DNA from: Siphonodentalium dalli
Taxonomy: Eukaryota; Mollusca; Scaphopoda; Gadilida; Siphonodentaliidae
Assembly: GCA_032622095.1 (NCBI GenBank)
Contig: CP136066.1
Location: 167,162,664 to 167,226,663 of the forward strand
Direction of reading: 5' to 3'
Length of the DNA: 64,000 bases
The translations under genes and the position numbers were made by a program. Below, in pieces: positions 1-64,000 of the stretch. Each line of letters starts with the position of its first letter. The first letter of the stretch is position 1. A model generated the notes under the pieces. It did not search any database and was not told the DNA's origin. It was given only the letters and a program-made list of their open reading frames with translations.

Positions 1-469
1 GTGCATATATATAATATAACATTTATTTGATACGTTTACTTGAAAACTGTCAAAAAATTACTGGACAACGACAATTGGTATTTTCGCATTCCGGCTAATC
101 TGCCATCCGTAACATTACTTCGTACTCAAAATACTTTCAAATAATGGAAATCTGGTTACCTTATTCTACGACTCGGAGACTATCTAAACCAACAACAACA
201 CATGAGTACAGCCTAGTATATCCCTTTAAATTAATACTGATTTGTATACTATATTATCAGAACAATTCAACCTGTGCTGTTGGGGAACTTCAATATGATC
301 CTATAGCTCTCCCATAGCAGTTGAGGCCTATATGCATGCATAATGAGTCATCAGTGGGTGAATTTGGTGATGCTAGCCCATCGTGCGGATAGGTCACTAA
401 AGTCTGGGGACCTTATTCTGCAAATGACAGGCACACTATTTCCAGGCTTGGTCACTATGTATTAACTCT
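1..469. repeat. Left edge; short hairpin repeat fragment at about 332-450
   Basis: The stretch 332-450 matches the repeats at 15622-16042 and 16483-16588. It shares a GGTGAATTTGGTGATGCTAGC segment and the end GGGGACCTTATTCTGCAAATG. The first 330 bp hold nothing recognisable. Confidence 0.4.
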
Positions 470-1540
470 TGCCACGAATCTCTACTCTAGCTACGCCCGT
501 AGAGATCATATTCCGCCAGTACAAAACCTGGGAACTTTGTGATCTTGTGACACGGAAATGTATTACATTTAAAATTAGTGCAGGTAATATATCTCTTAGT
601 TATTCAGGGGGAGGGGAGGTCGAAAAAAAATTGCAGGCACGTATGCTGATTTTTGACTTTCGACCCTTGTTGGGACCCACCCACCCCCGCGTCCAATTTG
701 TTTTCCGTTTTCGGCAGTTTTTTCCGACCATTTTTGGACACCCACCCCTTTTAACACCAAAACAGAGATTTGCGGGGGGAAATTCACTGTAAACAGCTGT
801 ATATGAATTTCTGTGCATACTATTAGTCATGGATGTTAATATTGACATGTAATAGGAACAAGTCATTTTGGGGTCATTCGGTAAAAAAAAACATGGCTGC
901 CAGCAGCCATCTTGGATTTTAAGATTAGATACATTAGCATGGGCTACAGGCTATACTGTTTGTCTGATCATCATGAAATTTTTTATGTATGTTAATATTG
1001 ACATATAGATGTATTTTAAGCCAAACTTATTGCAAAAACAGTCAAAAAAACTTGCAGGAAAAATATTTTTTGAGTTGCGGAATTGTTTTGTTGTTGGTCC
1101 TATCGACCACCCACCCCGGCATATGTGCCCGGAAAAAAACTTTTTTTCCACCCCTGAGTTATTACGTGTTCCTTAATAATGTACTTCACTGTAGGTGAAG
1201 GTCCCAACTCAAAATTAAAGAGTTAAGTCACTTTGTGGGCGATTCTGCTTTGCGTCGCTTACAATTATGGAATTTCTCCCGGCTAATTAATTCAATGATT
1301 ACTGCGATATCGGTTCACAAAAGTAACAAAACTCATGCAATATCGAGCAGAGACCACCCATACTGTGAAGTAGATTATTGAGGAACAAGTGCTAACACGA
1401 AATATCATTCCCTGCCGTGTGTGTTCAATGTTATATAAAGTTCCCTGTCAGAACGGTCAAAAAATTAAAAAAAAGTTCCCAGGTTTTGTACTGGTGGAAT
1501 ATGATCTCTACGGGCGTAGATAAGGCAGAGATTCGTGGCA
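470..1540. mobile_element. Non-autonomous DNA transposon of 1.07 kb with terminal inverted repeats of about 65 bp
   Basis: The left end starts TGCCACGAATCTCT and runs through TACGCCCGTAGAGATCATAT to GGGAACTTT. The right end is its near-exact reverse complement, finishing AGAGATTCGTGGCA at 1540. The interior has G- and C-rich blocks (GACCACCCACCC) but no credible protein. A target duplication is not clear. A related end is seen alone at about 28918-28985. Confidence 0.75.
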
Positions 1541-2040
1541 TGATCTAACTATGTTTCATACACAGAGAATGACTGACAACCAACTGACATTGACACCAGA
1601 ACCATGCTAAGGAAGTGGAATTCTAATGTAACTTATTCTAATAGGGAATGCTCCAGACGGGAGACCAACCACCCACCCACAACAAATAATATAAACACAC
1701 AATGAAAACATCCGCTAGCACATGCGCAATACGAGATCTGATATGATATTTTACTACGAATGCAATGATAACGCCTATACTAGCTATCAGTAGTACAGTT
1801 GCAATCAAAATAATACAAACAATTACCAGATATATATATTCGTTTAGGCCATGTTTATAGTCACAGTTGGCAGGGGGGTTTTGTGTCATATATTACATAT
1901 GTTGAAAACTGGTTCACTTGGGATCTATAATTATGACTTGGGCACATATAACTTATTAGAACCGATTTTGGGCTCAGGGTAGCCTAAGGCAACTATATGT
2001 TTTTTTTTAAATATAAAAATTAGTATCATTCATTTAACTC
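1541..2040. other. No clear gene; hydrophobic minus-strand reading frame at 1638-1889
   Basis: The minus-strand frame encodes a 23-residue or longer hydrophobic run (LVIVCIILIATVLLIASIGV) followed by basic residues, like a single-pass membrane segment. It has no obvious splice sites, signal or homolog that I recognise. A chance AT-rich translation is the simpler reading. Confidence 0.15.
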
Positions 2041-5000
2041 CAATTTGGGCACTGTACATAACCTATTCCATCACTGTTAGGTATCTACTTCCAGCACTTT
2101 TGTTGTTTGTGGATAGGTATGCATCTATGCAAATAGTTTGCACAAAGTTTGGGCTCCTCGGTGGGTTTTAAGGGTATGGAGACAGCCCAACACCCACAGC
2201 ACCCATGATAAAACCATACAGCACCCGTGCCTATGAAAACATATTTCTGAGTCAGCCATCTCTCAGACTATACCCATTCTGAAAATGATTCCACATTTCA
2301 CTTTAGAATATATAGAGGCAATGGGAAAAAATGATTTGGGCACCTGAATGGCATTTTGGGCTCTGGTCAGGGGGGAATATTTGGGTTTTTTAATGGTTAA
2401 ATTGGTATATTTAACTGGAATTGGGTCCTGTGACCCATTATATGTATATACTTCTAGGTCTCCTAATGTTTTTGGAAAGATCTGCATCATTATAAGAAGA
2501 TATGCTAAAAGTTTGGGCTCCTTAGTGGGTTTTAAGGGTATGGAGACAGCCCAACACCCACAGCACCCATGACAATTCAAGTTAAATTGGTATATTTAAC
2601 TTGAATTGGGCCATATGACCCATTATATGTATCTACTTCCAGCACTTTTGTTGTTTGTAGATAGGTATGCATCTATGCAAATAGTTTGCACAAAGTTTGG
2701 GCTCTTCGGTGGGTTTTAAGGGTATGGAAACAGCCCAACACCCACAGCACCCATGATAAAACCATACAGCACCCATGCCTATGAAAACTTATTTCTGAGT
2801 CAGCCATCTCTCAGACTATACCCATTCTGAAAATGATTCCACATTTCACTTTAGAATATATAGAGGCAATGGGAAAAGATGATTTGGGCACCTGAATGGC
2901 ATTTTGGGCTCTGGTCAGGGGGGAATATTTGTTTTTTTTAATGGTTAAATTGGTATATTTAACTGGAATTGGGTCCTGTGACCCATTATAGGTATATACT
3001 TCTAGGTCTCCTAGTGTTTTTGGAAAGATCTGCATCATTATAAGAAGATATGCAAAAGTTTGGGCTCCTTAGTGGGTTTTAAGGGTATGGAGACAGCCCA
3101 GCACCCATGACAATTCAAGTTAAATTGGTATATTTAACTTGAATTGGGCCATATGACCCATTATATGTATCTACTTCCAGCACTTTTGTTGTTTGTGGAT
3201 AGGTATGCATCTATGCAAATAGTTTGCACAAAGTTTGGGCTCGTCGGTGGGTTTTAAGGGTATGGAAACAGCCCAACACCCACAGCACCCATGATAAAAC
3301 CATACAGCACCCGTGCCTATGAAAACATATTTCTGAGTCAGCCATCTCTCAGACTATACCCATTCTGAAAATGATTCCACATTTCACTTTAGAATATATA
3401 GAGGCAATGGCAAAAGATGATTTGGGCACCTGAATGGCATTTTGGGCTCTGGTCAGGGGGGGAATATTTGTTTTTTTTTAATGGTTAAATTGGTATATTT
3501 AACTGGAATTGGGTCCTGTGACCCATTATAGGTATATACTTCTAGGTCTCCTAGTGTTTTTGGAAAGATCTGCATCATTATAAGAAGATATGCAAAAGTT
3601 TGGGCTCCTTAGTGGGTTTTAAGGGTATGGAGACAGCCCAGCACCCATGACAATTCAAGTTAAATTGGTATATTTAACTTGAATTGGGCCATATGACCCA
3701 TTATATGTATCTACTTCCAGCACTTTTGTTGTTTGTGGATAGGTATGCATCTATGCAAATAGTTTGCACAAAGTTTGGGCTCGTCGGTGGGTTTTAAGGG
3801 TATGGAAACAGCCCAACACCCACAGCACCCATGATAAAACCATACAGCACCCGTGCCTATGAAAACATATTTCTGAGTCAGCCATCTCTCAGACTATACC
3901 CATTCTGAAAATGATTCCACATTTCACTTTAGAATATATAGAGGCAATGGGAAAAAATGATTTGGGCACCTGAATGGCATTTTGGGCTCTGGTCAGGGGG
4001 GAATATTTGGGTTTTTTAATGGTTAAATTGGTATATTTAACTGGAATTGGGTCCTGTGACCCATTATATGTATATACTTCTAGGTCTCCTAGTGTTTTTG
4101 GAAAGATCTGCATCATTATAAGAAGATATGCAAAAGTTTGGGCTCCTTAGTGGGTTTTAAGGGTATGGAGACAGCCCAACACCCACAGCACCCATGACAA
4201 TTCAAGTTAAAATGGTATATTTAACTTGAATTGGGTCATATGACCCATTATAGGTATCTATTTCCAGCACTTTTATAGTTTTTGGATAGGTATGCAACTA
4301 TGCATCTATACAAATGGTTTGCACAAAGTTTGGGCTCCACGGTGGGTTTTAAAGTTATGGAGACACCCCAACACACACAGCTCCCATGAAAAAAAACCAT
4401 ACAGCACCCGTGCCTATGAAAACATATTTCTGAATCGGTGATCTCTCAGACTATACCCATTCTGAAAATTACTCTACAGTTGACTTTTAGAATATATATA
4501 GGCAATGAGAAATTTTTTTATTTGAGCATATGAATGGGATTTTGGGCTTTGGTCAGGGGGGGGGGGAATATTTGGGTATTTTAAAAGTTAAATTGGTATA
4601 TTTAACGTGAATTGTGACCCATTATAGATTTCTACTTCCTGTACTTTTAGTGTTTCATCTGTATAAGAATATGTGCAAAAGTTTTGGCTCCTCAGTGGGT
4701 TTTTAGGAGATGGTGACAGCCCAACACCCACGGCACCCATGATGAAACCATACAGCGGCTATGAAAACATATTTCTGGGTCAGTGTTCTCTCAGACTATA
4801 CCTATTCTGAAAATTAATCCAGTTTACTTCAGAATATATGTAGGCAATGGTAAAACAATTCTTTGGGCACCTGAATGGTATTTTGGGCTCTGGTCAGGGG
4901 GAGGGGAATATTTGGGTTTTTTAATAGTTAAGTTGGTATATTTAACTTGAATTGTGACCCATTATAGATATCAACTTCCAGTACTTTTAGTGTTTTTGGA

Positions 5001-6200
5001 AATATATTCATCTGTTTAAGAAGATGTGCAAAAGTTTGGGCTCCTCAGTGGGTTTTAAGGGTGTGGTGACAGCCCAACACCCACGGCACCCATGATGAAA
5101 CCATACAGCACCCGTGCCTATAAAATAATTTTTCTGGGTCTCAGACTATGCCCATTCTGAAAATGATATATTTTGGCACCTGGAAGTTATTTTGGGCTCT
5201 GGTCAAGGGGAGTGGAATATTAGGAATTTTAATAGTCAAGTTGGTATATTTAACTTATATTGTGCCATTATTGATATCTACATCCAGGGCTTTTAGTGTT
5301 ATTGAATAGGTAAGCACCTATGTAAATGATTTCCCGTATTGGATTTAAGAGTATGGAGCCAGCCCAACACCCACAGCACCAATGGTAAACCATACAGCAT
5401 CTGTGCCTATAGAATCATATTTTGGGGTCAGTGTTCAATCAGACAACACTCATTTATGAAACATGATTCCACATATGACTTTAGAGTATAGGCAGGCGAT
5501 CAACAGAAAATATTTTGTTACCTGGAAGGGAATTTGGGCGAGGGGAGAGGAATATTTGTGTTTTTAATAGCCATATTGGTATTTTAGGCTTAGGAATCAG
5601 TCCAACACCCATACCACCCATGATAAAACATATGGCACTGGTACCTATAAAATAATATTTTGGGGTCAGTGTTATCTCAGACACCGAAAAAAATATTATT
5701 TGGGCACCTGGAAGGGATTTTGGGCTGAGGGGGAGGTGAATATTTGTGTTTAATAGTCAAATGGATAATTTTAACTTGAATTGGGCCCAGTAACCCATTT
5801 AATGTTTGGGCACGTTGAAGGGATTTTGGGCTCAGGTGAGGTGAATATTTGTGTTTAAAGTCGATTGGGTATTTTTTAACTTGAATTGGGCCCAGTACCC
5901 ATTAATTTGTTAATGGATAGATCTGCATCTGCATAAAATATTTACAGAAGTTTGAGCTCCTGGTTGGGATTGAAGGGCACGGATCTGGCCCAACACCTGC
6001 AGCACCCATGATAAATTCCAATGGACCATGCAACACCTGTGATTATGAAATAATATTTTGGGGTCAGTCTCAGACTCTACTCATTCTGAAAATGATTCCA
6101 CATTTGACTTTAGAATATAGGCAGGCACTGAACAAAACAATTTGGCCACATGAAAGGGATTTTGGTCTCAGTGGGGAGGTGAATATTTGTTTGTTCATGG
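2041..6200 (+). repeat. Satellite array 1: composite unit of about 540 bp, decaying rightward to monomers of about 350 bp
   Basis: The marker CAGCACCCRTGCCTATGAAAA recurs at about 2221, 2769, 3307, 3847 and 4404, giving spacings of 548, 538, 540 and 557. From 4404 the copies degrade, and the CCATACAGC landmark falls at about 4756, 5107 and 5393, a shorter period of roughly 350 or less. Every open frame here, including the repeated minus-strand peptide starting MMQIFPKTLG, is a translation of the satellite. Array 2 at 17460-25858 is the same satellite inverted. Confidence 0.9.
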
Positions 6201-7425
6201 TCTAATTGGTATTATTAAATTGCATTTGATGAGCGAAATAAGCTCATATCAATATAGGCTCTGTGTGGAGATAAACGTCCAATATGGGACCATGATTTCC
6301 ATACAAATAAGCACGCAACGGTCTTATTTTAATGAGCGAAATAAGTCCCTATTGGTATTATTTAATCACAATATACGCTCTATATGGACTTAAAATCTCC
6401 GGACGCAAAAAGCCCATATTGGTATTATTAAATCTACCGTTTTTGATCGTAACATATCCTCACAAAAATAGGTTCATAGTGGAAATAAATATCAACATAT
6501 GATTCAATAGACTTATTTGATTCAGAAATAAGCCCACAGTGAGCTTATAGCCATTACGCCATTGAATCGCGAGGGTCGCATATATAAAACATAAAGAGTG
6601 TGCATCTGATATTGGTCATGTCGATGAAAAAAGCTAGATTAATAATAATAATATGGGTTTATTTCGTACGAAAATAGTCCCATATTGGACTGTTTAAAAA
6701 AACCGCGTTTTAGGTCCATATATAAAGCTTATATTAAATAACGCCAATATGAGCTTATTTCGCACATTAAAATAAAACCGTTATGTGCTTATTTTCACGA
6801 GGATGAAATGTACATGGAAAGTCTTGTGTTGGTTTATTCGTGTTATTTTTCAGCCTGTTCTTGAGAAAATAAGCCCATAATCTGATTCTGAAATAAGCAC
6901 ATATTAAGCTTAAACCCTTATTCCGTTGATTGGCGCGAGCCACAGTGAGAACACCGTACAAAGAGCGTAGCTTTGGTAAGTCGTGTTGATGGAAAAAGGT
7001 TAGATTAAATAATGCCAATATGGGCTTATTTCGTATGTAAATAGTCCCATATTGTACTGTTTTAAACAGCCTGTTCCCAAAAAAAAACGGGCACATTATC
7101 TGCTTATAATAAATATTTTTTTAGGTAGATAATCTGCTTAGAATCGCCTCACTTTGAGTCGATAATGTGCTAAAAATGAGAGCATAGTCACATTATCGAC
7201 TGACAATGAGTCGATTGTAAACAGATTGTGTGCGGAAAATGACACAAATAAGCCAACTTACGACTTTCAAGTGTAAGCTCTTTAACATGTGTTTTCAATG
7301 TGGCCCGCGCCATAGAACCAGATAACGATATGATCTATTATCTGCTTATTTTACAATTAAATAATCATATTATGTACTTATTTCACATTATGGGCCGATT
7401 ATGTGCGTATTTGCGCGAGGATATG
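6200..7425. repeat. AT-rich dispersed repeat field with ATAAGC/GCTTAT motifs, left block
   Basis: Variants of GCTTATTTCG, CCCATATTGG and TATTATTTAAT recur in both orientations. The last part (7066-7425) is copy 1 of a repeat of about 350 bp described separately. Short open frames are chance. Confidence 0.55.
7066..7425 (+). repeat. Repeat of about 350 bp, copy 1
   Basis: The copy opens AACAGCCTGTTC, passes through GATAATCTGCTTAGAATCGC and AGTCGATAATGTGCT, and ends GCGAGGATATG. Further copies in the same orientation lie at about 8490-8766, 9492-9843, 12296-12661 and 13203-13545. The foldback element at 7437 begins immediately after this copy. Confidence 0.65.
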
Positions 7426-7436
7426 TTGTGACACGA

Positions 7437-8440
7437 GCTCCATGAATTCCGTTCCCAGTTCCCTATTCTCCTAAAATTGCACTTTTCGTTTACTAAATCG
7501 GCTGCGTAGCCAGAGTCATGGAGACCACCCGGGAATCCTTGTATTTTCGTGCGGTGCCACACAGCGGGGATCTATATGAAAGGGACGCGACCATGCAGCC
7601 CCTTCCAAATTTTCGAAAATTGGGCTGAAGTCGTGCATGGGGTGTCAAAATAGCACTTTTCGTTACTAAATCGGCTGCGTAGCCAGAGTCATGGTGTCCA
7701 CCCGGGAATCCTTGTATTTTTGTGTGGTGCCACCCAGCGGGCATCTATAGAAAATGGACGCGACCATGCAGCCCCTTCCAAATTTTCGAAAATCGGACTG
7801 AAGGCGTGCATGGGGTGTCAAAATAGCACTTTTCGTTACTAAATCGGCTGCGTAGCCAGAACCATGGCGGCCACCCGGGAATCCTTGCATTTTCGTGCGG
7901 TGCCACCCAGCGGGCATCTATTGGACAGGGACGCGGCCATCTAGCCCCTTCCAATTTTTCGAAAATTGGGCTGAAGTCGTGCATGTAGCTAAACATAGCA
8001 CGCTTTGTTACTAAATCGGCTGCGTAGCCAGAACCATGGCGGCTACCCGGGAATTCTTTCATTTTCGTGCGGTGCCACCCAGCGGGCATCTTTATGACAG
8101 GGACGCGGCCATATAGCCTCTTCCAATTTTTTGAAAATTGGGCTGAAGTCGTGCATGGAGTTAATTTTTTTTAACTTTTTGTTACTAAATCAGCTGCGTA
8201 GACAGAACCATGGCGGCCACTCGGGAATCCTTGTATTTTCGTGCGGTGCCACCCAGTAGACATCTATTGGACAGGGACGAGACCTTATAGGCCTTTTCAA
8301 TTTTTCGAAAATTGGGTTGAAGTCGTGCATGGAGCTCCAAATCGCACTTTTCGTTGCTAAATCGCCCGCGTAGGCATAACCGTAGCAGACACGTGGCTAT
8401 CCTTGCGGGATCTTCTTGTGCCACCACTATTACATCTAAA
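7437..8440 (+). repeat. Left arm of the foldback: tandem units of about 173 bp
   Basis: GGCTGCGTAGCCAGARYCATGG recurs every 172-174 bp in about six units that become more diverged toward the loop. Apparent proteins beginning MPAGWHRTK on the minus strand are translations of the unit. Confidence 0.85.
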
Positions 8441-8766
8441 AATCACAAACTAGGTCACATAAACTTGTCCAAAATAGGTCATTTTTCGTTAGTCGATAAT
8501 GTACTGAAAAGGAGACCCTATTAGTCACAATATCGACTCATATAGAGGCGATTCTAAGCAGATTATGTGCGAACAATGACAAGAAATAAGCCAACCCACT
8601 ACTGTTCAGCTGTACGCTCATTAACATGTGTTTTCACTGTGGCTCGCGACTTAACACAAAATGATGACTATGACTCCATTATCTGCTTATTTCAGAATCA
8701 AATAATCACTTTATGTACCTAATTGGAATTATAGGTCGAATATGTGCGTATTTTTGCGAGGATATG

Positions 8767-10310
8767 TTGCTAAATCGCCTGCGTTGGCATAACCATAGCA
8801 GCCACTGGGCTATCCTTGTGGATTCTTCTTTGCCCACCACTAGTCCATCTAGAAATCACAAACTGGTTCACATATGCCTGTCCAGCTGTTAATAAATTGG
8901 GTGTAAGTCGTGCATCGGATGAAAATAATGAAAAAAATGTCATTTTTCGTTGCAAATCGTCTGCGTAGGCATATCCATAGCAGCCACGGGGCTCTCGTTG
9001 TGGATTCTTCTTATGCCACCACTAGTCCATCGAGAGATCACAAACTGGTTCACATACGCCTGTCCAGCTGTTCAAAAATTGGGCGTAAGTCGTGCGTGGG
9101 GTCAAAATAATGAAACAAAGTTCATTTTTCGTTGCTAAATCGCCTGCGTAGGCATAACCATAGCAGTCACGAGACTATCCGTGTGGATTTTTCTTCTGCC
9201 ACCACCAGTCCATCTAGAAATCACAAATCAATTAACATGCTCCCGTCCAGCTGTTCACAAATTGAGCGTAAGTCGTGCGTGGGGTTAAAATAATGAACAA
9301 AAATTAATTTTTCGTTGCTAAATCGCCTGCGTAGGCATAACCATAGACGCTACGGGGCTATCCTTGTGGATTCTTCTTGTGCCGCTACAAGTCCATCTAG
9401 AAATCACAAAATATGTCATATAAACTTGTCCAGCTGTTCAACAGTTGGGCGTAAATCGTGCGTGGGGTAAAAATATGACATTTTTCGTTGCTTAATCCTG
9501 AAAACCAGCACATTATTTGCTGAGAAGAAACAATAATTTAGGTAGATAATCTGCTTAGAATCGCCTAATTTTGAGTCGACAATGTGCTGAAAATGAGTTC
9601 CTATTAGTCAAATTATCGACTCATATAGAGGCGATTCTAAGTAAATTATGTGCTGACAATGACAAAAATAATAACCAAACTTTTCAGGTGTACGCTCATT
9701 AGCATGTATTTTCACTGTGGCACGCGCCAAAACACGAAATGACGACTATGACTCCATTATCTGCTTATTTCATAACCAAATAATCACTTTAAGTACCTAA
9801 TTAAAATTTAGGTCGGTTTTGTGCGTATTCGTGCGAGGATATGTTACTAAATCGCCTGCGTTGGCATAACCATAGCAGCCACGGGGCTACCCTTGTGGAT
9901 TCTTCTTATACCACAATTAGTCCATCTATAAATCACAAACTAGTTCACATACGCCTGTCCAGCTGTTCAAAAATTGGGCGTAAGTCGTGCGTGGGGTCAA
10001 AATAATGAAAAAAGAGATATTTTTCGTTGCTAAATCGCCTGCGTAGGCATACACATAGCAGCCACGAGGGTATCCTTGTGGATGCTTCTTATGCCACCAC
10101 TAGTCCATCTAAAAATCACAAACATAGTCACATAAGCCTGTCCAGTTGTTCAAAAATTGGGCGTAAGTCGTGCGTGGGGTCAAAATAATGAAAAAAATCA
10201 TTTCTCATTGCTAAATCGCCTGCGTAGGCATAACCGTAGCTGCCACGAGTCTATCCTTTTGGAATCTTCTTGTGCCACCAATAGTGCATCGAAACATCAC
10301 AAACTAGGTC
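8767..10310 (+). repeat. Foldback loop: diverged tandem units of 181-183 bp
   Basis: TTGCTAAATCGCCTGCGTWGG recurs at about 8767, 8950, 9132, 9315, 9844, 10027 and 10208. The units align with the arm unit (same order of TAAATCG, GCGTAGSC, CAYAGCAG-like and GTGCCACC blocks), so both come from one ancestral sequence. Copies of the 350-bp repeat at 8490-8766 and 9492-9843 interrupt the series. Confidence 0.75.
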
Positions 10311-11118
10311 CCATAAAATGCAAGGAATTCCAGGGTGGCCGCCATGGTTCTGGCTACGCAGCCGATTTAGCAACAAAAAAAATGCAATTTTTAGCTCCAT
10401 GCATGCACGACTTCAGCCCAATTTTCAAAAAAGTGGAAGGGCTATATGGCCGCGTCCCTGTCCTATAGATGCGCGCTGGGTGGCACCGCACAAAAATACA
10501 AGGATTCCCGGGTGGTCGCCATGGTTCTGGCTACGCAGCCGATTTAGTAACAAAAAGTGCGATTTTGAGCTCCATGCACGACTTTAGCCCAATCTTCGAA
10601 ACATTGGAAGGGGCTATATGGTCGCGTCCCTGTCCTATAGATGACAACCGGGTGGCACCGCACGAAAATACAAGGATTCCCGTGTGGCCATCATGACTGT
10701 CTACGCAGCCGATTTAGTAACTAAAAGTGCTATTTTGACACCCCATGTACGACTTCAGCCCGATTTTAGAAAATTTGGAAGGGGCTGCATGGTCGCGTCC
10801 CTTTCCTATAGATCCCCGCTGGGTGGCACCGCACGAAACTACAAGGATTCCCGGGTGGCCACCATGACTCTGGCTACGCAGCCGATTTAGTAACGAAAAG
10901 TGCTATATTGACACCCCATGCACGACTTCAGCCCGATTTTCGAAAATTTGGAAGGGGCTGCATGGTCGCGTCCCTTTCCTATAGATGCCAGCTGGGTGGC
11001 ACCGCACGAAAATACAAGGATTCCCGGGTGGCCACCATGACTCTGGCTACGCATCCGATTTAGTAACGAAAGGTGCAATTTTAGGGGAACTGGGAACTGG
11101 GAACGGAATTCATGGAGC
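10310..11118 (-). repeat. Right arm of the foldback: inverted units of about 173 bp
   Basis: CTACGCAGCCGATTTAG recurs at 10354, 10531, 10701, 10874 and 11047. It reads as the reverse complement of the left arm and ends in the inverted terminus at 11118. Confidence 0.85.
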
Positions 11119-11129
11119 TTGTGACAGGA

Positions 11130-12240
11130 CATATCACGCTCTTTACTTGCGCCAGTCTATGCTGGGCGCAAGCAATGTTTTCGGTCAGGATCTCTGTTTA
11201 TCTGTTTATTTGTCTGTCCTTCCACGAATATGTTACGTCATACCGGAAGTACAGAATGTAAAGAATGCACTTGCGCTAATATGAAATGATGGCACCAATT
11301 GTAATTTAAATCCACATTTATACTAAATTTGCATTATTATCTCGTTTTATTTTGGTAATAAATCGTTCATAAAAGAACAAAATTGAAAGATTGCTTTCTT
11401 TGAAACTCGGAAAATTATTTGAGATCGAGTCTAAAAGATGCGTGCGGAATCGTTTTTTTCTTTCTCGCATAGAAAATGATGTGCGAACAAATTTCTGGAA
11501 ACTTTCTTCGACGTTCAAAACATTTCCGAAAGACGCAGGTGCATATAAACCATGTCCGGCCAAACGATCGAGCGCATGGTTCTAGACAAAATTGTACTGA
11601 AAAATATGTTGAAACATGGATTATTAAAGCGCCTTATTAATTAACTGGGAAAACAAGCTTTCTCATTCTCAAAGCAATTGGCATTTTGATGATATGTTCC
11701 CGAAGACCGTAGATCAGTCGCTATAAGGGCATGTTCACATTGACACATTGATAATCAAAGACTAACCAATGATCGCGTGTCTTTTATTTAATTGTGTCGG
11801 AATTGACTTTGACGTTTTTTGCCGCTGAAGTGCAATGACATACACAAAGCATTCTAGTCAAACTAGTAATGTAACCCAATTGGTATATACTATATAGCAT
11901 CAGCGGCAACCAATCGTATTCACACCCTTCATATGAGCGATGTCTATATTGTTCTATAAATATGTCAAACAACTCTTACGTCATTACTAAGACCATAATT
12001 AGTGTAATAGATCAACTGGAGATAACAGAGATATTCTGTCCGTACACACAAATATTTCAGCGATGGATGAACTGAAATTTGATATCTAGATTCTCTATCG
12101 ATCTCTCAAAAGAGGGCCCAGCACCCGTGGTTCAAACTGCTGTTGGCAAGATATCACAAAACATGCCATACTGAATGTGTGATGGGTGCATTCTAGTGCA
12201 AATGTGTTTTACTACGGTTTGCGTCATTCAACTGAATAGC
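11130..12240. other. No gene recognised
   Basis: The first 30 bp match the sequence after the empty site at 13563, showing that the host repeat resumes after the foldback. Open frames at 11318-11585 and 11784-11972 show no domain. The rest looks like unique AT-rich DNA. Confidence 0.3.
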
Positions 12241-13740
12241 GGGTATAAGCTCACTAGGCTTATTTTGTATGTAAATAGTCCCATATTGTTCTGTTTTAAA
12301 CAGCCTGTTCTCCCTAAAATCCGCACATTACCTGCTTATAATAAAGCTTTTTAGGTATATAATCTGCTTAGAATCGCCTCATATTAAGTCGGTAATGTGC
12401 TGAAAATTAGAACATTTTAGTCATAATATCGACTCATAATGAGGCTATTCTAAGCAGATTATATGTGGACAATGAAATAAATAAGCGAACCCATGGCTTT
12501 TCAGGTGTACGCTCTTTAATATGTGTTTTCACTGTGGCCCGCGCCATAATACGAAATCACGGCCATGACTCCAGTATATGCTTATTTGAGAATCAAATAA
12601 TCACAATACGTAACTATTTCACATTACAGGTCGATTATGTGCGTATTTATGGGAGGATATGTTAGTTTTAAAAACCGTGTTTTATGTCAATATAGAGCTT
12701 ATATATATTGCGATTAAATAAGCCAACATTAGCTTATATGAATAAAATTAAGTGCTTATTTTCAAGAAAATAGCATGACCTCTGCATGGTAAATGTTGAG
12801 TTGTTTAATCGTCTTGTTTTCCAGCCTAGCTGTTCTCGTGAAAATAAGCACAACACGGGCCAATATCATATTGGTATGTGCTTATTTTCACGAGACCAAG
12901 CACAACACGGGCCAATATCATATTGGTATGTGCTTATTTTCACGAGACCAGGCTGACATCTGCATGGTAAGTCTTGGGTTGGTTTATTTGTGTTATTTTC
13001 AACACGAATTGCTAAAATAAGCATAAGGCGGGCTTATCGCATATTGAAATATCCCAAGCATATATTTAGTGTTCAATTAATGACAATATGCAGTCTGTTC
13101 TCGTAAAAATAAGCACATAACGCTGCGAAACGGGCTTATTTTAATGAGCGAATTAAGCTCCCATTGTCATTATTTAACAACCTAAACTTGTTTATCGACA
13201 TGCAGCCTGTTCTCCCGAAAACCCGCAGATTATCTGCTTATACATAAACATTTTTAGGTAGATAATATGCTTATAATCTCATAAATTTAAGTCGATAATG
13301 TGCTGAAAATGAGACAATTTTACAACATTATCGACTGATAATGAGTCGATTGTAATCAGATTGTGTGCAGAAAATGACACAAATAAGCCAACTCACGGTT
13401 TTCATGTGTATGTTCTTTATAGCATGTGTTTTCAATGTGGCCGCGCCATAAAACGAAATGACGGATATGATCTATTATCTGCTTATTTCACAATAAAATG
13501 TACCTATTTCACATTATAGGCCGATTATGTGCCTATTTGAGGGAGGATATGTTGCGACACGACATACCAGATTCACGCTCTTTATAATGTGTTTTAACTG
13601 CGGCTCGCTTCATTCAACTAAATAACGGGTATAAACTCACTAATGGCTTATTTCCGAATCAATTAAGTCCATTGAAACATATGTTAATATGTATGCCCAA
13701 TATGAACCTATTTTCGCGAGGATAAGTTGCGATGAAAAAC
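12240..13740 (+). repeat. AT-rich repeat field, right block, with two 350-bp copies and a short tandem duplication
   Basis: The 350-bp repeat recurs at about 12296-12661 and 13203-13545. At 12840-12950 a segment of about 55 bp containing CACAACACGGGCCAATATCA is duplicated in tandem. The site TTGCGACACGA at 13552-13562, followed by CATACC, is the uninterrupted form of the foldback target. Confidence 0.6.
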
Positions 13741-13747
13741 GGTAGAT

Positions 13748-14234
13748 TTAAAGGTACTCAATCCGTAAAAAGGGTCCCCATCTCAACAGATTCCAACAAC
13801 AACAATCCGATCAGAGGGTCCTATATTACTATTTCTTTGGCTTTGGGGGTAAAAAATATTTGATTCGAGTCGAGGAACCCATCAAACAAAGCTCAGAGTT
13901 ATTAGATATTGATTTTTGAAATTTGTTAATTGCTCGAGATGAGTACTAATAACTGCCGTCAATTTGGTAACCTGCTCGAGATTTTACACCAAAACTCTAT
14001 TCAAACAGACAAGGATGGATAACTCTATAATCAAGTGGTAATAATAACGAAATTTTGACTGTCTTCTGGGCCAGAAAGAATTCCCGATAATGAAAAATAA
14101 TAGATTTCTAAAATCGATATCTAACAAATCTGAGCTTTGATGGGTGACTTCCTCGACTCGAATCAAATATTTTTGACCACCGAACCCATTGAAATAGTAT
14201 TTGATAGGAGTTTTATCGGATTGAGTACCTTTAA
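13748..14234. mobile_element. TTAA-flanked MITE, family starting AGGTACTCAATCCG, copy A
   Basis: TTAAAGGTACTCAATCCG at the left is mirrored by CGGATTGAGTACCTTTAA at the right. Inside, TTTGATTCGAGTCGAGGAA occurs near the left end and in inverted form near the right end. Related copies lie at 34344-34799 and about 41420-41891. TTAA duplications are typical of piggyBac and Kolobok elements. No transposase is encoded. Confidence 0.75.
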
Positions 14235-14500
14235 TAATGACAATATGGGAGATAGTCCCATATTGGACTGTTTTATAAACTGAGTTTTAGGTCCATATAG
14301 AGCGTATATTGTGATTAAATAATACCAATAGGGGCTTATATCGCTCATTAAAATAAGACCGTTACGTGCTTATTTTTATGGAAACCATACATGTACTCCC
14401 ATAGTGTACGTTTATCTCCACACAGAGCCTATATTGATATGAGCTTATTTCGCTCATTAAAATAAGCCGGGAGTGTGGCTATTTTCACGAGAACAGGCTG
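14235..14500. repeat. AT-rich ATAAGC-type repeat block, inverted relative to 6250-6420
   Basis: GAGCTTATTTCGCTCATTAAAATAAG-type strings and the order of landmarks mirror the 6250-6420 block. A shorter related piece is at about 17290-17400. Confidence 0.45.
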
Positions 14501-14890
14501 TGAAGTAGCATATACATGTACTATACATTCCTTTTTCATATACATATGTTGTACTTCCGTATATATTCATATTAAAATATTCTTCATATTTCATACAGAA
14601 TACTATATCATTATGTCCATGCAGTGTATCACAACTACAATTTACCATATCTTATCCTAATTTAAACCAAAACATAGTTCGTACTTTAATTGGGTCGGGT
14701 TGTTCCGGGTCGCTTGGTGTCGGTTGTGCCTGGGGCGGATGGTCCCGTTCCTGTATATACAACTATATACATGTGTATATAGTACATCTGACTACAGACC
14801 GAATCGGGACCACAGGGACAACTCGCGCGGGCGTATGTTAGGGTGGGTTGTCCAGATTTTCCGGGGCTGGTTGTCTCACGTTTTTATTAG
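14501..14890. other. No gene recognised
   Basis: AT-rich sequence with short palindromic TATACATGTA-type strings. I recognise no repeat family or domain in it. Confidence 0.25.
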
Positions 14891-15260
14891 CTCGTCTCAG
14901 GTGGAGCTATTGTCATCACTCTTCGTCCGTCGTCCGTCCATCGTCCGTCCGTCCGTCCATCCGTCCGTCTACAATTCTTTGAACATCTTCTCCTCTGGAA
15001 CCATGAAACCGAATGGGTTCATATTTGGTGTGTATGTTTCCTAGGTGACTCTCATTCAGATTTGTTCAAATGAGGACACTGGGTCAAATGGTTGCGAAGC
15101 CAGGGCCATAACTCTTTGCCACCATAGTAATTCTTACAACGACTTCTCAAATTTCATTGGGCCGAATGGGTTCGTATTTGATACAAAGGGTCCTTGGGGG
15201 ACTGTTATTCAGATTTGTTCAAATGAGGTCACTGGATCGAATGTGGGCTCAATTTAACAA
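14890..15260 (+). repeat. GTCC-rich microsatellite and dispersed repeat with CAGATTTGTTCAAATGAG units
   Basis: A (GTCC/GTCCATCC)n tract covers about 14925-14970. It is followed by two similar units about 151 bp apart, each holding CAGATTTGTTCAAATGAG (15059 and 15210). A second pair, also about 152 bp apart, occurs at 16301 and 16454. These look like pieces of one dispersed repeat family. Confidence 0.5.
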
Positions 15261-15621
15261 ACAAAAAAATTAGTTTTTAAACATTTTATAAAATTTGAAA
15301 AAAGTGACACCATTATAACATCTGCAGAGTTATGAAACTTTAATCTTTAATGAAATTACAGAAATATTCCATTACCCATCCCCCATCCCATATGGCCCAG
15401 ACCCACCCCACCCTGCAGTGGCCTGCACCCAACCAACATCCCTTCCAACGGATATCATCTCCAGCTTCCAACTTTAATACCTGTTCTATTAAAGTTGCAG
15501 ATATATCTTTGTGGATAGACAGAGAGAGACACATGTCATTAATCTAGATTACAATAAAATGTCACCTGGCAGCTTGTGTAAACATTACTGCTAGCAATTT
15601 TAAACAAACTGCCTGAATTTA
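15261..15621. other. No gene recognised
   Basis: Open frames on both strands at about 15340-15547 have no recognisable domain. The segment is low in complexity and resembles dispersed repeat spacer. Confidence 0.25.
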
Positions 15622-16042
15622 GTGTCTGACATTTGCATAATGAGGTCCCCAGAGGGTCAATTTAGTGTTGCAACCCTGTACAGCAGGCTAGCATCACCAA
15701 ATACACCCTCCATGGACCTAATTCTGCTTAGGCATCATCTTCTGGGAAGTATCTTAAGTATCAAATTGAAATTTTGTTTTAGTTACTTTTTTACTTTTTC
15801 CCTTCTGTTCAGTTTCTATGCCCCCACCCCAATTTGCAGAAGATAAAATGCATAATTGAGGTGCTCAATGGGTGTGCATTACAAACTTCAACTTTAGAAC
15901 TTAAATCTGTTCCTATATAGGTTTCCCATGGCTGGTGAGGCCTAATCAGACTGAGGATGAATCTGGTGATGCTAGCACACCTTGCGGAATATTGTCATTA
16001 AATTCACCATTTGGGGACCTCATTCTGCAAATGTCTGACACA
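15622..16042. mobile_element. Palindromic MITE of about 420 bp with inverted ends holding AATGAGGTCCCCA
   Basis: GTGTCTGACATTTGCATAAT at the left is mirrored by CATTCTGCAAATGTCTGACAC at the right, each next to a GAGGTCCCC block. A short hairpin version is at 16483-16588, and a related fragment is at 332-450. Confidence 0.55.
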
Positions 16043-16690
16043 CTATATGCAGACATGGCTGGCATATTATTTTCTTAACCACCGCTTATCCAGATGAAAT
16101 CATACCCTGATTTTTCAAAGAAACATTGGGGGGGGGGTATATTGGATTGAATTTGTCTTATGTCTGTCAGGCGGTCCTTCCACTCGTCTGTCTGTTGGGA
16201 TGTCTATCCATCCGTCTATCAACAATTGTTTTCTTCTCCATATTAAAGACCAAATATGTTCATATATTTCAGTGTGCATGTTCCCTAGGTGACTCACAAT
16301 CAGATTTGTTCAAATAAGTTCATCATATCAAATAGGTGCGAAGCTAGGGCCATAACTCTTTCCCTCCATAGTAAATCTTAAAATTTCTTCTCAAGAACCA
16401 TTGAGCCTATATTAGCTTATATTTGGTATGGATGGGCCTTGGGTGACCGGGTTCAGATTTGTTCAAATTGGGTCATTTTAGGAAATGAGGTCCCCATATG
16501 GTGAATTCGTTGATGCTTTTCCACCTTGGGGAATAGTGTCATTAAATTCACCTTTTGTGGACCTCATTCTGCAAAGATCAGACATACTAAATACAGACTT
16601 GGCTGTTCCAATATTATTTTCTTAACCACGTACCACTTATCCAGGTGAAATCATACCCTATTGGATATTGGGGGTATATTGATATTACTA
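16043..16690 (+). repeat. Further copies of the CAGATTTGTTCAAAT repeat and the short hairpin MITE
   Basis: Units at 16301 and 16454 repeat the pattern of 15059 and 15210. The hairpin copy at 16483-16588 has GAGGTCCCC and its complement around a small loop. Confidence 0.45.
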
Positions 16691-17460
16691 GATGAATGGA
16701 TCTCATAGATGGGGATTCACATTTGTTCTAATAGGGGCAGAGATAAGAGATTTAACTCTCCTATATCCTTGTACTAGTTGTAAAATTCAACCTAAGAGGG
16801 GTGTGCAAAATGATTTCTGTGAACTTAGTACTGTGGTATGGTTGTCTTCTGTAAAATGTAAGAGGTTGGAGATTTGTCAGTGGTGTGCAATTAGAAATTT
16901 CAAGTTGAAGAGCCCTGCTCATCGGAGAACCTCCATCTATGTCCATGTTTAGAACTACTTGTCTTAAGTGATATTGTCACGTACTGACTCTTGTAGTCTT
17001 CAGAGTCCCATTCTTCTCAGTCTTTACAGTCTGGTGAGCGACCCACAGTCATTGACTGTCTTGTTAAATATTTGTTGTCATCTTCACATTTTTTGTTTAT
17101 TTATTCTTGGAAATGTAATTTTCATATTTTAAGACACTACTGTATTACACGATTTGAGATCCCAATATATTATTATCTTAAATTATTTGCCATCGTTTTG
17201 TCGACGTAATCGGTAGTATACGGATGGCGACGAGGTCGGTATTTGAGATTGGACACCTGAGAACTATCTGAATATGAACACCAAGTAACAGTCTCTTTAT
17301 GTGAAACTGAGCTTATTTTAAAATTGCGCGAAATAAGCTCATGTTGGCAATATTTGAAAACTTAAATAAGCTCTATATGGGCCTAAACGAATAGCGTACA
17401 GGAAGGTAACACCCTGATTGTATAGATTACCCAGGGTATCCCCCCTGAGTGTATAGAATA
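16690..17460. other. No gene recognised
   Basis: An open frame at 16692-16952 shows no domain. A piece of the ATAAGC repeat family lies at about 17290-17400, directly before satellite array 2. Confidence 0.25.
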
Positions 17461-20400
17461 CCCCGGTTTACATGGCCCAATTCAAGTTAAATATACCGAC
17501 ATTAATATTAAAAAACATATTTTGTCCTTCACCTGAGCCCAAATATGATTTTAAAGACAAGGGTGCTGTATGATTTATCATGGGTGCTGTTGGTGTTGTG
17601 CCAGTCTCAGTAAACTTAGCGTACATTTGCTCCCATAGTTGCGCACGGTACGAGCGCGACTAGCAATTGTACTTCGAAATTCATTACGACTGGTGTTGTG
17701 CCACCTGCTCACCATTAAATCACTCCCAGGTGCCCAAACTTTTGCAAACCTTCTTATACTGATGCACATCTTTCCAAAAACACTACTAGTAAGAGACATA
17801 GAAGTAGATACCTATAATGGGTCACAGGGCTCAATTCAATTTGACCATTAAAAAACCCAAATATTCCCCTCCCCCTGACCAAAGCCCAAAATCCCATTCA
17901 GATGCCCAAATAATTTTTTCCCATTGCCTCTATATATTCTAAAGTGAACTGTGGAATCCTTTTCAGAATGGGTATAGTCTGAGAGATGGCTGACTCAGAA
18001 ATGTTTTCATAGGCACGGGTGCTGTATGGTTTTATCATGGGTGTTGTGGGTGTTGGGCAGTCTCCATACCCTTAAAACCCACCGAGGAGCCCAAACTTTG
18101 CGCAAACTATTTGCATAGATGCATACCTATCCACAAACAACAAAAGTGTTGGAAGTAGATACATATAATGGGTCATATGGCCCAATTCAAGTTAAATATA
18201 CCAATTTAACTTGAATTGTCATGGGTGCTGTGGGTGTTGGGCTGTCTCCATACCCTTAAAACCCACTAAGGAGCCCAAACTTTTGCAAATCTTCTTATAC
18301 TGATGCAGATATTTCCAAAAACACTAGGAGACCTAGAAGTATATACCTTTACATGACCCAATTCCAGTTAAATATACCAATTTAACCATTAAAAAAACCA
18401 AATATCCCCCCTGAATAGAGCCCAAAATCCCATTCAGGTGCCCAAATATTTTTTTCCCATTGCCTCTATATATTCTAGAGTGAAATGTGGAATCATTTAC
18501 AGAATGGGTATAGACTGAGAGATGGCTGACTCAGAAATATGTTTTCATAGGCACGGGTGCTGTATGGTTTTATCATGGGTGCTGTGGGTGTTGGGCTGTC
18601 TCAATACCCTTAAAACCCACTGAGGAGCCCAAACTATGTGCAAATCATTTGCATAGATGCATACCTATCCACAAACAACAAAAGTGTTGGAAGTAGATAC
18701 ATATAATGGGTCATATGGCCCAATTCAAGTTAAATATACCAATTTAACTTGAATTGTCATGGGTGATGTGGGTGTTGGGCTGTCTCCATACCCTTAAACC
18801 CACTAAGGAGCCCAAACTTTTGCAAATCTTCTTATACTGATGCAGATATTTCCAAAATCACTAGGAGACCTAGAAGTATATACCTTTACAGGACCCAATT
18901 CCAGTTAAATATACCAATTTAACCATTAAAAAAACCAAATATCCCCCCTGAATAGAGCCCAAAATCCCATTCAGGTGCCCAAATATTTTTTTTCCATTGC
19001 CTCTATATATTCTAGAGTGAAATATGGAATCATTTACAGAATGGGTATAGTCTGAGAGATGGCTGACTCAGAAATATGTTTTCATAGGCACGGGTGCTGT
19101 ATGGTTTTATCATGGGTGCTGTGGGTGTTGGGCTGTCTCAATACCCTTAAAACCACTGAGGAGCCCAAACTTTGTGCAAACCATTTGCATAGATGCATAC
19201 CTATCCACAAACAACAAAAGTGTTGGAAGTAGATACATATAATTGGTCATATGGCCCAATTCAAGTTAAATATACCAATTTAACTTGAATTGTCATGGGT
19301 GCTGTGGGTGTTGGGCTGTCTCCATACCCTTAAAACCCACTAAGGAGCCCAAACTTTTGCAAATCTTCTTATACTGATGCAGATATTTCCAAAAACACTA
19401 GGAGACCTAGAAGTATATACCATTACAGGACCCAATTCCAGTTAAATATACCAATTTAACCATTAAAAAAACCAAATATCCCCCCTGAATAGAGCCCAAA
19501 ATCCCATTCAGGTGCCCAAATATTTTTTCCCCATTGCCTCTATATATTCTAGAGTGAAATGTGGAATCATTTACAGAATGGGTATAGTCTGAGAGATGGC
19601 TGACTCAGAAATATGTTTTCATAGGCACGGGTGCTGTATGGTTTTATCATGGGTGCTGTGGGTGTTGGGCTGTCTAAATACCCTTAAAACCCAATGAGGA
19701 GCCCAAACTATGTGCAAACCATTTGCATAGATGCATACCTATCCACAAACAACAAAAGTGTTGGAAGTAGATACATATAATGGGTCATATGGCCCAATTC
19801 AAGTTAAATATACCAATTTAACTTGAATTGTCATGGGTGCTGTGGGTGTTGGGCTGTCTCCATACCCTTAAAACCCACTAAGGAGCCCAAACTTTTGCAA
19901 ATCTTCTTATACTGATGCAGATATTTCCAAAAACACTAGGAGACCTAGAAGTATATACCTTTACAGGACCCAATTCCAGTTAAATATACCAATTTAACCA
20001 TTAAAAAAACCAAATATCCCCCCTGAATAGAGCCCAAAATCCCATTCAGGTGCCCAAATATTTTTTTCCCATTGCCTCTATATATTCTAGAGTGAAATGT
20101 GGAATCATTTACAGAATGGGTATAGTCTGAGAGATGGCTGACTCAGAAATATGTTTTCATAGGCACGGGTGCTGTATGGTTTTATCATGGGTGCTGTGGG
20201 TGTTGGGCTGTCTCAATACCCTTAAAACCCACTGAGGAGCCCAAACTTTGTGCAACCATTTGCATAGATGCATACCTATCCACAAACAACAAAAGTGTTG
20301 GAAGTAGATACATATAATGGGTCATATGGCCCAATTCAAGTTAAATATACCAATTTAACTTGAATTGTCATGGGTGCTGTGGGTGTTGGGCTGTCTCCAT

Positions 20401-23400
20401 ACCCTTAAAACCCACTAAGGAGCCCAAACTTTTGCAAATCTTCTTATACTGATGCAGATATTTCCAAAATCACTAGGAGACCTAGAAGTATATACCTTTA
20501 CAGGACCCAATTCCAGTTAAATATACCAATTTAACCATTAAAAAAAACAAATATCCCCCCTGAATAGAGCCCAAAATGCCATTCAGGTGCCCAAATATTT
20601 TTTCCCATTGCCTCTATATATTCTAGAGTGAAATGTGGAATCATTTACAGAATGGGTATAGTCTGAGAGATGGCTGACTAAGAAATATGTTTTCATAGGC
20701 ACGGGTGCTGTATGGTTTTATCATGGGTGCTGCGGGTGTTGGGCTGTCTCAATACCCTTAAAACCCACTGAGGAGCCCAAACTTTGTGCAAACCATTTGC
20801 ATAGATGCATACCTATCCACAAACAACAAAAGTGTTGGAAGTAGATACATATAATGGGTCATATGGCCCAATTCAAGTTAAATATACCAATTTAACTTGA
20901 ATTGTCATGGGTGCTGTGGGTGTTGGGCTGTCTCCATACCCTTAAAACCCACTAAGGAGCCCAAACTTTTTCAAATCTTCTTATACTGATGCAGATATTT
21001 CCAAAATCACTAGGAGACCTAGAAGTATATACCTTTACAGGACCCAATTCCAGTTAAATATACCAATTTAACCATTAAAAAAACCAAATATCCCCCCTGA
21101 ATAGAGCCCAAAATCCCATTCAGGTGCCCAAATATTTTTTTCCCATTGCCTCTATATATTCTAGAGTGAAATGTGGAATCATTTACAGAATGGGTATAGT
21201 CTGAGAGATGGCTGACTCAGAAATATGTTTTCATAGGCACGGGTGCTGTATGGTTTTATCATGGGTGCTGTGGGTGTTGGGCTGTCTCAATACCCTTAAA
21301 ACCCACTGAAGAGCCCAAACTTTGTGCAAACCATTTGCATAGATGCATACCTATCCACAAACAACAAAAGTGTTGGAAGTAGATACATATAATGGGTCAT
21401 ATGGCCCAATTCAAGTTAAATATACCAATTTAACTTGAATTGTCATGGGTGCTGTGGGTGTTGGGCTGTCTCCATACCCTTAAAACCCACTAAGGAGCCC
21501 AAACTTTTGCAAATCTTCTTATACTGATGCAGATATTTCCAAAATCACTAGGAGACCTAGAAGTATATACCTTTACAGGACCCAATTCCAGTTAAATATA
21601 CCAATTTAACCATTAAAAAAACCAAATATCCCCCCTGAATAGAGCCCAAAATCCCATTCAGGTGCCCAAATATTTTTTTCCCATTGCCTCTATATATTCT
21701 AGAGTGAAATGTGGAATCATTTACAGAATGGGTATAGTCTGAGAGATGGCTGACTCAGAAATATGTTTTCATAGGCACGGGTGCTGTATGGTTTTATCAT
21801 GGGTGCTGTGGGTGTTGGGCTGTCTCAATACCCTTAAAACCCACTGAGGAGCCCAAACTTTGTGCAACCATTTGCATAGATGCATACCTATCCACAAACA
21901 ACAAAAGTGTTGGAAGTAGATACATATAATGGGTCATATGGCCCAATTCAAGTTAAATATACCAATTTAACTTGAATTGTCATGGGTGCTGTGGGTGTTG
22001 GGCTGTCTCCATACCCTTAAAACCCACTAAGGAGCCCAAACTTTTGCAAATCTTCTTATACTGATGCAGATATTTCCAAAATCACTAGGAGACCTAGAAG
22101 TATATACCTTTACAGGACCCAATTCCAGTTAAATATACCAATTTAACCATTAAAAAAACCAAATATCCCCCCTGAATAGAGCCCAAAATCCCATTCAGGT
22201 GCCCAAATATTTTTTTCCCATTGCCTCTATATATTCTAGAGTGAAATGTGGAATCATTTACAGAATGGGTATAGTCTGAGAGATGGTTGACTCAGAAATA
22301 TGTTTTCATAGGCACGGGTGCTGTATGGTTTTATCATGGGTGCTGTGGGTGTTGGGCTGTCTCAATACCCTTAAAACCCACTGAGGAGCCCAAACTTTGT
22401 GCAAACCATTTGCATAGATGCATACCTATCCACAAACAACAAAAGTGTTGGAAGTAGATACATATAATGGGTCATATGGCCCAATTCAAGTTAAATATAC
22501 CAATTTAACTTGAATTGTCATGGGTGCTGTGGGTGTTGGGCTGTCTCCATACCCCTAAAACCCACTAAGGAGCCCAAACTTTTGCAAATCTTCTTATACT
22601 GATGCAGATATTTCCAAAATCACTAGGAGACCTAGAAGTATATACCTTTACAGGTCCCAATTCCAGTTAAATATACCAATTTAACCATTAAAAAAACCAA
22701 ATATCCCCCCTGAATAGAGCCCAAAATCCCATTCAGGTGCCCAAATATTTTTTCCCCATTGCCTCTATATATTCTAGAGTGAAATGTGGAATCATTTACA
22801 GAATGGGTATAGTCTGAGAGATGGCTGACTCAGAAATATGTTTTCATAGGCACGGGTGCTGTATGGTTTTATCATGGGTGCTGTGCGTGTTGGGCTGTCT
22901 CAATACCCTTAAAACCCACTGAGGAGCCCAAACTTTGTGCAAACCATTTGCATAGATGCATACCTATCCACAAACAACAAAAGTGTTGGAAGTAGATACA
23001 TATAATTGGTCATATGGCCCAATTCATGTTAAATATACCAATTTATCTTGAATTGTCATGGGTGCTGTGGGTGTTGGGCTGTCTCCATACCCTTAAAACC
23101 CACTAAGGAGCCCAAACTTTTGCAAATCTTCTTATACTGATGCAGATATTTCCAAAAACACTAGGAGACCTAGAAGTATATACCTTTACAGGACCCAATT
23201 CCAGTTAAATATACCAATTTAACCATTAAAAAAACCAAATATCCCCATGAATAGAGCCCAAAATGCCATTCAGGTGCCCAAATATTTTTTTCCCATTGCC
23301 TCTATATATTCTAGAGTGAAATGTGAAATCATTTACAGAATGGGTATAGTCTGAGAGATGGATGACTCAGAAATATGTTTTCATAGGAACGGGTGCTGTA

Positions 23401-25858
23401 TGGTTTTATCATGGGTGCTGTGGGTGTTGGGCTGTCTCAATGCCCTTAAAACCCACTGAAGAGCCCAAACTTTATGCAAACCATTTGCATAGATGCATAC
23501 CTATCCACAAACAACAAAAGTGTTGGAAGTAGATACATATAATGGGTCATATGGCCCAATTCAAGTTAAATATACCAATTTAACTTGAATTGTCATGGGT
23601 GCTGTGGGTGTTGGGCTGTCTCCATACCCCTAAAACCCACTAAGGAGCCCAAACTTTTGCAAATCTTCTTATACTGATGCAGATATTTCCAAAATCACTA
23701 GGAGACCTAGAAGTATATACCTTTACAGGTCCCAATTCCAGTTAAATATACCAATTTAACCATTAAAAAAACCAAATATCCCCCCTGAATAGAGCCCAAA
23801 ATCCCATTCAGGTGCCCAAATATTTTTTCCCCATTGCCTCTATATATTCTAGAGTGAAATGTGGAATCATTTACAGAATGGGTATAGTCTGAGAGATGGC
23901 TGACTCAGAAATATGTTTTCATAGGCACGGGTGCTGTATGGTTTTATCATGGGTGCTGTGGGTGTTGGGCTGTCTCAATACCCTTAAAACCCACTGAGGA
24001 GCCCAAACTTTGTGCAAACCATTTGCATAGATGCATACCTATCCACAAACAACAAAAGTGTTGGAAGTAGATACATATAATGGGTCATATGGCCCAATTC
24101 AAGTTAAATATACCAATTTAACTTGAATTGTCATGGGTGCTGTGGGTGTTGGGCTGTCTCCATACCCTTAAAACCCACTAAGGAGCCCAAACTTTTGCAA
24201 ATCTTCTTATACTGATGCAGATATTTCCAAAATCAATAGGAGACCTAGAAGTATATACCTTTACAGGACCCAATTCCAGTTAAATATACCAATTTAACCA
24301 TTAAAAAAACCAAATATCCCCCCTGAATAGAGCCCAAAATCCCATTCAGGTGCCCAAATATTTTTTTCCCATTGCCTCTATATATTCTAGAGTGAAATGT
24401 GGAATCATTTACAGAATGGGTATAGTCTGAGAGATGGCTGACTCAGAAATATGTTTTCATAGGCACGGGTGCTGTATGGTTTTATCATGGGTGCTGTGGG
24501 TGTTGGGCTGTCTCAATACCCTTAAAACCCACTGAGGAGCCCAAACTTTGTGCAACCATTTGCATAGATGCATACCTATCCACAAACAACAAAAGTGTTG
24601 GAAGTAGATACATATAATGGGTCATATGGCCCAATTCAAGTTAAATATACCAATTTAACTTGAATTGTCATGGGTGCTGTGGGTGTTGGGCTGTCTCCAT
24701 ACCCTTAAAACCCACTAAGGAGCCCAAACTTTTGCAAATCTTCTTATACTGATGCAGATATTTCCAAAATCACTAGGAGACCTAGAAGTATATACCTTTA
24801 CAGGACCCAATTCCAGTTAAATATACCAATTTAACCATTAAAAAAACCAAATATCCCCCCTGAATAGAGCCCAAAATGCCATTCAGGTGCCCAAATATTT
24901 TTTTCCCATTGCCTCTATATATTCTAGAGTGAAATGTGGAATCATTTACAGAATGGGTATAGTCTGAGAGATGGTTGACTCAGAAATATGTTTTCATAGG
25001 CACGGGTGCTGTATGGTTTTATCATGGGTGCTGTGGGTGTTGGGCTGTCTCAATACCCTTAAAACCCACTGAGGAGCCCAAACTTTGTGCAAACCGCTTG
25101 CATAGATGCATACCTATCCACAAACAACAAAAGTGTTGGAAGTAGATACATATAATTGGTCATATGGCCCAATTCAAGTTAAATATACCAATTTAACTTG
25201 AATTGTCATGGGTGCTGTGGGTGTTGGGCTGTCTCCATACCCCTAAAACCCACTAAGGAGCCCAAACTTTTGCAAATCTTCTTATACTGATGCAGATATT
25301 TCCAAAATCACTAGGAGACCTAGAAGTATATACCTTTACAGGTCCCAATTCCAGTTAAATATACCAATTTAACCATTAAAAAAACCAAATATCCCCCCTG
25401 AATAGAGCCCAAAATCCCATTCAGGTGCCCAAATATTTTTTCCCCATTGCCTCTATATATTCTAGAGTGAAATGTGGAATCATTTACAGAATGGGTATAG
25501 TCTGAGAGATGGCTGACTCAGAAATATGTTTTCATAGGCACGGGTGCTGTATGGTTTTATCATGGGTGCTGTGGGTGTTGGGCTGTCTCAATACCCTTAA
25601 AACCCACTGAGGAGCCCAAACTTTGTGCAAACCATTTGCATAGATGCATACCTATCCACAAACAACAAAAGTGTTGGAAGTAGATACATATAATTGGTCA
25701 TATGGCCCAATTCATGTTAAATATACCAATTTAACTTGAATTGTCATGGGTGCTGTGGGTGTTGGGCTGTCTCCATACCCTTAAAACCCACTAAGGAGCC
25801 CAAACTTTGTGCAAACTATTTGTATATAGATGCATACCTATCCACAAACAACAACAAC
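17460..25858 (-). repeat. Satellite array 2: about 15 composite units of 536-538 bp, inverted relative to array 1
   Basis: GCACGGGTGCTGTATGG-type landmarks fall at 18013, 18551, 19088, 19625, 20163, 20699, 21237, 21775, 22312, 22850, 23387, 23925, 24463, 25000 and 25538, so the period is 536-538. Each unit holds two related segments starting CATGGGTGCTGTGGGTGTTG, about 184 and 354 bp apart, so it is a two-part higher-order repeat. A 15-bp perfect inverted repeat (CAATTCAAGTTAAAT and its complement, six-base loop, for example 18183-18218) sits before the second segment. Copies differ by scattered single bases. There is no coding capacity. Confidence 0.95.
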
Positions 25859-26864
25859 AGTGTCTATAGTATAGTATTTGAGGAGCATTGCCATTATGGA
25901 ATTTATTCTGTCATGTGTCAACTATTTACAGCTTATTTTTTTATATAAATAACTAAACACCTTATGAGATGTCTGGAAAATAATGATATATTATTGTGAC
26001 CCATTATAGGTAAATAACTGTAAGGAAACACAGATTTATAAAACTTTAGTCATGTTATCTGAGAGATAGATGTCTTTGTTAGCTATTCTGGTCATTACTG
26101 TATACTGTTATTCTGAAAATACGATCTTGCGCCGTTGCGCATGCCCGCCCGGATGTTTACATTATTAGCGGTGTTTGTATACAATCGGTTTGTTATGGGT
26201 GGGTGGTTGGTCTCCGAGCTCGAGCTTTATGTCTCTCAACTTATTTATCAATTCTATTTTCATCTGGTTAATCAATAAACCGGATCAGGAAAAAAGGAAA
26301 GAAACAGAATTGTTTGACAGCCAAAGACTCAGGTATCAAAGATAATAAAATTGGGAGCGTTTTCATTAGAATACGACTCGCAACACGATGTCTCTTCTAC
26401 CATCGTCTAATTATAACCCTCTTTGTTGACAAAGAAAGGGTTCGGCTTCAAAAACGCTTCAAACCATACACCTGTAACGTAAGAATGACAAGTTGAAGAA
26501 TTTAATTAAATGAATCCTCAAACGGGCAGGCGGACACGTTTGTATTCAAACCGCCAATAAAAGAATATCTCTCCGCGCTTTGTCACAAGCACGTGGCAGA
26601 GAATTTATTATTTTAGCGGTACAAAAAGACGGACCCATAAGAGCTGCTTAAAAAAAAATTTGTATTTGGTTTCACTCGATTTTAACAACAGCAATAGCAG
26701 CAGCAACAACAACAACAACAACAACAAAAACAAAACAACAACGCAAAGGAAAAATACATGATCACTTTATTCTTGTCTCTGTATATATAGCAGACACCTT
26801 GCTATACAATGCAATTATTTATCTTATATTTGCGAATGTATGTCTAGAAACAATTTTAATAATT
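25859..26864. other. No gene recognised; CAA/CAG microsatellite at about 26690-26745
   Basis: The satellite ends abruptly in CAACAACAACAG at 25858. The rest holds only short frames without domains and an AAC/AGC-rich microsatellite. Confidence 0.3.
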
Positions 26865-27665
26865 TTAAGGGACAGGCGCACGTTTTGTGTAAATCCAGCC
26901 AAAGAAATTCAAGATATTTTCAACAAAGAATTTCTCTGGATCTATCGGGCTATAAATCTTTAATTTCACATATCAGAATCGTCATTGTATATACAATCTG
27001 AGCAATTATTAAGAGACGACAAAAACAATGGATTTTAATACATTTGAGAGGTTGGACATATTATCTTTTTTGTCCCTTTCGGTACCAAGAACTGCTAGAA
27101 TAATTAATAATTTCACACAACAATCAATCACCAAATATCTTATTGTCTTGGCTCTATGAGATGATGCTTCATTTTTATAATAACTTTGAGTTAAAGTTTT
27201 AATTGCATATTATACGATCATACACCATATATTATAATAAAGAATAAAACAGTAAAAAAAAATCCAGAAAATTAAACCAAATGTTGATATGCAGTGTGGT
27301 CCACTCAAGCAGGGAGCATTCAACTGGAATTAGGCCACAGTGTTAAGTCAACTTTAGCTTGCTTATGAACCGATGACCCATAATTCATCTGAGCACAATT
27401 TTATATTGATCAACGGGCATGGCATGAACATTCTCAAATATAGAAAATTATTTATGGGTAGACCTTGCCTTTCTAAATGAAAATAATCATTAAATTTCAC
27501 GAATCAAGAATAATTATGATCATGATTTTCAGATATGATATCATCGATGTGTGAACAGCACTTATGAAATAAATATAATTTACAAAAAATTAAAGTAAAT
27601 GAGGTTATAATTTCGAATGGTTTGATGGTTCTTAAATATTGTTTTACAATAATCGGTTGTACCAA
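26865..27665 (+). mobile_element. TTAA-type element, family starting GGGACAGGCGCACG, truncated on the right
   Basis: The left end TTAAGGGACAGGCGCACGTT and the following 780 bp align with the copy at 31644-32314. The right inverted end present in that copy is missing here, and a LINE remnant begins at the break (about 27660). Confidence 0.6.
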
Positions 27666-28110
27666 ACTTTATTGTGTCATAAATTTATAGACGTCCGAAA
27701 AGTATTTGATACGATTTGGAGGGACGCATTGTGGCTAAAAATAATGAACTCTGGTATAAATGGTAGTGTTCTAATTATAATAAAGGACATGTGTGGAAAA
27801 ATAAAAAAATTGTGTCCGCGACAACACCATATATATGTCTGGCTTTTTGTAAGTAGAATTGGCTTGTTCCAAGGTGAAATACTGTCACCTTTCGTATTTT
27901 CTCTCTATGTAAATGGTTTACAAAGATTATTGTATGATTGTGCCATATATTGACACTCTGCAATTTTTAGATGAATCGTATATGCAAAATGTTGGCTGCT
28001 TTATTAAATTGCTATGTCTTTTATATGCTGATTATACTGCTATATTTTCTGACGACGAAGATATTATGCATATAGGGCTCTCATCGCCGATTATACAGAA
28101 GCTTGAAAAC
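27655..28110 (+). pseudogene. Degenerate LINE reverse-transcriptase remnant
   Basis: The translation contains HKFIDVRKVFDTIWRDALW (expected FxDxxKAFDxVW), GINGS, GLFQGEILSPFVFSLYVNGL (expected GVRQG..LSP..FSLY.N.L), and in another frame LLCLLYADYTAIFSDDE, where the catalytic YADD has become YADY. Frames are broken at about 27940-28000. It resembles the non-LTR elements common in bivalves. It is dead and lacks the endonuclease part. Confidence 0.75.
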
Positions 28111-28917
28111 TTCAAGTCAACCCCATTATATCCTTAAAAAGCCACTACATATTTCCTTATATCACACAGCGCGTGCTTACCGCCAACTTGGCAGCGCGCC
28201 AATACAAACTACTTACCAATTGATTAGGCGGTTTAATACTATTTTGAAAAGCCGCGCATGACAAAAAAAAAAAAAAACAAACAAACAAACTTGGGGGACA
28301 ATATTTTTCGTTGCAATCCCGAGCGCGCAATACTCTCGTATACAGTTGTGAAACGTCTCAGCTAACAATGATGTAAATGTATGCATTTTTAAGCTTCTTT
28401 GAAGGATTTTGTTTTGTTAAAAAGGCATAAAGCTCGTTTCATAAAATATTCTATCCTAACTTAACTCGTCGAAGATCCTCTATATCATTGTTATACTTGT
28501 TAAGTTTATCGCCTATTAGTGTGTGATATAAATATATACAATATAAGCATGCACATGTGTACGTATATGGAGTGAACAAAGATGAACGTGATATCAGAAT
28601 TTGTGTTTATAGTGTTTATTCGTTTCGCTTGTTTCACTGTTAAATTTGACTTTTCAAATTATCTGTATGTCTGTCTGTCCGTTATATAAATTAATGGGGG
28701 AACCATCTAGAGGGCTCCGCATAATGGGGTCTAGAAGTGATAACGTTTTACGAGAAAGATAAACGTATATGCTAAAACAATCGCCGATGTCCACCAAATT
28801 TATATGATAGTATACAGTCATATATCTTGGTATCTAATGATGTGGCTAACTAAGAAATAGCTTAGCTGCGTTATGTTTTGAATGTTATAAATTCTCATTT
28901 AGATCAGGTCTAAACAT
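28111..28917. other. No gene recognised
   Basis: An A-rich/AAAC tract lies at 28262-28290. There are no domains and none of the repeat families found elsewhere. Confidence 0.25.
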
Positions 28918-28985
28918 AAAAAAGTTCCCAAGTTTTGAATGGATGGAATATGCTATCTATGGGCGTAGCTGATTAGTATCAGTGT
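28918..28985. repeat. Solo end of the 470-1540 transposon family
   Basis: AAAAGTTCCCAAGTTTTG, TGGAATATG and GGGCGTAGCTG match the right inverted end at about 1475-1520 with some changes. No partner end was found nearby. Confidence 0.45.
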
Positions 28986-28994
28986 TCATCGCTT

Positions 28995-29570
28995 TTCAAA
29001 CCCTAAAGCTGCACTCTGAAATGACTAAGCGCCTGTTTGTAAGGCGAACATTTTCTCGAGTTTCTTGCGAAAACGTGTCGTTGGGTAGAATAACGATCGA
29101 ACGATGCCACACACATTCATAAATGTCAACAAAGTCAGCGATTTGTTCGAAGAATTGTAAATCTTGATTTTATGTAAAACTTTAAATTCCAACAAAAAGG
29201 TAAAATTTCATACAACTGTCTGGTAGTAACTTTCACCTATACTAGTAGCTTATGTTGGCTTTGTTGGCTTATCGACGGTTGACAGCAAAAGCTTGCATGG
29301 ACACGCGACATTATTTCCTCGTGCACACTTTGTACGTGTTGGCATCGATCAGATCAGAGTAGCCTTCCGGTTTGCCATTGCATGGGGTTGGACGCCCCAC
29401 CACGTTGTACCTACATCCCTGACGACAGCAGCAAGCAGCATTGATCGTCGCTTCACAGACCAGAAACACCCAGAAATGATTGAGCGCCTGTTTACGGCGA
29501 AACCTTTCTCAAGTTTCTTGCGAAAACGTGCCGTGGGTAGAGTAACGAACGATGCCACAAATGAATAATT
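28995..29570 (+). repeat. Pair of direct repeats of about 110 bp in the 5' flank of the homeobox gene
   Basis: The blocks at about 29015-29120 and 29470-29570 share the series GCGCCTGTTT, CTCRAGTTTCTTGCGAAAACG, TGGGTAGA and CGAACGATGCCACA in the same order, about 455 bp apart. Open frames here encode nothing recognisable. Confidence 0.5.
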
Positions 29571-30206
29571 CCGATAATAATCATTCGGCTGGACATTTGA
29601 CAAATCACATATTATAACATATAACAATGAGAAGATTTAGTAATTAAATATCGACCGGATGGATAACGCGATGTGATGAGCTAACAGAATCAATCAATCT
29701 CAGGTGCGATGATTACCTCAATGTTCCACACAAAACGCCCCAAAACGACGCTAATTACGGGTGTCGGGTGCTATCGCGCTCGACGCATGCGCACTAAACA
29801 CGTCTGTCAAAAGCACGGGTATAAAATAAGTGACATAGTAATTTTCTAGAAATTTCATACAATATCTCATTCAGCTTCGACCTTTATTGGAAATACAGAG
29901 ATGAATTGAGATAACAACTTTTTAATTTTATGTGTCATTACAGTTACTTCTTATAAATGTTATTTCATCAACACTAAAGTAATCATAAGCAATTTTTTTT
30001 AGATTGTTTTAAATTATTGAGACTTTTGGAAGCGATTTACAATATTCAATCGTCTCAATACCCAGTGTGTTCGGTTTAGGACGCGATTTGCGAAAAGCTG
30101 ACCACAACGCCTTATGTTTCTGAACAAATGACATTACACTTATACTCGAAATCGACGTTACATATAATCGAAATCGACATTACACTTATACGAAAATCGA
30201 ACTAAA
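29571..30206. other. 5' flank and presumed 5' UTR of the homeobox gene
   Basis: Apart from the candidate promoter at 29785-29827, no repeat of the families seen elsewhere in the window was recognised. A short GAAATCGACRTTACA motif is duplicated at about 30148-30185 just before the ATG. Confidence 0.3.
29785..29827 (+). promoter_or_regulatory. Candidate core promoter upstream of the homeobox gene (GCATGCGCA plus TATAAAAT)
   Basis: GCATGCGCA at 29785-29793 resembles an NRF-1 half site, and TATAAAAT at 29820-29827 is a good TATA box. Together they would place a transcription start near 29850, about 360 bp before the ATG. Several short upstream ATGs would then lie in the 5' UTR. No transcript evidence can be seen from sequence alone, so this is a suggestion. 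Confidence 0.25.
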
Positions 30207-30576
30207 ATGGACTCGAAGGAGCTTTCAAACACATATTCTGAATCAGACGACGATCGGGAGGGATCCGGCCGGAAAGAATCAAATTCGGAGCTGAGCGATA
30301 CCTCGTGTACTGGAAGTCGGCGAATTTCGGAGAGCGAACGAGGTGAGAGTAGTGACAACGCCAAACCGAAAATGAATGATTTGAAATTTTCGATAGAGAA
30401 TATTCTTGGAATGGGTTCGTCGGTTAGCTCTAGCGCAGAGAAGGACACTGTTAGTGATGGAAGTGACATTGAAATGAATGATATAAATCTGTCAAACTAT
30501 CCGGCATTTTGTGACGACGATTCATCAGGGTTTTCTTGGCTCCAGTATACGAGGTACAGACCACCGAGGCTGCATA
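30207..30576 (+). CDS. Msxlx: Homeobox gene exon 1 (residues 1-123 plus one base)
   Basis: The ATG at 30207 is the first in its frame after an in-frame TAA at 30165-30167, which supports this start. The exon encodes many Ser, Glu and Asp residues, then FSIENILG at residues 61-68, a second acidic stretch, and WLQYTRYRPPRLH just before the splice site. The reading frame runs on into the intron to 30737, but the conserved peptide stops exactly at the GTAAGT donor (30577-30582), so the exon end is well supported. The remaining A at 30576 is the first base of an Arg codon finished by exon 2. The eh1 motif is known in this class to bind Groucho/TLE; that function here is inferred. Confidence 0.85.
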
Positions 30577-33500
30577 GTAAGTACAATTATACGAGATTCA
30601 TGTGGACCAGGCGGAACAATTATACACAGAGGTGCATATGTATGGATGTCTTATATGCCACAACCACATATTTTTTGCGTAACCGGTTAATACTTTTAAT
30701 AGGAATTTGGCTAATATTTACTTCAGTCATATATTGAGTCGGAATATATATGCATGAAAGAAACGCAGAATTGATTATCACATAACAATTAAAAAAAACA
30801 TCGCCAGAACTTAAATTAATCGAAACGTGGAGCCTATAAATAATGAATGTCATTTCGGCTTTGAAAATTTAACACAGGTATTATTACACCCAAAACAAGC
30901 TTTGCTCTGACACACAAAAATAGCAATTATATATCAATTATCATCTGTTGAAATTTATTATAGGCCAATACTAGGGAATTGCCCGTCAAAAATGACGGGT
31001 CTACACACGCTCTTTATTATTTTTTGTGTATGCATTTTCGGTCGTTTTCGTCGGTTAGGCTTTGTAATTACTATCACAGCGTTTCTTTGACCAATCGCAA
31101 ACTGCAAGACAGAGTTCAGTCCCCAGTTGCGCTGGTCAGACCATCGTGGCAGGGGACTAAACTCCCCCTTGCAGTTTGGACAGATCGGCGTGAAATTTGG
31201 TGCACCGTGTTCAATGATACACTACATTATTTGGTCTAAATTTGGGCTATATATATATTGTATATATATATGCGATTGACCTTCAGTCCTTTCTGTGGAT
31301 GAATGGGGGTACCTATAACATATATATTCCAAATAACACAGTTTAGCCTGGAAGGTTACATGCATTATATTGTGTCTCCTCAGACAAAATGTTTCACAAC
31401 ATCGCGACATCTGCATGTTATGGGATTTACATCAAACACCAGAAGCGCAACATACACCTCTATAACGTAAAAGACACAACACGCTTGTTGTCTCATCCCA
31501 TTCCAATCATACATTATCTATCACTGATTTAAAAACAAAAATATTGTTTGGTTGGGAATAAATATTGTTTATACACCAATATTCTAGCTGCCCCAGAATT
31601 ATTGGGAATAATACTATATAATATACACGGGACCGTTTTGTTATTAAGGGGGAGACGCACGTTTTGCATAAATCCAGCCAAAAATGGCAAGAGATTTTCA
31701 ACAAAGAATTTATCTGGATATATTTTTTATTTGGCAAAAATATCTTGAATTTCACATATCATCTTCATTGTATTAGAATCTGAGCAATTATTAAGCGCCA
31801 ACAAAAACATGGAATTTTATACACTTTAGAGGTTGAAAAATGTATTTATTTTTTGTGTCCATTTCGGTACCACTAACTGCTAGGATAATTAATAATTTCA
31901 CACAAATCTCCAATCGCCAAATAGCTTAATGTCCTCGATGAGAGGAGGCTTCATTTGTGTCGTAATGTTGAGTTAGATTTTTAATTGCATAATATAGCAT
32001 CATACCCCCATATATTATAATGAAGAATAAAGCAGTCGTAAATATTCCAGCCCAATGAAACAAATGTTGATTTGCAGTGTGGTCCACGCAAGCAGGGTGC
32101 AATCAACAAGAATTAGGCCACATGCAGTGTTAGGAGACATGGTGGTCAGCTTTAACTTGAAATTTTAGATATTTTTGATGCCATAAAAATTAAGTAAAGG
32201 TTATAATATCCAATTGGTCGATGGTTTTTAAATATTATGTCACAATAATCGCTTGTACCAAATTTCACAAAGATATTCCTAATAGATTTTGAGAATACGT
32301 GCGTCTGACCCTTCATATGATGTGGTGCGTGTGTATAGAGCACCATATCCATTGAGGGTTACTTTAATTGTAATAAAGACGTTTATTTAAATTTTGAAAT
32401 ATAAAGAGCGTTTAACTAGGCGATTGCTCTCATTGTTATTACAATGCTTTACGCACTATATGACGAAGTCGTGCATGTGGTGACAGATGTTCAATTTCCA
32501 TATTACTTGAATTATAATTATGCGACTCAGATATAAATATTTATTATATATTTTGGAACTTCTGTCTGGGTGTGTATGTATGTATGCATGTATGTATGTA
32601 TGTATGTTTGTATGCATGCATGCATGTATGTATGCATATATGTACGCATGTATGCATGTGTATGCATATATGTATGTACGTGCGTGCGTGCGTATATGTG
32701 TGTATTATAGACTCGAAAACTGCTCGACCGATCCGACTCAAATTTGGTATGTAGGACCACTTTGATCCCGGGAACAATATGGGCGGGTCCAATTTCACGT
32801 GCGACCGTGTTCTTGACCTTGACCTTGCTCATATAAGCATGTTTCTGGACCGATCGAACAATAGCTTTTTCCTTTCTCCTAATACTTTTCAACGTTGTTC
32901 GCTCAGTATTCGAACAGACGGGGGCGATCACAAAGAACTCTCTAAATGACCCGGACGAAGTCGGGAACATCAGCTAGTATATCATATTTATGGAGGCACC
33001 GACTCAGTATGAATGTGCATTGCTTCACATGACTGTGCTTGCTTCAGTGAGCGTGAAAAAATGGCCATGATTGTGTTTATCAGAATGGCACATTGAGATG
33101 CCTCACAACTCAGATCAAGCTAGGAAATCTTGTTTTGGGTGTAATAATACATGTGTTAAATGCCGAATTGACATTAATTATTTAGGCTTTCAATTATTGT
33201 ACGTTCTGGTGGTGTTTTATTGTACGTTCTGGTGGTGTTTTATTGTACGTTCTGGTGGTGTTTTTGTTTTGTTTTACTTGTTATGTGATAATCAATTCGG
33301 CGTTTCTTTCAAGCATATATATTCAAACTCAATATGTGACTGAAGTAAATATTAGCCCAATTCCTATTAAAACCCACCCAACCTCGTCTAGATCTGACTG
33401 CGATGATCAGAGCTTTTTTTTGCAGTTTGGACCGATCTGTGTTAATTTTGGTGCATCTTGTTTTAAGATACACCACATTATGTTCGATCTTATCCACAAC

Positions 33501-36500
33501 TTAACCACCGCGGCTACGTGCATGGACATCCTCAAAAACGAAGTCCTGTCGCCGAAAGTTGGGAAGCGTATATATCAGTCTGAACATGGGTTCGGATAAT
33601 GACACATGCAGAGCGGATCTACCAATATATTGGAACAGCACAATGCACTTCCTCCAAATGTGTATTTGTGACCACACGATTACTGGGACTAGCGTATACA
33701 GCACTCAGTATGAATGTTCACTGCTTTAACCCTTTACCCAACAAACCGGCCAAAACCGGCCAAATAAAGCTTCAACAGCCTAAAATATCTTCGGTCTGTC
33801 TCAATAGAACCATACACATATGGATATCATTGGAACCGGCTCATTGACCACATTGTGATAGTTACAGTTATGCCCTGGGCCAATGCATTCTCTTATATAT
33901 GCGAGTCGACCATAGGTCGCCTCGCATATATAAGAGAATGCATTGGCCTAAAAAAAATCTTTTTTTAACACTTTTTACCATTTTTCTTACATTCTTTAAC
34001 AATTTTATAATTTTTAATGTGTTAAGCCAATGCATTCTCTTATATATGCGAGGCGACCTATGGTCGACTCGCATATATAAGAGAATGCATTGGCACAGGG
34101 CCGTTCTGTTGGGTAAAGGGTTAAATGTGCTTGCTTCGGTGAGCGCGAACAAATTCTCATTCTTATCGAAATGGCCATGTATTCATCAGAATGTCACATT
34201 GAGGACTCAAATCTAGCTTTAAAATCGGTTCCGATTTTCGCCCATGTCGGGGTTAGAACCCGAGCCAACCTAGTTTAGCCCATGCTATTGTCCACGACCT
34301 GACTACTTCGGCTGAGGCTAAGGGTATATTATAATTTGGCCTCTTAAAGGTACACAATCCGATCAGACGCTCCTAAAATACTACTTCTTTGGTTTCAGGG
34401 TTAAACATATTTGATTCGAGTCGAGGAACCCACCCATCAAAACTCAGAGTGATCAGATATAGATTTTTGAAGTTTGTTATTTCTCGAGATGTGTAATAAT
34501 ATGTGGCCCAGAAACACGTGGTCAAACGGAGGGTCTCGGACAAAATTGCCGATGAAGATGGATAACTCTAAAATCAAGTGGTAGGCCTAATACGGTCAAA
34601 TTTCGTGATACTTTAGTGATAACACGGCCATATTTTGTTGAACAAAATGTTGATAAATAACAAGTTTTGGGAAATTTGTTACCATAGTTGACAGTGGTTA
34701 GCGTTATTTTGTTGCAATAAATCGATTCTGATAACTGACACGTATTTTGAAGAAATGTTGATGGTATGGGAACCGTCTGATCGGATTGAGTACCTTTAAT
34801 TATCAGGCCAAATAAAGAAAAGAAAAAAAAGAAAGAAACATACTTGCAATTACCGTCATTCGTATTGCACAGGCATCGCAAAAATCCACAAAATCTTTCT
34901 AAGTATAATCGATCTTTTTTGCGTTGAAATCGATCACAAAAGTTCATAACTGAGAACGCTCTTTATTATCTACCGTAAATCATGGACGCTCTTTATGCGA
35001 TCATTGGATTTGTTTAGCTAGGCTGACATTTCAAAACGTATTAAAACTTCATCCTTTTAAAGTCGATATCTGGCCCTCAAAACACCCCTCATAGGTTGGA
35101 TCTAAACATATGATGTCCTGGTATAGAAAATGTATATATAGTGGTTTTCCCTTATAAGAAACACTCGGGTAAATTCCCGTGAAAAAAAACTGCTTTCCGA
35201 AGGGTGTCGAGAAGGATTTTTTTTTCACCCCACCGCCCCATATATGCAACATTCCATATAGCTCAATGTCATCTCTACTAAGTCCCATATGAGGTCCCAG
35301 TAACATAAATATGGTGTTTTTGCAGTTATAAATTCTTATAATATGTTTTAAACTGTTACAAATGTCATATAAGGGCACAAAAGGTCTTTAGTAAAAAAAT
35401 TGCATGAGGGTGTAAAAAAAAAACACGTTTTTTGCCCCTCGGACCACCCACCACCCCGGCATACCTTCCTGCAAATTTGTTACTACACTCTTAGAACAAA
35501 TGTGTATAAATACTACACAATATGTGTTACATTTGATCTTAAACAAAATTGTGTAGAAATGCAACATGACATAAATGTGTCGGTGGAATTTTCTCAAAAT
35601 TGAATATGAGTGAATATGTGAGTATATTATATTTAATAGATGAGATATTTTCTATTTGAGACATAAACCTCGTAAAAGCTGCCATAATAAAACATTGGCA
35701 GCTGCTTTAAAACTTTGTGCTACACAATTATGTGTTGTTCAGTTTTTACACAAACATAGTGTATAACAAAGTTTAAAGCTGCTGCCAATTGTTTGTTATG
35801 TGGTAGCCTTTACGAGTTTTGTGTCTCCAATAGAACACATTTCATCTAATAACTATGATACACTCACATATTCAATCATATTCAACGTTGATGATATTCC
35901 ACCGACATATTTAATAATTATATGTCATGTGTCATTTCTACACAATTTTGTTTAAGATCAAATGTAACACATTTTGTGTAGTATTTATACACATTTGTTC
36001 TAAGAGTGTACCCCCCTGTGTACACGATTGATTTTTTAAAACCCGAAATCGAACCTAACCTGTATTTTATAGCTGTAAACAACATGCATACTAAGTTTCG
36101 TCGATATAGATCCAATTCGGTCAGCATTAACTGAAGTTATCCGGAAACGAACATTGAGCCCAAATTCCAACAAACGCTGGGAACTCTTGTAAAAGTAGGG
36201 GTTTGGAACACGACATCGAAGTTCATCTTTATTTTATGGTATTGAACATACATACCAAATTTCATTCGCTTAAGTTCTATAGAACTAAATCAGTTATCGC
36301 CGCAAACGAAAATTGGACAGGCAGACGGACAGAAAAAACAATAAAAACATAATACGCCCCAATTTAAACATGCATGCATGGTTTCAAACTTCCAGTTACA
36401 ACAACAATCTAAATCTTAGTTAACACGATTTTCTGCAAATGTTGAAAACTAAATACGACATGCAATTATATGTATAATTATTTAATGTAAACATACCTTT

Positions 36501-39500
36501 TTCTAATTCCAAACAAATAAAATAACATACAGACAAAATTCTAAATAGAAACCATAAACATAATATGTATTTGTACTATAAATAAAAAAAAAACGATTGG
36601 GGCACAAGTTTTAAACTTACCCACACTGCCAAACTATTAGCGGCCTATCAATGGACACTGGGGCATCTCGGGCCACATACTAGACCAATTATATACCAAA
36701 TAATATAATTTTTGTTTATGAAAAATGTAATTTAAATTGAATAGATAATATTTTTGTGACCATCTAAAACATCAAATCTTCATGAAATAAATACATAGCA
36801 CATTCGATATCATCAAAATCGATTTTCTCTAGAATGGCAAATCTTATTCCAAACATGTTATATCATACAATAGAATCTAACTGAAAATTAAACTAAGTTC
36901 CCTAAAAATTAGCCCGGAACCCTGAATGCATCTTGAAAAACTTGCGTATAAAATACTAAATTTGGGGGGAAAACACATCTCAATGACACCGACATATAAT
37001 ATTCTCCGTTTGTAGTTGGAACGAACACGTGGATTCTCTTCAAATCGATATTGTTTTCGAAACACCTGTATCGAGTTCAGTTCATTGGGTCATTGAATCG
37101 TCTATCGTTTTTAACAGCTAGTTAACTAATGATGGTACTTGGATTTCAAAGGATTTTGACTTCTCATTATTTGAAACCAAAACAAATAGCGGGAACACAC
37201 AAAGAAGTCAGCTTTCCGCGCGCGACATTTCCATGGCTTTTGTTAATAGGAACTGTCAGAATTGCTTCCTTGTTGAGTCGCCGTTGTGCATCATTATAAT
37301 TATCCCACTTGATTTTTAAACTTGATCACGCGACTCGTTCACTGAATAGGGAAACCCCATCAGTTGGCGAAATTACGTCATCTGCGCGAGAATTAATTCC
37401 GAGAATATCTCTATTTTCAAAAATAATCACACAGGAACCAGGGTTGTGACTACAGATTGTCTCCCCTTTCCATGCGGCCCGTGCCCAACTCCGAATTTCC
37501 GAATGCACGTCCGCATTCCACCTGAGTTAAAATCCCGTTATATATCATAAGTTATAGATAGGTTTATTGAATTGAATAAGGGTATGATAATGTAATAAAA
37601 TGTTTTAACAAGTTTAAGTTAATTGTTATAACAGTTTATATGTAGTAATGCACAATGTCCAGCAATTTTCACCAACATGGGAGGAGGTACTGTACTTCAA
37701 ATATATGCTGAGCCATTATCTTTGGCATAGGTCCCATCAAGCATTTTATTTTATTTTCGGCAGAAATGGTAGTTGTAAACAAATATTTGTAATTTGGCTT
37801 CTTCGTCCAATTTGTCAAAATGATATCAGTAAATAAGCTTCTTCTTCCGGGTAGCTATGTTAGAGCTGAGAAATATTTGAAATAGAACGGAAGGTATCGT
37901 AGCAATTTAAAAAATATGTCTTGCAAGTGCAGATGACAGAATTCGGGTTATTTTCCTATAACCAAACACACATATAGTTGGTCTTCACTGAATACGAAAA
38001 TCATATTACGTATCCCAATTTTTCACGTTTTGTGAACTTTCCCATGTTTTGTAAAAAATATTTAAACCATAAAACCTGTGATGCCACATTTAACACAGGC
38101 TACACTGGAAGTTATGTCACCAGATGCTTATTGTTCTATTTTTCAGTCCCCTAAAACCCTCGAAATCGTGTACTGCTAACTTCAGTAAACGGTAAAAGCG
38201 GTTTAGGGTGGATACACACATGCATGAAATTTCTGTTTGTAAAATACATGTATTTTACATGGTAAATGTATTTTACATGGCCACACCAATAATTGACAAC
38301 ATTAATCACCTGCGCCCGAGCGGTTCATTGTTAACAGGCCAGACAAGTGAGTAGTGATAAGCGAAGTCAAACTGTCTGTTATCAGGACATTTAAGGCCAG
38401 TCCAAAACATGTCTTCTCTTACGGATGCGAAAATTAGTCTGGCATATGCAGGCTTGATATAGAACATGTGTACGTCGCTTGGCATCGAGTAATGGTTTTA
38501 ATATTGGTTGACCGAATGTAAATATAGGCACATGTATATATAATGTATATAATAGGCATAATTACCAATTGGGTGACCAACGTTTCATAGTGTATGTAAC
38601 TCATCAACATGTCTTCTCTTACGGATGCGGAAATTAGTCTGGCAGGCTTGATATAGAACATTTCCGGCCATGATGCTTGTTTGGCTTGGGGTCTCGAAAG
38701 ATTCAAATCGCCAAGGGACTTATTTGAATGTATCGGTCGGAATAATCTGGGCAAGAAGGTACAATATAATATGTTTTCCTTAAATAGCTCAAAGTTAGCC
38801 ACAGGGTCCGCGCTGGCAGCAAATTTGATTTTTGGCAAATATTTTGCCAAATGAAAATAATTTTTGCCAAATGTTGTTAGAAGTTGTCAAATTCTATCAA
38901 TTCTACAAACATTGTGCCTTTTATTTTGATTATTTCAACAATCGCTGCTTGAGCGTCCATTGATATCGACAGGAAAGCAGTTAATTACTGATAATTATCG
39001 CCTCTATACTTAGCCACCCCGCATGGTAGCTTTCTCGATTATATAGCCCCAAGTCGGGGATCATATATAGCCCCTGCGTCGGGGAAATCCTGATCCACCA
39101 CTGCTATAAATATCAAGAGAGGACTGGTAATTATTTAAATAAAACGTCCACCATATGGATTATCACACGAACAATTATTTTAAGTGGCCTGGCGACTCGG
39201 TCCAAGATAGAGATTTCTCTACATTCCGACTTAATTGGAACTCGAACTCAGTGCGGTCAACACGTCGGCAATGATTGGGTTGTCAGTGGACACATATTAC
39301 ATTGTCTGTATGATCCATGTAAAACGCCAAATACACGATAATTACAGAGATTACATGCATGTGTGTATCCACCCTTAACAATCATCCGTTGAGAAGCGAT
39401 CTCTTCCGATTAGGATTTGTGTGGCCCAACAGAGGCAGTTGCAAGACACCCTGTCCATTCTCTCCTCACACTTCACCCGCGGGGTTCAATTCAATCGAAG

Positions 39501-42500
39501 AGTATTATTGCCTTCGCCAGAAAATGACATATAAGACAAAATACATATAATGAACACAAAATATTATACATCATTCATAACGATCACACCACGCATACCA
39601 GCCTTCCAACATGATCTGTCCACTGACTATCCCTTCCAGTGTCGGTGAAAATATAGCAACCATGTTATATCTCTGCCTCTAGACTGATTTCGGTCAAACA
39701 ATGCTTGATGTATATAGGGTGTCATATAGAAACCTCTCCACACACCACACCCCGATCCCAATATTGCCACCGCCCAGATGGGTGCGAATATGGTATCCTT
39801 GTCTCGGATTATCCAATCGGAAGTTATCTTATATCAACGCAAGACGCATACACAGCACTGTCCGTATCATGTACACAAATCCCAGTCGTAAGAGATAGAT
39901 TTTTGCTGGTTGGTTGTTAAATTGGTGTAACTGTTCGGTATATACATGTAAAATTTTGATGACGCTAATACGCTGTCGTAGTTTTATCCCCCTTTTCGAC
40001 TCAGACATGTTTAGCACGCACTTAATTTTGTGCATGCTGGCGTGTACTCCGTCGTTTTAATTTTTTTAAAATGAAATCAACATGGCAACCTGTGTGTACC
40101 TGCGATTACGACTGAGATTGGTTGGACATATTTTATTATAGTTCAGTTATCACCACTTTTTTACTTGGCACTTTTATTGCATTTGTTGTTTTTGTTTGCC
40201 ATTTCGATCTGAAATTTAAAGTTGTGGCGTTGGAATTAGCGATATCAATTTGCTAGCTAATTACGTGTACATAATTTATGAACCGAAAGAGCCATCTCCT
40301 TTTAACATGGCTACCCTTTTTGAAGCCCGCGTGTACTGTATATATGTAGTAACATTGGGACTAACACACCAAGTATTCTAGTTGGAAATTGGAACATTCC
40401 AGCATAACACCCATATGTTAGCATTCTTTCCAACTTATGGTAAAAACACTTTGCAACTGTTCTTCCAGAAATTAAATTCCCAACAGTTTCTGTTGAAAAT
40501 TGTGTCTACAATTGGGACACATACGACCACTTTACGTCATGACCCTGACATGGACGTAGGCTGGAGGATTTACGTTTGATGTTGCAACTTCAAATTTGTA
40601 GCAACACCTCCCCCCCCCCCCCGTGACAACATTACCAACTGTATCAGGTCTCATCGTTGACGTTTTGGGTTGCACTCACAATCCATACGAATGCATGATT
40701 AAACAAATATTTTCTATTGATGTGGTCAATTGCGTAGGAATTCTGTCGGACAAATTTTCGGGCGATATAACCATTAACCCTTTCAGTGCCAAGTCCGATT
40801 TTTGCATCAGCTCATATTTCCTTGATCATTTTTCAAATTTAATGATTATAATAATGTGATACATTGATGGAAAGAGCCCTAAGAGCTCTTTCCATCAATG
40901 TATCACATTATTATAATCAATAAATTTGAAAAATGATCAAGGTAATATGGGTTGATACAAAAATCGGACTTGGCACTGAAAGGGTTAGATGAACTACCCG
41001 CCGTGATTTGAGTTGAGTTCTGAACAGTGAACACGATCATCATCTTGCAGGGATGAAAAAGGGAGAAGGAGCAAAGAAGCGGAAGTTGGGCAGGAACCCC
41101 AGAGTGCCATTCACCCAACACCAGGTGGCGTCACTTGAACAGAAGTTCAAGAACACACACTACTTGAGTAGCATGGACGTGGCGGAACTATCATCTGCGC
41201 TCAACCTCACAGAGACCAGAGTGAGTTATCAACCCAACTCTTTGTTATCCATTAATGAATAATTTTTTTGCGGATCTATGCCTTTTAGCAAACAAATATA
41301 TACAAGATGACAGAGCGCCAGTATAGTTATTCGAAATGTAAATTTTGTAGATAACGCTGCATACATTGTGGTGATGGTGTCTCTAAAATAGCTCTTTCGA
41401 AGCCCAAAATTATGGATACATAATTTGGTAAGAGGTATCTCAAAACATAACTATTAAGCGCCCCTCAATTACTATTTATTTGGCTTCGGAGGAAAAAAAT
41501 ATTTGATTCGAGTCGATGAACCCACCCATCAAAGCTCAGAGTGATCAGATATCGATTTTTTAAATCTATTGATTTTCACCACCTGGAATATATAGTGGCC
41601 CAGTAAAAGAAGACGGAGAAGAATGTCTCGGATCAAATATCGGATGAAGGTGGATAACTCTAAAATAAAGTGCCTTTTTTGTGTCAGATATTTGATAAAA
41701 CCGGCAAAATATCGTTGAAAAAAATGTTGATAAATAACAGGTTTTGAGCAATTTTATACTATAGTTGACTGTGGTTAACATTATTTTTGGGCAACTAATC
41801 GATTCTGATAACTGAAGCGACATTTCAAAAAAAAAATTGTTATTGGAATCTGATGATATGGGAACCATCGAATCGGACTGAGTACATTTAATACAGCCCA
41901 AAGCAGTGGAATAGTAGTATCATGATCGGAAGCAAGATCATAAGAACAGTTCCCGTATAGGTATCTGCTTCCCATCTTTTTGCCAACATTGAAATATTTC
42001 TGAGTGATTATACAAAGATATGCATTATATATATGGATTGCATATTCTAAAAGCCTGTAACATTCACCTCACAATTATAACGGTGCATGTGCACATACAT
42101 TGTTGGCCGATGCACTCCATGTGGCATCCAAATGGACTAGGCAGTGGGTCAGTAATTGTTTGATTGTGTATGTGTTGTCGACAATAATATACAAAATCAA
42201 ATGGTTTTGGTAACCAGTGAATGATGTAAAAGGCTCAGAGGGCTAGATGATATTTGCAAATATTTTGTTATAATTTTATATTGTTGACATGCTGATGTCA
42301 CATTTTGTCATTAAAACTGGGTTTATGTTTTATGTATGTAGCCATGTATATGACTACTGGTACATGCTTATTGACTTGAATATCGACTGGCAGATATAAT
42401 GAGAAAGAATAAGATATTGATGGCCACTGCATGAACATGTAATAGTATTGAAAGTGGAATACAAATGTTTATCATTTAACACCCTGTAGATCCCGCTTCC

Positions 42501-45500
42501 GAGAAAACGTGGCTTCCAGGAAATTGAGTTTGTAAACAAAATCACACTTGTGTCACCATGCACGAGAAAACCATTGTTTAAACGATTTTGTTATTTCGTG
42601 ACGGCGAGATATTTGCAAATCTAAATAAAAGAATGGTGACAGATAACAGAAGCCGAAAGGTGCGCAGACTTAGATATTTGTTGGCAGTTTTATTTTGTTT
42701 CTATTTCCAAACTTCATCGAAATACTGAAAAAATGTAGTTAATCAGATGACTTGCACTGAATAACTGTTATTCGGGGCTTATTTTGTCAATTGTGCTGAC
42801 CGGACAGATCTATTGGAAAATGTCAGTGATAAAACCGAATTATGTGAAATACTGGTTAACTTTGACGAATGCCATAACATTGTAATGTTTCCAGTAACGA
42901 GCGAGGAGCAATGTGCTATAGCAATGTGCTCCTACCTATTGCAGCATAAACGAACTTTTAATCCGATTGCAAAGGCACTGTAGCATATCATTCAATGGGT
43001 ACGGTGGTTGACGGCTAAATATGTCCAACAGAACTTCATAAAAATCCCATGGAAATACGAAGTGACCATCTGGGATCCAACTTCAAGTTGATAGCGGGTT
43101 AATTAGCACGCCTGTGTCACAGGTGTGTACATATATATGGCAAATTTTGGCGGTATGTTTTAGATGGTCATGAAGAGTCTGGTAGGGTCCCGAAGTTATG
43201 GAAGGGGGTCTGTGTATTTGTATGCTGCTATTTTTTGTGCAGTAAATGGGATAGTTGTGGAAATGCTAGATTTTAGTTTTAAAAACAAACCGAAAAGGAC
43301 GCATTTGTTGTCACCGAATGTCGGATGACGTTCTAAGGGAAAATTGACCACTTGAAGTTCAACTAGGCTTAACCCATTGCCGGCAGGGCTTACAGTTAAC
43401 ACTGTCGCATATGGAAAATAATTGGTTGTTTGTAACCTTCAAAGGGTAGCCAATTAGTAACAAATTACTGGTCAGGATATTAAGGTCCTTCATTTTGTGA
43501 TGATGTAATGATTACCAATACCTTCATTATAGCAATACCCCCATATTAAACGAATGACACAAACAAGTAATTGGACTGTTTCGGTGTCATTAAATCAGTC
43601 TCCCGTTGTTTCTGCTCAGCGACTTATCTGAAACCGACACTTAGAGCCACGGAAACGGAACGCTCATAGTGAATTAGCATTTATTTGCTGCGCACTGAGA
43701 AGTTCCTTTCATTAACAGACACCATAACAAAATGAACATATGCGCCGATTCTAAGAATTATGTAATAAAATAAGATAAAATGAGTTATTTCAATACACAA
43801 ATGGAGGCAGTTGCAAATAACATTTAATACACGAACAGTTAAACATTAAAATAAAAAACATGTTATATATACGACGCATGGATATAGTCCTTCGTATACA
43901 CGATAAATTAATAATTTAATTATTAAATGTTAATTTCCCGATATTTCCAGTCTGTCTTTTCTTTTTAGAAATAATAACCGGATCATGTTGAACACGGAAT
44001 TGATTATTTGTTTGCCCTCGTTCTTTATTATGAAGATGAACGTATCATCATGAGGCATATTTTTGAGACATATCCTATAATTCTGAGCAATATCAAAGAT
44101 GTAAGTCTTTCCTGGAGTCAGTGTACGCACTGCATTTCATAATAATTTTTTTTCCAACTTTATGTTCATCACACATTTGAAAATTCTGTCTTTTAATGGC
44201 GTGTTTGGTTGCGTGTGTCGACCCCTTCATATATAGATAAAATATGATTGATAACACGTATTCTGGTGAACACCTCTCATGCTTCTGGTTTCATATGAAA
44301 ACAATTCTGAATCAAATGTTGAAACACACACGTGTTTCATGTTACTATTCAATAATAGACACATCTCTCACAATGAACGACGACATTGAATAATTGACGA
44401 CAGATAATTATTACGAATAGCTATCTGTGGTCATAATTTTTTTCGGACGGTCAAAAATCCTTTTCGCAGAATTGACGACAACGAGTCCGTTAGTGAGACA
44501 ATCGTGTTTGTCACTGGCAGTAAGTGGATTGTTGTTCTGCGTGCCGTAATTATTTTATACTTAAAGGCCCACTTAATTTTCGAGTGAGTCGCCGATTATG
44601 TTTGTATACTGACTTGATGTACGGTTTTAATAACAATCTATGCCATAAAATATGATTAAAATACTATAATTCATCACTATTTGAAACATCTGTGTCACAG
44701 AAGATGCCCACAGAAAAATAGACAACTGAAATCATATAATGACTCCCCCCCCCCTGGAACCCAGAATGCAACAGAATTCAAACTTTTTCAATGGAAGGGA
44801 AATAACTCTATCTTTAATATATAGAGTTATTCCACCTGCATTGAAAATAATACTGATTTTACTGCAATCCAGATGACAAAACGCGTTGGCAACTCAACAA
44901 AAACATGTCCACATTTTATTACATCGGATAAGTTGATAATACACTGTCTTTGAGCTTCCTCTTTCAAATGGTATATAATATGGCATATATTATATATAAT
45001 GTAATCTGGTGGTTCGAAAATTAAGTGGGCCTTTAATTATGTTGTTATCAGGTCATAGCTTAGCGCTTTTTATTTCGCAAGATTCCCCTGTTTCACGACG
45101 ACGAATGATTTGATTGCCATTTATAGATACAAAATTGAGACCACAATGCCGCCACATGGCGATCACAATTTGAGGACATAATCTCATATTCATCTCCCAC
45201 ATTGAGGAGCCGAGAAACAATCGCTTATTACTTATTACTATATGATTTATTTGCGAGTGCATGTTGTTGGCAAACCAAAACCGTAATCGTAACAACGGAT
45301 AGGAAAAAAAACGACAACGAATAGAAAGCACACAAATTCTAATGACGTAGTAACCTATTCATAATAATTAACTGTCGTAGTTCAGTATGCGAAATGCATC
45401 TAATATTTGACACCTTTCGCAATATGAACGACGACAGATAATTATTACGAATAGGGTACTACGTCACTAGAATTTGTGTTCTTTATATTCGTTGTCGTTT

Positions 45501-46824
45501 TCCCTATTCGTTGTTACGATCATGTTTTCGGATTTTCAACAAAACTCACTAATACATCACATATTAATAAGTTCGCGATCCTTTCTCATCTCCTATATGT
45601 TGAAGATGATTCTGCGATTTTTTCCTTAAATTGTGATCGCCAGTTGGTCTTAATTTGTATCTATTATAGTGGCAATCAAATCATTCGTCGCCGTGAAACA
45701 CGAGAATCTTGCGACACAAAGCGCTAAGCTATTACCAACATAATTAGGTACAAAATAATCACGGCACGCAGAACCATAATCCCTTACTCTGGGTGGCAAG
45801 CACGATTGTGCGCTCAATATTGTTTATTCTTATAAACTGTATAACATACAGTGTTAAGAAATACACAACGTGACGTTGGGCCGGTCTTCTCCCAACACAG
45901 TATACAACATACATAATATACAGTTCACGCATTACATTAAACACGATGATATATGACAATGCAAAAATATTTTATAACATAAAGGTACATATATGTGATT
46001 GGAAGGAGATCGGTCCGCCGATATGATCACAACGCATGCGCCTGTTTGATAATTTTCAACAGAGAAATTGGAAAGAATGACTAATTATGCATGGGGGAGA
46101 ATCGTCCCCAACTATTACAGTGAGGAACTAAAGGGAGTAGTCCTCGTCCGACAATTTGGTCGGAACTTGGTCTAACAAACGGACTCGATCGGGGTCGTCA
46201 ATTCTGCGAAAAGGGGTTTGGACAGTCTGTACAAATTATGACTACAGATAACTATCTATTCGTAATAATTATCTGTCGTCGTTCATTATTCGAAAGAAAT
46301 TTCCAGTAAGGTATACGTTCAGTTCAGACACTTGAACGATCGGAGTGCAATCGCAACTGCTATATATATATAAGATCTGTTTTGCCATTTCAAAAACATT
46401 TATTTCAAACTGGAATAGGCTGCTTTTGACGACTGTACATGTAGCTACTGGATATTGATGTTGTGATGATTATTCTGTGCTATTTGATATGTTGAGAAAA
46501 CGACGCCAGATTATAAAAGTGTAGAATGGGTCCTCTTTATTGAGGGAAATGCTCTGATAATAAGTTCAAAAAACTTTGTTGAACTAATTATCTGAACATG
46601 TCCTATGTGATAACTACTCATCAATGAGTATTTAGTGCAGAAATTGTTAAAGATGGTCTATCTCTCCCTAACAAGTGCTATACCTATCCGGGGTATCAAA
46701 TAATTAATATGAATCGAAGACACCTTACTGAATATTCGCAGCATAGCGAGCAGGAGAGCTAACTCTCTCTCTCTCTTTCCCTCTCCATCTCCCTATCCCT
46801 TTCCCTCTCCCCCTCTCTCCCTCT

Positions 46825-46872
<48 letters not shown>

Positions 46873-49659
46873 CTCGCTCTCTCTATCTCTCTCTCTCCCT
46901 CTCCCTTTCCCTCTCCATCTCCCTATCCCTTTCCCTCTCCCCCTCTCTCCCTCTCGCTCTCTCTCTCTCTCTCGCTCTCTCTATCTCTCCCTCCCTCTCC
47001 CTTTCCCTCTCCCTCTCTCTCCCTCTCGCGCTCTCTCTCTCTCTCTCTCGCTCTCTCTATATCTCTCTCTCCCTCTCCCTTTTCCTCTCCCTAACCCTTT
47101 CCCTCTCCCCCTCTCTCCCTCTCGCTCTCTCTCTCTCTCCCTCTCTCTAGTAAGCACTCCATCAAGACGATGTCATTTCCATTCAGATATTTTGCAGGAA
47201 TAAAGCACTTTTTTTTATACCTGAATGGACCAATAATATACACAATCTTCAGTTTTATCTGTGTTTTATTCACAAAAGTTATTTGTAGTCTTGAAATATG
47301 ATTTTATAAACAAAATATTTTGTAGTTGTGGCCCGGAAGAGATACACCATCTTTAAAGATGGATTATCTCTTCATATAACAATTTTGAAATAGTTTCTTT
47401 TGTATAAAATAATAAATATGAATTGAAGACCCCTGTCCGGAAACGCTTCTATCAATAAATATCGATTTTATTTCGAATATGTTATTATAAAATTAGATGA
47501 TTATAAGGGACACATAATTGTTCTATTTTTAGAACAGTCCATTCAGGCGGTATCATATAGCGATAGAGGTCGTTAGTGTGCTCCAATTGCTACACTCCGA
47601 CGTCAAATGTCCCATATTGATCGTTTGTATTGTTTTATTACATAGTTATAAGCGATAATGAGTAATTAACGTTTATATGTGACAACATTACACAATACAA
47701 TTTCTGGTCTCTGTTAACAGTGACCACTATTGTTCGTTAACTAAAGAATCACACTTGTTTATACCAGAAAATATTCGCAATATAATTAAGAAATAAATAC
47801 ACGGTGTATCGGTGTGTATGGTCAAGTTGTACCACAAAAAACTGATTGTAGGACGACGCGTAGCGGAGTCCTACAATCAGTTTTTTGTGGTACAACTTGA
47901 CCATACACACCGATACACCGTGTATTTATTTCTTTTGTAATACGACTGAAAGTTTATGGTCACAATTCGACTGAATAGTCAACGAAATACTGCGCTTTTT
48001 CGGTCTCAGGTGAGAAAACATTTCGTGGTGTAATTCGTATTGAGCGTACTCGATTTCTTTGCATGGAGTACTCTCGTAATGTCTTGTCTTGTTATGAAAT
48101 TCCCCCGTTGACTTTTCGAGGCACCTCTTCTAGAAATAATCGTTGTGATTGGCTAAAAAACGATGTGTTTTCAGCGGCGCCCGTGCGTTTCATTTAAATT
48201 GTACAGGAAATACGATGCGGTCATTTCTGTTTTGAACGTTGTTGGGACAACATGAATATGATCATCGACTATGGACCCATTTCCTTACACAAAGCGATCT
48301 AAATGATCTAGTTTACTAAACTAATCTTATTCCCCTTCTGTACTGGTGAACAAACGCTTTCATTTTCAACTTGATTCCGAAATATCGAATATGATCGAGA
48401 TTCGAATCGACGAATGCACAGCCCGGCCCCATGGATTTATTTTGTCATTTAATATACTTATTAAGTAACTTTCTTTGGTCGTAACATATATCAATATACC
48501 ATAACATCATTTGGACCATATTCATTGGCAACCAAACTGGTTTCAAGCGACAAATCGCTAGAAAATTCGCAAGATTGTCAAGATGTAGCAAAATTCAAAG
48601 GGGTGCGGGTGTACTCCGTTGATGCCCCGTTTGCGCGGAGTTAGAAAAGACGGGAAAAGTCGCGTGCGGCGATCTGAATAAACCGATTGTTTTCGTGGTA
48701 CAATTGGAAAAAGTAGAATTGTACCACAAAACTGGAACGAGATAGCCATGGTAACTCGGGCCACTGGCCAATCAGGACATGGCTTTTAAGCATAGTTAGG
48801 CAGGGTCGTATTACAATCAATATTAATCGATAGAAGCGTTTCCGAACAGGGGTCTTCGATTTATATTTAATACTTTATACTCATGTAACTACATAGCGCA
48901 TGTTTACAAATGGATAGACCATCTTTAAACCATATAGCTTGTTTTATTTTTAGATTCAAGTGTTGACTATTTGCCTCTCTAAAATAAAATTTTAAATCAA
49001 CAACTTGAGACCCCCTACTTTGAAATTGAAAATTACCGACTACCTCAATAGGGTGTGCTCATTTGATATTTTCGATAGTTATAAAACTTCAAAAATCACT
49101 TGTGTGCTCTATGAACGACACAAACAACATGGTAATTATAATGAAAATGAGTTTATAATTACCATGTTGTTTACATCGTCCAAAGAGCACACAAGTGTAG
49201 TTTGCACTAATCCATGGCTCAATGTCATTCATTTGTTGCATATATTCTGTTGAGTATAAAAGGAGATGATCCCATAAATGACCCGATTTAGTGTACAATC
49301 CCCCTTTAACAATACATGTATATAGTTCACTATATAATACATGTATGAAATTTCATTGATATAGCAGACTATATACATATTTCCAGAATAATAACTTGTA
49401 GATTTCCATTTTATTTTAGGTAAAAATTTGGTTCCAAAACAGGCGCGCAAGAGAACGGAGAGACCGCGAGGTGGCGCTGCAGTCATCTGAGTTTTCTTCT
49501 TCGAAAGCCACCAAGGTTGATGTGTCGCCATCGCTTCTGAGTCAGATTCCGGCGAATTCCTTCATATTATCACATATTCGACAGAGCTTACAGATGCCCC
49601 GTACAGCATTCCATCATCTGCCGTGCTTGCCGTTTCCTGTTTCCCGTTTGGACCATTAG
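30207..49659 (+). CDS. Msxlx: Msxlx-like homeobox gene, complete three-exon coding sequence: join(30207..30576, 41051..41220, 49420..49659)
   Basis: The joined exons total 780 nt, which is 259 codons plus TAG. Exon 1 ends with one base of a split codon at a GTAAGT donor. Exon 2 starts with two bases after CAG and restores an Arg codon, and exon 2 joins exon 3 in phase 0. In order, the protein has an acidic, Ser-rich N-terminus, an eh1-type motif FSIENILG (residues 61-68) of the kind that recruits Groucho/TLE co-repressors, the peptide WLQYTRYRPPRLH (111-123) common before NK-like homeodomains, and a homeodomain at about 137-196. The homeodomain has F8, L16, F20, W48, F49, Q50, N51 and R53. 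A 63-residue tail without a recognised domain follows. It is expected to be a nuclear DNA-binding repressor. The start GRNPRVPF and the end NRRARERRDRE fit the Msxlx family better than Msx, Barx or NK. Homeodomain identity is near certain; the family name is moderately sure. Confidence 0.9.
31644..32314. mobile_element. TTAA-type element of 0.67 kb, family starting GGGGGAGACGCACG
   Basis: The left end is TTAAGGGGGAGACGCACGTT. The right end reads ACGTGCGTCTGACCCTT, its inverted partner, with the final TTAA mutated to TTCA. The interior matches 26865-27665. Short frames inside show no transposase. Confidence 0.6.
32540..32976 (+). mobile_element. Non-autonomous Helitron, copy 1, with internal tetranucleotide microsatellite
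   Basis: The 5' side reads A|TTTATTATATATTTTGGAA (the second copy has the canonical TC start). The 3' end has CCCGGACGAAGTCGGG, a short hairpin, eight bases, then CTAG followed by T, as Helitrons require. A (TGTA/TGCA)n tract at about 32572-32700 fills the middle, which explains the long MYVCM- and HTYMH-type frames on both strands. No Rep/helicase is present. Confidence 0.65.
32977..33725. other. Intron 1; includes the 33240-33370 repeat arm, otherwise no gene
   Basis: The segment 33420-33490 (GCAGTTTGGACCGATC and TTTTGGTGCA) directly repeats 31165-31237. Frames here carry no domain. Confidence 0.3.
33726..34124. mobile_element. TTAA MITE, family CCCTTTACCCAACA, full copy with two internal hairpins
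   Basis: TTAACCCTTTACCCAACA at the left is mirrored by TGTTGGGTAAAGGGTTAA at the right. The CCC start and TTAA flanks are the piggyBac pattern. Two near-perfect palindromes of about 70 bp lie inside (33878-33948 and 34026-34094), built from CCAATGCATTCTCTTATATA and its complement. A second copy is at 51823-52158. Confidence 0.85.
34236..34318 (-). repeat. tRNA-like SINE head
   Basis: On the minus strand GTAGTCAGGTCGTGG resembles a polymerase III A box. About 40 bases later GGTTCTAACCCC resembles a B box inside a TPsiC-like stem (CTCGGGTTCTAACCCCGA). The acceptor stem does not pair well, so it is not a tRNA gene. A SINE head is the likelier reading. Confidence 0.4.
34344..34799. mobile_element. 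TTAA MITE, family AGGTACTCAATCCG, copy B
   Basis: TTAAAGGTACACAATCCGATC starts it, and GATCGGATTGAGTACCTTTAA ends it at 34799. It shares TTTGATTCGAGTCGAGGAAC and GTTGACAGTGGTTAGCGTTA-like blocks with the copies at 13748 and 41420. Confidence 0.8.
34800..35483. other. Intron 1; no gene recognised
   Basis: G/C-rich runs with CACCCCACCGCCCC and GGACCACCCACCACCCCGGCAT recall the interior of the 470-1540 element (GACCACCCACCCCGGCATAT at about 1105), so part of this may be a related transposon interior. Confidence 0.35.
35484..36010. mobile_element. Palindromic MITE of 0.53 kb, ends TACACTCTTAGAACAAATG
   Basis: The two ends are inverted copies for well over 90 bp: TACACTCTTAGAACAAATG at the left, CATTTGTTCTAAGAGTGTA at the right. 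The centre is also palindromic around AAAGCTGCTGCCAA. TA at both borders may be the target duplication, giving CACTCTTAG as terminus. The element folds as a long hairpin and has no coding capacity. Confidence 0.8.
36011..36360 (+). repeat. Probable tail of a dispersed retroelement
   Basis: Phrases such as ACCAAATTTCATTCGCTTAA and GGACAGGCAGACGGACAG followed by AATAAAAACATAATACGCCCC have the form seen in 3' tails of invertebrate non-LTR or SINE repeats. No coding part is attached. Confidence 0.3.
36361..38400. other. Intron 1; no gene or repeat family recognised
   Basis: AT-rich sequence. Short frames on both strands (for example 36877-37065, 37326-37508 and 37648-37836) show no domain or motif. 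Confidence 0.25.
38401..38665 (+). repeat. Direct duplication of about 55 bp, 195 bp apart
   Basis: CATGTCTTCTCTTACGGATG through AATTAGTCTGGC and AGGCTTGATATAGAACAT occurs at about 38408-38467 and 38609-38662. Confidence 0.55.
38666..40773. other. Intron 1; no gene recognised
   Basis: There is a C-tract at about 40608-40622 and TTTTGCCAAAT repeats at 38830-38870. Open frames at 38434-38850 (minus) and 39359-39920 (plus) have no recognisable domain. A possible B-box-like GAGTTCGAGTTCC on the minus strand near 39240 is too weak to call. Confidence 0.25.
40774..40988. mobile_element. Palindromic TTAA MITE of 215 bp, ends CCCTTTCAGTGCCAAGTCCG, 62 bp upstream of exon 2
   Basis: TTAACCCTTTCAGTGCCAAG at the left is mirrored by CTTGGCACTGAAAGGGTTAG at the right (last base of TTAA changed). 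The arms pair along almost their whole length, around a tight CCTAAGAGCTC turn. The piggyBac-like pattern matches the other TTAA families in the window. Confidence 0.85.
41051..41220 (+). CDS. Msxlx: Homeobox gene exon 2 (N-terminal arm, helices 1 and 2 of the homeodomain)
   Basis: The acceptor CTTGCAG ends at 41050. The first two bases, GG, complete the Arg codon begun in exon 1, and the next 56 codons run in frame to a GTGAGT donor at 41221. The exon has a basic stretch (KKGEGAKKRKL), then homeodomain positions 1-44, ending LNLTETR. The break between positions 44 and 45 is a classic intron site in ANTP-class homeoboxes. The polypyrimidine tract is weak, and only 62 bp separate the exon from a palindromic MITE at 40774-40988. 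A further MITE lies about 200 bp downstream. Confidence 0.92.
41420..41891. mobile_element. TTAA MITE, family AGGTACTCAATCCG, copy C (left end worn)
   Basis: The right end reads TCGGACTGAGTACATTTAA at 41891. TTTGATTCGAGTCGATGAAC and GTTGACTGTGGTTAACATTA blocks match copies A and B. The left terminus is only partly recognisable (AGAGGTATCTCAAAACA). It lies 200 bp downstream of exon 2. Confidence 0.65.
41892..44371. other. Intron 2; no gene recognised
   Basis: Open frames at 42354-42563, 43196-43402 and 43930-44130 (minus) show no domain. No clear inverted or tandem repeat was found. Confidence 0.25.
44372..46287. mobile_element. Compound palindromic element, four copies of an AATGAACGACGACAG terminus
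   Basis: Copies of the terminus occur at about 44372 and 45425 (plus) and 45395 and 46287 (inverted), each followed by AGATAATTATTACGAATAG. Blocks at 45055-45330 and 45560-45730 are inverted copies (GCTTAGCGCTTT, AATGATTTGATTGCC). The outer blocks TTTTCGCAGAATTGACGAC and GTCGTCAATTCTGCGAAAA also pair. This is either two adjacent elements in head-to-head arrangement or one complex foldback. A TTAA MITE is nested at 44561-45036. Confidence 0.65.
44561..45036. mobile_element. TTAA MITE of 476 bp, ends AGGCCCACTTAATTTTCGA, nested in the 44372-46287 element
   Basis: TTAAAGGCCCACTTAATTTT at 44561 is mirrored by AAAATTAAGTGGGCCTTTAA at 45036, with TTAA on both sides. The inside is non-coding. Its position inside another element shows it is the younger insertion. 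Confidence 0.85.
46647..47356. mobile_element. TTAA element of 0.71 kb, family AGATGGTCTATCTCT, carrying a CT microsatellite
   Basis: The left end TTAAAGATGGTCTATCTCTCC is mirrored by GGAAGAGATACACCATCTTTAA at the right. Its right TTAA (47353-47356) is also the left TTAA of the next element. Most of the body is the (CT)n tract at 46761-47149. Confidence 0.7.
46761..47149 (+). repeat. CT/CCCTCT-rich microsatellite
   Basis: About 390 bp of CTCTCT with interspersed CCCTCT, CCATCTC and CGCTCT variants, and a repeated higher-order pattern of about 110-150 bp. Confidence 0.95.
47353..48928. mobile_element. TTAA element of 1.58 kb, family AGATGG, containing a long perfect hairpin
   Basis: The ends are TTAAAGATGGATTATCTC and GGATAGACCATCTTTAA. 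Inner inverted blocks GACCCCTGTCCGGAAACGCT (about 47430) and AGCGTTTCCGAACAGGGGTC (about 48835) confirm the pairing. No transposase is present. The frame at 48558-48764 has no domain. Confidence 0.75.
47788..47934. repeat. Perfect hairpin: 67-bp arms, 13-base loop
   Basis: Arms 47788-47854 and 47868-47934 are exact reverse complements (for example TGGTCAAGTTGTACCACAAA against TTTGTGGTACAACTTGACCA). A weaker relative with GTGGTACAATT and AATTGTACCAC is at about 48694-48727. It lies inside the 47353-48928 element. Confidence 0.9.
49098..49197. repeat. Hairpin of about 100 bp, 220 bp upstream of exon 3
   Basis: CACTTGTGTGCTCT and ACATGGTAATTATA are mirrored by TATAATTACCATGT and AGAGCACACAAGTG around an 11-base loop. 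It may belong to a worn TTAA MITE ending CAATCCCCCTTTAA at 49309. Confidence 0.7.
49420..49659 (+). CDS. Msxlx: Homeobox gene exon 3 (recognition helix and C-terminus, stop TAG)
   Basis: A strong pyrimidine-rich acceptor (TTTATTTTAG) precedes the exon, which opens in phase 0 with VKIWFQNRRAR. These are homeodomain positions 45-55, with Q50 and N51 as the key base-reading residues and A54. RERRDRE follows, then a tail rich in Ser, Leu and Pro that ends LPFPVSRLDH. The stop is at 49657-49659. No second eh1 motif or other known domain is visible in the tail. Confidence 0.9.
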   Translation, partial: VKIWFQNRRARERRDREVALQSSEFSSSKATKVDVSPSLLSQIPANSFILSHIRQSLQMPRTAFHHLPCLPFPVSRLDH

Positions 49660-49751
49660 TTACTTATTCACACGTTATATATGAACAAAGTACACCAAAG
49701 CTGTATACGGGGTCCTGGAACTTTGTATCATGTGTCGTCACTGATATTCGA

Positions 49752-49757
49752 AATAAA
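49752..49757 (+). terminator. Candidate polyadenylation signal AATAAA of the homeobox gene
   Basis: AATAAA lies 93 bp after the stop codon of exon 3 and is followed by a T/G-rich stretch. Its position and orientation suit a short 3' UTR. AATAAA is common by chance in AT-rich DNA. Confidence 0.4.
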
Positions 49758-49895
49758 AAAAACTGTTTGTGTCGAGGACTTATGGCCAAAAGTTTATATG
49801 TTGTTTTTTTTTGCACTCAGATATAGAGGGATACTAACAATTATCCACAAGATAAAGATAGGTCCACACACTCTCAAATTTACCTAGACCAAGTC

Positions 49896-50475
49896 AGCTC
49901 GGACCATAACAGCTTGGGATATATGTTGGGATGATGCTGTTTTTGACCGAGTCCCACCCCGTTTCTCTTCTATAACAGACTTTCATTCAAAAGACGTACT
50001 AAATGTACACGTGGAGCCCGGGAATTTACGTAAACCTCTGAATGTGATTAATAATCTGACATGTCCGCGATTAATCTGTCTTCAAAATGTTATATCGTTT
50101 AACATGATAGAAAAAGGTATACTAGTGATGATATGATCGATTAATGTATTGCATGTTTACATATATTTTCTGACCGCGCGACAAATTGAAATTCTCTGGA
50201 AAGCAATGTTTTGTTTACTTAAAATCTCGTTGCTTTGACATTTAACGGACCTCTGATATGTGTATCTTTGATATCATCATGTTTGGGAAATGCTTCCCTC
50301 TATATATGTGCATATATAGCTTCCATTTGACCTGATCCAAAGACATACAAACCAGATAACTCCCGTCAACGATTATGGGCGTAAAGTGCATGCGTTATAG
50401 AAGAGTATCGTGTCGGGACTCGGTCCAAAAACAGCATCAACCCTACCGATATCTCAAGCTGTTGTGGACCTATAG
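49896..50475. mobile_element. Palindromic MITE of 0.58 kb (CTCGGACCATAACAGCTTG ends)
   Basis: The left side has ACAGCTTGGGATATATG, GATGCTGTTTTTGACCGAGTC and TTCTATAACAG. The right side at 50395-50475 carries the inverted series GACTCGGTCCAAAAACAGCATC and CAAGCTGTTGTGGACC. It lies about 240 bp after exon 3. A truncated relative is at 52346-52640. Confidence 0.6.
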
Positions 50476-50592
50476 AAGACTTAATCTAAAATTTCCCTGG
50501 CATTGTTTTTCAGAAATGTCGATACAGGCGGCTATTATGTTCCATAAAACTAACGCAAACATGCTTATAAAATGCATCTGTTCCACAGCTCA

Positions 50593-50996
50593 TACGCTGG
50601 CAGGTTTGCACGGTATATGTTTTGCATGCATTTCGTCATAGAAAACCACATGGTGCCAGAATATGAACAGAAACGTGAATATACATGTAACACGCATCTT
50701 TATAAAAGCGAACGACACGATAAGTAAAATTCCACCTGTAACGGTACTACTGATAATTTGCCTTCAAACACCTGTATGATTGATTCTTGCGCGATAAGTG
50801 CATGCTATATTTGCATGCCAATTCTGGTAGTATCGCTACAGGTGGCCCAACACATAATTGATCATAATATACTTCTCGTAGTTAGCTGTGGTACAGATAC
50901 ATTTTATAAACTTGCTTCTGTTCATATTCTGGCATTATATCGTTTTCTACGACGAAATGCATACAAACCATATACCGTGCAAACATGCCAGTTTGG
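50593..50996. mobile_element. Palindromic MITE of 0.4 kb, CTGGCAGGTTTGCACGGTAT ends, copy 1
   Basis: TTGCATGCATTTCGTCATAGAAAAC and CAGAATATGAACAGAA at the left are mirrored by TTCTGTTCATATTCTG, GTTTTCTACGACGAAATGCA and ACCGTGCAAACATGCCAG at the right. A partial right arm is at about 51090-51170 and a second copy at 53968-54365. Confidence 0.75.
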
Positions 50997-51179
50997 AAAG
51001 TAAAATCCCCGTATATTTAGCACCATAACACCATAACTATACAGCAATTTTACTTCTCATTATGTTAACTTTGTAAAAGATACATTGTATATGCATGTTG
51101 TCGTGCGCATGCAAATTCTGGCACCATATGCATGGTTTTCTATGACGATGTACCGTGCAAACTGATCAGTGAATGAACA

Positions 51180-51822
51180 ACCTCCCAAAATTCGGTCGAC
51201 AAAATTATTTGTGAAATAAATAAGCCATACAGTTGTGGTTTCCCCCCATGGTCGTGTAATCCTGCATGCTATTCTGCTATGATGTTGGGGACTGCTGAGT
51301 TGCTATGATGCGGGCAGGGCAAACTGATGCCGTTACGAAAAAGCACAGTTATTTTTTTTTTATGGTTGTCAGTTGACGGTGTTTGACTAATCCTAACGAT
51401 TTGATAAAATGCCAGTGTCTGTATGAAACATCCAAGAACATATCTATATTTGAAAATTTTAATAATGGCTGCGCTGGCATTTGCAAAACGACGTGAATAG
51501 CCATCTTGATTATAGTCGATTTGCAACAACTAATACAATAACTATTAAAATATATCGCAATAAATATATTTTTGAATGTTTGACATGCATAATGACTTTT
51601 CCTGACTTTAACAACATGAGCATCAGTTTGCCTAACAACATCATATCAATTCAGCCGAATCCACCAGCATCATAGCAGAACCACTTAACCAGGCTGTTTT
51701 AATGTATCAGTTTCAAAATCTGTGGTTGTTGTTATACGATTTGAACCCTGAGTACACCATTAATATTTCGACAAAACAATATTCAATATTCATATTCGCA
51801 GAATGTATTGTCTGAAGTGTAT
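51180..51822. other. No gene recognised
   Basis: Only short frames without domains. No palindromic ends were found. Confidence 0.25.
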
Positions 51823-52158
51823 TAACCCTTTACCCAACAAACCGGCCAAAACCGGCCAAATAAAGCTTCAACAGCCTAAAATATCTTCGGTCTGTCTCAA
51901 TAAAACCATACAAATATGGATATCATTGGAACCGGCTCCTTGACCACATTGTGATAGTTATATATAAGAGAATGCATTGGCCTAAAAAAAATCTTTTTTT
52001 AACACTTTTTACCATTTTTCTGACATTCTTTAACAATTTTATAATTTTTAATGTGTTAAGCCAATGCATTCTCTTATATATGCGAGGCGACCTATGGTCG
52101 ACTCGCATATATAAGAGAATGCATTGGCACAGGGCCCTCCTGTTGGGTAAAGAGTTAA
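51823..52158. mobile_element. TTAA MITE, family CCCTTTACCCAACA, copy 2, lacking most of one hairpin
   Basis: It aligns with 33726-34124 almost base for base, including TTAACCCTTTACCCAACA and the right hairpin. Between GTGATAGTTA and TATATAAGAGAATGC about 60 bp of the left hairpin are missing. The right terminus reads TGTTGGGTAAAGAGTTAA. Confidence 0.85.
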
Positions 52159-52345
52159 TTGAAAAAAACTGACTGTTCAATTGTGGTTCAAAATGGTCCC
52201 AATGGTCACATGTGCATGCATGTTATATGGTGTTTATGTTATATAAATATTTCATATATTATAGTTAGAATAATTGTGTTTGCAAAGTATTTATTCACAC
52301 CCAAAGCGGATGATCACACCCCAGGTTACCCCTGCCCATAGAACA

Positions 52346-52640
52346 ACTCTTCTCGGTCCACAACAGCTCGAGGTATCGTTTGGGTTGATGCTGTTTTGGA
52401 CTAAGTCCCCTCCCGTTACGCTTCTATAGCGGACTTTAGGCACACAATCGTGGACGGGAGATGTCTTGCTTAAATCTTCGGGTTAGGTAAAATTGAAGAC
52501 TTGCGTATACGAGGGCAGCCATACCCAAGCATGATGATATCAAACATGCGTATATCAGAGGTCCGTTAAATGTCAAAGAAACGCGATTTATAAGTAAAAA
52601 AAAAGAGCTTTGTTTTCCAGAAAATTTCGATTTTTAACAC
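52346..52640. mobile_element. Truncated relative of the 49896-50475 MITE
   Basis: CTCGGTCCACAACAGCTCG and GATGCTGTTTTGGAC match its left arm. AAGCATGATGATATCAAA and TCAGAGGTCCGTTAAATGTC are the reverse complement of 50235-50285. The far arm is absent. Confidence 0.55.
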
Positions 52641-52784
52641 CCATTCGTCATTGTTTGCTGTATGCAATTCTCAGTGGCACTATTGGCCAAATTAAAGTTA
52701 AATAATTTCATGGTAAATATTTGAGGTCCACTGATTCTTAACGCAAGCCTGAAATTATCAGTAACGAAATGCCACCCACCCCAA

Positions 52785-53700
52785 CACGCTGGTCAACCTA
52801 TAACACCCACTGCGGGCAAATATTGAGTAAACCCGGTTGCGGGCACGAGTGAAGTGTACAGATGGGTTTGTTTTGAGGGAAATTGTTTTACTAATTGTTT
52901 TTCTTCGGACATGTATCTCCGGATCCACGAGGTGCATGGTGAACTAAGCTTCAACCAAATGTTAACAGTTCTACGAATAGAGCTCCATAAACTGACAAAA
53001 TACTCGACGAAGTGTGAGAATAAGCTTCTATGTTTCAATTGTGTGTGTTTTCAGCTCCAAGATGAGTGCGTGGTGATAAATTTGGACAACGTTGTGAACA
53101 TTCCATTGATACAGATAATTTAGAAAACTAACTCTACATTCATATTCGAATTTGTTGCATTTTAATTCGGAAAATATTGACAATTGCATGAGACACTCCA
53201 CGGTGTTGGAGTAAACCCCATTGCGGGCATGATTTTTGCCCGCGTCGGAGTTCACTCCTGCTCGCATTACGTTTTACTTTATCGATGTACGGTATGTTTG
53301 GAAAGATACCTTTATTCGAGTTACTGGATAGGGATTTGGGGTTTTTAATATCAAAACACGACAAGGATATAGACTGCTCAACGTTTTAAAAAAAAAATCT
53401 CTCGAAGATTAGTGTCTGCAGTCAAATTGTTATTATATTTACTCAGACATTCAGAATGCGCTCGACTATGATTGTGTTTTTCTCGAGAACTGATATCTGA
53501 ATTTTCTCTAAACTCCTAAATAGGTATTGCCTATCATATACCACTTCCATTGGTCAGTATAACTTCTAAATGGACTACTTTTGACTAATTAGACAAGCTC
53601 TGGTATGGAAAAGTCTAACTCTTATTGCCCGATGTGCGGTTTACTGACGACCGGACCGGGGTTTACTGCCCGCAGCGGGGATTATAGGATGACCAGCGTG
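52785..53700. mobile_element. DNA transposon of 0.92 kb, ends CACGCTGGTCA, 5-bp CCCAA target duplication
   Basis: CACGCTGGTCAACCTATAA at the left pairs with TTATAGGATGACCAGCGTG at the right. CCCAA flanks both ends (52780-52784 and 53701-53705). GGGTTTACTGCCCGCAGCGGG-type blocks recur inverted near both ends and once internally (about 53200-53265). No transposase frame was found. Confidence 0.75.
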
Positions 53701-53967
53701 CCCAATTCACCGCATAGCTGTATAGCCCCGCACAAAGATCGTTTACCTATACATTTTTAGCCCCAGTCCGATAACTGTATATCTCCACAATCCCGTTCTA
53801 GCCCGCTGACACGGCTGTCTCATTTCAGCACTTATTGCGCGTAAACACGATGTGTTAAACATTGAGATTCCGGCACCGCAGTACAAAGAATATTTACCCA
53901 GCTAATCCCACATAGTTTTAACACGTTTTGAATTTTCGTCAGGTTAGCAAAAATATCAAAGATCGTT

Positions 53968-54365
53968 CATACGCTGGACACGTTTGTACGGTATGATTTT
54001 GCGGGCATTTCGTCATAGAAAACCACATGGTGTCAGAATATGAACGGAAACGTGCACATAACATGCATCTTTACCAAAGCGAATGACTTGAGAAGTAACA
54101 TTTATCTAGTTCCACTTGTAACAGTGCTACTGGAATTTGCCTTCAAATACCTGTATGATTTATTCTTAAGAGATAATTGCATGATATGTACAGGCAAATT
54201 CCTGTAGCATCGTTACTAGTGGAACTACAGAATTTTTTCTTCGCACGCAATTAGCTGTGGCACAGATGCACTTCATGTGTTTGTTTCCGTTCACATTCTG
54301 GCACCATATCGTTTTCTACGACAAAATGCCTGCAAACCATACCGTCCAAACTTGCCAGTGTATGA
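53968..54365. mobile_element. Palindromic MITE of 0.4 kb, copy 2 of the 50593-50996 family
   Basis: TTTCGTCATAGAAAACCACATGG, AGAATATGAACGGAAACGTG and CTGTATGATTTATTCTTAAG-like blocks follow the order of copy 1. The right arm CGTTTTCTACGACAAAATGC mirrors the left arm. Both copies can fold along most of their length. Confidence 0.75.
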
Positions 54366-54504
54366 ACGTACATTCATACGCTAGCAATATTGCACCGCAA
54401 ACTGCAAAAATGCCAGCTGCAAAATTGCCAAAACGGATTAATTTCTGCCAATTGTCAACAAATCATCGTTAGTAGTGATCATGTACGACGGGTCCTACTG
54501 AAAC

Positions 54505-55564
54505 CCGACCGGACCGACCTGACCCGACCGGACCCGATCGCACCCGACCGGACCGCCCCAGGGGTCCGAGCGAGATGGGGTTTGCACTATCGTGTAGAAT
54601 GGACCCGAATGTAACAAATTTCTAATCCCCAAGTCGATAGCTTGAGCGGACACGGCACTGTTATAACCCCTGACTTGCGGCCGTTTCCGCCAGCTACGGG
54701 AGATCCAAAAAAGGAGCCGACCGCACCTCCCCTGACTGCCTGACCATGGAAATGTACATTGTATCATCAAGTGAATAGCCATATGCACGCATGGGCGATC
54801 GGAAGTGAATAAATTAACACATACGCTGCTGCCGAATTCGCTATAAATGTACGCAAAAACGCCGAAATTAACACCCGCGGTCCGAGCGAGATGGGGTTTG
54901 CACTATCGTGTAGAATGGACCCGAATGTACCAAAGCTTCAATCCCCAAGTCGATAGCTCGAGCGGACACGGCACTGTTAACCCCTGACTTGCGGTCTTTT
55001 CCGCCAGGTTCGGGAAATCCAAAAAGGCGCCGACCGCACCTCCCCTGACTGCCTGACCACGGAAATGGACATTATACCATGAAGGAAATACGGCTATAGT
55101 TTAGTTTAAACATATTTATTTGTCTAATTTATGTAACATATTTTATATGATACGGCTATTCATGCATGGGCGGTCGGACAAGTCGCTATCTGCAGCGGAA
55201 TTGAATAAATTAACCCACACGCTGCTGTCCGAGCGAGATGGTGCCTGCACTATCATGTAGAATGGACCCGAATGTACCAAAGTTCCAATCCCCAGGTCGA
55301 TAGCTCGAGTGGACACGGTACTGTTAACCCCTGACTTGCGCCGTTTCCGCCAGGTACGGGAAATTCAAAAAGGCGCCGATCGCACCATGCCCTAACTGCC
55401 TGACCACGGAAATGGACATTATATCGTGAATTGAATACCCATATGCATCCATTGGCGATCGGACAAGTCGCTAGCTGCAACGGAAGTGAATAAATTAACC
55501 CATACGCTGCTGCCGAATTCGCTATAAATGTACGCAAAAACGCCGAAATTAACACCCACCGACA
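54505..55564 (+). repeat. GACC-rich microsatellite, then three tandem units of about 330 bp
   Basis: A tract built on GACCGGACCCGACC covers 54505-54558. Units then start with GTCCGAGCGAGATGG at 54564, 54880 and 55227 (spacings 316 and 347). Each contains AATGGACCCGAATGTA, CCCCTGACTTGCG, CTGCCTGACCA and CGCTATAAATGTACGCAAAA. The last unit ends at about 55564. Units are clearly diverged from one another, and frames inside are not conserved between them. Confidence 0.8.
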
Positions 55565-55800
55565 CATATATAGGCAATTTCTCTCCCTGCTTCTAACGAC
55601 AACATCATTACTATAATTATGATATTTTCATTCCTTCCCGTCCGACCCCCTCTCTACACTTAATGAAGAGCGGCGCGAAACAAAAGGGGAGCAAACTTAA
55701 TAAAAGCCCTTGGGCTTGTTGTTTAATCCCCTTTCCAATCAATTGAATTTATATTATTCTATACTCCTGTAAAATGTCTGTTAAATGTTTATATATGTTA
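55565..55800. other. Spacer, nothing recognised
   Basis: Short AT-rich sequence between the tandem units and the Helitron end, with no features. Confidence 0.3.
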
Positions 55801-57814
55801 CTAGAAGGTGACCCGACTTCGTCCGGGCTTTGACCTTGAATTGACCATTTTGAAGGTCAAGGTCGGTGGGGTCAAACACCAACACCCCAAAAATGGTCGG
55901 CCCAGCGGATACCGAGATAACCTATGCATCAAATTTCGTCCGTAAAAACGTGATCTAACGTTATAGTTAGGGAGCCCGCATATGTTCCATTTACACTTTT
56001 GCGTACAAAAGGTTTGACCCCCTAAAGTTGGTACCAATAATGGAACATTCTGAAAAACCGATTTCTTAAGTTGCGCATTCCTGGGGTTTAGGGGCCGCTG
56101 AACCCCAAAAAGTGCCAAAAATCACTTCTATTTACACTTCCGCGTACATCGATGAATTTTGGTTTGATGATACTCCTAAGTGTACTGATTAAGAAAACAC
56201 AACTTAAGAAAGGGATTTTCCTGGGGGTTTCAGATAAGAAAGGGGGTCCCATGCTGAACCCCAAAACGTGATTTTTCACTTTTTTTTACACTTTCGCGTA
56301 CATCCATAATTTTTGGTCTCAAAGTACTTTGATATATACTAATTATAAAAACACAACTTAAGAAGCAACTTTTCCTGGGGTTTTAAGATAAGAAGGGGGT
56401 CATCGGGTCACCCCTCAAAACGTAAAAAATCACTTTTATTTACATGATTGCATTCGTCCAACGTGTGTGTATGTGGGTACACCCCTGGAACGTTGCACTA
56501 TTACAACCAATACATCCCTAAATCGATACGATCAACTTAAGAAATATATATTCATGTCGTTTTCTGATAAGAACGAGACTTGTTACCCCCCCCCCCCCCC
56601 CACAACCGATCCATTTTCTAGAACTATAAGTGAGCCAGTTTTATGAAAAGTATAGCGGGAAAATCTGGTAAAATGTACACAAATGTATATATTTTCGTGA
56701 AGCTAAGACATAATGACACTTTTTTGGGCCAAAATTGAAACTCACCATCAACGATGGCCGACAAAATGGCCACCGGAAGTTGAAAATATGACATTTTTTC
56801 ACAAATATCTTCTAGATCAATTCATGCTGTTTGGAACTGGTTGAGTAATGCAACTTCATTTTGTGTTCTGTATATTAACTGATCATTGGAGCAATTAAAT
56901 ATGCAATTATTGGGATCCTAACCCCTACAAATCCCTTAAAAATTCGATTGTACAGAATGCGCTATAAAATTTCACAAAAAATCACAATTGGGATTCTAGT
57001 CATATTTCAACAAGAAATTAACAGAACTTTGTAATGTAAGTGAGGCATATCATTACCTATGAATATTCCAAATCACTGGAACCAAAATTCTTACTTTGGC
57101 CCAAAATGGCTGCCAATATGGCCGCCAAAATATGGAAAATGGTAAATATTACACCAGCGTGTCCTGCAATCGCTTACAAGTTGTGTTGATGTATAAAATT
57201 GGCTATTCTGCATTCTATACATTGAATACTAACATGTCTGATGCACCATGGTTAATTGTTACTATTTTCACCACTGACATCGTCAAAAATATTGACACAA
57301 ACTTGACATAAATATTGGCAAAAATTCAGTTTTCAGGTTTGGACCATTTTTTCAGGTAAAATATAACTATCTTTGGATTGAAAGGAGTTTATTGTTTTGG
57401 TCTATCTTAAATGTGTCACACTACGGTGTTTATAGACCAAATTGCTCAAGATGGCTTCCAAAATGGCAACCAAATTTGTAAAATGCTAATTTTTTATCCC
57501 GAACATTCTCTGCATTGTCCGAAAAGGTGGCAAATTGTGACTCACTTGGTTATTATACGTGTTAGTTAATTAACTGACAACTACATGTTCCATTCCCAGT
57601 TGTCCCAGTTCCGTTTGGGGGATGACAAATTCATTTTAATGTATGTAATTTTGCCGAGAACCTCTTTTGTGATTTTGGCCATATTTATTGAAAGGAAATG
57701 GGCAGAACTTTGAGACAGAACTGAGATGGACCATAATCTTGGCTATTCTGGTCCATTATGATAAACAAATGTCAACAGGATACAGTGTGGATGCCAAGAT
57801 CGTAGCCAGGGAGT

Positions 57815-59470
57815 TACTCTGTGATCATATGTGAGGTGAATAGGTATACAGGGAGTTATTGTATGGCATGACTGATGTGAGTAGGTTTACAATGAGTGAC
57901 TATATGGTTATGAGTGGGTTGTCCATGGTAAGATGCATCTAGGTATACAGGGAGAGATCATGGTCAGATGTGAGGTGAATCGGTATGCATGGAGTGACTG
58001 TGTGGTGTATGATTGTGTATATCCAGTACGGGTGCACCACGTGTGCCTGTATGGTCATTGGTGTGGTGTATGGATATAGCTACATGGTCATCTATGTGTT
58101 GATTGTGTATATATGGAGTGAATGTAAGGTCATTTATGGGATGTACATGTGTTGTCTGTATGATCATAGATGGGGTGTGTGGATAAATAGGTAGTGATTT
58201 TATGGTTACGGGTAATGTGTGTAGGTATACATGGAATGGCTGTACAGTCATGATTGAATATGAATACCTGGAGTAAGCTGGGTGGATATTGTCGAGCGTG
58301 TGGGTACATAGGGAGTGTCCTTGTGGTAACGGGTGGGATGTATATTTATATATCTCGTGGATGTATTATCATTGGTGGGTATATAGGGCTTAGCTGTATT
58401 ATCATGGATGGCGTTTATGATTATACAGTGAATTGCTGAATTGTCATGTGTGCGGTGTATATGTAAGTATGGATTGTTTGAGTGGTCGTATGCGCGTTTT
58501 TTTGTATATTTGGAAGGGCTGAATGGCCATTAGTGAGGTTTACATGTATACCTGGAGTGAATCTATGGTCTAGCGTGGGCTGCATATGTGTATCGAGTGG
58601 TTATATGACTATGTGTGTCGAATAGGTATACAGGTAGTGACTGTATGGTTAATGGTGATATGAGTACATGTAGGTATACAAGTAGTGACTGTATGATCAT
58701 AAATGTAATGATCATATATACAGGGGGTGACAGGCGTATGAGTATACATGTACCTGGTGTTCCTGTTTGGTGACTCGTGCCGGTATCGTCATGTGTAGGT
58801 TATACCAGTATACACACGTGTTGCTTTATTGTCATGGGCGAGGGATATGTGTATATAGCGAGTGGCTATATGGCCATGGGTGAGGTGCATATGCATACAT
58901 GGAGTGACTATACTGACATGGCTGGGAGTATTAGTATATCTTGAGTGGCTATTCGGCTATGGTGTGACAAATAGGGATCCAGGGATTGACATGGCCAATG
59001 TTGAGGTGAATATGTATACAAGGATTGACCATGATCGTGTATGAATGTTTTGAATAGGTACACACGGGGTGACTATATGGCCATAGGTCAGGTGAAGGAG
59101 TATACCAGGTAACATGGGTGAGGGTATGTGTATGAAGCGAGTGGCTATATGGCCATTGGTGATGTGCATATGTATACCGGAGTGACTTTATGGTCATTGT
59201 TGTGGTGTTGATGTATATATTGATTGACTATTTGACCATGCGTTTGGAGAATATGTAACAGGGGATGACCAAATGTTGAGATGAATGGGTATACAAGGAG
59301 TGACTATATGGTTATGGGTCATGTTTAGGAGTATACCCGGTGTGCCTGCATTGTGACGCGTGGCTGTATGGTCATTCTTGGTCATGTGTCAGGTGTACAT
59401 GTATACAGTGGGTCACTATATGGTTATGTCTCTGGTGTTTATGTATATATGTAATGACTGTGTGATAATG
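57815..59470 (+). repeat. Minisatellite core, direct part
   Basis: Degenerate units of roughly 50-60 bp with GTATACAKGGAGTGACTRTATGG and TCATGGGTGAGGTG-type phrases. Units vary greatly in sequence and length. Confidence 0.75.
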
Positions 59471-59534
59471 GGTGTCTATCGCTTTCCACGATATGACATA
59501 ACCTCTCTATTGATTAACATATCATTGAGTTATT

Positions 59535-60190
59535 GTGGAAAGCGATAGCCACCCAAGGTACACATGTACAACCCACCCATTACCCCAGTCACTCTATATG
59601 TACATAAACACCACACAAATGACAACATAGTCACCCACTTTATACATGTACATGTACTAGTACACCTGATCATACAGCCATACTTATACAGCTTATACCA
59701 CAAATGACGATACAGCCACGAGTCACCATGCATGAACGCCAGGTATACACCTACACCCGACACATGACCATATAGTCACTCTATGTATACATATTCACTA
59801 CATTCACGATAATACAGTCACTCATTGTATACATATTCACCTCACCATGGACCATACAGCCACTACATGTATACCTATTCGCCATACCCATGACCATAGA
59901 GTCAAACCGGGTATACATATGCACATCACCAATGGTGAGCCCTTCCAGATATACCAATATCCGCAAATACGACCACTCATAAGTTCCATACTTGCCATAC
60001 TCATACACGCCATCCATGATAATAAATCTACTCCCCATACACCACCAATGATAACACATCCACAACATATATAAATATACGTCCCACCGTTACCAACAGG
60101 GCACTCCCTATATACCCACACATCATTCATGACCATACAATAACTCCCTGTATTATCTATTACCCTCATCTATGATCATAGAGTAACTCC
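59535..60190 (-). repeat. Minisatellite core, inverted part
   Basis: The same units read in reverse complement (CCATACAGTCACT, CACCTCACCCATG, TGTATACATATTCACC). It is about 1 kb shorter than the direct part, which accounts for the off-centre hairpin. Confidence 0.75.
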
Positions 60191-62072
60191 CTGGCTGCCA
60201 TCTTGGCTTCCACCCTGTATCCAGTTGATAATTTTTTATCATAATGGGCCAGAATACCCACATATCATGGTTCAGTTCAGTTCCGTCTCAAAGTTCTGCC
60301 CATTTCCTTTCAATAATATGGCCAGAATCACAAAAGAGGTTCTCCGCAAAATTCCATACTGCAACTTTAATATGAATTTGTCATGCCCCATACGGAACTG
60401 GGACAAACATAATAGAACGTAGTTGTCAGTTAATTACATTGTAACTAACACGTACAATAACCAAGTGAGTCACAATTTGCCACCTTTTTCGGATAACGCA
60501 GAGAATAATGTTCGGGATATGTTAACTTTTAACTTTTTACAAATTTGGTTGCCATTTTGGAAGCCATCTTGAGCAATTTAGTCTACAAACACCGTAGTGT
60601 GACACATTTAAGATAGACCAAAACAATAAACACCTTTCAATCCAAAGATAGTTACATTTTACTTGAACAAATGGTCGAACCCTGAAAAGTTAATTTTTGC
60701 CAATATTTATGTCAAGTTTGAGAGAGAAAATTCCAATATTTCTGGTGATGTCAGTGGTGACAATAGTAAAAATGATTCATGGTGCATCAGACATGTTAGT
60801 ATGCAATGTATAGAAAACAGATTAGCCAATAATTGTGTACATCAACCACAACTTGTAAGCGGTTGCAGGACACCCTGGGGCAATATTTACCATTTTCCAT
60901 ATTTTGGCGGCCATTTTCGCAGCCATTTTGAGCCAAGGTAAGATTTATGGTTCCAGATATTTGGAATATTCATAGGTAATGATATGCCTCACTTACATTA
61001 CAATGTTCTTTTCATTTCTTGTTGAAATATGACTAGAATCCCAATTGTGATTTTTTGTAAAATTTTGTAATGCGTTCTGTAAAATCGAATTTGTAAGGGA
61101 TCGGAAGGGGTTAGGACCCCAATAATTGCATATTTAATCGCTCCAATGATCAGTTAATATACAAAACACAATATAAAGTTACATTACTCAACCAGTTCCA
61201 AACAGCATGAATTGATCTAGAAGATATTTGTGAAAAAATGTCATATTTTCAACTTCCGACGGCCATTTTGGCGGCCATCTTGGATGGTGAGTTTCAATTT
61301 TGGCCCCAAAAAGTGTCATTATGTCTTAGCTTCACGAAAATATATACATTGGTGTACATTTTACTAGATTTTCCCGCTATAATTTTCATAAAACTGGCTC
61401 ACTTATAGTTCTAGAAAATGGATCGGGTTGTGGGGAGGGGGGGGGGGGGTAAAGTCTCGTTCTTATCAGAAAACGACATGAATATATATTTCTTAAGTTG
61501 ATCGTATCGATTTAGGGATGTATTGGTTGTAATAGTGCAACGTTCCAGGGGTGTGCGCACATACACACACGTTGGACGAATGCAATCATGTAAATAAAAG
61601 TGATTTTTTACGTTTTGAGTGGTGACCCGATGACCCCCTTCTTATCTTAAAACCCCAGGAAAAGTTGCTTCTTAAGTTGTGTTTTTATAATTAGAATATA
61701 TCAAAGTACTTCGAGACCAAAAATTATGGATGTACGCGAAAGTGTAAAAAAAAGTGAAAAATCACGTTTTGGGGTTCAGCATGGGACCCCCTTTCTTATC
61801 TGAAAACCCCAGGAAAATCCCTTTCTTAAGTTGTGTTTTCTTAATCAGTACACTTAGGAGTATCATCAAACCAAAATTCATCGATGTACGCGGAAGTGTA
61901 AATAGAAGTGATTTTTGGCACTTTTTGGGGTTCAGCGGCCCCTAAACCCCAGGAATGCGCAACTTAAGAAATCGGTTTTTCAGAATGTTCCATTATTGGT
62001 ACCAACATTAGGGGGTCAAACCTTTTGTACGCAAAAGTGTAAATGGAACATATGCGGGCTCCCTAACTATTA

Positions 62073-62509
62073 TGACCTCTAACGACGTCGTAGAAGTTAC
62101 GCATTGTTTTTATCCTGATGGAAGATAGTACCACTTCTTCTTGATAATTGAGGCAGATAACTAAAACGGATACATACGCATTATATATCGTTGGAAAGAG
62201 GAAACACGAAAGATTATCACAGTATCATTATTATGACTGGCATTTTATTATTCGCGCTGTTTCGAATCGATTTGTAAGCACCGAACTCAAATGAAAGTCC
62301 CGTAAAAACGTAAAAAGCGTAAAAACAGATTTGACCTCGGCACGTGAAAAGTTGACCTCGTATCTGAAAATTAATAGGTCCATGCCACCCCCCGGCCGAA
62401 AATACCCCCACGTACCAAGTTTCATCGAAATCGGCTTGGCCGTTTTCGAGTCCATCGCGATCACACAGACACACGCACACACACACCCTCCCACACCCTC
62501 CATCACCCT

Positions 62510-62540
<31 letters not shown>

Positions 62541-62770
62541 ATCTTCCAAAATATATAATAGATTATTTTGATTGGAATAAAATATGTTTACACTATAGGC
62601 CGGAGTTATACAGTGTGTGTGTTATTTATTTTAGATGAAAAACATGAATGTTGGAAGGAAACTTGAAACTGATTCTTTGCCTACATGTATATATATCTAA
62701 CAGAATGTTTGTTGGTTATTAAAATTGAAGTTGATTACAACACCGAAGTATCAGTGATATGTTCAAACAG
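62073..62770. other. Helitron right part, CA microsatellite and spacer
   Basis: 62073-62562 belongs to the split Helitron, with (CA)n at about 62460-62535. 62563-62770 shows nothing recognisable. The long frames on both strands over the CA tract are low-complexity translations. Confidence 0.45.
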
Positions 62771-64000
62771 AGGCATACGCTGTGTACATTTATAAGCTGT
62801 GTTGGTAAAATATTAAAAAAGTGGTATTCAACAAAGTCTTTAATCATTTAAATATAAACAACTTATTATATAAATACCAATCCGGGTTTATACCAGGCCA
62901 CAGAACCGAACTTCAACTTATTGAAATTTTCCATAGAATACAACACGCTGTAGACAATGAACAAAGCACATGTGCTGTTTTCTGTGACATCTCGAAAGCT
63001 TTTGACAAAGTATGGCACCAAGGTCTCTTACTCAAAATAAAACACTATGGAATAACAGATAACTTGCTTAAATGGTTCACAAATTATATTGACGGACGGC
63101 ACCAAAGGGTGCAAATAAATTCTAGCTTTTCTAAATATTCTCCAATAGTTGCAGGGGTCCCCAGGGGTCCGTAGTCGGCCCTCTGCTATTTTTAATCTAC
63201 ATAAGCGATATAGCTGATAACATGGAATCACAAGTGAGACTTTACGCCGATGACACATGCCTCATAAAATCTGATACGGACATCCAATGCCTTGAACATA
63301 GTGTGAATAATGACATGGACTCTCGAAATCCTCTATTTATCACACGTACGCCCAATCATGGAATATGCGAGTAGTGTCTGGGATGGAGCACGAGATACGT
63401 TACTCAAAAAACTAGAAGATGTTGAATATGAAGCCGCACGAATTATAAGTGGCTGTACGAGATCTGTATCCCGCAAACGAATACTAACTGAAATGGGTTG
63501 GGAAACACTTTCAGAAAGAAGACAAATAAAGACACTTTCACTTTTTCATAACATTGTCAACCACCAAGTGCCGAAATATTTAGTTGACGTACTTCCCCCG
63601 AAATTTTCAGACATAAGCGACCACGATACTAGATTTGCGTCAAACTGTATACATTTTAAACCTAATACAAAAAGAATGGAGTCAACGTTCATGCCCACGT
63701 GCGTAAAAAACTGGAATGCAACCAAAATTGAGACTAGAGATCTTAACCTACAATGTTATCTAAACACTTTCAAACCTCAAACAGCCAACCCCCCCCCCCC
63801 CAAGTATTACAATGTAGGAAATCGGACTTAAAATATGTATCACTGTAGATTACGATGTGAATGTAGCAACCTCCTGTCAGATAAAGTTCAAAATTGCATT
63901 GCTAGTTCCAAAAACTGCTCATGTGGAAACGGAGAAGAAAACGCTTTTCATTATTTCTTTGATTGTTACCTACGTTTGATCCCAAGAATTCGCCTATTAA
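62770..64000 (+). pseudogene. Broken non-LTR (LINE) reverse transcriptase, running past the window end
   Basis: The translation gives FISCVGKILKK, YQSGFIPGHRTELQLIEIF, CDISKAFDKVWHQGLL (catalytic Asp block), GITDNLLKWFTNYI, GVPRG then SVVGPLLFLIYISDI after a frameshift at about 63167, and VRLYADDTCLIKSD with the YADD active site intact. A further frameshift lies at about 62820. After NNDM at about 63318 the sequence jumps to LEILYLSHVRPIMEYASSVWDG, so the thumb region of perhaps 100-150 residues is deleted. The C-terminal part ends with a CSCGNGEENAFHYFFDC zinc-finger-like block. It belongs with Jockey/CR1-type elements. The upstream endonuclease ORF is absent, so it is a dead, truncated copy. 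Confidence 0.88.

Follow-up and report, generated by a model that had tools for sequence, protein, structure and literature searches.

Does a homeobox in a repeat-rich stretch of a scaphopod genome belong to a complete gene, and if so, to a gene of which family? The stretch in question (hereafter the window) comprises 64,000 nucleotides of Siphonodentalium dalli DNA, C6:167162664–167226663, in an assembly of 2,226,750,531 bases (2.23 Gb) and nine contigs. A first-pass annotation had proposed that three exons with matching phases rebuild one 259-residue protein with an eh1 motif, a pre-homeodomain peptide and a full homeodomain, and had called it Msxlx-like. We find that the three exons form one intact reading frame and very probably constitute an Msxlx gene, a close relative of Msx within the NKL subclass of the ANTP class and one that we liken to that family by description rather than by sequence-level comparison.

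Gene Structure

The gene lies on the plus strand and spans ~19.5 kb. Its joined coding sequence of 780 nt translates in an intact frame into 259 residues followed by a stop. The features are as follows.

30207..30576, plus strand: coding exon 1, residues 1–123 and the first base of codon 124; begins with ATG and ends at donor GTAAGT in phase 1
30387..30407, plus strand: eh1-like motif FSIENIL, residues 61–67; the pattern used for eh1-like motifs matches nowhere else in the window's six frames
30534..30575, plus strand: pre-homeodomain box SWLQYTRYRPPRLH, residues 110–123 (SW box)
30577..41050, plus strand: intron 1, 10,474 nt, phase 1
41051..41220, plus strand: coding exon 2, from the second base of codon 124 through residue 180; acceptor TTGCAG, donor GTGAGT
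41089..41220, plus strand: homeodomain positions 1–44, in exon 2
41221..49419, plus strand: intron 2, 8,199 nt, phase 0; interrupts the homeodomain after position 44
49420..49659, plus strand: coding exon 3, residues 181–259 and the stop
49420..49467, plus strand: homeodomain positions 45–60 with the recognition helix, in exon 3
49752..49757, plus strand: AATAAA polyadenylation signal, 92 nt past the stop

The exon coordinates proposed earlier proved exact. Translation begins at the ATG at 30207, which has a good context (AAAATGG), and ends with the TAG at 49657–49659. Consensus borders are seen for both intron 1 (donor CATA/GTAAGT at 30576, acceptor TTGCAG/GG at 41051) and intron 2 (donor CAGA/GTGAGT at 41220, acceptor TTTTAG/GTAAAA at 49420), and the intron phases fit exactly across both junctions. 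The distance of 10.5 kb given earlier between exon 1 and the homeobox agrees with the measured length of intron 1, while the statement that the exons occupy 1% or less of the window is correct for each of them (below 1%) but not for their total (1.2%). Judged from its sequence, the homeodomain is not a chance match: Pfam PF00046 aligns to residues 138–194 with E = 5e-21 and is covered from profile position 1 to 57 of 57. The structure, the unbroken frame and the order of the motifs are direct observations, and the gene is presumably transcribed.

Copy Number and the Msx Genes of the Genome

A search of the whole genome with the whole protein yielded 122 candidates, all of which were scored, and 51 matches. 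The self-like matches are the three exons of the window and nothing else; no second copy was found in this one search. The best non-self matches fall in three Msx places on C2 (79.1, 74.8 and 74.8 bits), with NK1 next at 56 bits, so that only Msx genes exceed 60 bits outside the gene itself. The genome holds two distinct true Msx genes, here called MsxA and MsxB, both on C2 and both separate from the window gene. Each of their homeodomains is identical to human MSX1 at 55/60 positions and to fly Dr at 54/60.

Each first exon of the two Msx genes carries two eh1-like motifs (FSVDSI[IM] and FSI[DA]GIL), with an SW[LM] box (SWLRNT or SWMPNT) ahead of the intron, and a phase-1 intron, its borders judged by eye, separates this box from the homeobox exon. 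In MsxA (A/GA) and the window gene (A/GG) alike, this intron interrupts a codon for Arg that precedes one for Met. The pre-homeodomain intron measures ~6.1 kb in MsxA, 19.5 kb in MsxB and 10.5 kb in the window gene; the lengths in the genome's own Msx genes indicate that a gene span of 19.5 kb is not unusual here. Several other homeobox exons (loci L047, L061, L066 and L067) appear, like exon 2 of the window gene, to end at homeodomain positions 44/45.

Attachment of the First Exon

A different reading accepts the homeobox exons as real and assigns exon 1 to no gene or to another gene, and it would be compatible with any family name. The open frame of exon 1 measures 189 codons from stop to stop, a length within chance for such a window, as 11 frames of at least 187 codons arose in 60 simulated windows. 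The lone eh1-like motif is likewise within chance (77 in 150 simulated windows, or 0.51 each, against one in the real window). Alignment of the whole exon with Msx exon 1 was also not significant, with shuffled sequences doing as well in 171/1000 and 434/1000 trials. All three measures were set aside as proof of exon 1, and because similarity over the whole exon does not rise above that of shuffles, the case for it rests on the pair of motifs and the intron.

The two motifs in one frame, eh1-like first and SW[LM] after it, turn up a single time in the real window and never in the 150 simulated ones. This pair is found 5' of the homeobox, with which it shares a strand, and the donor that closes its frame has a phase compatible with exon 2. 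These observations, together with the good start context, the consensus donor, the exact phase-1 match and the presence of the same architecture in both of the distinct Msx genes, argue against an unattached exon 1, which we consider very improbable.

Kinship with Msx

Against 31 reference homeodomains, that of the window gene is most similar to MSX2 and Dr (35/60 each) and MSX1 (34/60), with NKX2-5 next (32/60). Among genes of the same genome the closest are MsxA (35/60) and MsxB (34/60), followed by NK1 (32/60), NK4 (30/60), NK2.1 (27/60) and NK2.2 (25/60). A first tree, built with these references (among them an HHEX row misaligned by one position, 2/60), joins the gene to Msx at 83/89, with the Msx genes proper forming a group of their own (91/83) that excludes it. 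The second tree combined reference rows with 17 full-length, ANTP-class homeodomains of the genome itself; HHEX was left out, as were intron-split, Hox, Tlx (stop in the last positions) and PRD- or POU-like rows and further engrailed-like copies. In it the gene groups with four Msx rows at 94/93, the order among the five rows being flat, and falls outside the NK2/NK4 group (starred, 100/98). Both trees rest on 60 columns and contain no Msxlx rows, the branch of the window gene is long, and no starred fork holds it.

Among solved structures the best score goes to a chain that contains two engrailed domains (65.8 bits for the chain, 33.7 and 34.6 for the domains taken singly), followed by Msx-1 (1ig7, 61.6 bits) and an NKX2-5/TBX5 fusion (61.0 bits); with the last two so close, the structure search alone cannot pick between Msx and an NK2-type gene. 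No relatives of the gene were found in bacterial or archaeal genomes or in viral contigs, and four homeodomain strings had no match printed in the literature searched.

The identities of NKX2-5 and of the genome's own NK1 (32/60 each), close behind Msx, invite assignment to some other NKL family, namely NK2, NK4, NK1, Barx, Bsx, Nedx, NK7 or Noto. Set against this, NK1, NK2.1, NK2.2, NK3, NK4, Hmx, Lbx and Barx were each found separately in the genome, close to their respective families, and the window gene stays with Msx in both trees. For Nedx, NK7 and Noto, which have no rows in the trees, the opposing evidence is the Msx affinity and the chromosomal linkage described below. We regard membership in any of these families as extremely unlikely.

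A diverged, lineage-specific duplicate of Msx, rather than an orthologue of Msxlx, deserves closer consideration. The nearest relatives by identity and by tree are indeed Msx, and the second tree does not part the window gene from them; Msx does duplicate in this genome, as its several Msx places attest; and the order of motifs and intron 1 are common to Msx. Taken alone, the identity figure may also be compatible with a fast-evolving Msx copy. The two undoubted Msx genes, however, have remained nearly unchanged; since they retain 54–55 of 60 positions in common with MSX1 and Dr, 34–35/60 is not the value of a recent Msx copy. The window gene further possesses an extra intron within the homeodomain, and no other match in the whole-protein genome search is as Msx-like without being Msx. 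It differs from Msx in homeodomain identity and also in location, being on C6 instead of C2.

Chromosomal Linkage

Msxlx is described in PMC7978419 and PMC10726417 as a member of the nkx2.1-nkx2.2-msxlx-pax1/9-slc25A21-mipol1-foxA (NK2 or pharyngeal) cluster. PMC12403961 places PAX1/9, FOXA, MSXLX and NKX2.1/2.2 of the annelid Alvinella on one scaffold and MSX with NK genes on another.

A similar partition is seen here among the loci classified. On C6 we find NK2.1 at 140.85 Mb, NK2.2 at 141.25 Mb, an NK2.2-like gene at 141.38 Mb, the window gene at 167.2 Mb, FoxA-like genes at 185.69 and 185.80 Mb, and a Pax1/9-like gene at 203.30 Mb, while Msx, NK1, NK3, NK4, Hmx, Lbx and Tlx are on C2. The Pax1/9-like paired box is identical to human PAX9 at 122/131 positions. 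It is one of four classified among 17 Pax matches (the others being Pax3/7-like on C4, Pax6-like on C7 and a partial Pax2/5/8-like on C1), so further Pax1/9 genes may lie elsewhere. The two FoxA-like forkheads (88/96 and 86/96 identical to FOXA2) are, with one FoxG-like gene, the three classified of 62 forkhead matches, six of which are on C6, and FoxA may likewise occur elsewhere. The homeodomains of the genome were taken from the best 150 of 505 candidates scored.

The linkage is loose, as the window gene lies 26 Mb from NK2.2, 18 Mb from FoxA and 36 Mb from Pax1/9. A random gene would fall on C6 with a chance of ~10% (233/2227 Mb), so the linkage by itself is good but not overwhelming evidence. 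A location on C6 with NK2.1/2.2, FoxA and Pax1/9, rather than on C2 with Msx, nonetheless speaks against an Msx duplicate, which we judge to be improbable. Combined with a homeodomain that is Msx-like without being Msx, the linkage leaves Msxlx as much the strongest reading. The Msxlx-like label of the first-pass annotation is supported by the Msx affinity in both trees, the separate Msx genes on C2 and the partner genes on C6.

Other Homeobox and Forkhead Loci

The genome scan also turned up several gene groups of independent interest. Hox-like homeoboxes occur on C7 at 77.0–78.8 Mb and include what we take, from their signatures, to be Lox- and Post-like homeodomains; these point to a spiralian. 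Also on C7 are at least eight engrailed-like homeoboxes, at 44.80, 47.94, 79.08, 140.45–140.49 (four, in a tandem group) and 163.37 Mb; two of the homeodomains in this set are identical and 3 Mb apart. Four of these calls were best to EN2, one joined EN2 in the second tree, and three were made by eye. Tandem arrays of forkheads with near-equal scores lie at C4:194.32–194.69 Mb (17 rows) and C5:93.75–93.82 Mb (eight rows).

Among the best 150 of 505 candidates, an array of at least 13 homeobox exons ending at profile position 46 occupies C1:189.99–190.29 Mb. From the same 150, at least five homeobox exons at C9:120.5–121.7 Mb end at profile position 53, three of them with an in-frame stop; these are possibly recent copies and pseudogenes. 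Identical or equal-scoring homeobox or forkhead pairs were seen at C2:30.39 and 31.26 Mb, C2:223.319 and 223.346 Mb, and C6:194.00 and 195.55 Mb, and represent either recent duplication of genome segments or copies from the second haplotype that the assembly has retained.

Repeat Content of the Window

The gene is set in repeat-rich DNA: 52% of the window matches itself elsewhere, about half of this being satellite arrays. An array at 17728–25850 has a period of ~538 bases, with long self-matches that are 89–98% identical. A shorter, inverted relative at 2081–5100, 13–23 kb away, is ~91% identical to it over 2.7 kb and displays sub-repeats of ~175 bases; further arrays, of 173–183 bases, are found at 7.5–11.1 kb. 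Inverted repeats of 1.9 kb (55963–57879 and 60119–62070, ~92% alike) bound a fold-back-like element of 6.1 kb whose outer ends are near-identical. Within intron 1, a palindrome at 40843–40919 has two perfect 35-base arms and lies ~130 bases 5' of the homeobox exon.

Earlier description of these surroundings as a sea of transposons finds little backing in the satellite share or in the coding content, as just one of ten further ORFs scanned against Pfam exceeds the cut-off for a transposon domain (a reverse transcriptase, 62809–63171). Two other ORFs have matches below the Pfam cut-offs (Ion_trans_2 and Pex24p), and the others have none. Non-coding remains of transposons may be common in the window. 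Rfam and tRNA searches of the window gave no match.

Predicted Function

Homeodomain positions 47, 50, 51 and 54 have an established role as recognition residues, and eh1 motifs recruit Groucho/TLE co-repressors. The window gene has I47, Q50, N51 and A54, identical to Msx, which makes a TAATT-type DNA target likely, and its eh1 motif makes repression likely. The predicted protein would bind DNA through its Msx-like homeodomain, probably at TAATT-type sites, and would repress its targets with Groucho/TLE brought in by the eh1 motif; the product is most likely a Groucho-dependent repressor.

Expression would probably occupy a restricted domain of the head, brain or foregut. Msxlx expression is described for the anterior nervous system and pre-oral pit of amphioxus (PMC2982225), for the head lobes of Tribolium (PMC13088399) and for the dorsal midline of a hemichordate during regeneration (PMC10065570). 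Our best guess is that the gene acts in a limited part of the head or foregut, with expression in tapeworm ovaries (PMC6225667) pointing elsewhere.

Evolutionary Implications

The function of Msxlx has been little studied. The family had been said to be missing from several model animals, and this is so for vertebrates and tunicates (PMC6225667); across PMC2982225, PMC13088399 and PMC6225667, losses are recorded in these two groups and in several arthropod lineages. The statement does not extend to the fly (CG15696) and Tribolium, which possess the gene according to PMC10726417 and PMC13088399. Exons separated by such long introns are easily missed; a case in point is MSXLX of Alvinella, which, according to PMC12403961, is in the genome yet absent from the gene build.

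The window gene is an ordinary further member of a known family, and its interest lies in the linkage more than in the gene itself. Having the full gene model together with its place on the chromosome adds one observation to the debate over a deuterostome versus a bilaterian status of the pharyngeal cluster (PMC7978419, PMC12403961). Presence of NK2.1, NK2.2, Msxlx, FoxA and Pax1/9 members on one chromosome would favor a linkage of bilaterian age, and the common layout of eh1 motif, SW box and phase-1 intron suggests that the ancestor of Msx and Msxlx already had this first exon. We think it likely that five pharyngeal-cluster families share this chromosome, over 62 Mb, by inheritance of a bilaterian linkage, and that Msx and Msxlx descend from a single gene in which such an exon 1 was in place.

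Comparison with Known Systems

The window gene resembles Msx (MsxA and MsxB, human MSX1/2 and fly Dr) in its eh1-like motif, SW[LM] box and phase-1 pre-homeodomain intron, in 34–35 of 60 homeodomain positions and in the recognition residues 47, 50, 51 and 54. It differs in its chromosome and neighbors, in 25–26 homeodomain substitutions and in the added intron at 44/45. It has one eh1-like motif (FSIENIL) against two each in MsxA and MsxB, and R44 with a RARERR end where Msx has Q44 with RAKxKR.

With the Msxlx family (fly CG15696, amphioxus AmphiMsxlx, Pacific oyster CGI_10013606 and Ptychodera Pf-Msxlx), compared by description and not by sequence, it shares an Msx-related NKL homeodomain, separation from Msx, and linkage to NK2.1, NK2.2, FoxA and Pax1/9, although here the linkage is chromosome-wide (62 Mb) and not a tight cluster. 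For the pharyngeal gene cluster the comparison covers the transcription-factor members: they are spread out and non-contiguous in this genome, unlike those of the cluster, and yet all five transcription-factor families have members on C6.
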